From: Taxillus chinensis | Lineage: Eukaryota; Streptophyta; Magnoliopsida; Santalales; Loranthaceae | Length of the DNA stretch: 64,000 nt | Assembly (NCBI GenBank): GCA_023512835.1 | Contig: CM042092.1 | Span: 51,280,400-51,344,399, forward strand | Direction: 5' to 3' | Shown: one piece after another, positions 1 through 64,000 of the stretch | How the letters are laid out: each line of letters starts with the position of its first letter | Position numbering within the stretch: position 1 is the stretch's first letter | The notes under the pieces: generated by a model | The model's database searches: none | What the model saw: the letters and a program-made list of their open reading frames with translations, nothing else | What the model was told of the DNA's origin: nothing | Translations under genes and position numbers: made by a program

Positions 1-2180
1 AGTTCTTCATCTGACCTTCACACGATGAACTTTAAATTCATTCATCATGATCTTTAGGTCTTTGGGATTTTAACTTTCTTATAATGATCTGGTGAATTTT
101 TCCTTGATTCTTAGATTCCTGCCAAAACATAACAAAATTACCATAAAAATCCAAGAAATCCTCTATTCTGGGTTAGGGCATAAAAATCCAATAATATAGC
201 TTAATTGGGTAATAAATGAAGTAAAAGGGTATAAAAATGTACCCAAAGTGGCTCTAAACAGGTTATAAGAATCCCCCCGATCATCTCCTTCACACTTGAA
301 CCTTGCTCATCCCGAGCAAGAATATAAATAAACACTCAAGCAAGCAAATGTGAAAAATAAGAAAGGGAAAACACAAGTGGGATAATGATCAGAAGAAAAC
401 ACATGTAACATATGAGAGTATAATGCATGATTGGAGTGCAGCCCAAAACACTTTGCATTATCTTCTTATACTTGGTCCAACAACTATATACAATCTTGAC
501 CAATACTAAGGAGCAACCAAGCTTAATGAGTTAAAAGCATAACAAGCACTCAAGTATAAGTCTCACACCACTTGCTCTCAATACCTCTAAGGGTTTTCAG
601 ACCTTAGGTAAGTACAAGTAGTCCTTTCTTATGGTGACACATCAAGTCTTACCATAAACCATAGCCTTTGCCACATGCCACCGTGAGAGATGAGTTAGCC
701 AAATGATGCTCAACCTTAAAAGATGTAGGCTCAGAAAGCTCTTTATTTCATTGTAGAGTAGGCACAAAATAAAAGTGGCATAAAACACGGCGCGTACAAT
801 ATGATCACATGGTAGATAGAGGAAAAGTTATCCTTAAAAGATTACATGATAAAACCCTAATTACAACAATTGCCACTATTCTTTTTTCTTTTTCTTTTTC
901 TTTTCTTTTTTGTTGTTTTTTTGTTGTTTTTTTTCTTCCTTTTGTTTTATTTTTCAATTTTTGAAGCGGAGCCAAGATTAAGGAGCATAAACTAGGCTAC
1001 CCACATCACTGCAACATGTAACTCTAGCCTATCTTAACTAGCACAAACTAATCACCATAAGTAGGTTAAACATGTACTTTCTCAAGCTCATCAACCTAGA
1101 GATAAAATTATTCATAAAAGGAAAATTGTGATGATGGACTGTTTCCCTCTAAACACATAACTCAAAGATTTAGCAAGCTTTTGCATTTAATCATGAAAAA
1201 CCTAGTAAGAACCTAAGTGCTAGCTCATGCATATAATGATATCATTCCAAGCATAGAGGAAATAATGGAAAGAGTACAATCATTACTACCAATACATACA
1301 ATATACTTCAAGTATGTACAAGTGCCTCCATCATAAATCATATGCTATCTCCAAAGTCAAACAAGCATTTATGTAATCAATCAATCATGCAATGTATGTA
1401 CAATGGATACATGAAAAACATGCAATCAAACAAAACAAACAAAAACAAAAAAATGTGTAACACTTTCCCCTCCTTCACACTTAAACCAAGGCATGGTCCC
1501 CATGCCAAAAATGAGAGGAAAGTAAGGAGAAGCGTACCAGGGCTAGGCGGGTCGGCTGAAGAAGTAGATAAATTGAACAACCATTTCACAAAGGGCATTA
1601 GGTGGGAGCTTTAGTGTAGAAGTCCAAGTGCCTCCATGGGACTAAATACAGGTGCTCATATAATAACACACAAAAACTCCACAACTGTTGGTATTGGGCT
1701 GCTGAGGAACAACCTGGTGAGGGAAGAGTGGGAGGCGTGAAGATGGAGGATGCGGTCCACTCTGATAGAAGAAACCAAAAGTGTGGAGAGCGTCATTGAT
1801 GTTGGCTACAATGGAATGTTGGAGCGAAGTATGATAGTCATTTGTCTCTGGTTAGGCACAAGAGTTAAACAACTCAATGATCAAGGAGCGAAGGTCGACG
1901 CGTAGAAGCACAAAGTGATTGGTGAAGTGGATTAGAATGAGGATGAAATCAAGAGTAACTCATGGCCTAAAACTAGTGCGACAGGCTTTAATAAATTGTT
2001 GTAAAGTCGAAGCCAGTGTTACTAGGTGATAGGACATGGTAGGCAGTATCTCAGCTTGGCTCCCCAGTGGGAAAAAATCTGGATATCTAGTAATGGTGTT
2101 ACGCAGGGCACACCTAAAGTTTGAGATATTTGCGCTATCAAACCAGTGCCTCTACAAGATTCCCTCAATTATTGCACCTA
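1..2180. other. AT-rich non-coding spacer
   Basis: No reading frame here looks like a protein. The stretch is AT-rich, with a T/C-rich low-complexity run at about 880-958. Short boxes near 280-310 and 1465-1510 (CCTTCACACTT followed by inverted GCTC..GAGC or GCATGG..CCATGC pieces) look like the non-coding flanks of plant Ty3 elements. Because an Athila-type pol follows on the minus strand, this is probably the 3' non-coding part of the same degraded element. That is inference; no LTR end was found. Confidence 0.35.
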
Positions 2181-2446
2181 GTCAAGTGAAGGTCGGGTGA
2201 AGGTCTTCACCCGACCAAATTATTTTCTATCCTTTGCTTCACCCCTAATCATTTAGAAATAATTCTGACCATTTGGGAAATTTTTTGACTCTGGTCAGGT
2301 GAAGGTTGGGTGAAGGGCTTTACCCGACCAACCTATTTTTTTGTTCCTTTCTTCACCTCTAACCATCTAGAGCAATTTTGACCCTTTTAATAAATTTTTG
2401 TGAAGGTCGGGTGAAGGTTAGGTGAAGGTCTGTTCATCCGACCACC
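2181..2446. repeat. Tandem repeat with hairpin-forming units (about 110 bp, 2.4 copies)
   Basis: Two full units starting near 2181 and 2294, and a partial one from about 2399, share the core GGTCGGGTGAAG..CTTCACCCGACC. In the first unit (2191-2216) this is a perfect inverted repeat with 12-base arms and a 2-base loop. The second unit keeps the hairpin with a few changes. The repeat lies between the spacer and the truncated Athila RT. Its role is unknown. Confidence 0.75.
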
Positions 2447-2612
2447 ATGAATTCTGTCTGAATTGCTTGAATAAATGGGTAGAGTTCCTTTATGAAAGAT
2501 ACCAAATCCTACAAAACACATAAAATAAGACAAAATAAAACAAGAAAGTATACCAGGCTGCCTCCCGAGAGCACTTGTTTAGGGTCCCAGCTAGACCGTT
2601 GTATGGGGATCG

Positions 2613-2984
2613 TTACCATTCATATATTAGTTTTATTACTTCAACTCTGACGACGGCTTTCATGTTTGGATTGAGTCTCCTTTGATGCTCTACGACCCCC
2701 GTCTCTTTGTCCTCCATGAAAATGTTATGAGTACATATGGTAAGACTGATTCCTTTAATTATTGCCACAATCCAGCCAATTGTTGCCTTGTGTTTGCGTA
2801 GTACTTCAAAGAGTTTGTTTAATATTTCTCTTCCCAGCTCAACTGCAATTATCATTGGTAGTTTTTCTTCTTCCCCCAAGAAAGCATATTTGAGATGAGG
2901 AGGAAGTACCTTCAGTTTCACCTTCAGAGCTCCTTGAATTGACAGTGGTGGTAGAGGATTTCCTAGGCCAAATTCTTCAAATTT
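2613..2984 (-). pseudogene. Athila-type Ty3 pol: truncated start of reverse transcriptase
   Basis: Minus-strand translation gives the stretch ahead of and entering the RT of Athila elements: a LPPHLKYAFLGEEEKLP block, a GWIVAIIKGIS block and an RRLNPNMK block. It is in frame with the protease at 2985-3710, separated only by a TAA at about 2985-2987, so both are parts of one polyprotein. After the motif EVIKLIYEW the frame stops and the RT palm, with its YVDD-type site, is absent. The sequence runs instead into a non-coding box near 2560. The element is therefore truncated and inactive. Recognition rests on memory of the family's conserved blocks, not on an alignment. Confidence 0.75.
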
Positions 2985-3710
2985 TTATTTCTTTGTGAAT
3001 GACTCAGCTTCTAGTGCCTTCTCTTCCATAGCCATTTCCTCATTGCTTACATCTAATGGACCTGCCATAGCTGTATCCAAAGGTTCTTGAAAATTTGAAG
3101 TATAGTTACTTACTAGATTGTCCACTAAGTCTACTCTATATCCTTGCTCAAAGTCATTTGAATGCTTCATGCTTTTGAAGACATTGAACTCTATTTTCTC
3201 ATCACCAATGTTTAGGGTCAATCGTCCTCCCTTCACATTAATGATGGCTTCAGCGGTGGCCAAGAATGATCTTCTCAAAATTAGAGGCATAGCTTCGGCC
3301 TCATCTATGTATAAAGCAATCAAGTCCACCAGGATTATCAAATTTTTGACTTGTAATGGTGCATTCTCCAAAATTCCAACTGGACATTTCATTGACTTGT
3401 CTGCTAATTGGAGGGTGATGAATGTTGGTTGCAACTCCCCTAATCCTAATCTCTTACACATTGAGAAGGGAATCAAGCTGACACTTGCACCACGGTCATA
3501 AAGTGCATTATTGAAGGAGACATTGCCGATGATGCAAGGAATTGAGAAATTGCCTAGGTCACTTAGTTTAGGTGGAAGTTTCCGTTGAATTATTGCACTG
3601 CAGTTCTCTGAGAGTACCATGGTAGCATACTTCTCTAGTTTTCTTTTGTTTCTCACTAGTTTTTTTAAAATGTTTGCATATGATGGCATTTTTGCAAGGA
3701 TATCTTCCAA
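2985..3710 (-). pseudogene. Athila-type retropepsin (aspartic protease) with gag C-terminus
   Basis: This 241-residue open stretch holds a retroviral-type aspartic protease, which would cleave the Gag-Pol polyprotein. The order is: gag tail with AKMPSYANILKKL (residues 6-18), the linker LPPKLSDLGNFSIPC, the active-site segment ALYDRGASVSLIP (Asp72; D-R-G in place of the usual Athila D-L-G), the LQLADKS flap-like block, then PLILRRSFLAT, normally PLILGRPFLAT. The catalytic Asp is kept but both flanking motifs have changed, and the preceding gag lies in another frame. It is read here as a decayed protease. The internal Met used as start is arbitrary because this is an interior piece of a polyprotein. 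Confidence 0.8.
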
Positions 3711-4577
3711 AGGAATTGTTACCTTGAGTTACTTGAAGATTTCCTTGAACTTTGAATTCTTCGTCCTTCTTCTGCCTCGTTTGTCTTTGAGGAAATAGTA
3801 GAGGTGGAACATACGATTTAAGCTCTATGTTCTTTGGTTGCTCTTCAGTCTCTTCAACCTTGTTTGGTTTGTCTTCACTTTTGCCTTGCACTAGCTCTTT
3901 TTCCTTCATAAGATCTTGTTATTGGAGTTCTTTCCCGCTATCGAGTGTTACAACATTGCAATATTCTCGGGAGTTAAGCTCCGAGCGGCTGAGGATTTCT
4001 CCAGCAAGTCTATGAGTTATGGCCTCAGTAATTTGTGTGAGTTGAGTTTTTAACCTTTTGCCTTAGCTTTCAACTCTATCCATCCCTGTACTCATCTCCT
4101 GAAATTTGTCATTTGTGACATTGGCCAACTTTTCAATGGCACCCTCCCAACTTAGCTTTTGTTCAAGTTGGCTTCTTTGTTGTTGCTGTTGAGGTCTAAT
4201 ATTTTGTCCATTGGCTTGTCCTTGATTGCTATTTGCTCCTTGTTATTCAACTTACTTGGAATTTGGGTGGTTCCTCAAGCCTTGATTATAGGTGTTAGAG
4301 TAAGGATTGTTTGCGTGATTGTATTGGATATACTTGACTTCTTCCTCACTCTCTATGGGAATGTTGGTATGATAATTGTTTAGAGGACAACTTGATAGTG
4401 TGCGTGCTCCTCTGGATTCCAAACAAGTTGAGTTCACATTTGCCATGGGTTTGGACATCAGTTTCTCTACTTGTCGGGTAAGTGCTTCAATTTTGGCAAT
4501 TAGTAGAGTACTTTCCTCCACTTTATAAGCTCCCATCTTGTTAGGAATCATCTTCCTTCTTGTTCCCATAGAGAAGT
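3568..4577 (-). pseudogene. Athila-type gag remnant (frameshifted)
   Basis: Two fragments in different frames make up the C-terminal half of an Athila gag. The segment 4252-4577 has the block IAKIEALTRQVEKLMSKP and a degenerate zinc-knuckle area in which CLESRGARTLSSCP stands for the usual C-x2-C-x4-H-x4-C, so the first cysteine pair and the histidine are lost. The segment 3568-3909 has the SYVPPLLFPQR block that precedes the protease. At least one frameshift separates it from the protease frame. The N-terminal half of gag is missing because an LTR of copia family X abuts at 4578. Confidence 0.7.
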
Positions 4578-5637
4578 TGATATTCTCAAGATCCAAGTAA
4601 GATACTGACATGTATCTCATAGTATACAAAGAGGGAGGTGAATCTATATACTTAAAACTATTTCCTTTAGTTTTTAGGGAGAAGTTTACTTAACAGAGAT
4701 ATTCTTGCAGATGAGGTTATTGTTTGGGTGGTGTATTAGTGTCTCCTACACGATCAAGTAAACAACAGGTATGTAAAGGATGTAAAAGACAAAGCCACAC
4801 AGTATACGTGGTTCGATCAATATGATCTACTCCACAGTGGTGATGGTGTACCTACACCGAGTCCAGTCCACTATATACATTCAATACAGTAGGGTCTTGC
4901 CCTTGTTACAACAGGATTAACTCTTTTTTCTTTTACGTGCAAATACAAAAATAGTATTACTTCATAACTCACTCACTGTGACGATCTGTCTAACGTAATC
5001 TGCTCCTGTGTATTCAACTGCTTGCACCGCTTGACCTTCAACCACTCCTATGCTAAACTCACGATCTATTCATCATGTGTATGAGAGTGAGACCAGATTA
5101 ACTCACTGTTATCTTACACTCAATCTCTTTTCTCTGCGTGTATTACGAACTGCTTTCCCTTCAGCGTCTCTTGTGTCTCTCTAGATACCTTTCGTGTATT
5201 CGGAAAATATTATGGCCCCTTTTTTGAAATATGGCATCTCCTTTTCATTTATAGGATGACCGTTGTATGGGAACCTCCTGCTAGGGTTAGACATGTTTCA
5301 CCTCCTGATCTCCATCATTGAAACATATTATTCTAGCCTCAGAGAATGTCCACGTGTTTATTCTGATACTTAGCATGCTTAGAAATGTTGCCCAAATAGC
5401 TTACTTAAACGGCGACCTTAACTACATTTTGATTCTTCAGATCTTTCAATTAGCCATAGCCTCGAAGATTATTGCTTCGTAGCCTCACTGATTCTCCATG
5501 TAGTGCATGTACTACGGTCTTTGAGTCTGTACCTTCAACTCTACGAGTCAGAACCTTCTGCTAGGATTTGTTCCATTTCCTTATCTTCGTATCACCTGAT
5601 TGGCTAGGATTTGTTCCATTTCCTCGTCTACGTATCA
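4578..5637 (-). mobile_element. LTR of copia family X (minus strand, probably solo)
   Basis: Read on the minus strand this matches, block by block, the plus-strand sequence at 9431-10787 plus 29174-29362. Shared landmarks are the AGTTTTAAGTATA box followed by GATTCACC, the CTTACTTGGATNTTGAGAATAT end, and the AACACGTGGA region. The left end TGATATTC and the right end CGTATCA give TG..CA termini on the minus strand, but no target-site duplication was recognised, so the right boundary is approximate. A TATA box reads TATAAATG on the minus strand at 5246-5253. The LTR abuts the Athila gag. Confidence 0.6.
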
Positions 5638-7015
5638 CCCCATTCCCCTTATTTGGAAATCATTTCGCTGGACATTGAGGGGTATAACCCATCCGTGTCT
5701 TGTTCACCTTCTTCCTCTTTATCCTCTCTTTTCCTCAAACCCAAGCTTGAGCCCACCTCACTAGCTTGCCATTGACATTGTCACACACACATACCCTATT
5801 CTAACCTAGACGGCTTATCACGGGATCCTGTTCAATCACGGCTTGGAGAAAAGAGGGGTTGACCTATACACATGGTGGCGGTGATTGAAGAATGTGATCT
5901 TGACCAATCAATGCCCAAAGAGGACAAAGGGAAGAGGACACCCAGCTTGTCGATAAGATAGTAGAGCTACATTAGAAAGAGCTTCATTCTGTTTTGTCGT
6001 TCCTTCTCTATTGCATTTGTTTTGCTTAGGTTATTTTTATTTATGCATTTTGGTTGATGATGCAGTTTACTATTGGTGATTGTTTGTGTTTATACTTTTT
6101 ATTTTTTATTTTTCTTGTTGTTGATGCATTTTATGTTTTGGTCATTATGTGTTTTCCATTCCATTGGTCCAATCCTTGGTTGGTCTTTCACTGATCTGTG
6201 TTTTCTATAAAAAGAAAAGAAAAGAAACAAAAGGAAGTTGCTTCCATGTGTTTTTTTCTTGGACTGATGAAAAAAAACCTAACTGGTTTTATATCTGTGC
6301 ACCTCTATGTGTTTCTTTTCTTTCCGTGCTTCCTGACTGGTTTTGTTTTCGTAGATTCATGCTTTACTATCTTCTGCTTCCATGCATTTTTTTAAAAACT
6401 CTGATCTGCGCTTCCTAAGTGAATGATGCTCGAGAATTCCTTTCATTTGACTGTTTTTCCACATAGCCTGGTTTATCATGTGAGCTGGTTTTTAAATAAA
6501 TGACTGGTGATTTGTTTGGGGGTTTATTTTGTGACTGGTTTAATGGCTGGATGTCTCTCGGTCCTTTGTTTGCTGGATCATGAAGATAAATCACTATTTT
6601 CGTTGTCATAGGCATAGTTCAATGATTTGCTTGCATTGTTTTTTTTTTCCTTTTTTTCCTTTTCTTTTCTTTTTAGGTATTCACTTGTTTTTAGGACGTG
6701 TTTTCCATTTGTTATGACGTGCCTTTGGGGTTCATTTGGATGTGTTTGTCCTCTAGCCTTTTGTTTGGTATAAAACTCCAGGGTTTTTTTTTTATTGTGG
6801 ATGGGGTTGGTTTGTCGTGTCTGGGGTATGTGTGAGCTTTATAATTAGTTCATCTTTTGGCTTACTGTGTTTATGGTATGCATAGCTTTAAAAATGTATA
6901 TATATATTGGGCCTTCTTGTTTTTGTTTGTTCACCATGTACCCTTAGGTATAATTGCTTTTTTTCATTCTATTGGCCTTAGGAAAATATTAGCTTTGGGC
7001 TAATGATAATTTTGT
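5638..7015. other. Non-coding, low-complexity rich, unassigned
   Basis: No convincing protein. T-rich runs and short A/G-rich stretches dominate (for example 6635-6680). The few open frames here are short, begin at arbitrary positions and show no family motif. It is probably transposon-derived, but I cannot name the family. Confidence 0.4.
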
Positions 7016-8031
7016 AATTATGGGATATGAAACCCAATACCATTGTAATTTGCAAATTAAGCATAACAGGGAAAAAAGAGAAAGAAAAAAAGAGTGAAAT
7101 GAAAAAGTAAAAAGGGAAAAACAAGGAGTAGTTTTTATTTACTTGTGGATGTCACGATCTCACACAACATATTCACTTGCTATCTTCTAATTTTTTTACT
7201 TTATTTTATTTTTGGGTTGATGCAAAAGGTTTTCAAAATCATAAAAAAAAAGTTTAATCCTTCTTTAGATTTTCAAAACAAAAAAAAAAAAAAAAACAAA
7301 ACAAAAATGAGTTAGTCTTTTTAAAACAAAATTTTAAACAAAAAACAAAAAATACTTTATTTATAGATGTTTTTCTAGTGGATAGTAAAAGCAAAACTTT
7401 TTATTTTCAATATCATTTAAGATTTTTATTGATCCTTGGATTTAACTTAGGATTTCTTTTCATTAGGACTCACTTTTTATCTTTATGGAAAACAACTTAA
7501 TTTAAAGGTTCAAATTCAATAAAGAATTTAGAAAATAAAATGAAATGACTTAAATTCTAGGATTCCTTTAGACCATCAGGTAAATTGAATTTAATTTCAA
7601 ATTTCAACAAAGAATTTAGAACTAAAAAGAAAGGACCAAAACTATTAGGATTCCCTTTAGAGGTTTAGGGTAAATTGAATTGAATTTTCTTTAATAAATA
7701 ACTTAGAAATAGTAGAATTTTAGGTCATAAGAAAATTCAACAGTGCTTTAGGCTAGTCAAAATTCATGCGATGCGAGTAGTTAAAACAAGCTAACAACCT
7801 CCAACTCTTAAAATAAGTACTAAAAAGGCATTGTAGAGGTGTTAATCCTTCTTCACACGTAACCAACTCCCAAACCCATCCCTAGCGGTATAGATTATTT
7901 TCTTTTAAGTGACGAATTGAATTCCAAAAATTATTGGTGGCGACTCTATTTATATCATCACCATTTAGATGAAAGTTGGGGAAAATCGCACCCCGAAAGC
8001 AGTCCCCCTCGGACGAGATCCAGTTATGACA
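7016..8031 (+). mobile_element. Degraded Tat/Ogre-type LTR, 3' end at 8031 (start uncertain)
   Basis: The stretch 7845-8031 carries, in order, CACACGTAACCAACTCCCAAACC, GGTGGCGACTC and a terminal TTATGACA. The intact Tat-type LTR at 25855-29173, read on its own (minus) strand, has the same series: CACACGTAACCGACTCCCGAACC, GGTGGCGACTC, then GATGACA as the LTR end. This therefore looks like the end of an old LTR of a related family in plus orientation. The upstream part (7016-7840) is A/T-rich with poly-A runs and is included only by position. No primer-binding site follows, so it may be a solo LTR. Confidence 0.45.
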
Positions 8032-8890
8032 CCATGCATAGCTTGATTTGTTGTTATGTTATAATCTATCTCATGATGTAGGATTTGTTGAAGACTACAA
8101 AACAAGGCATCTATGACCAGTTAAAGGAAAAGAAAATATGTATATAATTAATATAACAAAAAAACTCAACTTTGGTGGCTCAACAAGAGTTATATTATCG
8201 CAATAAAAAAAACTTAGCTTTAATTTATGAGAATAATTTAGCATGACATACCAAATTACCAGTTTTGTGAGGTACATTTCTTACCAAACAACAAACAAAA
8301 GGTTAGTTTGTAACAAAAACGTAATGGTATGAAGAAAGTTGAATGACTAAGTATTAGACCTTTTCAATCATAGATATTTTTTCCTTGTATTAATTGGTGC
8401 ACATATAGGTTTTATTGCGATTGTCTTCATAGGAAAAGAGGAAAGACACTCATCTTTGTTAACACTGTCTAACTCAAAGATGTCAACTCCGATATGTTAT
8501 ATTGTTTAAAGAACATAGTATTTGAGTTGAATATTTTTTATAAGTTTCATTTGCATTGAGCATTACTTGGTAATTAGCATTATTGTTTTTATTTTAGGAC
8601 ACGCTAATAAACTTGTCCGAATTTTGAAAATTACTTGCTTAGTTACTATGAATCAGTGCCAACATAGTCACATACTTTTTTGCCAAATTTAAATGGAAAC
8701 CAATATCTATTTCAATACGGGATGAGACCTTTAACGCCCCTTGTCAATACAAGATCTACTATAAGCACAATAATTGATAAAGAGGATTTCATGAATTATA
8801 GAAAATGAAGCACCATATACCTCAGTTAAGGAAACCTATGGCAAAAGTTTTAGGGCTTCTCAAATAATACAAATAGATAGTGAAAATATA
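8032..8890. other. Non-coding, AT-rich, nothing recognised
   Basis: AT-rich sequence with no credible open frame and no repeat structure noticed. It precedes the FAR1-like pseudogene and could include decayed upstream sequence of that gene. Confidence 0.4.
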
Positions 8891-8905
8891 ATTGAGGAGC
8901 AAAAG

Positions 8906-9430
8906 TTGGATATACAGTTTAATTCTTTTAAAAAATTAATTGAGTATTATAAAGATTACGCTGTGAAATGTGGCGTTGGAGTGATGATACAAAGGAACAA
9001 GAGAGGACAGGATGACAATGTTAGATATGTCACCCTTAGTTATGATCATGGTGGGAAGGGATGGAATAGGATGTTGAATGTCGTCATACCACGTCTGACA
9101 AGAAAGATGGATTGTAAGGCAAAGATAAATTCCTTAAAACTCAAGAGGAAGTTACATTTGATAATTGTTCATAATACCCATAATCATGGTCTTAGTCCAT
9201 AAAATAAAGAAAAGCTTTGGATCTCATATTGTTGGAACCGATGGATTCTAGAACCTCCCATTTTGAGAAAAGGATTGTTGTAATTATAATGACAAGGGTA
9301 GGTATCTACGACTTGGGAATGAAGGTGTTAGAGCACTTTAGGAGTACTTTTATAGAATGCAATATGTTGTTCCCATGGTCCTTGTGGTTGCTATTATTGT
9401 CAACAGGATGCAAAAGCAGGTAGACGCAGA
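8906..9430 (+). pseudogene. FAR1/FHY3-like DNA-binding domain fragment
   Basis: The frame from 8906 (opening with TTG; it continues upstream without an ATG in view) encodes a FAR1-type zinc-binding DNA-binding domain: FKKLIEYYKDYAVKCGVGV, then RYVTLSY, then TRKMDCKAKI, and HNTHNHGLSP at the end, which are the spaced Cys and His positions of the family. After the TAA at about 9200-9202 the similarity continues in other frames (GRYLRLGNEGVRAL, then EYFYRMQY), matching the next conserved FAR1 block, so at least two breaks are present. FAR1-family proteins are transcription factors derived from MULE transposases. This copy lacks the transposase core and the SWIM finger. It may be a dead host paralogue or a piece of a MULE. 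It ends where the copia X LTR begins. Confidence 0.7.
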
Positions 9431-9499
9431 GTTGAAGATCCTTACTAGGTTAGATAATTTCATAGAGTGAGCTCATAGAGGGAGTCTAACCATGTACGT

Positions 9500-10030
9500 T
9501 CAGGGTCAAAGATCAGGGTCAAAGATCTGGACCTTCGAAGACTCACAAGGTTGAAGATCAGCTGACTTGAAGATATGCAGGGTCAAAGATCATCAGACCA
9601 TTAGGCTCGAAGCACCACTTACTTAAAGGTATGCAGGGTCGTAGACTTGTAGATGCACAGGGTCGAAGACTCGAAGATTTAAAGTGTAGTCAGGTGGAGA
9701 GCAGTGTCTTGAAGACTCGAAGACCCGTTGGGTATAGAGTGGCAGTGTCGTAGAGTTGAAGCTCGCAGAGTCGAAGCTCGTAGCGTCGAAGATTGAATGG
9801 AAAACCCGTTGCCGAGAACAAAGACTCGTTGATGTGAACAGACGATTAACAAAGGTAGAATGCGGTTGTCACTGGCTCGAAGCTAGAGATTTGATGACTC
9901 AAAGGCTCATAGAGTGAAAAGTCAGTGAACATGGTTCTAACCTAGATTCGACGCCTAAGAGCAGAAGAATTGGAAGATCAATTCGAAAATCGAAGGCTCG
10001 AAGGCACCGACTCGAAGATTCGAAGGTAAA
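9500..10030. repeat. TCGAAG-rich motif array in LTR X
   Basis: Short irregular repeats built on GTCGAAGACTCGAAG and GGGTCGAAG recur at intervals of roughly 10-25 bases, upstream of the LTR TATA box. The position resembles the repeated cis-motif region of Sirevirus LTRs, but the motif differs. Function is inferred only from position. Confidence 0.6.
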
Positions 10031-10782
10031 GACTCGGAGGTCGTAGCATGTGTACCTGAAGAAGTATCAACGAAGCTACGAGACATACAACTTCGAGGCT
10101 ATGGCTAGTCGAAGGAGAGAAACGCACTGAAGGCTGCCGTTTTAGTAAGTTATCTCTCGGACAACGTCCTTAAACATGCTAAGTACTGGAAAACACGTGG
10201 ATGTCATCTGAGGCCAATTTAACATGTTTCAACGATGGAGATCTGAAGGTGGAACATGCTTAACCCTGGCAGAAGAGTTTCTTACTACGGCAGTCCTATA
10301 AAAGCAAGGAAGATGCCATACTTCAAGCAGACGTCAGAATATTACAAAATACAAGAAAGGTATCTAGAGAGATACAAAAGAGACGCAGAGTAGTTCGTAC
10401 AGTATACACACAGAGAGAGAGAGAGAGGAAGATTATAATCAAGATAACAGTGAGTTAATCCATCTTCGTTCCTCATACATTCAACGAACAGATTGTGAGT
10501 TTGGCAAAGGAGTGATTGAAGGTCAAACAATGCAAACAGTTCAGTACGCAGGACCAAATTGTGGTAGATAGTTCATCACAGTGAGTGAGTACTGGAGTAA
10601 TATTGTTTTTTTATTTTCATTTGAAAGACAAGAGAGGTGATCCTATTGTAACAAAGGGCTATACTCTACTATATTAAAAGCATATAGTGGATTGGACTTG
10701 GTGTAGGTACACCCTCACCACCGTGGAGTAGATCACATTGATCGAACCACCTAAACTGCGTCTTTGTCTTTTACTTCCCATA

Positions 10783-10787
10783 CATAC
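10783..10787. repeat. Target-site duplication CATAC (left)
   Basis: The five bases CATAC directly precede the left LTR (TGTCATC at 10788) and recur at 29174-29178 directly after the right LTR end (GACA at 29173). This pair fixes both ends of the Tat/Ogre-like element. Confidence 0.9.
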
Positions 10788-11927
10788 TGTCATCACCCGT
10801 TTTTGACCGGGCTAGTTGCTAGCTTTTGTGAAAAGGATTCCATGCTAGTTTATTCAGTTGATCCTAGAGTCATCCCTGCACAAGGCTCGCACAAACCATT
10901 AAAGAAAAGAAAAACACAGAGTCGTCACCAAACAAATTAAAGGTGTGATTGGGAACCTAGAAAAAGAAAGGGTCTACGGTTCCAGAGAATTAGGTTCGGG
11001 AGTCGGTTACGTGTGAGGAAGGAAGAAAAAGTCTTGCACCCCCACAACGCCCACAATTGGTACCTAGTCTTGATCTATGAGTGTTTGCTTGCTTTATTAT
11101 TTATTCTAAAAAAAAGAGTTTTTGTATTTTTAATTTTAAGAAAAAGAAAGATTTCAGGATCTAGGCCTTAAAACAACAAAGAAAAAGATTTTAATAAAGT
11201 AAATAAAAAGGGACATTCTAATTTTAGAAAAAGAATGTGGGATCTAGACCCATGTGACAGTATTGCATTTTTATAAGAAAACAAAAGTAATTTTCTTTTT
11301 TTTTTTTAGAAAAGAAAACAAAAGCAATTTGAATTCAAATAAGAAAATACTGCCACAATTGATATTGGCCCAGGCAGACTATGATGTGAGCATCTAGGGC
11401 TCAACCCTCATGACCGCCCAGGCCTTGTTTAAATTTTCTAGAAAAGATTTAAGTTTTGTTTTGTTATATTTTTTTTAACAATAAAGGAGAGAAAGATATG
11501 TAAAATGTTTGTTTTTTTTGTATTTTCGTTTTTTAAACTATGAGAAATAATGAAAAAAAGAAAATAGAGAAATTTTGGGTTTTATGTTTGAAAACAACAC
11601 AAATAAAATAAAATAAACAGAAATAGAAAACCTGAAAGAATGAATGATGCAGGTTTGAGTTCCTTTTCCCTTCAAGTGACGCTTTCCTGAAAACACAAAG
11701 GTTAGAAAAAAGAAGCCTTTCCAATCTCAGCTCCTTCCCGTGAAGAAGAGTGATTCTGGGTGCTTTCCCCTTTGCAAATGAGTATATATCTCTTTGAAAA
11801 TTTCCAGGGTACGCTCTCTCTCCCTCTCTGATTTTTATCTCTAAGAAATCTAGTCAGAAAGCTCTCTCCCGGAATAACCTCTTCTGCTACTTGATAATTG
11901 ATGCCCTCCTTGCCTCTTGAGGCAGTC

Positions 11928-11935
11928 TATTTATA
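11928..11935 (-). promoter_or_regulatory. TATA box of Tat-type LTR (3' copy)
   Basis: Minus-strand TATAAATA followed by GACTGCC; the same box is at 26987-26994 in the 5' LTR, where it would drive the element. Confidence 0.6.
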
Positions 11936-12489
11936 GAAATCCCAGGGGAGACAGCCCGTGCCTCGGCATTTATTGGATGCCTTACAGTCCCCATTAGTCA
12001 ACTACATCGTTCCAATGAATTAATGACTTCGGAAGTGGGATTCTCGGTTCCCAGCGATTTACAATAATTCAAAATTGCCGTGCTTTGAAAAAGGAGTCCC
12101 AATGCCTGAAAATAAATAAATCGTTTGCGATTATTTAATCCTCTGTTGTACCTGGACGCTTTGGTGGGTAAGGGCGGAATGCATTTTCGGATGTATTGGA
12201 GCCGTTGGGAATTAATAGTTATGCAATCCCCAAGGTCAACTGTGATGTCCCGAGGAAAATGACATTTAATTACAGAGGTCTTCCGTCCCTATGCTCAAAA
12301 ATGGAGTTCCGAGATATTTGAATTTAATATTCGGAGACTCCTCAATTCCCACGCTTAAAAAGGGGATTCCGAGACACTGGTGGCATTTAATGCACTTAGA
12401 AAGAATTTTCTGGATTTTTCACAGTCTCGGTGCTTTGGAGTCACTCCCAGACCTATAGAGGAGCTATTTTGGAGTTTTTCCAAATTATT

Positions 12490-13880
12490 GACCAGGTTTG
12501 ACCTCCGGATCTGGGCTTATTCCGGATCAGTTGCCTTATTCCGCATCAATAGGTCCTTATTCCGCATTAACAAGTCCTTATTCCGCACTAATGAGCTTAT
12601 TCCGCATCAATAGGCTTAGCTCGGATTTGACCAGGTTTGACCTCCGGATCTGGGCTTATTCCGGATCAGTGGCCTTATTCTGCATCAGTAAGTCCTTATT
12701 CCGCATTAGTGGGCTTAGCTCGGATTTGACCAAGTTTGACCACCGGATTTGGGCTTAGTCCGCATCAGTGAGTCCTTATTCCGCATCAGTGGGCTTAGCT
12801 CGGATTTGACCAGGTTTGACTTCCGAATCTGGGCTTATTCCGGATCAGTGGCCTTATTCCGCATTAGTGGGCTTAGCTCGGATTTGACCAAGTTTGACCA
12901 CCGGATTTGGGCTTAGTCCGGATTTGACCAGGTTTGACCGCTGGATTTGGGCTTAGTCCGCATCAACGGGTTTAGTCCGGATTTGACAAAGTTTGACCAC
13001 CGGATTTGGGCTTAGTCCGGATTTGACCAAGTTTGACCGCCGGATTTGGTCTTAGTCCGCATCAACGGGTTTAGCCCGGATTTGACCAAGTTTGACCATC
13101 GGATCTGGGCTTATTCCGGATCAGCGGGCTTATTCCGCACTGGTGGGCTTGGTCCGGATTTGACCAAGTTAGCTCGGATTTGACCAAGTTGGCCCGGATT
13201 TCGCGTTTCTCTAAAAAATTCCAGGCGTGGGCTTAATCGGCACGTGGCAACTCTACTTGGGTTTCCTTGGGCCTCCCTTGTCCGCATCAACGGGTTTAGT
13301 CTGGATTTGACCAAGTTTGACCACCGGATTTGGGCTTAGTCCGGATTTGACCATGTTTGACCGCCGGATTTGGGCTTAGTCCGCATCAATGGGCTTAGTC
13401 TGGATTTGACCAAGTTTGACCGTCGGATTTGGGCTTAGTTTGCATCAACGGGCTTAGCCCGAATTTGACCAAGTTTGACCACCGGATCTAGGCTTATTCC
13501 GGATCAGCGGGCTTATTCCGCACAGGTGAGCTTGGTCCGGATTTGACCAAGTTGGCCCGGATTTCGCGTTTCTCTAAAAAATTCCAGGCGTGGGCTTAAT
13601 CGCCACGTGGCAACTCTACTTGGGTTTCCTTGGGCCTCCCTTGTCCGCATCAACGGGTTTAGTCCGGATTTGACCAAGTTTGACCACCGGATTTGGGCTT
13701 AGTCCGAATTTGACCATGTTTGACCGCCGGATTTGGGCTTAGTCCGCATCAATGGGCTTAGTCCGGATTTGACCAAGTTTGACCACCGGATTTGGGCTTA
13801 GTCTGCATCAACGGGCTTAGCCCGGATTTGACCAAGTTAGCTCGGATTTGACCAAGTTGGCCCGGATTTCGCGTTTCTCT
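12490..13880. repeat. Complex tandem array in the 3' LTR
   Basis: Short units built from GGATTTGACCAAGTTTGACC, CCGGATTTGGGCTTAGTCCG and CATCAACGGGCTTAG repeat dozens of times. A higher-order level is visible: the marker TCGCGTTTCTC recurs at 13201, 13564 and 13869 (spacing 363 and 305), each time preceded by GTTGGCCCGGATT and followed by GGCGTGGGCTTAATC. The 5' LTR has this marker only once (28278). Confidence 0.9.
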
Positions 13881-14765
13881 AAAAAATTTCAGGCGTGGGC
13901 TTAATCACCACGTGGCAACTCTACTTGGGTTTCCTTGGGCTTCCCTTGTTCTCACTTGCTGTGTAAGGAGAGTGCCTTTGTATATATACTGGGCGAAGGA
14001 GAAACAAAACTGGCAATGTGGGACAAACATGCATATGAAGAACCAAAATTCGTGGAAAATTGGCAGATTTCTGGGGCAACTTCAAAAATTCATAACTTTC
14101 TCCACAGAGCTCGGATTAGGGCCAAAATGGTATTGTTTTGCTCAAAATTCTGTTATCTATCTTCTGAAAGTAGAATCACTCCAAAAGGATCATCCATTTA
14201 GGAGAAAAGTGGGAAATACCACACAGAGTTACATGATAAAGTGAGCATTCTGCCTGTCTGATTCAAAAATTCATAGTTAATTGAATAGAAGTCGGATTAC
14301 CCTCAATCCAGTTGGAGATGATAGATAAAGATGTCATCTAACTAATGCAATTGACTTTATTCAGATCCAATGAGTATTGGGAAAGTTATTGGCAAAATAG
14401 TGCACTGCGTACTGGCTCTCTCCCCCAAATTTGTACAAGGTTTGGTTGCCAACTTTGAAAAATCATAACGAATTGAATACAGCCTGGAAACTTCTCAAAC
14501 CAATTGGAAATGATAAATAAAGATGTTTTCTAATCAATGCAATTGACTTTGTTGGATTACGACAAGTATCGGGGAAGTTATTAATAAAATAGCGGGCTGC
14601 CCACCGGTTGTCCAATTCAACTTGGTACTTTTGTCATAATCATTTCATTTCTCCTCGGAATCAAGTGTGGTCAAGTGCGTTGTTCTCCGAATGTCATCCT
14701 CTATCACTTAGTGGTCCTTCGCCAAGTATAGTTGCGATCTAACTCGGTCAAAATGGGGTACAACA

Positions 14766-14778
14766 GCTGCCCCTCTTT
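14766..14778 (-). promoter_or_regulatory. Polypurine tract of the Tat/Ogre-like element
   Basis: On the minus strand AAAGAGGGGCAGC lies immediately before the 3' LTR start TGTTGTACCCC. It is the expected plus-strand DNA primer site. Confidence 0.75.
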
Positions 14779-16476
14779 GTGCATTGTTTGTATACAAATG
14801 ATGTACAAAGATAACCAAATACCCATTTTGAATGGTTAGATCTCCTTGGAGTTTGGCATTGCTGTGAGATTGATGCGGCATTTTTTGTTATGAGGGTGGC
14901 TTCTTGGGCCGAATAGCTTCTTGGGCTATGACATCTTGGGTTGATTAGCTTCTTAGGCTATGAGGATGGCTTCTTGGGTCGAATAGCTTCTTGGGCTATG
15001 AGGGTGGCTTCTTGGGCCGAATAATAGCGTCTCAGGCTATAAAGGTGGCTTCTTGGGCCGAATAATAGTGTCTCGGGCTATAAAGGTGGCTTCTTGGGCC
15101 AAATAGCTTCTTGGGCTATGGAGGGTGGCTTCTTGGGCCAAATAATAGCGTCTCAGGCTATAAAGGTAGCTTCTTGGGCCGAATAGCTTCTTGGGCTATG
15201 GAGGGTGGCTTCTTGGGCCAAATAATAGCGTCTCGGGCTATAAAGGTGGCTTCTTGGGCCGAATAGCTTTTTGGGCTATGGAGGGTGACTCTATCATGGC
15301 TCCCTCTACGAGTTCACTCTAAGAGATCGCTTTACGAGATTACCACTCAAGAGTCATGCTTGGGCTTACGATCTAGGTCTGCCGAGTTTAGTTCTTTGAT
15401 TTTGAAAAGGAATTCTGTTTGTTGAGGGTGAGTCCTCATCTATCTTTGGAGCTTAACTGTTGGTAGATCATGAGATCAATCCTCATGCCATTCTGATATA
15501 CAGATAATCCTGTGAGTAAGAAGAACAAACATGCTAGGATGTATGCTAATGATGCATGAAGATGCGTGAATGTATGTGACTTTATGATTAAGTTTGTGAA
15601 TCCTTCTCCTCCGCCGGGAAAGAGGCCAGTGGATGACTTGTGCTTTTTGTTCTCTCTTTGCTCCAAGAGACCAGGGCTCCATCTTTTCTGCATGCTGATA
15701 TCCCCATGCATGGAATGTTCAAGAAAACTCTGCTTGGGGATTTTTTTTTTTTAAAAAAAGAATTTTGAAAAATGACAAAGAATTTTGAGAAAACTACATC
15801 ATCGTACACAACATGACTCATGCATTATCATAAGAGTTTAACAAGTCTTCCTTTTATAAAACAGAATGAAAGGTTTTTAAGATATTGGTCTACAAAGTTG
15901 ATCAAAATATGCTCAAGACTTGACCAATCCTTCTGTTCGCAGGCTGGCCTTTGATGTAGAGTAACCGATCAGTCCCTCTGAGGTGCTTGAGATTTTATCA
16001 GACTGCTTTAGGTGACTTTGGATCCTGGTCCCTTTGTTTGGCTTTGTATTGTACCCTTAGTGCCCTTTCGGGTTTCCACTAAGTCCGCCTTTAATTCTTC
16101 TCTCTTTTCACAGAGCTTTGTATTTTACCCTTGGCGCCCTTTCGGGTTTTCACCAAGTCCGCTCTTACCTGCGACTTCCGCGTCTTTGTACCAAAATGAG
16201 ATTTTGTTGCCATTTATATGAAGGAGATGATGAGCGTGAGATTTAGACTCACTTGGGCAAGCTGGTTTTGATTTGGCAAAAGTAGTGAATGACTGTTTGG
16301 AATTCTTTTGCAAGATAAGAAAGCCCTTTTTTTTGGCCCTTTGGTGCTGTCTTTTTTGCTTTTACTTAGGGAAAGGCTCCCTAAATGATAAATAAGTATA
16401 GAGAAAAGGTTCATGAACATGGAGAATTCTTTCAATAACTGGCAATTTCAAATCCACTTTGGTACAAGAACAGAAA
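14779..16476 (-). other. 3' non-coding region of the Tat/Ogre-like element
   Basis: The region lies between the integrase stop and the polypurine tract. Apart from the minisatellite at 14886-15300, it contains two related boxes near 16035-16090 and 16120-16165 (TTGTATTNTACCCTT..GCCCTTTCGGGTTT) that form an imperfect direct repeat of about 80 bases. No protein is supported. Confidence 0.7.
14886..15300. repeat. Minisatellite, unit about 35-40 bp
   Basis: Alternating blocks GGCTTCTTGGGCCGAATA and GCTTCTTGGGCTATG, with a variant TAGCGTCTCGGGCTATAAAG, repeat roughly ten times. It sits in the 3' non-coding region of the Tat/Ogre-like element, as tandem repeats often do in this lineage. Confidence 0.9.
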
Positions 16477-18918
16477 TTAAACATAAAATTTCTTTACATC
16501 ATCACTGTTTACAGGGTTCGGGAGTTCATCTCCATCCATTTTGGTGAGGACGAGTGCACCACCCGAGAATGCTCTTTTTACAACATACGGCCCCTTATAA
16601 TTTGGAGTCCATTTGCCTCTGTGATCATGCTGTATTGGTAGTATCTTTTTTAGGACCAGGTCTCCTTCTCGAAATGCCCTTGGTCGCACCTTTTTGTTGA
16701 AGCTAGCCATCATTCTCTTTTGATAAAGTTGACCTCGGCAAACTGCTGTGAATCGCTTCCCATCAATTAGGTTCAACTGTTCGAAACGGTTTTTAACCCA
16801 TTCGGCTTCATCTAGCTTGGTATCCATGAGCACCCTCAGAGATGGGATTTCTACTTCCACCGGTAAAACAGCCCCCATGCCATAAACTAAGGAAAATGGT
16901 GTTGCCCCAGTTGAAGTCCGGACTGTGGTTCTATAGGCATGTAGTGCATATGGGAGTTTCTCGCTCCAATCTTTGTACGTCTCAGTCATTTTTCGGATAA
17001 TGTTCTTAATGTTCTTGTTTGCTGCTTCTACGGCTCCGTTCATTTGAGGACGGTACGGTGTTGAGTTGCGATGTCGGATTTTGAACTGTTCACACAAATT
17101 GTCCATCATCCGGCTATTTAGATTGGCAGCATTATCTGTTATAATATGCTTTGGGAGCCCATAGCGGCACACGATGTTGTTGCGGACAAACTTAGTGATT
17201 ACTGACTGAGTGACTTGGACGTAGGAGGCTGCTTCGACCCACTTAGTGAAATAGTCGATGGCTACAAGAATGAATCTATGTCCATTAGAGGCTTTTGGGA
17301 ATATGGGCCCAATGACATCCATGCCCCATAATGCAAATGGCCACGGAGATGTAAGCACGTGTAGCATAGATGGGTGTGCTTGAATGCGATCCCCATAAAT
17401 CTGGCATTTAAGACATTTACGTACATGCTCGATGTAGTCCTTTTCCATAGTAACCCAATAGTAGCCCATCCTCATGATCTGCCTAGTTAGTGTATGCCCA
17501 TTTGCGTGAGATCCGCAGTCGCCGTTGTGAACCTCATTGGGGACTCGAGCTGCTTCATCTTTGTCTAAGCACCGCAGTAAAACTTGGTTATGGTTGCATT
17601 TGTATAGGATTGAACCATCGAGGAAGTAATTGATGCTTGCTCGTCGGATGTTTCTTTTTTCTGCTTCTGAGGCCCCTACTGGATATGAGTGCTGGGACAG
17701 GTACTGTTTGATATCTTGATACCAAGGCTTGTTATCGGTGTCAACATTGGTTACCATGTTGTAAATGGGTTCCTTGTTCACATTGATGTCAAAGCATGGT
17801 ATTTCGAAGCATGTGTCCAATCGAAGGAGGGAGGCTAGAGTCGCTAAAGCATCGGGAATTCGATTATGCTCTCTTGACATGTGTTCAAACGTAATTTCAT
17901 CCAATAGGTTAGCCATTTCACAAATCATTTGTCGGTAAGGAATCAACTTGTGATTTCGAGTTTCCCATTCCTTTCTAACTTGATAAATGACTAGAGCTGA
18001 ATCCCCGAACACTTGTAATTTTCTGATTCCTTTACTCAATGCCTCTTGGAGGCCCATTACACAAGCTTCATATTCTGCTATATTGTTTGTGCAAGGGAAT
18101 GTCAACTTGGCGGCCATCGGAAAATGTACTCCAGATGGGGAAATTAGGACTGCCCCGATGCCATGACCAGATAAGCTTGATGCTCCATCAAACCAAAGGG
18201 TCCATGTGTCTGACTCTTCATTTTCTTGGATGGTGTTGATGAATTCGTCAGGAAAATCAGAGATTGCTGGCTCATACTCTTCCAAGGCTCGATCTGCTAG
18301 ATAATCAGCTATGGCACTTCCTTTGATGGCCTTTTGAGGCACATAGACAATGTCATACTCTGCTAAGAGTAGCTGCCATTTAGCAATTCTTCCCGTCATG
18401 AATGGCTTTTCCAATAGGTATTTGAGCGGGTCATGTCTAGAGATGAGCCATGTGGTATGGTAGAGTGTATACTGCCTTAACCTTCGTGCTGTCCAAGCGA
18501 GGGCACAACAAGTCTTCTCCAGAGGAGTGTACTCTTCCTCACAAGGTGTAAACTTCTTGCTCAGATAGTAAATGATTTGCTCTTTTTTCCCTGAGGCATT
18601 ATGTTGTCCCAGTACACAACCCATTGAGGTGTCGTGGACTGTTAAGTACAAAATCAGAGGTTGACCGGATACCGGGGGAACCAAAATTGGAGGGTTCGTC
18701 AAATATTGTTTAATTGTATCGAAGGCCTCCTGACATTCATTGTTCCACACCTCGGAACTATTCTTGTGCAGCACCTTGAAGACGGGCTCACAAGTCAGTG
18801 AGTTGTGAAATGAACCGAGCGATGTAATTGAGTCTTCCAAGGAATCCTTTAACTTCCTTGATAGTTTTTGGCATGAGCATATCTTGGATGGCCCGGACTT
18901 TATCGGGATCAATCTCAA
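16477..18918 (-). CDS. Tat-type RNase H, second (archaeal-like) RNase H and integrase
   Basis: This is an 813-residue open frame, the C-terminal half of pol. Residues about 55-215 are the RT-linked RNase H (NPPILVPP, YYLSKKFT and YLLEKPF blocks). Residues 238-365 form a second RNase H with acidic residues Asp244 (WFDGAS), Glu282 (AEYEA), Asp306 (FGDSALV) and Asp356 (IPDALA). The integrase has a zinc-binding H-H-C-C region ending C502/C505, then the D-D-E core Asp534 (GMDVIGP), Asp595 (ITDNAAN) and Glu631 (VEAANKN) with a 35-residue D-E gap, and a C-terminal GDLVLKK..YKGPYVV module. All catalytic residues are present and no stop interrupts it. The first 40 residues overlap the RT in another frame: a frameshift near 18800 separates it from RT. 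It inserts the element's cDNA into host DNA. Confidence 0.93.
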   Translation of the reverse strand: MRLIPIKSGPSKICSCQKLSRKLKDSLEDSITSLGSFHNSLTCEPVFKVLHKNSSEVWNNECQEAFDTIKQYLTNPPILVPPVSGQPLILYLTVHDTSMGCVLGQHNASGKKEQIIYYLSKKFTPCEEEYTPLEKTCCALAWTARRLRQYTLYHTTWLISRHDPLKYLLEKPFMTGRIAKWQLLLAEYDIVYVPQKAIKGSAIADYLADRALEEYEPAISDFPDEFINTIQENEESDTWTLWFDGASSLSGHGIGAVLISPSGVHFPMAAKLTFPCTNNIAEYEACVMGLQEALSKGIRKLQVFGDSALVIYQVRKEWETRNHKLIPYRQMICEMANLLDEITFEHMSREHNRIPDALATLASLLRLDTCFEIPCFDINVNKEPIYNMVTNVDTDNKPWYQDIKQYLSQHSYPVGASEAEKRNIRRASINYFLDGSILYKCNHNQVLLRCLDKDEAARVPNEVHNGDCGSHANGHTLTRQIMRMGYYWVTMEKDYIEHVRKCLKCQIYGDRIQAHPSMLHVLTSPWPFALWGMDVIGPIFPKASNGHRFILVAIDYFTKWVEAASYVQVTQSVITKFVRNNIVCRYGLPKHIITDNAANLNSRMMDNLCEQFKIRHRNSTPYRPQMNGAVEAANKNIKNIIRKMTETYKDWSEKLPYALHAYRTTVRTSTGATPFSLVYGMGAVLPVEVEIPSLRVLMDTKLDEAEWVKNRFEQLNLIDGKRFTAVCRGQLYQKRMMASFNKKVRPRAFREGDLVLKKILPIQHDHRGKWTPNYKGPYVVKRAFSGGALVLTKMDGDELPNPVNSDDVKKFYV

Positions 18919-19915
18919 TTCCCCATTGACTGACGATGAATCCCATTAGCTTGCCTGATGTAGCCCCAAAGGTACATTTGGCTGGATTTAACTTCAATTG
19001 GTATTTTCGTAGTCTGTTGAAGAGCTTGCGCAACACTTCCACATGGTCCTTGTCTCCTTTTGACTTGGCAATCATATCATCGACATAAACCTCTACTTCT
19101 TTGTGCATCATGTCATGGAACAGTGTTACCATGGCTCTTTGATAAGTTGCCCCGGCATTTTTGAGTCCGAAAGGCATGACATTGTAGCAAAAGGTGCCCC
19201 ATATGGTGATAAATGTAGTCTTTTCCTTGTGTTCAGGATCCATCCGAACTTGGTTATAGCCAGAGAACCCATCCATGAAGGAAAACATAGTATGTCTCGC
19301 AGTGTTGTCTACCAAAGTGTCAATGTGTGGTAATGGAAAGTTATCTTTAGGGCTGGCCTTGTTGAGGTCGCGATAGTCTACACACATACGGACCTTCCCC
19401 CCTTTCTTTGGAACTGGTACGATGTTGGCCACCCATTCCGGATAGTGGGCCACACTAAGGAACCCTGCGTCCCATTGCTTTTTGACTTCTTCCTTGATCT
19501 TTAGTATCATCTCTGGTCTCATCCTCCTTAGCTTTTGCTGGACAGGCTTACACTCAGGTCTCAAGGGCAACTGGTGTTGCACTATATCTATATCCAATCC
19601 TGGCATGTCTTTGTAGGACCAGGCGAGCACATCAATGTAGGACTTGAGAAGATCACGTAGCTGATCTTTGATATTATTGGGGATTAAAGACCCTAATCTC
19701 AATTCTTTTGGCTCAGTGGCTGTTCCGAAGTTCACGACTGTGACTGGGTCTTCACTAGGGATAGTAGGCTGGTCTTCTTTTTCTAGCAGGAGCTTGATGT
19801 CTTCTGGTAGTTCGGGATCTTCTACTGTTCCAGCTTCCTCTATCTCAGACACTGACTGTTCCCAGTTTGGATTATGGTCAAGTCTTAAGCAACTCGTTCC
19901 TTCTTTCCTTACCAT
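18788..19915 (-). CDS. Tat-type reverse transcriptase (N-terminal pol segment)
   Basis: A 375-residue open segment. Residues 100-345 form the RT palm and fingers: RRMRPEM, VANIVPVPKKGGKVRMCVDYRDLNKA, Asp215 in FMDGFSGYNQ, VMPFGLKNAGATYQR, and the active-site YVDD at 277-280, followed by CTFGATSGKLMGFIVS. All catalytic aspartates are kept. The frame ends ARFISQLTDL then stop, where the RNase H continues in another frame, so a single-base shift near 18800 is likely. The Met at 19915 is not a true start; the upstream linker 19916-20124 joins it to the G-patch. It copies element RNA into DNA within virus-like particles. Confidence 0.93.
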   Translation of the reverse strand: MVRKEGTSCLRLDHNPNWEQSVSEIEEAGTVEDPELPEDIKLLLEKEDQPTIPSEDPVTVVNFGTATEPKELRLGSLIPNNIKDQLRDLLKSYIDVLAWSYKDMPGLDIDIVQHQLPLRPECKPVQQKLRRMRPEMILKIKEEVKKQWDAGFLSVAHYPEWVANIVPVPKKGGKVRMCVDYRDLNKASPKDNFPLPHIDTLVDNTARHTMFSFMDGFSGYNQVRMDPEHKEKTTFITIWGTFCYNVMPFGLKNAGATYQRAMVTLFHDMMHKEVEVYVDDMIAKSKGDKDHVEVLRKLFNRLRKYQLKLNPAKCTFGATSGKLMGFIVSQWGIEIDPDKVRAIQDMLMPKTIKEVKGFLGRLNYIARFISQLTDL

Positions 19916-20124
19916 ATCTCTGAATTTATCATACCTGCTTGAAAAAGTCTAACTTACTCAACTATATATGATAATGCACGTGCCATGAAATGCAAAGGGG
20001 ATGCTTTAAAAAAGTTTCATTTTATTCCATATTTCAAAATAAAGGTTACAGCAATTCAGAATTTGAACATAAAAAACAACAAAAGAAAATTATTAAAAAT
20101 GCCCCAGTGGGTTCCTTGAACCGT

Positions 20125-20481
20125 TTACATGATAGGGAGGTCCAAGTTTTTCCAATTGTCCAGCTGTTGCCCTGGGTCTCCTTGGTGTACCCGAACTAGC
20201 TCCACCTCTTCATCATCATCCCCTATAACGGCCACTGTCTCTTCCATTCGATTTATGAACCCTGCACTCCAGAATGTAGCTCCGAGCGGTGGGAAGGTCA
20301 TCTTTTGTTCTTGGAAGGTTCTTTTCTCCAGTTTAGCCAGTCGGTTATCCCTTCTTCTTGCAGTCTTTAATTGCCTGTCAACTTTAGTAGGCTTGTAGCC
20401 TAGCCCATATCTACCAATTGTGCTTCGAATCGTAACAGGTTCTTTGATCCCTTGTCCTTGCAAGCCCAAGCCTTTTCCTGC
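20125..20481 (-). CDS. G-patch-like segment of Tat polyprotein
   Basis: This glycine-spaced segment (GKGLGLQGQG, then IGRYGLGYKPT) resembles the G-patch found between protease and RT in Tat-lineage pol proteins; in retroviruses such a motif can bind nucleic acid and help reverse transcription. An acidic stretch (DDDEEVELV) follows. It is in frame with the protease, separated by a TAA at 20482-20484. The frame closes at 20125 before the RT. Domain recognition is moderate because the motif is short. Confidence 0.65.
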   Translation of the reverse strand, partial: AGKGLGLQGQGIKEPVTIRSTIGRYGLGYKPTKVDRQLKTARRRDNRLAKLEKRTFQEQKMTFPPLGATFWSAGFINRMEETVAVIGDDDEEVELVRVHQGDPGQQLDNWKNLDLPIM

Positions 20482-21681
20482 TTAGTGGCCCAGCTTCAAC
20501 ATGACTGACGCTACCATCCTTGATGTTTTTGGTAGCCGTGTCCCAATATCCTGATCTATTGTAGGATTCGGGAGGTAGGTTGCATTGACAACTTCGAATG
20601 AGTGGAAGGAACATTCAGGGATATCTTCGCTGCTTTCAATGTAAAGGACAGAGAGAGGTTTGGTGACGAGGATTTCTGCTTCCCCAGACACACATATCAG
20701 TTGCCCGTCTACAATAAATTTAACCTTCTGATGGAGGGTTGAGGGGATTGCCCCTGCTGCATGAATCCATGGCCTTCCCAGTAGGTAACTATAGTAAGGA
20801 GCGATATCCATGACTTGGAACTCCACAGTGAAAGTGCTTGGACCGATTTGTAGTGGTACATCTAGGGTTCCCACTACTTCTCACTTTTCTCCATCGAAAG
20901 CCCTGACAATCATGTTGGTGGGGCGGATGTAAGACGGATCCATTGGTAGTTGCTTTAGAATGGGAGCTGGCATAATGTTCAGAGAGGATCCATTATCAAT
21001 CAGCACACGTGAGATAATATGATCCTTGCATTTAACAGAAATATGCAAAGCCTTGATATGCCCAACACCTTCTTGAGGGAGCTCTTCTTCGCTGAAGCTG
21101 AGAAAGTTGTTTGCCACGATATTATGTACAATCCCATCTAAATTCTCCACGGAGATAGACGGAGGAACATAGGCTTTGCTTAAGACCTTCATAAGGGTCT
21201 CTCGGTGTGGAGTGGAATCCATGAGCAGAGATAATAGTGAAATGCGAGTTGGCTGTTGACTCAACTGGTCAATGATGTTGTACTCACTTTGCTTAATTAG
21301 CTTAAGAAATTTTGTTACCTCTTCTTCTGAGATAGAGGTATTCTTATCCCTTGGCACCGATCTTGGGATGATATCATGCTCCACAGCTTTACCCTTATCG
21401 GCTTTGTTGATTTCTGGTGATGTGTATGAACGACCACTCCTTGTTTTCTTTTCTTCTAAAGGGAGCCCTGTGATAATGGATCTGCAATGATAGTCCCACG
21501 GCATTGCTTTATCGTCCTTGTATGGGAAAGGTGACGGCTCCTGAATAGTAAGAGTTTTGATCTTTTGTATCAATGATTCGGCCTTTGGCTTCTCTGTGTA
21601 CTGGATAATTAAGGGTTTCGGTGCCCCAGGCCTGAGTGCCATTTGTGTCCTGTCCGTGGAGGCCATGCAGATCTCATGACG
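20482..21681 (-). pseudogene. Tat-type aspartic protease region with one in-frame stop
   Basis: The minus-strand frame encodes an acidic linker, then the retropepsin segment VLIDNGSSLNIMP with the catalytic Asp in D-N-G-S-S form, followed by VRAFDGEK. After an in-frame TGA at 20881-20883 the protein continues with EVVGTLDVPLQIGP and SYLLGRPWIHAAGA, the second half of the protease fold. The TGA stands where related elements have Arg (CGA), so a CpG transition is the likely cause. The protease matures Gag-Pol. Upstream it is separated from the gag zinc-knuckle segment only by a TAA at 21682-21684 in the same frame. Confidence 0.82.
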
Positions 21682-23445
21682 TTATTCCAATCCTGAGATC
21701 TCTAGCCTTTTGGAGTCTAGCAGCTTTTGAACTGCTTCTTGGAATTCTATACACTCTTCTAAATCGTGTCCATAAGCTGTCTTATGATAGAGGCAGCGTC
21801 TCTTCCAGTTGTTGCCCCTATTGGCCTCAGTCACATCTTTGGTTACTATGAGTCCATTTTTGTGTAGGGTCGTGAACAGTTGACACTTGTCCATCTTGAT
21901 TGTGGAAGCCTGTCTAGGAGAACTTCCATATTTAGCTATTATATGGGCAACGTTGCCTGAGTGTTCCGGAAGAGGGTTGGTACCCACATTGGGAGTGCCA
22001 GTCATTTTAGAAAAATACAACCATCCAGCATCTCTCAAATGTTGTACCTTTCTTTTCAAAGCAATACAGTTTTCTATGTCATGTCCAATTCCACCCCCAT
22101 GGTACGCACAACTGGCATCATCTTTGTACCAATTAGGAAATGGAGGGTTTACCTTTTTTAGAGGCACTGGACTAACGAGTCCTGCTGCCAACAGTCGAGT
22201 ATGTGCTTCCGTATATGTGATAGGAATTGGATCAAATGTCTCCTTTCCTGCTTTCTCTTTCTACCATGGCTGCTTTGACTGCTTAGGCTGGGATGGATTG
22301 TTTGAGTAGGAGTTCCCACCCTGAGGCTGGTATTGTGGGTTCGGGGCCTGCGCAATGTAGGACACTATTGGAGATCCTCCATAACACCCAGGTGTGGTCG
22401 ATTGTTGGGGTTGTTGTGACCCGGTGCTGTTATAGTCAGCCTTGGGTTGCCATACTGCCTGGGATTCTCCTTCTTTCTTTCGATTGGAGGAAGAGGGCTT
22501 TCTAGAAACTTCATACTTGCTTCCCCCGAGTTTACCTTCCCTTATGCCACCTTCAATTCGTTCTCCTGAGGCGACCAGATCTGCGAAGCTACTTGAAACA
22601 TTCTCAATTAGTTCTTTGTAGTAAACCCCCTTCATGGTGCTGATGAAGAGGGTAGCGAGTTCTCTTTCGGTGAGTGGAGACTGAACATCCATTACTACCT
22701 CTCTCCATTGTCGGGCATAAACTTTGAAGCTTTCATTACTTCCTTTTTCAAATGACTGTAGGGCTAGCCGATCTAACGCCAGTTCGGTGACATGCTTGTA
22801 TTGAGCTAAGAATGCTGTGGCAAGCTCACTCCATGTTCTGATACGGCTACCTTCAAGTTGGATGTACCATCGCAGTGGACCGCCAGTTAGGCTCTCCTGG
22901 AAGCAATGCATTAAGAGTTTTCCGTTGTCTGCATGGGCTGCCATCTTGCGGCAGTACATGGTCACATGTGTTCTAGGACACTGAGTACCATTGAACTTTT
23001 CAAAATCAGGCATCTTGAACTTGGAAGGAAGTACTATGCCTGGCACCAAGCATAAATCATGAGGATCAGTCCCTCCATATGTTTTCACCCCCTCCACAGC
23101 TTTTAGTCGGGCCTCAATGGATTTCCAATCAGATGGTTAAGTGAGGGATTCCACAGCCTCCATGATATTTGGGGTTGCCGCCCCCATAGCAGGTGGTGTA
23201 GGTTGGACTTGATGTGATGCCCCAGGAACCATGTTTGCTGGAGCATAGGCTTGTGAAGCATGTGGAGCTTGCTCTTGCTCCTAATTAATGGACCCTACAG
23301 TTGGGCTAGCTTCTCTCTCCGAAGTCAGCTTGGCTAGCATGTCCATCATAGTCTTCAACTGGGCCTGCACTTGGAGCATGCTTCCCCCGATCTCTTCTTG
23401 AGCCTGCTCAAGACCAGTAAGTCTATCCTCAGTATGTTCTGCCAT
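21682..23445 (-). pseudogene. Tat-type gag with three in-frame stops
   Basis: The start is the ATG at 23443-23445 (MAEHTEDRL). Residues from about 130 form a retrotransposon gag capsid domain (FNGTQCPRTHVTMYCRKM, GPLRWYIQLE, TWSELATAFLAQYKH, SFKVYARQWRE). The C-terminal part has two Tat-type zinc-knuckle-like motifs, CAYHGGGIGHDIENC and CLYHKTAYGHDLEEC. In-frame stops lie at 23281-23283 (TAG), 23137-23139 (TAA) and 22261-22263 (TAG). The reading frame is otherwise unbroken to 21682. Gag would build the particle and package RNA. The two TAGs fit CAG-to-TAG changes. Confidence 0.85.
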
Positions 23446-23718
23446 TGGAGGTGATGACTGGTGGCCGGAAGACCTTAAGTTGTATGAGTGCCCAATTTTG
23501 CCAAAAATCCTCTAGCAAACCTGGCGAATCTGGAAAGTTTATTTTGGTTCTCACTTTTTAAGTATGAGTGCATGATATGCATGAGATGCAAAGACACAAA
23601 CTTTATTAAGTTGGAAACCAAACTTTAAAGGGTACAAACAGTCAAACTGAATTTAAAACAAGAAAAATGACATGACATCCTTAAAACTACATGTTCTAGG
23701 ACAAGCTTTGATTATCTC
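23446..23718 (-). other. ORF1-gag intergenic spacer
   Basis: About 270 bases between the ORF1 stop and the gag ATG. No open frame or known signal is seen. In Ogre-type elements an intron can lie between pol segments, not here. Confidence 0.5.
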
Positions 23719-25248
23719 CTAGCATTGTCTTCTTCGGAGGTTCCTTAGTCTCTCATTCTCCTGTTCAAGCCTGCTGATGACCATCCCCCTTGCCAATGAC
23801 TGCTTCCTTGCATGACTCTTCTGCATCTTAGCTACTTCCAACTGCTCCACCATTTTCTGTATGGCTTTCCCTTGTTCTTGCACTGTTTGCTGTAAAACGG
23901 CGTTCTCTTGTAACAAGGATGTAGTTGTATCTAGGACAACCACAGGTTCTTCATTAGATGCCACCTCTTCAGCTGCAGTGTCCTCGCCTGTGTTGGGGAG
24001 AGGGAATAACTTCTCTTTCCATGCCTTGTATTCTGATAAGATAGGAGTAGCATGTAGGTTGGCCTTGATTCGTCGAGGGGTGGCCCAAGCTCTGTGCATC
24101 TCAAAGATTGCCCGCTTTGCCCCAGGAGCTCCATATTCCCTATCACAGGATTCCATTCCATGTAAGACTGGGACGATTTGACGCCCCTCAAGTTGTTTTC
24201 CCACCTGTAATGGTGCGTATGCAGTGCTTCCCCAAGGACCAATTAGTGGGACCCAGTTATAGCTGCCGCAGCTATACAGCATACTTGATCTGTGCATCCA
24301 AGGGGCCCTCCAAATGACATCTTCACCCCTTAGCGTATGGAACTTGTGCATCCAGTCTTCCTTGTTATTAGGTAGCTGCCACCCACTGTTTAGAATATCT
24401 AGCAAGGTTGTAGCAGGTAGCACATACACTTCCTTGAAGCGTGGAAAGATGCATGGGAAGTGACCCTTCATCCAGGTGCACAAGAAAGGAAGACAACCTC
24501 TGAATTGTCCCCGACCTTTGACTCGGATGTAGGATAAGGACCTGATGGTTTTAGCTAAGATGGCAGGAACAGGGTCATTTCCCTTTACCAATTGCAGGAC
24601 AAGTTCCAGGACTTCCCCATCAATGAAGTTTGGATTCCAAGGGAAAATGAGCAGACCATAGACAACAGTAGTGAAAAGTATATGGGTCTCCTCTTGAGTT
24701 GAATGCTGCATCATCCTCTTGAAGAACTCCCATGGAACGACTTCATGCTTCCCATCATTTTGAATGATTAGAGGAACTTCTTTAGCTTGTATATCTAGGA
24801 GACAAGCCAAAGTACGCCGACATGATTTTCGATGATCATAGTTGAAGATTGCCTTCTTTTGATCCACTTCTTGATCAAGAAGCCTTTTGTATTCTTCAAT
24901 AGTTGGGACCAGATCCATGCCATTAAAACAGAAACACCTTCGCCTTGGATCCCAGAAGTTCACTGCTGCAATGATCATGTTTTCATCTATTGGTAGTTGA
25001 GTTAGATGTAATAGATCCCCAAAGTGCTTGATGTATGCGGCTTGACTCCTTGAAGACCACTTCCTCCATATGCATGTGAGTTCAAGAGCATAATTCTTTG
25101 GGAGCTCAATGTGTATGTCTCGAACCTTCTGTGGCTCCTCTTGAGAAAAATTTCCCAAGTCCCTTTGGATTATCCTTGATGCGAGAGCGACCTCTTGAAT
25201 GTCTTCTTTGTCCACCTTGTCAGTTAGAAGACGATCAAAGCTTGCCAT
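23719..25248 (-). CDS. Ogre/Tat-type extra ORF1 protein
   Basis: An open frame of 509 residues from the ATG at 25246-25248 (MASFDRLLTDKV). The frame is open further upstream, but that leader is hydrophobic and untypical, so the MASF start is preferred. Residues about 60-420 match the plant domain found in ORF1 of Ogre-like elements (HFGDLLHLTQLPID, WDPRRRCFCFNGMDLVPTIEEYKRLL, then tryptophan-rich blocks). The C-terminal 70 residues (ENAVLQQTVQEQGKAIQKM.. and RLEQENERLRNLRR) are a predicted coiled coil. Its job is not known in this lineage. It lies between the 5' LTR and gag, as expected, and is the only intact ORF besides RT and RNase H-integrase. Confidence 0.85.
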   Translation of the reverse strand: MASFDRLLTDKVDKEDIQEVALASRIIQRDLGNFSQEEPQKVRDIHIELPKNYALELTCIWRKWSSRSQAAYIKHFGDLLHLTQLPIDENMIIAAVNFWDPRRRCFCFNGMDLVPTIEEYKRLLDQEVDQKKAIFNYDHRKSCRRTLACLLDIQAKEVPLIIQNDGKHEVVPWEFFKRMMQHSTQEETHILFTTVVYGLLIFPWNPNFIDGEVLELVLQLVKGNDPVPAILAKTIRSLSYIRVKGRGQFRGCLPFLCTWMKGHFPCIFPRFKEVYVLPATTLLDILNSGWQLPNNKEDWMHKFHTLRGEDVIWRAPWMHRSSMLYSCGSYNWVPLIGPWGSTAYAPLQVGKQLEGRQIVPVLHGMESCDREYGAPGAKRAIFEMHRAWATPRRIKANLHATPILSEYKAWKEKLFPLPNTGEDTAAEEVASNEEPVVVLDTTTSLLQENAVLQQTVQEQGKAIQKMVEQLEVAKMQKSHARKQSLARGMVISRLEQENERLRNLRRRQC

Positions 25249-25834
25249 GTTTCCTAAATGGATGTGTGCAATGCTATGATATGCAATGAATGAGAATGAG
25301 GGGTTAGTAGACAATAATTGATAATATATACAAGGGGTTAGTACATGGACAATATATACAAAGTTCAAGCAAGGCAAGTACAAAAATGTCATAACAAGGC
25401 TCAAACACATGAAGGTCATGCCCCTGATGGGCTTCTAAATCTGCCTATCTTATTCATTGGTTCCCAAGCATTCCCTACTTAGCCTTGTACCACGAGGGCA
25501 TTAACAAGAACTAATAGGGAGCCCCCGTACCCCAAAGGGCATTAACGGAGGGGGTCCTTCTTGTACCTCTTGGGGCATTAACAAGAAAGCACCACTGCCT
25601 GAGTGAGACATTTCGGGTATTCCACGTAGACAAGCACGACCAAGTCCACGTGGGCAAACCTTTACTAGCCTCTCTAATTCTAATGTGTTAGAGAAAACCT
25701 GGGTATAGGGTTGAAGAAAGAGAGAGAATGTATGCACAGCTAAAATAATTATAGAATAAAAAAGAAAATAAATAGAAAAGAAACAAGCAAGCAAACATTC
25801 CAAAAATTGAGACCATGGCTAGACTCTTGCAACG
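25249..25834 (-). other. 5' leader of the Tat/Ogre-like element
   Basis: Non-coding leader between primer-binding site and ORF1. It has a small repeat of CCCCAAAGGGCATTAACGG / CTTGGGGCATTAACAAG type near 25495-25590 on the plus strand. No protein is supported. Confidence 0.6.
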
Positions 25835-25852
25835 TCCCCAGCAGAGTCGCCA
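25835..25852 (-). promoter_or_regulatory. Primer-binding site of the Tat/Ogre-like element
   Basis: On the minus strand TGGCGACTCTGCTGGGGA begins a few bases after the 5' LTR end. It opens with TGG as expected for pairing to a tRNA CCA end. The sequence resembles the tRNA-Arg-type primer site described for Ogre; this assignment is from memory. Confidence 0.75.
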
Positions 25853-25854
25853 GC

Positions 25855-28800
25855 TGTCATCACCCGTTTTTGACCGGGCTCGTTGCTGGCTTTTATGAAA
25901 AGGACTCCATGCTAGTTCATTCAGTTGATCCTAGAGTCATCCCTGCACAAGGCTCGCACAAACCATTAAAGAAAAGAAAAACACAGAGTCGCCACCAAAC
26001 AAATTAAAGGTGTGATTGGGCACCTAGAAAAAAAAAGGGTCTACGGTTCCAGAGAATTAGGTTCGGGAGTCGGTTACGTGTGGGGAAGGAAGAAAAAGTC
26101 TTGCACCCCCCAACGCCCACAATTGGTACCTAGTCTTGATCTATGAGTGTTTGCGTGCTTTATTATTTATTCTAAAAAAAGAGTTTTTGTATTTTTAATT
26201 TTAAGAAAAAGAAAGATTTCAGGATCTAGGCCTTAAAACAACAAAGAAAAAGATTTTAATAAAGTAAATAAAAGGGACATTCTAATTTTAGAAAAAGAAT
26301 GTGGGATCTAGGCCCATGTGACAGTATTGCATTTTTATAAGAAAACAAAAGTAATTTTCCTTTTTTTTAGAAAAGAAAACAAAAGCAATTTGAATTCAAA
26401 TAAGAAAATACTGCCACAATTGATATTAGCCCAGGCAGACTAGGATGTGAGCATCTAGGGCTCAACCCTCATGACCGCCCAGGCCTTGTTTAAATTTTCT
26501 AGAAAAGATTTAAGTTTTGTTTTTTTTATATTTTTTTAACAATAAAGGAGAGAAAGATATGCAAAATGTTTGTTTTTTTTATTTTCGTTTTTTAAACTAT
26601 GAGAAATAATGAAAAAAAGAAAATAGAGAAATTTTGGGTTTTATGTTTGAAAACAACACAAATAAAATAAAATAAACAGAAATAGAGAACCTGAAAGAAT
26701 GAATGATGTAGGTTTGAGTTCCTTTTCCCTTCAAGTGACGCTTTCCTGAAAACACAAAGGTTAGAAAAAAGAAGCCTTTCCAATCTCTGCTCCTTCCCGT
26801 GAAGAACAGTGATTCTGGGTGCTTTCCCCTTTGCAAATGAGTATATATCTCTTTGAAAATTTCCAGGGTACGTTCTCTCTCCCTCTCTGATTTTTATCTC
26901 TAAGGAATCTAGTCAGAAAGCTCTCTCCCGGAATAACCTCTTCCGTTACTTGATAATTGATGCCCTCCTTGCCTCTTGGGGCAGTCTATTTATAGAAATC
27001 CCAGGGGAGACAGCCCGTGCCTCGGCATTTATTGGATGCCTTACAGTCCCCATGAGTTAACTACATCGTTCCAATGAATTAATGATTTCGGAAATGGGAT
27101 TCTCGGTTCCCAGCGATTTACAATAATTCACAATTGCCGTGCTTTGAAAAAGGAGTCCCAATGCCTGAAAATAAATAAATCGTTTGGGATTATTTAATCC
27201 TCTGTTGTACCTGGACGCTTTGGTGGGTAAGGGCGGAATGCATTTTCGGATGTATTGGAGCCATTGGGAATTAATAGTTATGCAATCCCCAAGGTCAACT
27301 GTGATGTCCCGAGGAAAATGACATTTAATTACAGAGGTCTTCCGTCCCTATGCTCAAAAATGGAGTTTCGAGACATTTGAATTTAATATTCGAAGACTCC
27401 TTAATTCCCACGCTTAAAAAGGGGGTTCTGAGACACTGGTGGCATTTAATGCACTTAAAAAGAATTTTCTGGATTTTTCACAGTCTTGGTGCTTTGGAGT
27501 CACTCCCAGACCTATAGAGGAGCTATTTTGGAATTTTTCCAAATTATTGACCAGGTTTGACCTCCGGATCTGGGCTTATTCCGGATCAGTGGCCTTATTC
27601 TGCATCAATAGGTCCTTATTCCGCATTAACAAGTCCTTATTCCGCACTAATGAGCTTATTCCGCATCAATGGGCTTAGCTCGGATTTGACCAGGTTTGAC
27701 CTCCGGATCTGGGCTTATTCCGGATCAGTGGCCTTATTCCGCATCAGTAAGTCCTTATTTCACATTAGTGGGCTTAGCTCGGATTTGACCAAGTTTGACC
27801 ACCGGATTTGAGCTTAGTCCGCATCAGTGGGCTTAGCTCGGATTTGACTAGGTTTGACTTCCGGATCTGGGCTTATTCCGGATCAGTGGCCTTATTCCGC
27901 ATTAGTGGGCTTAGCTCGGATTTTACCAAGTTTGACCGCCAGATTTGGGCTTAGTCCGGATTTGACCAGGTTTGACCGCCGGATTTGGGCTTAGTCCGCA
28001 TCAACGAGTTTAGTCCAAATTTGACCAAGTTTGACCACCGGATTTGGGCTTAGTCCGGATTTGACCATGTTTGACCACCGGATTTGGGTTTAGCCCGCAT
28101 CAATGGGCTTTGTCCGGATTTGACCAAGTTTGACCGCCGCATTTGGGCTTAGTCCGCATTAATGGGCTTAGTCCGGATTTGACCAAGTTTGACCGCCGGA
28201 TTTGGGCTTATTTCGGATCAGCGGGCTTATTCCGCACTGGTGGGCTTGGTCCGGATTTGACCAAGTTGGCCTGAATTTCGCGTTTCTCTAAAAAATTCCA
28301 AGCGTGGGCTTAATCACCACGTGGCAACTCTACTTGGGTTTCCTTGGGCCTCCCTTGTTCTCACTTGCTGTGTAAGGAGAGTGCCTTTGTATATATATTG
28401 GGCGAAGGAGAAGCAAAACTGGCAATGTGGGACAAACATGCGTATGAAGAACCAAAATTCGTTGAAAATTGGCAGATTTCTGGGGCAACTTCAAAAATTC
28501 ATAACTTTCTTCAAAGAGCTCGGATTAGGGCCAAATGAGTCTTGTTTTGCTTGAAATTCTATTATCTATCTTCTAAAGCAGAATCACTCCAAAAGGATCA
28601 TCCATTTAGGAGAAAAGTGGGAAATACCGCACAGAGGTACATAATAAAGTGAGCATTCTGTCCATCTGATTCAAAAATTCATAGTTAATTGCGTAGAACT
28701 CAGATTACCCTCAATCCAATTGGGAATGATAGATAAAGATGTTATCTAACTAATGCAATTGACTTTATTCAGATCCAATGAGTATTGAGAAAGTTATTGG

Positions 28801-29173
28801 CAAAATAGTGCACTGCGTACAGGCTCTCTCCCCCAAATTTGTACAACGTTTGGTTGCCAACTTTGAAAAATCATAAATAATTGAATATATCCTGGAATAT
28901 TCTCAAACCAATTGGAAATGATAGATAAAGATGTTGTCTAATCAACACAATTGACTTTGTTGGATTATGGCAAGTATCGGGGAAGTTATTAATAAAATAG
29001 CAGGCTGTCCACCGGTTATCCAATTCAACTTGGTACTTTTGTCATAATCATTTCATTTCTCCTCGGAATCAAGAGTGGTCAAGTGCGTTGTTCTCCGAAT
29101 GTCATCCTTTATCACTTAGTGGTCCTTCGCCAAGTACGGTTGTGATCTAACCCGGTCAAAATGGGGTACGACA
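25855..29173 (-). repeat. Tat/Ogre-like element, 5' LTR (3319 bp)
   Basis: It starts TGTCATCACCCG and ends GGGTACGACA on the plus strand. It is homologous to 10788-14765 throughout, with a shorter internal repeat array (about 27548-28290). The TATA box on the minus strand is at 26987-26994. Confidence 0.92.
26987..26994 (-). promoter_or_regulatory. TATA box of Tat-type 5' LTR
   Basis: Minus-strand TATAAATA followed by GACTGCC, same context as in the 3' LTR. It is the likely start region for element transcription. Confidence 0.65.
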
Positions 29174-29362
29174 CATACCTGCTATTAATTGATATTGCAT
29201 GAGACACTGAAAACCACCCAAACAAAAACCACATTTGTAGAATACCTCTATAAAGTATATTACTCTAAAACTATAGGAAATAGTTTTAAGTATACAGATT
29301 CACCCCCCTCTCTATATACATACACATACCCAGACGATCTTACTTGGATATTGAGAATATGA
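29174..29362 (+). mobile_element. LTR of copia family X, right part
   Basis: It resumes with CATAC after the Tat-type insertion. The AGTTTTAAGTATACAGATTCACC box and the end CTTGGATATTGAGAATATGA match the minus-strand copy at 4578-4680, where the LTR ends AATATCA. A degenerate primer site follows at once. Confidence 0.65.
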
Positions 29363-29364
29363 AT

Positions 29365-29376
29365 TGCTATTAGAGC
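29365..29376 (+). promoter_or_regulatory. Degenerate primer-binding site of copia X
   Basis: TGCTATTAGAGC, followed by TAAGTTCTC, resembles the initiator-tRNA-Met primer site TGGTATCAGAGC with two changes. It sits just after the LTR end. Confidence 0.55.
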
Positions 29377-29440
29377 TAAGTTCTCACTGGAGACAGATCT
29401 ATCACTCTGTGGAGTAGTGATCTCGTAGATCGATATATTT

Positions 29441-29941
29441 GTGTTGCTGAGATTTGTGGTTGAACAGCTTAGTGACGAAGTAAGAATTCATTGGTATATA
29501 TATAAATGGAGATTCCTATCAGCAGAACGAGTACTAGCTCCAACTATGCAAAGAGAGTACCTATTTTTGACGGCACTAACTATAAGATGTGGAGAGCAGG
29601 AATGGAGGTTGTATTCATGTCCATGGGTATGGACGTTGAGCGGGGTAATAAAAGATGGATACATAGAACCTGCCAATGATAGAAAACCCACAGAAGTTGA
29701 GAGAAGAACCTATGAACTAAATGGCAGAGCTTTGAGTGTCATTACATCCGCACTCACAGACTCTGAGTATACAAAGCTTATGGACTGTAGAGTTGCAAAG
29801 GAATTATGGGAAAGACTTGAAAGTATCTATCAAGAGACCAAGCTACAATTGTATACTCAAAAATATAAAGCCCTCAAGTTGGAGGAGCAGGAGAGTATCC
29901 AGGAGTTCTTTATACGATTAACAGAGATTTTCAGTAGGGAC
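29441..29941 (+). pseudogene. Copia X gag (UBN2-type) N-terminal fragment
   Basis: Around 29550-29640 a frame reads VPIFDGTNYKMWRAGMEVVF, and from about 29640 another frame reads GVIKDGYIEPANDRKPTEVE, then CRVAKELWERLESIYQETK and LKLEEQESIQEFFIRLTEI. Together these are the conserved blocks of a Ty1/copia gag capsid. A frameshift near 29630 separates them. The homology ends abruptly at 29941, where LTR sequence of another family begins, so the zinc knuckle and pol are lost. The open frame's own Met (29441) is upstream of the natural start. Confidence 0.78.
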
Positions 29942-30385
29942 CATGTCTCCCCAACCTATCCCATGTTCCTAACATCTACATGTTGACGTGCACGAGTGCA
30001 ATGTCGTGGCAATACTATATAGACAGGCCACAATCAACATTTATACACAAACAATCCACATCAACAGGTACAACCATTGCCACAGCCACATAGGCTCCAT
30101 AACCAGCCACGGGCTTCCACAGCCACTGGGCTCTATAACCAGCCACGGGCTTTCACAGCCACCGGGCTCCATAACCAGCCTCGAAGGCTCCAGCCACACA
30201 GGCTCCAATCTCAACCATACAGGCTCCAATCTCAGCCACACAGGCATTCAATCAAACACATAGCATAGATCTCAGCCACACATGCATACAATCAAACACA
30301 TAGCATGCATCTCAACCACTCAGGCATATAATCAAACACATAGCATGCATCTGGATTAACATTGTATCAAGTATATTTCCCCCCC
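29942..30385 (-). mobile_element. Tekay-type LTR fragment with local repeats
   Basis: The first 40 bases (CCATGTCTCCCCAACCTATCCCATG) match 35270-35300 and, in reverse, 40350-40385 of the element B LTR. Inside, 30080-30300 carries short repeats (CCAGCCACGGGCTTCCACAG and CCACACAGGC types). Both ends are abrupt: left against copia X gag and right against Tekay integrase, without LTR termini. Confidence 0.65.
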
Positions 30386-31432
30386 CCAGAATATCTAATG
30401 TCCCATAATCGATCACATGAGTGGGGTCAGGATGATACTTCCTCAACTAGGACACATGGAACACATTGTGCACCCAACTCAATTGCGGTGGCAATGTTGA
30501 CCAGTAGGCCACTGGCCCTACATGATCCATAACCTCAAAAGGACCAATAAACTGCGGAGATAGCTTGGAACCTCTCCCAAATCGCCGATGTCCACGACGT
30601 GGAGAAACACGGAGAAACACATGATCTCCCACAGAAAACTCCAAAGGTCGCCACCGCTGATCTGCATAAGATTTCTGTCGACTCTGCGCGGATAACAAGT
30701 TCTAATGAATCAACTTGACTTTCTCAGTAGCCTCTTGAACCAACTGTGGTCCTAAGAGAGCTGCCTCTCTTACCTCAGTCCAACACAATGGTGATCAGCA
30801 CGGTCTGCCATACAATGCCTCAAAAGGAGCTATCCCAATGGATGCCTGATAACTGTTGTTGTAGGCAAACTCCACCAAAGGAAGGTGAGTTGCCCACGAA
30901 CCCCCAAAATCTAAGACACAAGCCCTCAACATGTCCTCCAATGTCCGATTCGTCCTCTCAGTCTGACCGTCAGTCTCAGGGTGAAAGGCTGTGCTCAAGT
31001 TAAGCTTTGTCCCCATAACCTCTTGCAGCCTGTCCAAAAATGAGAAGTAAACCTCGAATCTTTGTCGGACACAATCGATGACGACACTCCATGTAATCTC
31101 ACAATCTCATTCACATACAACTGACTCAATGTCTCGATGGAATCCAGCTCTCGAACGGCAAGAAAATGGGCTGACTTGGTTAGCCGATCCACAATCACCC
31201 ACATCATGTCTTTCCTCTCAGTAGTGGGTGGAAGTCCAATCACAAAACCCATCGCTATGTCGTCTCACTTCTACTCCGCTATTGGCAACGGTTGCAACAT
31301 AACCGCTGGCCGCTAGTGCTCAGCCTTCACCTGCTGACACGTGAGGCACCTCGAAACAAAAGCAACTACATCACGTTTCATCCCAGGCCACCAAAAATGC
31401 CCCCGGAGTGCATGGTACATCTTCGTACCTCC
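30386..31432 (-). pseudogene. Tekay-type element A: integrase C-terminal half
   Basis: The minus-strand translation is collinear with 46700-47740 of element B. Blocks seen: RKDMMWVIVDRLTKSAHFLAVR, VSDKDSRFTSHFW, ETDGQTERTNRTLEDMLRACVLDF, YNNSYQASIGIAPFEALYGRPC, and the C-terminal SYADQRWRPLEFSVGDHVFLRVSPRRG. The first catalytic Asp position reads Gly (MGFVIGLP), while the second Asp (SDKD) and the Glu (TERTN) are present. Stops include TAG at 30702-30704 and 30447-30449, and frame changes occur near 31000. Downstream coding is lost at about 30386. At 31432 it is cut by a solo LTR. Confidence 0.85.
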
Positions 31433-33786
31433 TGTAAGGATCCGTATATGTGTTAGCATAACTTATAATCTATATTTGATGTTAAGAAAGTTATTGAGAA
31501 TGTGGCCATTAATACAATCGCTTTAACTATATTTGAGCCTAATTTGAGGTCCAGAAGCCTTCAGGGGTTATTTAGTAATTTTTGGGAGTTAAATTGAGGG
31601 TTAATAAATGAAAAATAAAATTTAGGAGGGCTTTTTGGAAATTATTAAAGAGGAGGACGAATTTTAATTAAAAATAGGGTTTGAGGGTTTTATTATTTAT
31701 TATAACTTTGTTTTGAGAAACCCTAGCCATCGGAGGAGAGTTCTTAGTGTTCTTCGCGTTCTTCATCGTTCTTCGCCGATTCTAGACTGTTCTTGCGAGT
31801 TTAATCCCTTCAGAAGGCAAGAGGTAGGTGATTCTTGATTCCTCGTTATTCTATTGCATGAACACAAACTGTTAGAATATATATATATATATACATATAT
31901 ATATACATAAACGTTTGGATATATATGTATTTATATAAATGTATTTATTTACGTGTATATACATACGGCTGGGCGATTGTTGCAGTGCGGTGTGATTCGA
32001 CCGGTTCCGAATCCTTGGACGAGCTACTGCACCTGTTATCCCTTTTATCATATTCTAATTAGTTATTACTAATTTCTACCCGTACCAGGCCAATTGGCCT
32101 GGTTTCTTCCGCGCGGCAGCAGCAGCACACCAGGCTGTCGAATGACAGCCTAGTTAGCGTCTTCATGATGGGGGGCAGCGGCCTATACGTTCTTGCCTCC
32201 ACAATCCGTTCGATCCAATGCAGCACAAGGGTTTTGTTTTATTTTATTTAATTTTCTCTTAATCAAAAAAAGAGGGCATCTTTACATGCGTGGTTTTGTG
32301 GCAGTGAAAGAAAAGGGGCTTCTTTTTTTTTAGTGTCAGATTTTTTAAAAAGGGGGGCTTAATTGATTATGGGAATTAAGTCGTGCGTGTCGATAGTTAA
32401 TATATGTTGGTAATAAATTCGTGCATTAAATCCGTGCATTATTATGAAGTCATGCATGGTATTATATATTTGTATTTTGATAATTATCAAGATATATAGA
32501 TAAATTTAATTTAATTTGATTTAATAGTAAAAATAACATATTCATTGATACCATTCCAATAGCAAGGTCAAACAAGAATTATGATATTGTTAGTTTAATA
32601 ATGAAAATAGTGCTTGAGTTTGATATTATAGTTTAATAATATGAAGTATTACTTGAAGCTTGATATTATTAATTTATCATTTAAAATATTGTCGGAGGCT
32701 TGACATTAATAGTTTGATATTAGAAACATTGTTTGTGGCTTGATATTTATAGTCTGACACTATAAATATTGTTTGTAGTTCAATGTTAGAAATTTGACAT
32801 TTAAATGTTACTTGTACGTAGCTTAATATTACTTAATTGATATTTAAGGTGTTGGATGTTTGATGAATATTTATATATGTATGTATATCTATATATATTA
32901 TTTGTGGTTAGTGCCGGATTGATGAATTAAATATTTTGTAAGGCTGTTGTATTGAATTTTGACTATTGGAATATTCTATTTATTGATTATATGTGGAATT
33001 GGTGGTGGAGTTGGTTGGGTTAACCGCAGGTCCCACATGTGGCAAGAGGCCGCAGGTCCCCTATGTGGCTGGTTAACTGAGGTCCCATATGTCGCAAGTT
33101 GTCGTTAAGGACACCACAGGTCCCACATATGGCTATCTGGTAATGACTGGGATCCTTGGAGCTGGATGTGGGAATCTCCTGGATGGTTGGATTGTTTGGT
33201 GTGTACCCTTAATGAATGAAATGTATTGTGTGTGATATTATATTTTGTGATTGAATGTAAGCTTATTGTGATAAAGTAGGACACTACACTGGCACAAGCA
33301 TACACCGATCATGTAGACTTAGGAATTCATGTTATAGGATAGTGAGGAGATAGAGATCACCTACTGGGCATTTGTGCTCACCCCTACTTTGTTGACATGT
33401 TTCAGGTATCAACTCATTCGCTAGAGGCTGGTCCGAAGCTAATTTTTATTTGTTTTAAATTCTGTAATAACTTGGTTTATAGATTTTGTAAAACATGATT
33501 GATTTTATTATTTCTTATTCTGGACTTGGGTCCGTGACAGTTGTATGAACCTTTTGGTGGAACTTATTTGTGAGTGATTTTGGTTACTGGACATTTATGA
33601 GAATTGATTGCATTATCATGTTTTTTTTAAAAATAAATTTTGAATTTAATTCATCGGAGTATACAATTCTACCCCTGTTGTAGTATTGTACAGGAATGGA
33701 TCAGTCACTAACCCCTCGACCCCTGGAGTGGGCGTGGGAAAGTCGCGTTCCTGGTTATGTAATTTTTAGAATTTGGGGGCGTGACA
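31433..33786 (+). mobile_element. Solo LTR (2354 bp) inside element A integrase
   Basis: It starts TGTAAGGATCCG and ends GGGCGTGACA, flanked by CCTCC (31428-31432) and CCCCC (33787-33791), a probable 5-base duplication with one change. The integrase reading of element A resumes on the far side (CTGGATGCAC). The start and end words match Tekay-type LTRs of the window, but the middle is different and AT-rich. Four AGGTCCCACATGTGGC-type repeats lie at about 33028-33135. Confidence 0.85.
31877..31960. repeat. AT microsatellite-like run in the solo LTR
   Basis: TATATA runs with CATA breaks; a simple low-complexity stretch. Confidence 0.8.
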
Positions 33787-35147
33787 CCCCCTGGATGCAC
33801 AACAACTCTTGATTGGTGAAACTCCCTCAACACCTCATCCCGAAGAGAAGAAGCCACAACTAGCCGCCCCTGAAAAGACAACTCATGCTCAGGACCCTTT
33901 GTCCAGTCCTCAGATAGCTCACTAGCCTCAATACGGGCACGGAGAACCTCACACTCAACATCACCCAACTGTCCCTCCCGGACTCACTGGTATAGCTCAG
34001 GCACAACAGCAATAGGACTCAGGACTGTCCCACCATCACGAGTAATAGGCTGCAACTGCAACATCACCAACTGCGCCATCAGCTTCCACTCTCTCACTGC
34101 CACCTCAGCCTTTCCTTTCTTGCTCAACGCATCAGCCACAACGTTGCCCTTGCCCTGGGTATAGGCAAAAGTAAAGTCAAGGGTCTGCAAATACTCCACC
34201 CATCTCCTCTGCCTCAAATTCAAGTCCTTCTGAGTAAAAATGAACTAAAGTCTCTTGTGATCTGAGAACACCACAAACTTCTCCCCCAAAAGGTAATGCT
34301 GCCAACTCTTCAAAGCAAAGATGACAATTGCCAACTCAAGATCATGGGTAGGGTAATTCTGCTCATGTGGTTTCAACTGCCTCGACCCATAAGTGACCAC
34401 ACTTTGCTCCTACATAAGCACACACCCCAAACCAATCCTAGATGCATCACAATACACCTCATATGGGACGTCCTCCCTTGGTAACCTTAACATCGGTGCA
34501 GTGGTCAAACGGGTTTTGAGAGCCTCAAACGCCTGCTGACACTTGTCAGTCCACTCAAACTTCACTCCCTTCCTGGTCAACGCCGTTATAGGAGCTGCCA
34601 AACGGGAGAACCCCTCTACAAAACGACGATAATACCCCGCCAAGCGAAGAAAACTATGAATCTCAAAAACATTGGTTGGCCTCTCCCACGATGATATAGC
34701 CTCAATCTAAGCTGGGTCCACCCTAACTCCCTCAGCTGACACTACATGGCCAAGAAAATAAACCTCCTGCATCCAAAACTCACATTTGCTAAACTTAACA
34801 AACAACTGCTGGTCCCTTAAGGTTTGCAAAACTATTGCTAAATGCTCCACATGCTCCCTCTCCGTCTTGGAATACACCAAAATGTCATCTATAAACACTA
34901 CCACAAAAGAATCCAAGTATGGAGCAAAGACCTGGTTCATCAAATGCATGAACATTGCGGGTGCATTAGTGAGCCTAAAAGGCATTACCCACCCACTTAT
35001 AGTGCCCATACCGCACCGAAAAGCGCTCTTAGGGATGTCCTCCTCCCTAACCCTTAACTGGTGGTACCCGACCACAAATCTATCTTGGAAAACCACTAGG
35101 CCCCACTCAACCGGTCAAACAAGTCATCTATCCGTGGCAATGGATAC
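33082..35147. repeat. Large direct duplication, copy 1 (2.07 kb)
   Basis: From GTCCCATATGTCGCAAG to GGCAATGGATAC this block is almost identical to 36611-38680 in the same orientation, spanning the right third of the solo LTR and the adjoining RNase H and RT of element A. The repeat includes an LTR junction, which argues for duplication of the locus, or a false join of two contigs or haplotypes, rather than two transposition events. Confidence 0.92.
33787..35147 (-). pseudogene. Element A: RT, RNase H and integrase N-terminal part (copy 1)
   Basis: Minus-strand blocks collinear with element B: RT with [14 protein letters not shown] and the active-site [19 protein letters not shown], then [25 protein letters not shown]; RNase H with [88 protein letters not shown]; then the integrase start GPEHELSFQGRLVVASSLRDEVLREFHQSRV. 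Stops include TAG at 35096-35098 and 34410-34412 plus several frame changes. Upstream RT is lost at 35147, where LTR sequence begins. It is not functional. Confidence 0.87.
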
Positions 35148-36130
35148 ATAACATAAACAAATTAAATAAATTAGGGTCTTCCACCTCGGGGTCCCGCCTA
35201 ACGCCCGTAGGTTCCCGAAAAGGAAACAACATGGTAGGAGGGGTGAGCAACCACAGCCAAGAGGGGATCATGTCTCCCCAACCCATCCCATGCACCTAAC
35301 ATCTACATGCCTTGTGTACAAGTGCCGTGTCGTGATACAATTATCCCACCAGGTATAGTTACAGGCTATAACAAGAAACACAGTCATGCATGAGCTAGTA
35401 CATAAACACTCCCGGGCTTCCACGGCCACCGGGTTTCAAGAACAGTCCCGGGCTTCCACAGCCACCGGGTTTCAAACAGGTCCCGGGCTTCCACGGCCAC
35501 GGGTTCCACAAAACGCCCGGGCTTCCACGCCCACCGGGTGTACAAGCAAACACGCAGGACACATGGCCATACAGGCATAACATCAAACACTAAGTATGGT
35601 TAACACACAGAATAACCTCGAACACTTAGCATGCATATATCCACAAGCTCACAAACCCAGCCACACACGGCATTTCCACAAACACATAACATGCACAGAC
35701 TCACGGGCATAATTTCAAACACTTGAGGCATATACACATAACCATATTCACACAGGCTTTTCATCAAACATATAGCATATAGATCACGTAACCACACCAA
35801 AATGCCATTGAGGCCAACATTCATATAGGAGATCACACCTATATGAATTTACATATATATATATAAACAGATATGACCCGAATCCGCCCAGACCCTAGAA
35901 CAGGGAGGGTTTAGGAAGAACAGAACCCTACCTTAAAGCAGATCTTCCTTGCTCCCGCGCCAAACGCCGTCCTCCCCACGCAAGATGCTCCCACAGAGAA
36001 CCAAAGAACTCCCTCCCTCTCTCTCTCTAGCTCTCTCTCTCAGCAAAGCCAGAAAGGAACACAAGAACCCTAACTCAAACTCAAGCCCTCCTTATATGAC
36101 ACCATTCACATCAAAACGACGTATTTTTGG
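35148..36130 (-). mobile_element. Partial Tekay-type LTR (minus strand)
   Basis: The sequence runs, reversed, along the element B LTR: the GGGTCTTCCACCTCGGGGTCCC box, GTGAGCAACCACAG, the CGGGCTTCCACGGCCACCGGG repeats (35408-35530), the GGAGATCACACCTATATG box (35828-35848), GGGTTTAGGAAGAACAGAACCC, and CATCAAAACGACGTA. It lacks both LTR ends: the left join to pol is abrupt, and at the right it breaks inside the palindromic promoter motif where the poly-G tract starts. Confidence 0.75.
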
Positions 36131-36131
36131 T

Positions 36132-36217
<86 letters not shown>

Positions 36218-36226
36218 GGGGGGGGT

Positions 36227-36312
<86 letters not shown>

Positions 36313-36600
36313 GTTGGGGGGGGGGTGGGGTTGTTTGGGTTTGGTGGGTTGGTTTTTTTGTGTTTTTTTTTGTTTTTTTGTGTGGGTGGGGGGTTTTTGT
36401 GTGGTGGGGGGGGGTGTGGTTTTGGTGTGGTGTGTTTGTTTTGGTTGTGTTTTTTTTGTTGGGGGGGGGGGGGGGGGGTTTTTTGGTGTTTTTTTTTTTT
36501 TTGGGGTTGGTTGGGTTGGTTTGTGGTGGTGGGGGGGGGGATGTAGAATTTGTGTGGGGGGGGGGGAAGGGTATAAGTTAGGGGGGGGTCCTTACCCCTG
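36131..36600. other. G/T-only low-complexity tract, probable assembly artefact
   Basis: About 470 bases made nearly only of G and T, with runs of more than 40 G. It interrupts an LTR in the middle of a conserved motif and is followed at 36611 by a near copy of sequence already seen 3.5 kb earlier. No biological repeat of this kind is expected. It looks like failed base calls or a bad gap fill. Long open frames read across it are meaningless. Confidence 0.85.
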
Positions 36601-36610
36601 GGGGGTAACC

Positions 36611-37316
36611 GTCCCATATGTCGCAAGTTGTCGTTAAGGACACCACAGGTCCCACATATGGCTATCCTGGTAATGACCGGGATCCTTGGAGCTGGATGTG
36701 GGAATCTCCTGGATGGTTGGATTGTTTGGTGTGTACCCTTAATGAATGAAATGTATTGTGTGTGATATTATATTTTGTGATTGAATGTAAGCTTATTGTG
36801 ATAAAGTAGGACACTACACCGGCACAAGCATACACCGATCATGTAGACTTAGGAATTCATGTTATAGGATAGTGAGGAGATAGAGATCACCTACTGGGCA
36901 TTTGTGCTCACCCCTACTTTGTTGACATGTTTCAGGTATCAACTCATTCGCTAGAGGCTGGTCCGAAGCTAATTTTTATTTGTTTTAAATTCTGTAATAA
37001 CTTGGTTTATAGATTTTGTAAAACATGATTGATTTTATTATTTCTTATTCTGGACTTGGGTCCGTGACAGTTGTATGAACCTTTTGGTGGAACTTATTTG
37101 TGAGTGATTTTGGTTCTTGGACATTTATGAGAATTGATTGCATTATCATGTTTTTTTTAAAAATAAATTTTGAATTTAATTCATCGGAGTATACAATTCT
37201 ACCCCTGTTGTAGTATTGTACAGGAATGGATCAGTCACTAACCCCTCGACCCCTGGAGTGGGCGTGGGAAAGTCGCGTTCCTGGTTATGTAATTTTTAGA
37301 ATTTGGGGGCGTGACA
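36611..37316 (+). mobile_element. Right part of the solo LTR (copy 2)
   Basis: Nearly identical to 33082-33786 and ending in the same GGGCGTGACA, followed by the same element A integrase sequence. The left two thirds of this LTR copy are missing. Confidence 0.88.
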
Positions 37317-38680
37317 CCCCCTGGATGCACAACAACTCTTGATTGGTGAAACTCCCTCAACACCTCATCCCGAAGAGAAGAAGCCACAACTAGCCGCCCC
37401 TGAAAAGACAACTCATGCTCAGGACCCTTTGTCCAGTCCTCAGATAGCTCACTAGCCTCAATACGGGCACGGAGAACCTCACACTCAACATCACCCAACT
37501 GTCCCTCCCGGACTCACTGGTATAGCTCAGGCACAACAGCAATAGGACTCAGGATCGTCCCACCATCACGAGTAATAGGCCGCAATCCGAACATCACCAA
37601 TCTGCGCCATCGGCTTCCACTCTCTCACTGCCACCTCAGCCTTTCCTTTCTTGCTCAACGCATCAGCCACAACGTTGCCCTTGCCCTGGGTATAGGCAAA
37701 AGTAAAGTCAAGGGTCTGCAAATACTCCACCCATCTCCTCTGCCTCAAATTCAAGTCCTTCTGAGTAAAAATGAACTAAAGTCTCTTGTGATCTGAGAAC
37801 ACCACAAACTTCTCCCCCAAAAGGTAATGCTGCCAACTCTTCAAAGCAAAGATGACAATTGCCAACTCAAGATCATGGGTAGGGTAATTCTGCTCATGTG
37901 GTTTCAACTGCCTCGACCCATAAGTGACCACACTTTGCTCCTACATAAGCACACACCCCAAACCAATCCTAGATGCATCACAATACACCTCATATGGGAC
38001 GTCCTCCCTTGGTAACCTTAACATCGGTGCAGTGGTCAAACGGGTTTTGAGAGCCTCAAACGCCCGCCGACACTTGTCGATCCACTCAAACTTCACTCCC
38101 TTCCTGGTCAACGCCGTTATAGGAGCTGCCAAACGGGAGAACCCCTCTACAAAACGACGATAATACCCCGCCAAGCGAAGAAAACTATGAATCTCAAAAA
38201 CATTGGTTGGCCTCTCCCACGATGATATAGCCTCAATCTAAGCTGGGTCCACCCTAACTCCCTCAGCTGACACTACATGGCCAAGAAAATAAACCTCCTG
38301 CATCCAAAACTCACATTTGCTAAACTTAACAAACAACTGCTGGTCCCTTAAGGTTTGCAAAACTATTGCTAAATGCTCCACATGCTCCCTCTCCGTCTTG
38401 GAATACACCAAAATGTCATCTATAAACACTACCACAAAAGAATCCAAGTATGGAGCAAAGACCTGGTTCATCAAATGCATGAACATTGCGGGTGCATTAG
38501 TGAGCCTAAAAGGCATTACCCACCCACTTATAGTGCCCATACCTGCACTGAAAAGCAGTCTTAGGGATGTCCTCCTCCCTAACCCTTAACTGGTGGTACC
38601 CCGACCACAAATCTATCTTGGAAAACCACTAGGCCCCACTCAACTGGTCAAACAAGTCATCTATCCGTGGCAATGGATAC
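36611..38680. repeat. Large direct duplication, copy 2 (2.07 kb)
   Basis: Partner of 33082-35147. Most differences are at CTG/CAG sites, for example GCAACTGCAAC in copy 1 against GCAATCCGAAC here, and conversely ATACCGCACCG in copy 1 against ATACCTGCACTG here. Confidence 0.92.
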
Positions 38681-39085
38681 TTGTTCTTCACAGTCACCAA
38701 ATTCAGCTTCTTATAGTCAATGCAAAGACAAACCGTACCATCTGCCTTCTTTCCAAAGAGCACTGGAGCACCCCAAGGTGAGGTACTCGGCCTGATATAC
38801 CCCTGGTTCACCAACTCCTCTATTTGCCTCTAAAGTTCCCTCAACTCAGCTGGTCCCATATGATAAGCCACTTGGGAGATTGGACCCGTCCCCGGTACCA
38901 ACTCAATGGTGAACTCCACACTCCTCTTAGGTGGTAGACTCCTCAGGAAAGACATCCTGAAATTGGTCAACAACTGCTAGCCACACCCTCTTTCCCACTT
39001 TTCCTTCCTTAGCATAGGTAATGGTACCCCACTAGTCCATCACTGGCCCAGCTCGACTCACCTCACGATCCCACTCCCCTTGCAG
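37317..39085 (-). pseudogene. Element A: protease end, RT, RNase H, integrase start (copy 2)
   Basis: As copy 1 for 37317-38680. Beyond the duplicated block it continues into the RT fingers ([35 protein letters not shown]) and the protease-RT linker, with TAG stops at 38830-38832, 38629-38631 and 37941-37943. At 39085 it is interrupted by the 5' LTR of element B; the word GGAGTGGGATCGTGAGG next to that point, read on the minus strand, is the equivalent of 42995-43012 in element B. The rest of protease and gag should lie to the right of element B, outside the window. Confidence 0.87.
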
Positions 39086-39514
39086 TGTAATGACCTGTAC
39101 TTTTGGGATGTGGAGTTAGTCACAGTTATGCCCTTTGGGTGGCAATTATTAGGTTTTAGGGAGTTTTTCCCCCACTCTCTTTGGATAGAACACCTTGTAT
39201 GATGTTGATCAAGCAATAGGCAAGATTTGGGCTGCCTAGGGAGGCATACATGGGGTGCACGTCATATGGGGCATATGACGTGCAAGGGTATTAATGCTTG
39301 CCTATCTTCTTCATGATTCAAGGAAGCTTGGGGTGGATTTTCAGAGCATTTGGAGCTCCACGTCATATGGGGATATGACGTGCATTGTGACGTGCAGGCA
39401 TATTTTTGCACCGTCACCTTGGTTTTGTGATTCTAAACATCTTTTCCCAAAGAGGTATGTTGGAATTGTGGATATTTTGGTGTGTATGGATGTGGGAAGG
39501 TCATAGCTTGTTCC

Positions 39515-39573
39515 ATCAAAACTACGTCGTTTTGATGCTAGGATTCACTTAATCAAAACTACGTCGTTTTGAT
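39515..39573. promoter_or_regulatory. Paired palindromic ACGT boxes upstream of LTR TATA
   Basis: Two copies of a 22-base near-palindrome, arms ATCAAAAC and GTTTTGAT around T-ACGT-C, 37 bases apart start to start and ending 11 bases before the TATA box. The same pair is at 48683-48741 and, reversed, at 44879-44937 and 55743-55801. ACGT cores are typical plant bZIP targets; binding here is inference. Confidence 0.65.
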
Positions 39574-39584
39574 GTTGTGTTGTC

Positions 39585-39592
39585 TATATAAG
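39585..39592 (+). promoter_or_regulatory. TATA box of element B LTR
   Basis: TATATAAG, 11 bases after the second palindromic box. It is repeated at 48753-48760 in the 3' LTR. Confidence 0.7.
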
Positions 39593-39644
39593 GAGGAGAA
39601 GCCCTCTGTTTTAGGTTTTAGGGTTTGTTGTTCCACCAGCCGTC

Positions 39645-39646
<2 letters not shown>

Positions 39647-39690
<44 letters not shown>
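39647..39690. repeat. AG microsatellite in 5' LTR
   Basis: About 22 AG units; the 3' LTR has only a short, broken AG run at the same place (48815-48832). The expansion occurred after insertion, or the tract is miscounted. Confidence 0.9.
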
Positions 39691-39695
<5 letters not shown>

Positions 39696-40737
39696 GAGGG
39701 AAGGAGAGCTTCTGGTGGCTGCTGGAGCGTCTTGCGTGGGTGGTCAGAGTCTTGCGTGGAAGTGGGAGCAGGAGGACATACAAGGTAGGGGTTCTGTTCT
39801 TCCTAAATCCTCCTCTGTTCTAGGGTTCTAGGGTAGATTATGGATTATACCTGTTTATATATATATGTAATCCATATAGGTGTGATCTCCTATATGGATG
39901 TTGGCCTTCGATGGCGGTTTTTGATGTATTCTGGTGTTGGATGGTGAGAGCATATTAAGTGTTTGATAAAATGCCTGTGTGAATATGTCTGTGTGAATAT
40001 GCCTAGTATGTGTTTGATTTTATGCCTGTGAAAGTGTGTATGCTACGTGTTTGGTTTAATGCCTGTGTGACCTTGTATGCTGTGTTTGTGGAACCCGGTG
40101 GCTGTGGAAGCCCAGGACTGGAACTGTTAGCCCGTGTGGCTAAGCCTGAGTGGCCGTGGAGATGTTAGCCCGTGTGGCTAAGCCTGAGTGGTCGTGGATA
40201 TGTTAGCCCGTGTGGCTAAGCCTGAGTGGCTGTGGATATGTTAGCCTGTATGGCTGTGGATATGTGTGTGCCGTGTGAATGTGGAATATAACCTGTTTAT
40301 ATCTTATTGTCACTACACTGCACCTGTACACACCCTCATGTAAACGCTAGGAGCATGGGATGGGTTGGGGAGACATGATCCCTACTGAGCTGTGGTTGCT
40401 CACCCCTCCCTCTATGTTGTGTTTTCTTTCAGGAACATACAGGCGTTAGGTGGGACCCCAAGGTGGAAGACCTTATTTACCTTACCATCTTTCATTTATG
40501 TTATTTTGTGGGAATTAATGTAACCCCAGTGGGGGATGGATTGAAAAGAGGATTTTGTTGTAATAAAGACTGGTTTGGATTGTGGATTGCTTTAATGAAC
40601 ATTACTTTCTTGAATGTGTTGTGGATGTTTAAAATGTTATATTCGGGGTTTGTATCTTAACCCCTTTGCCCTCCGTGTGGGTAAAAGGGGAGTCACGTAC
40701 ATGTTTCCTCGGGTTGGAAATCCGGGGCGTGACAATA

Positions 40738-40749
40738 TGGTATCAGAGC
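40738..40749 (+). promoter_or_regulatory. Primer-binding site of element B
   Basis: TGGTATCAGAGC, three bases after the LTR end. It complements the 3' end of initiator tRNA-Met, the usual primer of chromoviruses and many copia elements. Confidence 0.88.
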
Positions 40750-41241
40750 ATGGTCTAGTTGGCCTAGGGTAGTGAGGGGGTCTGGTTATCTTGAGTCCTT
40801 TGGAGGAACCTGGAGGGGCGTGTCTGATCAACACGGTCCTCTTGGAGCCTCTAAGGTGTACTTGGGGTAGTCCAGACCTGAGGTAGGATTTGCATGCATT
40901 GGCATTAGGGCACTAGTTGCATTAGTTGTTGTATGTGAAGGTGTGGATAACTGTTAAAATTGTAATTTGATAAAAAGAAAAATGTGAATAATGTGATAAG
41001 GTGTGAACTGTGCAACTCTGATTTTTCTTGAAGTACCCTGAGCATAACTGCAAGGAAAAGTTTTTGTTTATTTGCGCTGTGTGCACTATGAATTGAACGG
41101 TGTGCGATGTTGATTGGTGCAATGTGTAAAATGTGTGTGATGTCATGCACTACTTGACTTGATAAATGGGGTAGAGGTAGTGAAACTTGATAGTAGTCGA
41201 ACGCATTCTGACGTTTGTGCTTCTTACTTCATGTAGTAAGA
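40750..41241 (+). other. 5' leader of element B
   Basis: Non-coding leader between primer site and gag ATG, with AT-rich segments. No protein is supported. Confidence 0.6.
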
Positions 41242-42458
41242 ATGCCACCGAGGAGAGTGACACGTGCGTCCGAGGCAGTGGCTGATGAGTCATCTGCCCA
41301 TGAGGGCCTGGGTGCGGGGCAGTCCGTTGGAGGACATGCACTGTTGCTGGCGCAGCTGCGAGAAGGCATCCAGCTGCAAGTCCAAGAGCTGAGGGAGGGT
41401 ATCCGGCAAGAAGTCCGGGAGGAGGTGCACTGTGAGATGGCGGCACAGCAGGTGGTGCCACCACCACCGCCACCACCAGCGGGGGAGTTACCAAGGGAGC
41501 GTGAAGGTTCGCTGAGTGGCATACCGACTCGTGCAGAGGATGACGTGGTGACACGGTTCCAAAAGGAACAACCTCCGCGATTCAAAGGGGGAGAGGACCC
41601 AGTGTTAGCTGAGCACTGGCTGAGGCAGATCGAGCATGTGTTTTCCTTTCTCCTACCCCGGGAGGAGGATAAGGTGAGACTGGCCATTCGGCAGCTGGAG
41701 GGGAATGCTCTGGAATGGTGGCAGAGTGTTGCGGGGAGCCGTGCGGTGCAGTTCATGCTTTGGGAGGAGTTTCTACAGCTCTTCCATGATGAATTCTTCC
41801 CCGAGTTATTAAGGTGGCAGAAGAGAGAGGAGTTCGGCAGCCTGAAACAGGGATCAAAGATGGTGCCCGAGTATGAGCGCGAATTCCGGAGCTTGAGCAG
41901 ATTTGCTCCCGAGACCGTGGCGCAGGAGGACCTGAAGGCCCACAAGTTCACCTTGGGTCTCAGGCAATTCTACGTTTGAGGACCTATGCTGAGGTTGTGG
42001 AGACAGCCCGAATAGCTGAGAGGGAGCTGGATGATGGGAGGCAGGCCCATCAGGGTCGCCCGTTGCAGGGTGGGTTGGAGTGCGATTCCGGGTCCAAGCG
42101 GCCCAAGACTGAGGAAAGAGATAGCAGTTCTTTCCGCAGTAGGGGACAGCCATTAGTGAACCCAGGGAGGTCTAGCTTTGGCGGTAGTAGACAGGGAGGT
42201 CCGGCAGGAGGACTCCCCAGCGGTTGTCATTGCTGTGGGGAGCAAGGCCACTTCAAGAGGGAGTGTCCCAAGAAGAACTGGCGATGCAATAGCTGTGGAC
42301 GAGAAGGGCATTTGAGCCGGGTTTGCCGGAGTAGTAACAAGGGAGTTGGAGGCATGGCATCCAGCATGAGGAGTGATGCCAATTTTCGTACACCAGCAGA
42401 GAGACCAGCTCGTCAGTGGCAGGCTAGTCAGGCAGGATCGAGTCAGACCCGACCCTAG
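41242..42458 (+). pseudogene. Element B gag, two zinc knuckles, one frameshift
   Basis: The start is the ATG at 41242 (MPPRRVTRASEA), preferred over an upstream Met because it matches the basic start of chromovirus gags. The capsid domain includes FQKEQPPRFKGGEDPVLAEHW, LEGNALEWWQS and EFRSLSRFAPE. The frame stops at 41977-41979 after LGLRQFYV, and the protein continues in another frame from about 41970 (RTYAEVVETARIAEREL). Two C-x2-C-x4-H-x4-C knuckles follow: CHCCGEQGHFKREC and CNSCGREGHLSRVC. The stop TAG at 42456-42458 lies in frame with the protease. Gag forms the particle and binds RNA. Confidence 0.88.
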
Positions 42459-43423
42459 GGGAGGCCAGAGCGGCAGCAGACTGAAGCTGGAGGCAACCTT
42501 GGCGGGAAACATCTAGTGAGTGAGCCGACCAGTGGCACGGGCCAAGGAAGGGTGTTTGCGTTGGATGCGACATACCACGAGGAGGCTGAGCTACCACCAC
42601 CACCTGCGGAGGGTGGAGCAAGACCATCGGTGGTTAGAGGTACCCTCTTGATTTCCCGTACGTTAGCTTCTGTTCTTTTTGATACGGGTGCATCGTGTTC
42701 CTTCGCTGCTGAGCTTCTTATTGATGGCTTGGGGTTAGATTGTGTGGAGGCCGCGAGGCCCCTAGTTGTGGAGTCTCCGGTGGGAGGCATGATTGAGGTA
42801 CGGCGTGTGTGTCGTGACTGTGTGTTAACCATAGGAGAGGTGGAGCTGAGTTTTGACTTGCATGTAATGCCTTTGAGGACGTTTGACCTGATCTTGGGTA
42901 TGGACTGTCTTATGGCCTTCCAGGCCAAGATAGATTGTCATCGGCGGCGGGTATCCTTTGTGTCACCTGCGGGGGTTTCTTGCACCCTGCAGGGGGAGTG
43001 GGATCGTGAGGCTAGTCGGGCTGGGCCAGTGCTGGACCAGTGGGGTGCTATTACCCACAGGTTGGCAGCCCTGACCTTTGCTGAGGAAGGGAAAGTGGCG
43101 AAGAGAGTGTGGCCAGCAGTTGTTGACCAATTTCAGGATGTCTTCCCCGACCAGTTAAGGAGTTTACCTCCTAAGAGGAGTGTGGAGTTCACCATTGAGT
43201 TGGTGCCGAGAACGGGTCCGATTTCCCAAGTAGCGTATCGTATGGGGCCAGCCGAGTTGAGGGAGCTTCAGAGGCAAATCGAGGAGTTGGTGGGCCAGGG
43301 GTATATCAGACCGAGTACCTCACCTTGGGGTGCTCCAGTGCTCTTTGCAAAGAAGGCAGATGGCACGTTACGCCTTTGCATCGACTATAGGAAGCTGAAC
43401 TCGGTGACTGTGAAGAACAAGTA
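42459..43423 (+). CDS. Element B aspartic protease and start of RT
   Basis: It is open from just after the gag stop to the solo LTR insertion. The catalytic segment is [11 protein letters not shown] (Asp56 counted from the Met at 42516), and the second half of the fold is [10 protein letters not shown]. The RT fingers follow: [40 protein letters not shown] and [18 protein letters not shown]. The reading is broken at 43424 by an LTR; the RT resumes at 45371. The protease itself appears intact. The Met at 42516 is internal to the polyprotein. Confidence 0.88.
43419..43423. repeat. Target-site duplication AAGTA (left)
   Basis: AAGTA precedes the solo LTR and recurs at 45371-45375 after it; both are part of the RT codons for VKNKYPLPR. 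Confidence 0.9.
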
Positions 43424-45370
43424 TGTCACGCCCCAATTTCCTTCCACTTGGAAATGAGTAGTGACTGCCCATGCCCGCACCCGAAGGGACAAGGGGTTGG
43501 TGCAAGCACCTAAAAAGGACTTCTGGCACGGGTGCTGTCCCAAACCTGCACAACCAGGCTAACATGCCAAGGGGCATGCTCCTGCTCCCAAACCATGCAC
43601 ACAAACACAAATTGAATAACAACATCTCATTTTTATTTCATTTCAAAGACTAAATGTTTATTACAACCCAGTCAGGGAAAAACCTCTATGAAGCCACAAA
43701 TAAAACCAAACCAAATTCCAAACACATAAAACCAGCGTACAACAAAGGAATTAACGTAAAACTCCCAGCCTCAGGGGCCTAGCTCCTCAGCCTTCACCTA
43801 GCTCCTGCTAAACCCTGCAAAAGAATAGTTTATAGGAGGGGTGAGCAAACCATAGCTTAGTAGGGATCCAGTCTCCCCAGACCCGTCCCGCTCTATAACA
43901 TGCATGATATGTGTATGCTTGTGCTCGTGTCGTGCCTAAGGCTAAAGCGAAGAAACATCACCCAGGAAACACTCTTTACCTGAGCCCGCACCGGAGGGCG
44001 AGAGGACACCCCGCCACCACGGCGACATGACATACCATATCCAGGCGAATGTTGCATGGACACCAATGCAACATTTTCCACCCGAGTCAGATATGGTCAA
44101 CCACCTCCTCGGGCGCCATACCTACCCTCAGGAATGGGTGTAGACTTAGCCCACCATCGTGAGTGCTACACCGAGACTCAGGACCACGTCCTAGCCAAAT
44201 CTCAAAGGGGTCCAGCTATTGTGCCTGGCCCATATCTCAACTCAGTCTCAAACAGATCAACGAACAAAGATAAAGCATTACATCTCAACATGTAAACTCA
44301 AGACAAAGATTTACACTATCTCGAAAGGACCAACATGGTCGATACAAGCCAAACACATCAGCCTCATAGGCTTAAAATCAAATACAAATCAAACACAGTA
44401 CACACCAGTCACGTAGGTATATCATCAGACACCCATATACAAGGTCTCACAGGCATTATATTGAACACATGGCATGCAGGCCTTCACAGACATTTTATCA
44501 AATACATAGTGTGCAGGCCTCACAGACATTTCATCAAACACATGGTGGGCATAAACAAACCCAGAAAATCCTCAGGCCAAATTCAACATCAGAATCAACA
44601 GAACATGCCACTGAAGGCCAACATCCATATAGGAGATCACACCTATATGGATTTACATATATATATATAGGTGAATATCCTAGAACAGAGGAGAGTTAGG
44701 AAGAACATGAATCCCTACCTCGACTTTTGTCCTAACCTCCACGCTAGACGCTCCCAACGACGCGAACCACCACGGCAATGCCCGGAGATCCTCTCTCTCT
44801 CTCAACGAATCGCAAAGAAAGAAGAACACAAGAACCCTAAACTCAAACTCAAGCCCTCATTATATAGACACTACCCACATCAAAACGACGTAGTTTTGAT
44901 TAAGTAAATCCCAGGATCAAAACGACGTAGTTTTGATCACACCAGTTAGCACCTTTCCGCACCCATATAGGCCAAAATACTCAGAATTTCAACATGGTCC
45001 TTTGGAGAAAGATCATTAGAATGTCAAAACCAAGGGAACCATGCAAAAATATGGCTGCACGCCAATTTGCACGTGAATTCCCCAATTCACGTGCAACTCC
45101 ATATGCACTCCAAATGCGCTTAAACTTCACCCCTAGCCTCCTTGCATCATTTAGAAGACAACCACACTTGCACGTGAATTGGACCCATTTCATGTGCACC
45201 TCACATACACGTCCGTTTGGCCTGAAACTTCTGTGGTAGATAGAGGACATCATTCTAAGCATCTTTCCTTTTCCACGTGAATTCATTTGAGCCCATTCAC
45301 TAGGTCAAAATCTAGAAAAACTCTACTCAGAAGGCAAAACTGTGACTAACTCAAGGTACGGGTCCTTACA
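43424..45370 (-). mobile_element. Solo Tekay-type LTR in element B RT (1947 bp)
   Basis: The plus strand runs TGTCACGCCCC to GGTCCTTACA. Read on the minus strand it starts TGTAAGGACCCGTACC, like the element B LTR, and contains the same ATATAGGTGTGATCTCC box (about 44631-44650 reversed), the paired palindromes (44879-44900, 44916-44937) and a TATA-like TATATAATG near 44860. The AAGTA duplication on both sides shows a complete LTR with no internal region, meaning LTR-LTR recombination removed the rest. Confidence 0.93.
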
Positions 45371-46876
45371 AAGTATCCGTTGCCTCGGATTGATGACCTG
45401 TTTGACCAGTTGAGTGGAGCCTAGTGGTTTTCCAAGATAGATCTGCGATCGGGGTATCACCAGCTAAGGGTTAGGGAGGAGGACATCCCTAAAACTGCTT
45501 TTCGGTGCCGGTATGGGCACTATGAGTGGGTGGTGATGCCTTTGATGAACCAGGTCTTCGCCCCATATCTGGATTCCTTTGTGGTGGTGTTTATCGATGA
45601 TATCTTAGTGTATTCCAAGACGGAGAGGGAGCATGTGGAGCATTTGACAACGGTGTTGCAAACTTTGAGGGACCAGCAGTTGTTTGCTAAGTTTAGCAAA
45701 TGTGAGTTTTGGATGCAGGAGGTTCACTTTCTTGGCCACGTAGTATCAGCTGAGGGAGTTAGGGTGGACCCAGCCAAGATTGAGGCTGTGGCATCGTGGG
45801 CGCAGCCAACCAACATTTTTGAGATCCGTAGCTTTCTTGGCTTGGCGAGGTACTATCGTCGTTTTGTAGAGGGGTTCTCCCATTTGGCGGCTCCTATGAC
45901 GGCGTTGACTAGGAAAGGAGTGAAATTTGAGTGGACGGACAAGTGCCATCAGGCGTTTGAGACTCTCAAGACCCGTTTGACCACTGCACCTGTGTTGAAG
46001 TTGCCTAGGGAGGATATTCCATATGAGGTATTTTGCGATGCATCCAGGGTTGGTTTGGGGTGTGTGCTTATGCAGGAGCACAGTGTGGTAGCTTATGGAT
46101 CGAGGTAGCTAAAGCCTCATGAGCAGAATTACCCTACCCATAATCTTGAGCTGGCGACTGTCATCTTTGCCTTGAAGAGTTGGCAACATTACCTTTTGGG
46201 GGAGAAGTTCGTAGTGTTTTCTGATCACAAGAGCCTTCAGTACATTTTTACTCAGAAGGACTTGAATTTGAGGCAGAGGAGATGGGTGGAGTATTTGCAG
46301 ACCTTTGACTTTACTCTTACCTATACCACGGGCAAGGGTAATGTTGTGGCTGACGCGTTGAGTAGAAAGGGGAAAGCTGAGGTGGCCGTGAGAGAGTGGA
46401 AGCTGATGGAGCAGTTGGCGATGTTGCAGTTACAGCCTGTGGCTTGTGATGATAGGACAGTGTTGAGTCCTATGGTTGTTGTACCTGAGTTGTATCAACG
46501 AGTCCGGGAGGGACAGTTGGGTGATATTGAGTGTGAGGTTATCCGTGCTCGTGTTGAGGCCGGTGACCTATCTGCGGACTGGATAGAGGGTCCTGAGCAT
46601 GAGTTGTCTTTTCAAGGGCGGTTAGTAGTAGCTTCTTCTCTCAGGGATGAGGTGATGAGGGAGTTTCACCAGTCTAGAGTTGCTGTGCATCCAGGGAGTA
46701 CGAAGATGTACCATGCACTTCGGGGACATTTTTGGTGGCCTGGGATGAAATGCGATGTGGCTGCCTTTGTTTTGTGGTGCCTTATGTGTCAGCAGGTGAA
46801 GGCTGAGCATCAGCGGCCAGCGGGCATGTTACAGCCATTGCCCATTGCGGAGTGGAAGTGGGACCACATAGCGTGA
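45371..46876 (+). pseudogene. Element B RT (C-terminal part), RNase H, integrase zinc-binding region
   Basis: It resumes [16 protein letters not shown], then TAG at 45422-45424, then [22 protein letters not shown]. The active site reads FIDDILVYS. Just before it VMPLMNQVF lacks about 12 residues present in element A (the NAPAMFMH block), an in-frame deletion near 45540 that removes part of the RT primer-grip side. RNase H follows ([57 protein letters not shown]), with a TAG at 46106-46108. Then comes the integrase zinc region (HPGSTKMYHALRGHFWWPGM, CLMCQQVKAEHQRPAG). A frameshift near 46870 leads into the integrase core. Confidence 0.9.
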
Positions 46877-47919
46877 ATTTTGTGACGGGTCTTCCACCCC
46901 CCACAGGGAGGAAAGATATGATTTGGGTGATTGTGGATCGACTCACAAAGTCGGCCCATTTCCTAGTTGTTCGCAAGCGGGACTCTATTGGAACCTTGAG
47001 TCATCTCTACATGAATGAGATTGTGAGACTGCATGGAGTACCATCATCAGTTGTCTCTGATCGGGATTCGAGGTTCACTTCCCGTTTTTGGGCAAGTTTG
47101 CAGGAGGCTATGGGGACCAAACTTTACTTGGGTACAGCCTTTCAACCTAAGACTGACGGCCAGATAGAGAGGACGAATCAGACTTTGGAGGACATGTTAC
47201 GGGCCTGTGTGTTAGATTTTAGGGGTTCGTGGGCAACTCACCTTCCTTTGGTGGAGTTTGCCTACAACAACAGTTATCAGGCATCCATTGGGATGGCTCC
47301 TTTTGAGGCGTTGTATGGGCGGCCGTGCCGATCACCTTTATGTTGGACTGAGGTCGGAGAGGCAGCTCTCTTGGGACCATAGATGGTTCACGAGGCTACT
47401 GAGAAGGTTCGGTTAATCCGTCAGCGCTTGTTATCAGCTCAGAGTCGGCAGAAATCTTATGCGGATCAGCGACGGCGACCTTTGGAGTTTTTTGTGGGCG
47501 ATCATGTGTTTCTTTGTGTCTCTCCACGACGTGCACATCGACGGTTTGGGCGAGGTTCCAAGCTATCTCCCCGGTTTATTGGTCCTTTTGAGGTTCTAGC
47601 TCGTGTGGGGCCTGTCGCTTACCAGTTAGCATTGCCACCACGATTGAGTCGGGTGCACAATGTGTTCCACGTGTCCTAGTTGCGGAAGTATCATCCTGAC
47701 CCCACTCATGTGATTGATTGGGGGACATTAAACATTGAGGATGACTTGTCCATTGTTGAGGCCCCTATTCGTATCCTTGATCGACGGGAGACGCTTTTGC
47801 GTGGTCGTGCTGTTCCTTTGGTTCGCGTGCTGTGGCAACACCGTGGCATTGAGGAGGAGACATGGGAACGTGAGTCCTTGATGCGTGAGCAACACCCAGA
47901 GTTATTCGCGGACGAATAA
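46852..47919 (+). pseudogene. Element B integrase core with C-terminal chromodomain-like module
   Basis: In the core, FVTGLPPPTGRKD follows a lost first Asp position (NFVTGLP). The second Asp is in SDRDSRFTSRFW and the Glu in GQIERTNQTLEDML. After YQASIGMAPFEALYGRPC there is a TAG at 47380-47382, then SYADQRRRPLEFFVGDHVFL and FHVS, a TAG at 47677-47679, and LRKYHPDPTHV. The last 60 residues (PIRILDRRETLLRGRAVPLVRVLW, then EEETWERESLMREQHPELF) fit the chromodomain-like end of Tekay/Del chromoviruses, thought to steer insertion to heterochromatin. All pieces from 47383 are in one frame apart from the two TAGs. Confidence 0.9.
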
Positions 47920-48240
47920 TCCTAAGGGTGGGAGGTGGCATTTGGCCAAGGGATAATGTTGTGCTTTGTATGTTGTTTTGTTCGACCTGGTGTATTTATT
48001 TTTGTATTATCCTTTGGACATGTATTGTATCGTTGTATTTGTATTGAGGCATGTTTTGTGATGAGTTTCCATGGATTGTGATGCTTGTGGTATTGCTTAT
48101 GGTGGTGTCTTGTTATGTGCTGTTCTGTGTTATGTGAGGCGTATGACCCCTTTTGGGTGTTGTGGCATGTTGTATTGCAATTGGGTAGCATATGTGTGTT
48201 AATCCTTGCATGTTCGTTCTTTTCGAGGATGAAAAGTCTT
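47920..48240 (+). other. 3' non-coding region of element B
   Basis: T/G-rich non-coding sequence between the pol stop and the polypurine tract. No feature seen besides runs of TGTGTTATG type. Confidence 0.6.
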
Positions 48241-48253
48241 AAGGGGGAGAAGA
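48241..48253 (+). promoter_or_regulatory. Polypurine tract of element B
   Basis: AAGGGGGAGAAGA directly before TGTAATGACC of the 3' LTR. Confidence 0.88.
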
Positions 48254-49644
48254 TGTAATGACCCGTACTATTGGGATGTGGAGTTAGTCACAGTTATGCC
48301 CTTTGGGTGGCAATTATTGGGTTTTAGGGAGTTTTTCCCCCACTCTCTTTGGATAGAACACCTTGTATGATGTTGATCAAGCAATAGGCAAGATTTGGGC
48401 TGCCTAGGGAGGCATACATGGGGTGCACGTCATATGAGGCATATGACATGCAAGGGTATTAATGCTTGCCTGTCTTCTTCATGATTCAAGGAAGCTTGGG
48501 GTGGATTTTCAGAGCATTTGGAGCTCCACGTCATATGGGGATATGACGTGCATTGTTACGTGCAGGCATATTTTTGCACCGTCACCTTGGTTTTGTGATT
48601 CTAAACATCTTTTCCCAAAGGGGTATGTTGGAATTGTGGATATTTTGGTGTGTATGGATGTGGGAAGGTCATAGCTTGTTCCATCAAAACTACGTCGTTT
48701 TGATGCTGGGATTCACTTAATCAAAACTACGTCGTTTTGATGTTGTGTTGTCTATATAAGGAGGAGAAGCCCTCTGTTTTAGGTTTTAGGGTTTGTTGTT
48801 CCACCAGCCGTCGCAGAGAGAGTGAGAGAGGGAAGGAGAGCTTCTGGTGGCTGCCGGAGCGTCTTGCGTGGGTGGTCGGAGTTGCGTGGAAGTGGGAGCA
48901 GGAGGACATACAAGGTAGGGGTTCTGTTCTTCCTAAATCCTCCCCTGTTCTAGGGTTCTAGGGTTCTAGGGTAGATTATGGATTATACCTGTTTATATAT
49001 ATATGTAATCCATATAGGTGTGATCTCCTATATGGATGTTGGCCTTCGATGGCGGTTTTTGATGTATTCTGGTGTTGGATGGTGAGAGCATATTAAGTGT
49101 TCAATAAAATGCCTGTGTGAATATGTCTGTGTGAATATGCCTAGTATGTGTTTGATTTTATGCCTGTGAAAGTGTGTATGCTACGTGTTTGGTTTAATGC
49201 CTGTGTGACCTTGTATGCTGTATTTGTGGAACCCGGTGGCTGTGGAAGCCCGGGACTGGAACTGTTAGCCCATGTGGCTAAGCCTGAGTGGCCGTGGAAA
49301 TGTTAGCCCGTGTGGCTAAGCCTGAGTGGCCGTGGATATGTTAGCCCGTGTGGCTAAGCCTGAGTGGCTGTGGATATGTTAGCCTATATGGCTAAGCCTG
49401 TATGGCTGTGGATATGTGTGTGCCGTGTGAATGTGGAATACAACCTGTTTATATCTTATTGTCACTACACTGCACCTGTACACACCCTCACGTAGACGCT
49501 AGGAGCGTGGGATAGGTTGGGGAGACATGATCCCTACTGAGCTGTGGTTGCTCACCCCTCCCTCTATGTTGTGTTTTCTTTCAGGAACATACAGGTGTTA
49601 GGTGGGACCCCAAGGTGGAAGACCTTATTTACCATACCGTCTTT
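48254..49644 (+). repeat. Element B 3' LTR, interrupted (first 1391 bp)
   Basis: Nearly identical to 39086-40489. It contains the palindrome pair (48683-48704, 48720-48741), the TATA box (48753-48760) and the GTTAGCCCGTGTGGCTAAGC repeats (49262-49420). It is cut at CCGTCTTT by the Sirevirus-like element. Confidence 0.93.
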
Positions 49645-49944
49645 TGTTGGATCAAGCCCAGAATTTGGATCATGCTGATAAAGCCCTATGTAATTTGATC
49701 TGAGATCTTTTGTGTTTCTTTGATCATTGCAGAAGATATGTTATTAATCCGGAGATACACTCGTGAGAGCAAAGCTAAGGACAGGATACATAATCCTGAT
49801 CCGGACAAGAGTGAGTGTAGTTAAACACTTGGTAAATAACCAAGTCACCAATACATACGGAATAAGGAACATTCGTGCGGACTAAGAACTTAAAATCTAC
49901 GGATTACGGAATTTGCTCTTAATATCTCAAACGGACTAAGTCAA

Positions 49945-50450
49945 ACTGATGCGGAGTAAGAATCTTGGTCTACAAGGTCGCACGAAGTAAAAGAGTAGAC
50001 ACGGAGCTAAAAAGTTAAGTCTTCCACTCAAGCAAACTAAAGTAAAGAAGACACGGAGTAAGGCATCTGAGTCATTCATACATACGGAGTAAGGAAGTAC
50101 TGATGCGGAATAAGGACCCGAGTATTTATTCGCACGGAGTAAGGAAACCAGATGCGGAGTAAGGAATCCGGACCACTCACTCATGCGGAGTAAGGATGTG
50201 CTAGTACGGAGTAAGCCATCCGATCCTTTAGACTCGCACGGAGTAAGGAACTTACATACGGAGTAAGGAACTTACATGCGGAGTAAGGAAGCACTGATAC
50301 GGAATAAGCACTCCGACCTTCTCATTCACATTGAGTAAGGAAGCGCTGACACGGACTAAGGATTCCAGTACCAAATAGATACGGAGTAAGCAACCACTGA
50401 CACAGAGTAAGGTTTCGAGCTTCATTAGTAACGGAGTAAGGAAAATTACA
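49945..50450. repeat. CGGAGTAAGGA motif array in the LTR
   Basis: About 18-20 copies of ATGCGGAGTAAGGAA or variants (ACACGGAGTAAGG, GCACGGAGTAAGG, TACGGAATAAGC), separated by 8-25 variable bases, all upstream of the TATA box. Sirevirus LTRs are known to carry arrays of short repeated motifs in this place; this motif is different from the ones I recall. Confidence 0.85.
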
Positions 50451-50743
50451 CCGGAACAAGAAGATGTTACTTCAACTTACCGCATTTAAAGTTATCAGCT
50501 CGTGGTGTCCCAATGTAAGACAAACTCGTTGAGAACCTAAAGAATCTTACACGTGGATCACCCGAATATGTGGACACAACTTTAATTATACTTGGGAACT
50601 CACAAAGACACTTATACTCTTCAAACCCAAGATCTTGAGCTCCACAAACCACAGTAGTCAAGGCAGAGAGACTACCGAGGAATAGTTAGTGCTGAACGCA
50701 TTCCGGAACTACAAGTTCCAAGGTTGTCTCTTAGGAATGTTTG

Positions 50744-50750
50744 TATAAAT
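50744..50750 (+). promoter_or_regulatory. TATA box of Sirevirus-like LTR
   Basis: TATAAAT after the motif array, about 310 bases before the LTR end. Confidence 0.6.
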
Positions 50751-51061
50751 ATTCATACTTGTACATTTAAAAGTGTGTGCGAGCGAGCCTGAATCAATCC
50801 TGTGTATGCACAAGAGTTCAAAGACATAATATAGGCTAGTGTGTGAATCCTTTTTGTAAATAGAGTGTAAGAGAGTTTTGCTTCTATTTTGTTGTATTTA
50901 TCTTTTGATAATAAAACAAAATACTTCCACTATCTGGTTATCTTCCGCAGTGATTCTATCACTTAACTAGATAAGTGTTTGTGTCATAAGAGAATAGAAA
51001 GAGTTTCGATAAGAGCCTATTCACCCCCCTCCCCCCTTTTAGGCTCCAAGGGACCATCAAG

Positions 51062-51073
51062 TGGTATCAGAGT
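51062..51073 (+). promoter_or_regulatory. Primer-binding site of the Sirevirus-like element
   Basis: TGGTATCAGAGT two bases after the LTR end; it complements initiator tRNA-Met except for the last base. Confidence 0.87.
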
Positions 51074-51119
51074 AGTTCTATTTGTTCTAAGTAGAGATCC
51101 CACTCTTTCACTCTCAGCA

Positions 51120-53420
51120 ATGGCCGAAGAAAGCAGTATGCTATTCAACACTCGCCTTAACTCCGGAGGTACACAAGAGCCCATCCCGAATCGAAGCAGC
51201 AGTGAAAACGTCGACCCACCTCAACCTGCTGCTGCCTCCATTGCTCAACCACGGAGTTCTGGTTTTACTCTGACAAAACCGCCCAAATTCACACCTGAGC
51301 TTTTCTCCCAGTGGAAAGCTCGCATGAAGATGTTTATGGTATGCCATGATCATCTCATGTGGCCCTGTCTTAATCAGGAGATTCCAATTCCGATGACTAT
51401 CGGAGAACACGGAGTTAGAAGGGCAAAGACGGATGCCGAACTTACCAACGATGAAAGAGCCTGGCAGTGCGCTAGCGAAAAGGCTCTGGATTATGTTACA
51501 TCGTCTTTGGATTCCGAGGCTTTCACGGACGTCTAGGGCTGCACATCAGCAAAAGCTATCTGGGATAAACTGACAATCCTCTATGAGGGAAGTCAGTCCC
51601 AGATGCAAAACGTGATATGTGCTCTCAGACAGAACTTTGAGAGTTTCAATCACAAACCTAGCGAATCCCTTGAGAGTATCTATCGGAGATTCGGCAAGCT
51701 CATTCTAGAGCTAAAAACTGTCAATGAACACTACACTCAATCTCAAATCAATGACAAGTTCTTTCGATCCTTGCCGGATCGCTACTACTCCAAGCAGCTC
51801 CAGATGCAAGCTGACAAAAACTGGCCGTTTACTGCCCTTGAAGAAATATACGGAGAGCTTCGAACTCATGAGGTCAGATTCAGATACACTAACAGTGATG
51901 AGAAAATAGCTCGGAAAGAAAAACGGGTAACTCTCAAAGCTACGGAATGCTCCAGTAATCATCAAGAGGATGATACGGATGAGTCAGATAATTCTGACTC
52001 AGACGTAGAAGAGGAAATAGCTCTTCTTGTTAAATCCTTTGAACGATTCCTTCGGAAAAGTAGAAAAGGATTCAGAAGAGGCTCCTCATCATCCAGAAGG
52101 AAGGAACGATCGGAGTCGAGCTCCCAAGAATGCTTTAATTGTGGGAAACCCGGTCACTGGGCCAAGGAATGCAGATCCAAATCTAAGACGGCAGAGAAAA
52201 GTGACAAGGTTACTCCTCGACGTACCACCTCAGACAACAGCAAGAACAAGAGGAAGGCGCTCGTGACAAAGTACTTCAGTGGCTTGGAAGAAGAGGAGGA
52301 ATCCTCGGATGATGAGCCAACTTCTAAGCCGAACGTCTGCCTCATGGCAAATACTGAGGTACCTTCTATCTCTGAACTCATGAGTAAAATAGAATCTCTT
52401 ATTACTAAACGTGATCATGAAAAGAATGAGAGACTAATAATTACTCAAATGTACAAAGATATGGAAAGTCAGAATAAACGTCTTGAATTTACTATTACTA
52501 GACTTGAAAAAGATATAGCTGACTTCAGAGGAAAAGAAGCTTGGTATCACGATCTAAGGGCTGAAAATCATCTTCTAAATACCAATCTCTCAGGCCTTAA
52601 AGTTATTGTAAAAAGACTCAAGAATGAACTTGAACAAGAAAAGGAAATAAACCGTAAGTGGCTTAAATCAGGAGAAATAGCCTATTCATTTAGGACTGAT
52701 CCAGATAATATTCGAGTCAAACCTGGCCTAGGCTCAGAATCATCAACCTCCAATGCTCAAGCTACTGAGTGTCCTCCGGATTTCACTCCAAAACTAACCA
52801 ACTTATATCTTGTAAGTACGTCTAAACCGTTGGATGGTTTCATTTCAGGTGGCACCATAGTTTATGACTGTGGAGTCGAGGCTGTTACTGCACTTCCCGA
52901 AGTAGTAGCACCCGTAACTAATGATGAAGGGAAGGCTACTGTAGTTAAAGCCAAAACTGTAGCACCCAAAAAGAAAGGAAAGGCTAAGGATAACGTATCT
53001 AGGGCCAAGAGTGTGTCACCCAAACACAATGGATTAGGCCACAAGGAACAGAGTAGAAAGTCTGTAAAATCTAAGAGACCTGTATCCCTTGTTTGTACTC
53101 CGCATTATAGTGTCTGTTCCATCTGTAGGGAAATAGGTCATTATCACTATGAATGTTGGAGTTTATCTGATAACTGGCTTTGTAATCAAATTCGTAGCAA
53201 TAAAGATCAGTTCAATAAAAAGGGTTCTTCGAGCAAAACAAAATCTAAACCTCAAAGGAGTATCTCTCCCAAGATAACCCAAATAAAAGAAGCAGCTGAA
53301 ACTAACAAATTAAAGTCAACTTGGAGAGCTAAAAGTCCTAGCAAAGTCAAATTCGGAACTATTGACATTACTGCTGTTCTTTCTAACCGCCCGAAACAAG
53401 TTTGGGCACCAAAAGTGTAA
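51120..53420 (+). pseudogene. Sirevirus-like gag with one in-frame TAG
   Basis: The start is the ATG at 51120 (MAEESSMLFNTRL); the frame is open further up only through LTR and leader. The capsid domain (UBN2-type) includes PPKFTPELFSQWKARMKMFM, AIWDKLTILYEG and LESIYRRFGKLILELKTV. A TAG at 51534-51536 interrupts it; the frame continues unchanged. The first knuckle is CFNCGKPGHWAKEC (about 52130-52172). Next come an acidic and basic linker, a likely coiled coil (about 52375-52660), and a second, unusual C-terminal knuckle CSICREIGHYHYEC (about 53116-53160). Total length about 766 codons, long as in Sireviruses. The TAA at 53418-53420 separates it from pol in the same frame. Gag forms particles and binds RNA. 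Confidence 0.88.
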
Positions 53421-54499
53421 ACTGCTATTTTTCAGGAGCATCTCTGGAATGTACTGCCAGATCATTTGAAGTTAAAGATCAATCAAAGCAAGTGGATCCT
53501 CGATAGTGGATGCTCCAGACATATGACGGGTGATCAGACTCTGCTTGTAGAAGTTAATGAAAAACGAGGTCCATCCGTTTCATATGGCGACAACAGCAAA
53601 GGAAAGACTGTCGGGTATGGCACTTTAACCAACGGCTGTGTATCAATCACTAGAGTTGCACTAGTCGAAGGTTTGAAGCATAATTTGCTAAGTGTCAGTA
53701 ATTTATATGACAAAGGATTTACTGTTTCCTTTATGTCCAACACCTGTACAGTAAGGGAAAACTTATCCGGAGATGTTAAGTTATCCGGATCAAGAGATGG
53801 GGACATCTACTCAGTGGTCTTAAGAAATAATTTTTCTGACCCTATATACTTCCTCACTAAAGCTTTAGATGGAGATAGTTGGTTATGGCACAAGCGATGT
53901 GCACATTTAAACTTTAAGACACTATCTAAGTTAGCATCACTTGATCTTGTCACTGGTCTACCTAAACTCAAATACTCCAGAGACACTCTGTCGAGAATGC
54001 CAACTTGGCAAACAGACCAAACATAGCTTTAAGAGCAAATCAGTTAACTCAATATTTGCTCCTCTGCAACTTCTTCATATGGACCTCTGTGGTCCTATTT
54101 CTGTTCCTTCGCTGGCTGGTGCGAGATATACCCTTGTGGTTATCGATGATTTCATCCAATACACATGGGTAATGTTCCTGAAATCAAAGGATCAAACTTT
54201 TGAACATCTTGTAGATCTTTTCAACTGGATAAGCAACTCACAAGGACTGAGCATAAAGTGCATCAGGAGTGATCATGGTACAGAATTTGATTTTTCAGAA
54301 ATGAGATCATATTGTTCTGAACAGGGCATTCAGCACGACTTCTCTACGCCCAGAACTCCACAACAAAATGGGGTAGCTGAGCGCAAGAATCGTACTTTAG
54401 TCGAGGCTAGCAGATCTATGTTAGCAGGGGCAACGCTTCCTCTCAGTTTATGGGCTGAAGCTGTGTCCACTGCCTGCTATGTTCAGAATAGAACTCTAA
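53421..54499 (+). pseudogene. Sirevirus-like pol part 1: protease and integrase start
   Basis: The protease segment is SKWILDSGCSRHMTGD with the catalytic Asp in DSG, then LKHNLLSVSNLYDKGFTVSF. The integrase zinc-binding region has WHKRCAHLNFKTLSKL and CRECQLGKQTKHSFKSK. A one-base shift near 53985-53995 separates the two histidines from the two cysteines. The integrase core begins [24 protein letters not shown] and includes the second Asp (SDHGTEF) and the Glu (GVAERKNRTLVEA). At 54500 it is cut by an LTR. The stretch 54015-54499 is repeated at 56355-56839. Confidence 0.87.
54015..54499. repeat. 485-bp direct repeat flanking the inserted LTR, copy 1
   Basis: GACCAAACATAGC to GAACTCTAA, equal in length to 56355-56839 and about 97% identical by eye (roughly 14 differences, mostly transitions). 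It lies immediately left of the LTR. Confidence 0.93.
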
Positions 54500-56354
54500 T
54501 GTTACGCCCCGAATTTCCAACCCGAGGAAACAGTTACGTGACTCCCCATTCACCCACACAGAGGGCAACGGGGTTGGATCACTGTATGCCACACAAGCAA
54601 AACTAACAATTACAATAAATCAAACAAGCTACATCTTTATTTAATATCAAACACCAAAGGTTCACAAACCAACCAGGTTCCTTACTACAATTCAATCCCT
54701 TAGTACATTTCCCCCCTTGGGGTTACATCAATTATAAAATCACATTTACTGAAGTGAACAATAAAACGAAGATGGTCTTCCACCTTGGTGTATCCACCTA
54801 ACGCCTGTAAGATCCTGGAAAACAAGCAAACACAGTAGGAGGGGTGAGCAACCACAGCTCAGTAGGGATCAAGTCTCCCCAACCCTTCCCATGTTCCTAG
54901 CGGCTACATGCATATGCACAGGTGTAGTGACGTGGCAGTATTAGAAAAAGAATAAAACATTCCACACAAGCGGGCGTAACCCCAGCCCCAGTCACACTGG
55001 CTAACAAACATCTCAAGCAAGTAATTTAACCGCCTCTTCAGGGCCTCGATTTAACCGCCTCTCAGGCAAAGTAGTTTAACCGCCTCTTCAGGCCACTGGT
55101 TTAACCGCCTCCCAGGCAAAGTAATTTAACCGCCTCTTCAGGCCAAATACCACAGTCATGCACACAACACACACTACGGTCACTTAAGTATAAAACCAAA
55201 CACTTGGTGTGCACCAATTCACAAGTGCACAAACCCAGCCATTCAGGCAATAGAACAAACACCCAGCATGCATACATACACCAAATCACAAGTCCAGCCA
55301 CACAGGCATATTACCAAACATGTAATAGGCATATACATACAGCTATATTCACACAGGCATTTCATCAAACATATAGCATGCAACAACAGAATCACACCAA
55401 AATGCCATTGAAGGCCAACATCCATATAGGAGATCACACCTATATGGATTACATATATATATATATATAAACAGATATAATCCATAATCTACCCTAGAAC
55501 CCTAGAACAGAGGAGGATTTAGGAAGAACAGGACCCCTGCCTCAAGTAAAATGCAACAACACCGCAATACTGTTCCCACACCGAACGCTGTCCGCCCACG
55601 AGACACCGATCACCCACGCAGGACGCCCGGCAGCAAACAGGAGCTCTCCTTCCCTCTCTCTCTCTCTCTGCGACGGCTGGTGGAGCAACAAACCCTAAAC
55701 CTAAAACAGAGGGGCTTCTCCTCCTTATATAGACAACACAACATCAAAACGACGTAGTTTTGATTAAGTGAATCCCAGCATCAAAACGATGTAGTTTTGA
55801 TCGAACAAGCTATGACCTTCCCACATCCATACACACCAAAATATTCACAATTCCAACATGGTCCTTTGGGAAAAGATGATTAGAATGACAAAACCAAGGT
55901 AACCATGCAAAAACATGCCTGCACGCCAATTTGAACGCCAATTCCCCAATTGGCGTGCAGCTCCAAATGCACTCAAACTTCACCCCAAGCCTCCTTGCAT
56001 CTTGTAGAGGTCTGAGAAGCAAAAATATGCTTGCACGTGAAATGGGTGAATTCACGTGTAGCTCCAAATGCTCTGAAATTTCTGTGGTAGATAGAGGACC
56101 TCATTCTAAGCATCTTTTGTTCTTGCACGCCAATTGTTTGAGGCCATCTACTATACCAAAAGTGAGCTCCAAAATCTGCCAAAATAGCTTAAAACCGCAT
56201 GTATATGCATAGCATCTTCCTAGGGCATAAATGTACGTTATCACTTGTCACATGCACCGCTCAAAAGTCCCCTCTTGGACTCATCTCTTACCTCAAACTT
56301 GTGCACCAACATCCAAGGTGTTTGTGGTTAACTTCTTACACACGAGTCATTACA
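54500..56354 (-). mobile_element. Tekay-type LTR inside Sirevirus-like integrase (1855 bp)
   Basis: The plus strand runs TGTTACGCCCCG to GAGTCATTACA. On the minus strand it starts TGTAATGACTCG and is related to the element B LTR: the ATATAGGTGTGATCTCC box near 55425-55445 reversed, the palindrome pair 55743-55764 and 55780-55801, and GTTTAACCGCCTC repeats at 55025-55140. There is no 5-base target duplication; instead both sides carry 485 bases of the same integrase sequence. Confidence 0.9.
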
Positions 56355-56839
56355 GACCAAACATAGCTTTAAGAACAAATCAGTTAACTCAATATCTGCT
56401 CCTCTGCAACTTCTTCATATGGACCTTTGTGGTCCTATTTCTGTTCCTTCGCTGGCTGGTGTGAGATATACCCTTGTGGTTATCGATGATTTCACCAGAT
56501 ACACATGGGTAATGTTCCTGAAATCAAAGGATCAAACTTTTGAGCATCTTGTAGATCTTTTCAACTGGATAAGCAACTCACAAGGACTGAGCATAAAGTG
56601 CATCAGGAGTGATCATGGTACAGAATTTGATTTTTCAGAAATGAGATCATGTTGTTCTGAACAGGGCATTCAGCACGACTTCTCTGCACCCAGAACTCCA
56701 CAACAAAATGGGGTAGCTGAGCGCAAGAATTGTACTTTAGTCGAGGCTGACAGATCTATGTTAGCAGGGGCAACGCTTCCTCTCAGTTTATGGGCTGAAG
56801 CTGTGTCCACTGCATGCTATGTTCAGAATAGAACTCTAA
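56355..56839. repeat. 485-bp direct repeat flanking the inserted LTR, copy 2
   Basis: Partner of 54015-54499. This copy is continuous with the rest of pol. Confidence 0.93.
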
Positions 56840-59142
56840 TAAATAAATCTACCATGAAAACACCCTATGAGATGTGGAGAGGACGAAAGCCTTCAATTTT
56901 ACATTTTAGAGCTTTTGGGTGTACGTGCTATATATTGATAAATGGCAAAGAAACCCGGAATAAATTTGAACCAAAATCTGATGATGGGATTTTTGTCGGG
57001 TACTCATTACATAGCAAGGCTTATCGGGTCTTTAATAGAAAACTTTTTAAAGTTGAAGAATCTATCCATGTGACCTTTGATGAAACTAATCTTGATTGGT
57101 CAAAAGTTGCTTCTTCAAGTTCAAATGTAAAGGTCCCGGACAGCAACATCGACTATTCAAAGTTTATGAATGTTCCTGTTACACATTCTGACCAACCACG
57201 TTTCATCAGCGAGGCACAAAGAAATTATATGGATGATACTACGGATGATTCGGACTCAGGACTACCATTAAGCTCCGGACATACTCCCTCAGATACCCAA
57301 AATTCTGGAGCACCTTCAAGCCCGTTCGGACCAGTTAACACTGAAAGAAACAGTGTTGAAGAACCACCTAGTTCTACCATACCTTCTAATACGGAAACAT
57401 CTGGCCCGGAAGAAGCTTTACCAACAGATATACCTGAACCACCTAATTTGGCAGAGCTTCAAATTATTCAAGATCAACCATCAAATGCACAGAATTACAG
57501 ATGGACCCGAAACCATCCCTCAGATCAAGTGATTGGTGATCCTACTGCTGGTGTAAGAACAAGAGCAGCCACCTTCAACATGTGTCTTTACACGTGTTCT
57601 CTATCTCAAATAGAACCAAAGGTGGTAGATGAAGCTCTTCAGGATTCTAATTGGATAGAAGCCATGCAAGAAGAGCTGAATCAATTTAAAAGAAATAATG
57701 TGCGGACTCTAGTACCAAGGCCTAAGTCTCAGCGAGTCATTGGAGTTAAATGGGTGTTCCGGAACAAGCTTGATACGGATGGAATAGTAATCCGGAACAA
57801 AGCCAGACTGGTAGCTAAAGGATATCGTCAAGAAGAAGGAATAGACTACGATGAGACCTTTGCTCCGGCAGCAAGACTTTAGGCAATCCGCATGTTTCTG
57901 GCATATACTTCATATGAAAACTTCATAGTTTATCAAATGGACATCAAGAGCGCATTCCTGAATGGAGATCTTCAAGAGGAGGTGTACGTTGAACAACCTC
58001 CAGGTTTCATTGAACCCAAGGCTGGACATCTGGTTTACAAATTACGGAAAGCCTTGTATGGATTGAAGCAAGCTCCAAGAGCCTGGTACGACACACTTTC
58101 GGAATTCTTACTTGCTCACAACTTTCAAAAAGGGAAGATTGACACCACGCTATTCTTACGGAAAGAGAAAGGACATACTCTGATCGTATAGATATACGTG
58201 GATGATATCATTTTCGGATCAACTAATCCGAAACTTTGTAATGAATTCGCCAAGTTGATGACTGGCAAGTTTCAGATGAGTATGATGGAAGAACTGTCTT
58301 ACTTCCTTAGGATTGAAATCAAACAACTGAAGGAAGGGACCTTCATAAACCAAGCTAAGTATACTCGCGACTTAATCAAGAAGTTTGGTATGGAAGGTTC
58401 ATCTCCCGTCAAAACTCCAATGCCAGTCAATGCCAAGTTAGACCCAGATGTTGATGGCAAATCAGTGAATATGACTGAGTACAGAGGGATGATTGGATCC
58501 TTGCTGTATCTTACAGCAAGTCGCCCGGACATAATGTTTGCAACTTGCATCTGCGCAAGATATCAGGCAAATCCCAAAGAGTCTCATATGCTTCATGTAA
58601 AATGGATATTAAGGTATCTCAAAGGGACAATTAATCTGGGACTCTGGTACCCAAAAGAGTCCAACTTCGCTTTATCCAGATATTCTGATGCTGATTTTGC
58701 TGGGTGTCGCATAGAAAGGAAAAGCACCAGTGGTACATGCCAATTCCTTGGAAACGGATTGATCTCTTGGTTTAGTAAGAAGCAGAATTCCGTATCAACA
58801 TCTACCGCTGAAGCGGAATATATAGCTGCTGGGAGTTGCTGCGCTCAGCTTCTCTGGATGCAAAGTCAACTTACTGACTACGGCTTCAACATGACATCTG
58901 TTCCACTTTACTGTGACAATACCAGTGCTATTGCTATCAGCAATAATCCCGTCATACATCCAAAGACAAAACATATTGAGGTCAGGCATCATTTCATTCG
59001 TGATCATGTTCTTGAAAAGCACATATCCCTGGAACATGTTGCTACTGAAGATCAACTGGTGGATATACTTACAAAGCCCCTACCTGATGTAAGATTTTCT
59101 GAATTTCTTCTCAAATTGGGTATGCTTGACTTTTCTGCATAG
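56419..59142 (+). pseudogene. Sirevirus-like pol part 2: integrase, RT, RNase H (two in-frame TAGs)
   Basis: One frame from integrase to the end of RNase H. Integrase: [31 protein letters not shown], then the [21 protein letters not shown] and [13 protein letters not shown] blocks. A variable Ser/Pro-rich linker follows. [47 protein letters not shown], then TAG at 57880-57882, MDIKSAFLNGDLQEEVYVEQPPGF, ALYGLKQAPRAWYD, then TAG at 58189-58191 and the active site IYVDDIIFGS. RNase H: YSDADFAGCRIERKSTSG, STAEAEYIAAGSCCAQLLWM, YCDNTSAIAISNNPV and HHFIRDHV. Apart from the two stops it is complete and well preserved. Confidence 0.9.
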
Positions 59143-60798
59143 CTTCTCACCTGTTATCCATCAGTAGTTACTTTCAGAACATGCATTGTTGTACTTCATG
59201 GTTAGTGATAGACACTGAACTTCATGTTTATGCTCTGATATTACTCACTAAGTTCATTTGGGAGGATGTTTGCGTTTCCCGACTGAAGTCATTTAAGCAA
59301 ACATGATTAAAGTTTATATGATTAACCTCATTCTGGTTTCATAATCTTAATTTCCACTGATCACCACATGACAAATGTCTGCTCATTTAGATTACTCTAT
59401 TAACATGTATAGTTGAAGAAATGAAATGGGTTAGCTCGGAATGCCTAGTGGATGAATACACAATCGCAGTCTGATCACCTTCTGAAGTACAGTTTCCTAA
59501 AAAGATAGACCATGCTGAATTTCTTTAAGCCGGAAAGGTCTACCGAGAGGATTGCACAATCTACGGGGGAGAAAATGCTTTCAAGTAATACCCCCCATAT
59601 ATGTCTCATGACCTCTTTCCTGACTGTCTATTTGAAGGGGAGCCCTTCATTGAGAGGATCGAATGATCTACGGGGAAGCCTAAGCTTCATCTATTACCTC
59701 AGTAATAACCCCCTAATATGTCTCAGATACTCCCTCCTCTGAACCTTTACTTCCGGATCTGACTGGACATGCGTTGTTGAAACAGAATTGCGGCATGCTT
59801 GGATATATTTTTTTTCTTCAACCATGCATTTTAATTGGATAATCAACTGCTTGCTTTTGACATGTGTCCACTTCTTCATTTTTCACTCATGAATCCTAGT
59901 TTGGTCAAATCATATGATTTTTAATTAATCTTAGCTACGTCGTTCAGCAGGACGGTTTCGCTATGTTGACCTATATGAACTTGTGTATTTATTATCTGAC
60001 ATATGCCCTGATTCAGTCACATTGATCATTCTCTAGTCTATATATGTCTATTACATTCTTTGTAATGCACAAGTTCTGCTACTCATTAGTTTGGATTATA
60101 TAGCTCTTCACTGACTAATTTCTCCTATCCGTACTAATCCTTGCCTGTTAAGCTTTTGTACTTTTAGCTTATTTTTGTGAAGCTACAGGTTCAGATTTTC
60201 TTTGCACCCTTATCTATAAATCCAGTCCATAGTCTTGGATTTGAAGTGTAGTGGTACTTCTCTTCTCTTCGACTTATTGACAGCAAAGGAATCTACTTTT
60301 CTCTCACCGCACTCTGTTACTACGGACACAATCTACTTTTCATCCGGATACTCGTTACTCGACTATCGCTGATTCCAGATGATTGTCGGTTCATTCCTCC
60401 GGACTCCTGACACTATCAAATTGCGATAATCCATGTCTTATTTTATATCGCGTGCTTTTGAGGAGGAATAATGATGATTCATTAAATGCATGTCTCGGGA
60501 TGTACACACTTCCCCTGGAAGGCAAACAGCTGTTATCCTTACTTGGTCATGCCGTCTCCATGTCATCTTTTAATTCGGAGGCACACCAATATCAAGACTA
60601 ATGACATCAGCCTGTCAAGCGGTCTACTGTTTCACTCACCAAATTCTTAGACCCGCTGACATTCACGGACTCGATCTTATATATTCTGGTCCTTCCTGCG
60701 CAACACGAGTGTTACCCTTTTCAAATCCCTAAAACTCTCGTTGCTCCTTCAATCCCTAAGACCTCGCCTTCCCTCTCGCCCTTCAACTTTCATCTGCA
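59143..60798 (+). other. Post-pol non-coding region of the Sirevirus-like element
   Basis: About 1.65 kb without a supported protein. It holds an imperfect direct repeat (about 59534-59610 and 59650-59725), each unit reading GAGAGGAT..TCTACGGGG followed by TAATACCCCC or TAATAACCCCC and ATATGTCTCA; the G-rich words resemble extra polypurine tracts, which Sireviruses are known to multiply. A TATA-like CTATAAATCC lies at about 60214-60223. The last 500 bases become richer in C and T and may be a 5' untranslated region for the downstream ORF. Confidence 0.6.
60215..60221 (+). promoter_or_regulatory. Possible internal TATA box upstream of the extra ORF
   Basis: TATAAAT in a CTATAAATCC context about 580 bases before the ATG at 60799, followed by C/T-rich sequence. 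It could be an internal promoter or a chance word. Confidence 0.3.
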
Positions 60799-62937
60799 AT
60801 GGCACCCAGAACCTCTCTTTTCGGCGTCAATCCCGGCCATCTGGTCGATTGGAGCGCTGTCTCCGACCCTCCGGACTGGTTTTCCCATATTCGCCCTCTT
60901 CTAGAAGCCTCTCACATACTTGATTTGATCTCCAATCCTGTCGATCTTCTTATAGATGACATTCTCGAGTATTACCTACGGATCCACTGTACCACCGACT
61001 CCATCATCTCCTATGTTTGCGGTGAATCCATCCTCATTACCCCCGACGTTCTTCGTGCTGCTCTCAGTCTACCCCCCGGTGAATCACAACGCCCCGATGC
61101 CAATCCCATGGCGGCTTCTATGGGTTGCATCTATAAAGGCAAGGAATACAAGGTGAAGTCCTTCCAAGGTCGCTATCGCTGTATGGCGATCATACTGAGT
61201 CGATGTTTACTGGCTCGCACTTCCGCTCTGGACTCCATTCCGTACGATCTTCTTCTGGCCGTGTACGGCATTTTCGAAGGTCTTCTGATGGACTGGGGGA
61301 CGTTTTTGTTCCGACTGCTGCAGACTGGACCCAAGAATTATCCCTTCGGGCGCATCCTAAGCATTGTGTTCCGACATCTTCATCCGGACCATTTCGCCCG
61401 CTCTGACGTTGTTCCCTTTCCTCCGGCTTATTATCTTCGCTATATTACGCCTAATGGGAATATGACAGCCCACCATCCCTCTGGCGCTCTCCACCTTCTC
61501 CCTGCCACGGAACAACAAGGCAGTTCTGTTGGTGACCCCTCCGACAGCCATGGCCCTACTGTCAGCTCAGCTCACCGATCCTCCTGGATTCGGTCCGTTG
61601 CTGCACCCTCCATCTCTCGGGCCTCCCAGCATAGCGTCCGTGCCGATCCCTCCGAGGTTGCGGGGCCATCTCAGCGCAGTGTCCCTAAAGCTGTTTCCTC
61701 AGCCCCTTCTGCTGCAGATGTCCCCACTCCCTCCACTTCCGCTGTTGTTGCCGCAGTTGATACCGCCGTTGCTGCCGTAATTGCTGATGTCCCGGACTCT
61801 ATTCCGGAAGCTCCTTTGCGTCCCCTACCTCAACCCCGAGATTACCTTGACCATCTCTCCTCCAACACCTTAACGGACCTTTGGCTCCGTTTCAGCCTTG
61901 CCCACACCGCCTCCATTCCTGACACCGATCTCCGGGTGTTTTACACTCGTCATACTCAATCCCCGGAGACCATGATCATCTGGAATTTGGACCAAGGCTT
62001 TCTTGCGCTGGCCTCCATTCCAGATGTGCCGTTCCCTAACCCCTCCAGCCCGGTCCATGCGGCACAGAGTCCTTCCCCTGCTAAGGCTGGACCTTCTTCT
62101 CCTGGTGTTGACCTATCTGGTCAAAGCGGGTTCGCTGCTCCGGATGCCTCTGCTGCTTCAGATGCCCCTTCTGCTGCTGCTGCTGATACTCCTGCGGACT
62201 TCTCTGCCTAGCGCACTCCAGCTCCTGTTCATGCGGGGGAGTCCTCCAAAGCTCTAGAGTTGGCCCTTGAGCGTGCTTCTTTTGGCACGGTCCACTCCGA
62301 CGCTGTGCTCTCCGCCCAGCTGGACCGCCACGCCCAAGCTCAAAGCGCCCAAATATCCGCCATCGCCGCCAAGGTTGATGCTCTTGGCGCCCAACTCCTC
62401 TCCGCCCTCACCGACTCCTCCACCTCCATGGAACAGAAGATGGACCTAGTCGCCTCGTCCGTCCACTCCTTGTCTACCTCCTTCGCGGACCTGGCGCACA
62501 CGATGGCTCGCCCTCCCGTTACTCCCCGACAATCTGCCAAACCGAGGGAGAGAGTGTCATCTGATCCTTCTGCTCCTGCATCACATTCATCCACTCGTGC
62601 TGAGAAGCGGCCTGCCTCTTCATTGCTTCAGGGAGTTCAAATTCCCAAACGTAGCCGCTTCTCTCAGCCAAGCTCCTTGACTGCAGCTCTTCCTCCATCC
62701 TCTCCATCCGCAGCTGACACCTTCCTCCCATCATACGCGGCGCGTGACCCTCTTGATGCGGACGGAAGCGTGCGTAAGGCAATGATGTCCCCTATGCTGC
62801 GTCTTCTGCCGAGAGAAGATGTCTCTCTGACCTGTACCCCTTCTCCCCGGACGACATTCGGACCCTTTGTTCGAAGAAAGGCCTCTTTACAACAGACGAC
62901 ATTGACAACTTCTCTAGGGCTGCTAAAATGGAGATGA
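60799..62937 (+). CDS. Extra ORF of Sirevirus-like element, N-terminal and central part (one in-frame TAG)
   Basis: The start is the ATG at 60799 (MAPRTSLFGVNPG). Residues about 25-215 form a globular region (PDWFSHIRPLLEASHI, ESILITPDVLRAALSLPPG, GRYRCMAIILSRCLLARTSA, YDLLLAVYGIFEGLLMDWG) that reminds me of the plant transposon-associated domain often called Transposase_32; this is a weak call. Residues 220-470 are rich in Pro, Ala and Ser. A TAG at 62209-62211 is followed in the same frame by heptad-like sequence (SAQLDRHAQAQSAQISAIAA, then MEQKMDLVASSVHSL), a predicted coiled coil, and a basic Ser/Pro segment. The frame leaves the protein between about 62700 and 62850, and the C48 domain continues in another frame. 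It is GC-rich, unlike pol. No transmembrane segment or signal peptide is seen, so it is not an obvious env. Confidence 0.7.
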
Positions 62938-63509
62938 GGCTGTTTCCATCTCTGTACAAGGACGGCCACTTGTTTGAAGTTCTGCCGTGCTGGAATGAGG
63001 GCTATCTTCCCAGTATAGATGTCATTCAGTCCTTTATCGACGGAACTGCTGAGGATAGCAAGCCATGGAGAACTGTCTCAACTATCCTCATTCCGTACCG
63101 GATCATGTCGCCACATTTCATGATGGCTATCTTCATGATTCAATCCAAACAGATGATTTTGATTGATTCTCATCAGATTGTAGAGCAGTATGTAAGAAAG
63201 AATCAATGGGAACCACTGTATCTCAGGTTGACTGAAGCTGTGAAGAAAGCCGGATTATATGAAAAGTTGGGCATCACTCCTTTGAGACCAACTGAGAAGC
63301 TGAAGGTGACATTACGGCGCAAGAAGCAAGTGCCACAACAGCCAGATGGAGATAGCTGCGGGGCCTTTGTCTGTTACTTCATTAAGTCATTCTTAAGTGT
63401 GGACAAATCTTGGAGCCAACACACCACTTATTCGATGAAGCAGACAATGGAGCTTAGAGAGAAAGCAACAACAATGATCTTCAAGTATAGTAAGCCTTAT
63501 GTACATTAA
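62790..63509 (+). CDS. Ulp1/C48-type cysteine protease domain at the 3' end of the element
   Basis: The frame is open from about 62790 (NDVPYAASSAERRCLSDLYP) through the Met at 62928 to the TAA at 63507-63509. Counting from that Met, the C48 catalytic set is His63 (SPHFMMAIFMI), Asp80 (MILIDSHQ), Gln138 and Cys144 (VPQQPDGDSCGAFVCYF). The residue after His is Phe instead of the common Trp. Ulp1-family enzymes cut SUMO or related modifiers from proteins; here the substrate is unknown. The domain lies 140 bases before the 3' LTR, with no stop inside it, while gag and pol have several. It could be a captured host or DNA-transposon gene; MULE and CACTA elements are known to carry such domains. 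Identification of the domain is firm; its role is inference. Confidence 0.8.
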   Translation, partial: PYAASSAERRCLSDLYPFSPDDIRTLCSKKGLFTTDDIDNFSRAAKMEMRLFPSLYKDGHLFEVLPCWNEGYLPSIDVIQSFIDGTAEDSKPWRTVSTILIPYRIMSPHFMMAIFMIQSKQMILIDSHQIVEQYVRKNQWEPLYLRLTEAVKKAGLYEKLGITPLRPTEKLKVTLRRKKQVPQQPDGDSCGAFVCYFIKSFLSVDKSWSQHTTYSMKQTMELREKATTMIFKYSKPYVH

Positions 63510-63638
63510 TGAAAATCTTGTATAAAGGCTGAATTGTATTCTGTTGCTGATAAATGAAAATGGTTGTGATGTGAATTCTGTATGTTATCTTTTTGCGCTG
63601 CTTATCAGATCAGATTACAAAGGGTTTGGGCATATCCA
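63510..63638 (+). other. Spacer between extra ORF and polypurine tract
   Basis: Short non-coding spacer, nothing recognised. Confidence 0.5.
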
Positions 63639-63652
63639 TAATTGGGGGAGAT
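63639..63652 (+). promoter_or_regulatory. Polypurine tract of the Sirevirus-like element
   Basis: TAATTGGGGGAGAT directly before TGTTGGATC of the 3' LTR. Confidence 0.82.
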
Positions 63653-64000
63653 TGTTGGATCAAGCCCAGAATTTGGATCATGCTGATAAAGCCCTATGTA
63701 ATTTGATCTAAGATCTTTTGTGTTTCTTTGATCATTGCAGAAGATATGTTATTAATCCGAAGATACACTCGTGAGAGCAAAGCTAAGGACATGATACATA
63801 ATCCTGATCTGGACAACAGTGAGTGTCGTCAAACACTTGGTAAATAACCAAGTCACCAATACATACGAAATAAGGAACATTCGTGCGGACTAAGAACTTA
63901 AAAGCTACGGATTACGGAATCTGCTCTTAATATCTCAAACGGACTAAGTAAAACTGATGTGGAGTAAGAATCTTGGTCTACAAGGTCACACGAAGTAAAA
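63653..64000 (+). repeat. Sirevirus-like 3' LTR (first 348 bp; continues past window)
   Basis: TGTTGGATCAAGCCC onward matches 49645-49992 with roughly a dozen differences, for example GATCTGAGATC in the 5' copy against GATCTAAGATC here. It ends at the window edge before the motif array. Confidence 0.92.

Follow-up and report, generated by a model that had tools for sequence, protein, structure and literature searches.

The third gene of a Sirevirus-like retrotransposon family in Taxillus chinensis, located in the env-like position, is best explained as a two-part protease gene that serves the element, a reading to which we assign, as a whole, a probability of about 0.7. It was analysed in a window, that is, a whole stretch of 64,000 nucleotides (contig CM042092.1), and in copies and relatives from the same genome. 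According to this reading, the gene would begin with a divergent N-terminal domain, continue through a low-complexity middle that may form a coiled coil, and end, immediately ahead of the 3' LTR, in a C48 (Ulp1-like) cysteine protease. The window copy of the gene is itself broken. The features of the window are collected in Table 1.

Table 1. Features of the window with positions, strand and remarks.
Feature	Positions	Strand	Remarks
Separate broken relic of the C48 family	1549..2142	-	64% identity with C48 of gypsy locus L031
Left target-site duplication TCTTT	49640..49644	.	Matching right copy directly past the 3' LTR, beyond the window (L009 5485-5489)
5' LTR, 1415 bp	49645..51059	+	C-rich stretch, then CA at its end; 97.0% identity with 3' LTR
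LTR/PBS junction, Sirevirus-type: AGTGG + TATCAGAGT	51060..51073	+	One mismatch against the published PBS TATCAGAGC
gag	51120..53420	+	TAG at 51534-51536; Retrotran_gag_2 and zinc knuckle downstream of TAG
pol pieces: beta-barrel/protease region, pre-integrase, integrase, RT	53421..59142	+	Several stops; RNase H end by position
Inserted LTR-like sequence interrupting pol, outside the env-like gene	54501..56351	+	Flanked by 489-bp integrase-region copies (duplication 54012-56840)
Linker, pol to env-like gene	59143..60798	+	
N-terminal part of env-like gene, perhaps a distant PF20167 relative	60799..62208	+	ATG at 60799; in-frame TAG 62209-62211
Middle part, possible coiled coil	62212..62934	+	Frame as N-part
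Bipartite nuclear-localisation-like stretch KRPASSLLQGVQIPKRSR	62605..62658	+	Pattern match only
C48 (Ulp1-like) protease domain	62778..63509	+	Frame differs from N-part; His 63114, Asp 63165, Gln 63339, Cys 63357; stop 63507-63509
Polypurine tract TGGGGGAG	63643..63650	+	One mismatch against the published octamer AGGGGGAG
3' LTR start	63653..64000	+	Runs beyond the window to L009 5484; 1432 bp in total

The copia element is bounded on both sides by a matching 5-bp target duplication, TCTTT. A joining of two insertions by recombination, considered for the two halves of this copy, was rejected, because the matching duplication favours a single insertion. The end of RNase H (59142) and the beginning of the 3' LTR (63653) were confirmed where the earlier note had placed them. 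The protease region of pol gives a Pol_BBD profile match and adjoins a DSGCSRHM stretch, which we take to be an aspartic-protease motif.

The assignment of the element as Sirevirus-like held for most of the marks tested. The published junction rule consists of a conserved CA, A[T/G]TGG and TATCAGAGC (PMC2829016, cited, like the other papers below, from excerpts), and the junction in the window, CA followed by AGTGG and TATCAGAGT, agrees with it with one mismatch in 16; TTCACCCCCCTCCCCCC precedes the LTR end, as judged by eye. The exception was the presence of multiple identical AGGGGGAG tracts, as the window element has the terminal TGGGGGAG only and no exact octamer on its + strand.

Between RNase H and the 3' LTR, the earlier note had described one GC-rich extra ORF. 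The region was recovered with its ATG at 60799 and its stop at 63507-63509, but it is not a single ORF, as it contains the TAG at 62209-62211 and switches from the frame of 60799 to that of C48 somewhere within 62778-62937; likewise, the GC richness applies to the N-terminal and middle parts (0.56) but not to the C48 part (0.44). A stop-free run of 483 codons in 60760-62934 was equalled in none of 1000 shuffles. Weak Pfam matches in 62212-62934 (NPV_P10, E=0.12; Mis12, E=0.29) are compatible with a coiled coil, and none of the three pieces of the gene gave a MULE-type Pfam match. In a plain hydropathy scan across 19 residues, the window frames peak at 1.74, inside a stretch rich in Ala and Val that also contains Asp, and a relative's frame (L019, 4422-5246) reaches up to 1.97. 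The window N-part matches PF20167 at E=0.2, under the curated cut-off, while the N-part ORFs of four relatives gave 2.3e-4, 0.028 and 0.043 in the same part of the profile and, in one case, no match; the best of them reaches 21.5 bits against a cut-off of 45, and none of the scanned ORFs lies above it. These values hint weakly at a relationship of the N-part to PF20167. Distant relatives of the N-part align across about 107-264 aa, the comparison giving E<1e-4 in 0 of 100 shuffles.

Peptidases of family C48 have their catalytic residues in the order His, Asp, Gln, Cys. This set, which had already been recognised at the C-terminus, is present in the window C48 (His113, Asp130, Gln188, Cys194), and the frame 62778-63506 matches PF02902 at E=6.1e-7 (29.9 bits, above the cut-off of 20.7); of the two profiles suggested beforehand for 60799-63509, PF02902 was therefore found and PF20167 stayed under its cut-off. 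The C48 part is free of stops, as had been stated, although gag contains a TAG and pol several stops; its open run covers 243 codons, a length that none of 1000 dinucleotide shuffles made from 62778-63509 reached. Peptidase_C5 (PF00770) matches at E=0.014, under its own cut-off. Resemblance to solved sequences is weak throughout, the nearest being 'Membrane thiol protease' (E=0.043), Dub1 (0.053), SENP1 (0.13) and adenain (0.53), and no solved relative was obtained at E below 0.04. At the catalytic His, cellular SUMO proteases have His-Trp, as does the host-like C48 row in the divergent alignment (HW), whereas the window family has His-Phe; therefore, the substrate may differ.

Searching a protein database yielded no match at E<=0.001 for either the N-part (7999 candidates scored) or the C48 part (119 candidates), and RT/RNase H retrieved at least 8000 relatives from the same database, including many named plant proteins. 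This silence is more likely to reflect divergence, the shared-word rule and length limits than a scarcity of plants; the length limits of the 243-aa C48 search left out full-length relatives of about 900 aa. No relative of the env-like gene was confirmed in the viral contigs scanned.

The C48 gene belongs to the standard gene set of an element present in many copies and occupies the same place in independent insertions. Out of 9604 candidates in the own genome, at least 150 C48 copies were scored, the window's included; each is at least 88% identical across at least residues 6-241, and they are distributed over C1 to C9, the stop-free rows having open frames of up to 969 aa. Twenty copies were fetched at intervals along the list of the best 150, ranked by protein similarity. 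In 13 of these, C48 is followed directly by the purine tract and the 3' LTR from its first base, in four others the LTR starts from base 433-459, and in the remaining three no 3' LTR begins beside C48. The 15 bases past the LTR end were mutually different in all 14 copies compared, indicating unrelated sites. RT/RNase H was located upstream on the same strand in 6/8 copies, and the N-part was matched in 8/8. The proposed position between pol and the 3' LTR is thus that of most sampled copies, at unrelated sites.

The two-part gene is also found outside the window family. In the same genome, both N-part and C48 are carried by a second, divergent Sirevirus lineage (the SireB loci) and by two Ty3/gypsy loci (L030 and L031), and alignment shows that, at the level of sequence, the gene is homologous along both parts between the window family, the second Sirevirus lineage and the Ty3/gypsy elements. 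A relative of the N-part lies upstream of C48 on the same strand at 16 of 20 C48 loci, which were hand-picked at intervals from a list of the best 150 rows. Upstream in L030 and L031, within the roughly 10 kb covered per locus, are RT, RNase H and integrase of Ty3/gypsy type (by tblastn in both, by Pfam in L030); these elements may be Athila-like. The SireB loci have 2 to 5 exact AGGGGGAG octamers between C48 and the LTR start (11/11 loci) but at most one across 5.3 kb ahead of the C48 end, and the RT/RH pieces of seven copia-type loci are 56-84% identical. The catalytic residues are retained across lineages at about 25% identity, with His in all 24 divergent C48 rows and Asp, Gln and Cys in 23 each. 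The C48 tree leaves out L017 and L029, whose C48 is a PF02902 match only. What is called 'env-like' is, in this genome, thus a conserved gene for a protease, common to two superfamilies. The view of the earlier note that this lineage had gained the protease was not upheld: because the second Sirevirus lineage and two Ty3/gypsy loci have the two-part gene, it is older than the window lineage or was exchanged.

The protease part of the gene shows the mark of purifying selection and is its most constrained portion. For C48 in 21 window-family copies, dN/dS is 0.227, below 1 as anticipated, versus 1.04 and 1.33 in the wrong frames, although sampling along a protein-similarity ranking, as was done for these copies, depresses dN; pN/pS is 0.204 for shared variants and 0.461 for singletons. 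Catalytic His, Asp and Gln are present in all 21 copies and Cys in 19, Tyr replacing it in the other two, and a stop lies inside C48 in three of the 21. No selection was seen on the N-domain in six window-family copies (dN/dS 0.68 versus 0.72 and 0.74 in the wrong frames), a set from which three of eight stretches (L054, L056, L057), which hold parts of the N-part only and failed to align at the offset used, were removed; C48 in the same six copies gives 0.39 (wrong frames 0.64 and 0.94). The second Sirevirus lineage has values of 0.165 for C48 (11 copies; wrong frames 1.33 and 1.58) and 0.309 for the N-domain (10 copies, leaving out L023; wrong frames 0.83 and 1.19), where C48 is read correctly in shift 2 and the N-domain in shift 0. 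Both the dN/dS and octamer sets of SireB leave out L018 and L019 C48 (4839-5159), though the tree groups both with SireB.

As to function, the C48 product would be an active cysteine protease that cuts directly behind a ubiquitin-like tag, SUMO being the likeliest, and the N-terminal and middle parts may bring it to its target. In the nucleus, it could then strip tags from host or element proteins, leading to less silencing or better integration. The product is probably a tag-removing protease, and our best guess is that it would remove SUMO or a ubiquitin-like tag; counter-silencing as the benefit is put forward tentatively.

Among the alternatives, C48 might be the processing enzyme of the element, cutting Gag, Pol or its own env-like polyprotein instead of host tags, which we regard as unlikely. 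Adenain is the processing protease of adenovirus, and its profile was touched by the window C48 (the sub-cut-off Peptidase_C5 match, with adenain chains at E=0.53), while the gene is encoded beside particle genes and kept under selection; however, pol already has a protease region of its own (Pol_BBD), and C48 is nearer to PF02902 (6e-7) than to PF00770 (0.014). It is improbable that the gene encodes a true envelope or movement protein, that is, a fusion or cell-to-cell factor, as its name suggests, in which C48 is secondary, because the hydropathy scan above points to no convincing membrane helix in the window frames and the strongest constraint falls on the protease, even though Sireviruses and Athila elements have their env-like gene in this position (PMC7264820, PMC3414828, PMC6317226). 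A host or DNA-transposon ULP gene, caught once and hitchhiking without use to the element, would fit the fact that MULE and Ginger DNA transposons are known to carry C48 domains (PMC13317346, PMC2836005) and the occurrence of captured genes in plant LTR elements (PMC7264820), but two lineages combine low dN/dS with retained catalytic residues, and a two-part gene is common to copia and gypsy loci, so that such a passenger is improbable. The possibility raised in the earlier note, a chance insertion or nested DNA transposon confined to one copy, is practically nil: nothing was found in its favour, and the gene is present in at least 150 copies and, in most of those sampled, keeps its place before the 3' LTR and has pol upstream, so it is an element gene.

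Beyond the protease gene serving this family, we consider a wider proposal, itself doubtful: instead of an envelope, the env-like gene of plant LTR retrotransposons might be one ancient, very fast-evolving protease cassette of N-domain and C48. Ty1/copia Sireviruses and Athila-like Ty3/gypsy elements would have inherited it or passed it between them, and it would act against silencing by removing SUMO or a related tag. If true, the cassette would be to retrotransposons what the anti-silencing genes KIU/VANC are to DNA transposons, and its divergence would explain why surveys split env-like genes into unrelated groups. A recognisable enzyme domain in the env-like slot gives the puzzling plant 'envelope-like' genes a testable job. 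The biochemical question, cleavage of SUMO, ubiquitin or Gag, and the genomic one, whether other 'unrelated' env-like groups are the same gene, can now be defined.

The cellular ULP/SENP SUMO proteases, Dub1 and adenain, which belong to clan CE, share the His-Asp-Gln-Cys set with the gene described here. The env-like eORF-3'F of Sireviruses is similarly found between pol and the 3' LTR on the sense strand and is highly divergent; an eORF occurs in 74% of SIRE elements and falls into 19 groups with little mutual similarity (PMC6317226), and transmembrane and coiled-coil domains were reported for Sirevirus env-like proteins (PMC3414828). Unlike the present gene, no C48 protease and no known function are named for it in the excerpts of these two descriptions, although PF02902 may appear among the eORF domains listed in Additional file 4 of PMC6317226. 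A literature search on Ulp1/C48 in Sirevirus, copia, Athila and env-like genes, covering mainly open-access main texts and judging most papers by their titles and the opening lines of their abstracts, returned no account of the gene, and the single Sirevirus mention in the excerpted review PMC13317346 concerns siRNA. The 3' additional ORF of Athila-type Ty3/gypsy elements (PF20167/PF03078) resembles the gene in its place, in the weak PF20167 similarity and in the N-part and C48 borne by L030 and L031, but the sunflower example (487 aa), as excerpted, has Transposase_32 only and no protease (PMC11728184). Ulp1 domains are also encoded by Ginger1 DNA transposons and NeSL/Utopia non-LTR retrotransposons (PMC2836005, PMC4640811), which differ in that the domain lies within the transposase or RT protein, in animal elements that, in the excerpts, have no LTR or env-like slot. 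KAONASHI/KIU of non-TIR MULEs in Arabidopsis, with similar genes in grapevine, melon and rice, is likewise a mobile-element gene with a Ulp1 domain, and elements bearing KIU cause their kin to become hypomethylated (PMC13317346); these are DNA transposons, whereas the gene here belongs to LTR elements, holds a constant place and has an N-part without a MULE-type Pfam match.

The copia element of the window (contig C9:51280400-51344399 of the 520.9 Mb genome searched) has two LTRs with 97.0% identity (1369 matches, 43 mismatches, 23 gap columns; K2P 0.031), and both sides of the insertion bear the 5-bp duplication TCTTT. Two joined copies are argued against because TCTTT matches at both element ends. 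The gag and pol genes are recognisable by Pfam, yet broken, with TAG stops at 51534, 57880, and 58189. The extra gene, consisting of an N-terminal part, a middle, and a C48 (Ulp1-like) domain, follows RNase H and a linker and precedes the 3' LTR, exactly where the earlier note had placed it.

Coordinates of the features in the window (window positions)
Feature	Position	Strand	Remark
5' LTR	49645-51059		copia element
LTR-like sequence	54501-56351		inserted in pol
Linker	from RNase H end (59142) toward extra gene		1.66 kb
Extra gene, N-terminal reading	ATG 60799 to TAG 62209		
Extra gene, continuation past TAG	to 62934		frame as at 60799
C48 part	62778-63506		frame other than that of 60799
3' LTR	start 63653, end beyond window		copia element
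C48 relic, broken	1549-2142	-	PF02902 E=4.2e-6 for one piece

The LTR-like insert in pol reads TGTTACGCC...ATTACA and has a direct 489-bp copy of the integrase region on either side (54012-54500 and 56352-56840, 96.9% identical); the pair resembles a target duplication, but is far too long. Relatives of this insert (72-90%) are located at 35175-35928, 39272-40737, 44581-45310, and 48440-49624, the last on the minus strand and directly adjoining the copia 5' LTR; short related pieces lie at 29931-30017 and 43833-43889. The window also contains an extremely G-rich stretch with poly-Gly frames (36074-36637; GC skew 0.57 in 36001-37000), which is possibly low-quality sequence.

The C48 frame matched PF02902 (E=6.1e-7, 29.9 bits, cut-off 20.7), so the profile search proposed in the earlier note gave a match, and it matched the adenovirus protease family of Pfam under the cut-off (E=0.014). 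The residues His113, Asp130, Gln188, and Cys194 stand in the order expected for the C48 family. The best PDB sequence matches were all weak, namely 'Membrane thiol protease' (E=0.043), Dub1 (E=0.053), SENP1 (E=0.13), and adenain (E=0.53). The run lengths of the N-terminal and C48 open stretches were reached by 0 of 1000 shuffles, and neither is therefore expected by chance. A single ORF had been claimed for this region; its catalytic set and domain stand, but the window copy is broken twice, by the TAG and by the frame change, and the whole protein is thus impossible by plain reading. A stretch resembling a bipartite nuclear signal (62605-62658, pattern match) is absent, by the same pattern, from the relatives' ORFs scanned.

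The extra gene might have been a chance or nested insertion, and its genomic copies bear on this directly. The C48 piece gave at least 150 scored matches among 9604 candidates on contigs C1 to C9, the window's own included. Along almost the entire piece, every listed match has an identity of 88% or more; many of those listed are stop-free, and for such rows the search reports frames open for as many as 969 aa. Among 20 copies of the window family chosen from down this list (best 150 of 9604), the 3' LTR directly followed C48 from its first base in 13 and from base 433-459, as a diverged or shortened LTR start, in four, while it did not adjoin C48 in L041, L049, and L052. The LTR end was readable in 15 of the 20, and 14 of these had 14 different 15-base flanks. 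In copy L038, a primer-binding site (AATGGTATCAGAGC) comes after the LTR that adjoins C48, and this LTR is therefore perhaps common to two internal regions in a tandem arrangement. The N-terminal part was matched upstream in all eight copies probed, shortened or shifted in L054, L056, and L057, and RT or RNase H lay upstream on the same strand in six of the eight (L054, L057, L061, L063, L064, and L065); stretch L062 had no match, and L056 was not probed further. Since the N-terminal part, pol, and the 3' LTR surround C48 in most of the copies sampled, at differing sites (LTR after C48 in 17/20), a chance or nested insertion is excluded, and most of the independent copies sampled, as the earlier note demanded, do carry the gene between pol and 3' LTR.

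A PF02902 search of the genome gave at least 150 scored loci among 4308 candidates, all listed ones over the cut-off, and 10 kb was fetched around 20 loci spread down the list (best 150 of 4308). A relative of the N-terminal part was found upstream on the same strand in 16 of them (23-29% identity over 107-264 aa), with no match in L013, L018, L023, and L029; at E<1e-4, none of 100 shuffled queries matched, nor did the reversed query. Copia RT/RNase H lay upstream on the same strand in seven loci (L014, L015, L021, L023, L024, L026, and L028; L023 without an N-terminal match) and gypsy RT-RNase H-integrase in two (L030 and L031), and the other 11 had no pol upstream on the C48 strand within the stretch fetched. 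The N-terminal parts of the window and of gypsy L030 share 27% identity across 217 aa (E=6e-25). PF20167 gave hits at matching positions of the profile in L025 (E=2.3e-4), L027 (E=0.028), and L030 (E=0.043), never over the cut-off, and none in L028. N-terminal matches to the Pfam family WC-rich (Wolframin cysteine-rich) were likewise under the cut-off (L027 2171-3136, E=0.0033; L025 7012-7809, E=0.0015). Locus L013 holds a 1092-aa open frame (4605-7880, minus strand) with C48 at its C-terminal end (E=3.5e-22); no element query matched there within 10 kb, and it is probably a host ULP gene.

A second, divergent lineage, SireB, comprises 11 loci (L015, L016, and L020 to L028), six with copia RT/RNase H in the stretch and five assigned by their position in the C48 tree. 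All 11 have 2 to 5 exact AGGGGGAG tracts between C48 and the 3' LTR, with 0 or 1 in the preceding 5.3 kb; PMC2829016 gives about four such tracts per element as a Sirevirus mark. Multiple identical purine tracts, a mark from the same text, are absent from the window copy. Its terminal purine tract TGGGGGAG has one mismatch to the form published there, as does its junction (CA, AGTGG, TATCAGAGT) to the rule CA, A[T/G]TGG, TATCAGAGC (PMC2829016), and a C-rich stretch precedes the LTR end. The window element is filed as Sirevirus-like, the multiple-tract feature being found in SireB and not in it.

In the C48 tree of 24 rows, the window family (4 rows, 100/100) and SireB (13 rows including L018 and one C48 of L019, 100/99) are separate, gypsy L030 groups with L032 and the remaining C48 of L019 (98/98), gypsy L031 groups with the window relic (100/99), and copia-type L014 is isolated at the end of a long branch; long branches make the deep joins uncertain. 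The catalytic residues are His in 24 rows, and Asp, Gln, and Cys in 23 each. The window relic is 64% identical to the C48 of L031 and lies ~470 bp 3' of a stretch that, by eye, resembles an Athila-type gypsy gag-protease remnant (2613-4689, minus strand), Pfam giving only RVP_2 there, under the cut-off (E=0.011). Elsewhere in the window, a 571-aa ORF (23719-25434, minus strand; DUF7745 E=3e-49, plant mobile domain E=8e-11) looks like a 5' additional ORF on the gag side of an apparent gypsy element running to 16477.

A dN/dS below 1 had been proposed as a check, and in the window family C48 and the N-domain answered it differently. For window-family C48, pooled dN was 0.037, dS 0.164, and dN/dS 0.227 (21 copies, 210 pairs; wrong frames 1.04 and 1.33), where dN is lowered because the source list had been ordered by protein similarity, a bias that the wrong-frame control leaves. 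In six copies of this family, C48 gave 0.39 (wrong frames 0.64 and 0.94), but the N-domain gave 0.68, no different from wrong frames (0.72 and 0.74), which is a contrary result. The SireB copies, selected with a general profile rather than for resemblance to one another, gave 0.165 for C48 (11 copies; wrong frames 1.33 and 1.58) and 0.309 for the N-domain (10 copies; wrong frames 0.83 and 1.19); for SireB C48 the true frame is shift 2, as the analysed stretch begins one base inside a codon of ORF 4224-5339. Window-family pN/pS was 0.204 for variants in at least two copies and 0.461 for singletons, as is typical of a gene that is maintained as long as its element transposes and that decays once inserted; a stop lies within C48 in 3 of the 21 copies, and Tyr replaces the catalytic Cys in two. 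What these results show is that the extra gene is conserved and has a protease domain.

As to its benefit, counter-silencing is our leading guess because DNA transposons carry genes, VANC and the Ulp1-bearing KIU, that relieve the silencing of related elements (PMC13317346). The extra gene would be expressed from a separate message and translated into a protein of some 900 aa, which the N-terminal part and middle would place, and C48 would strip SUMO or a similar tag off those proteins by which the element is silenced or integrated. The main rival reading is that C48 processes Gag or the env-like protein itself, for which adenain, the processing protease of adenovirus, offers an analogue. A membrane protein seems unlikely from hydropathy, though hydropathy is no dedicated test.

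Env-like eORFs of Sireviruses have already been described with unclear function in PMC6317226, PMC3414828, and PMC7264820, the first reporting them in 74% of SIRE elements, in 19 dissimilar groups. In the literature searched, no copia or gypsy LTR element was described as having a C48 protease for its env-like gene, though supplements or other papers may contain such a description. Ulp1 domains are known in MULE, Ginger1, and NeSL/Utopia non-LTR elements (PMC13317346, PMC4640811, PMC2836005), whereas here C48 is carried by copia and gypsy LTR elements.
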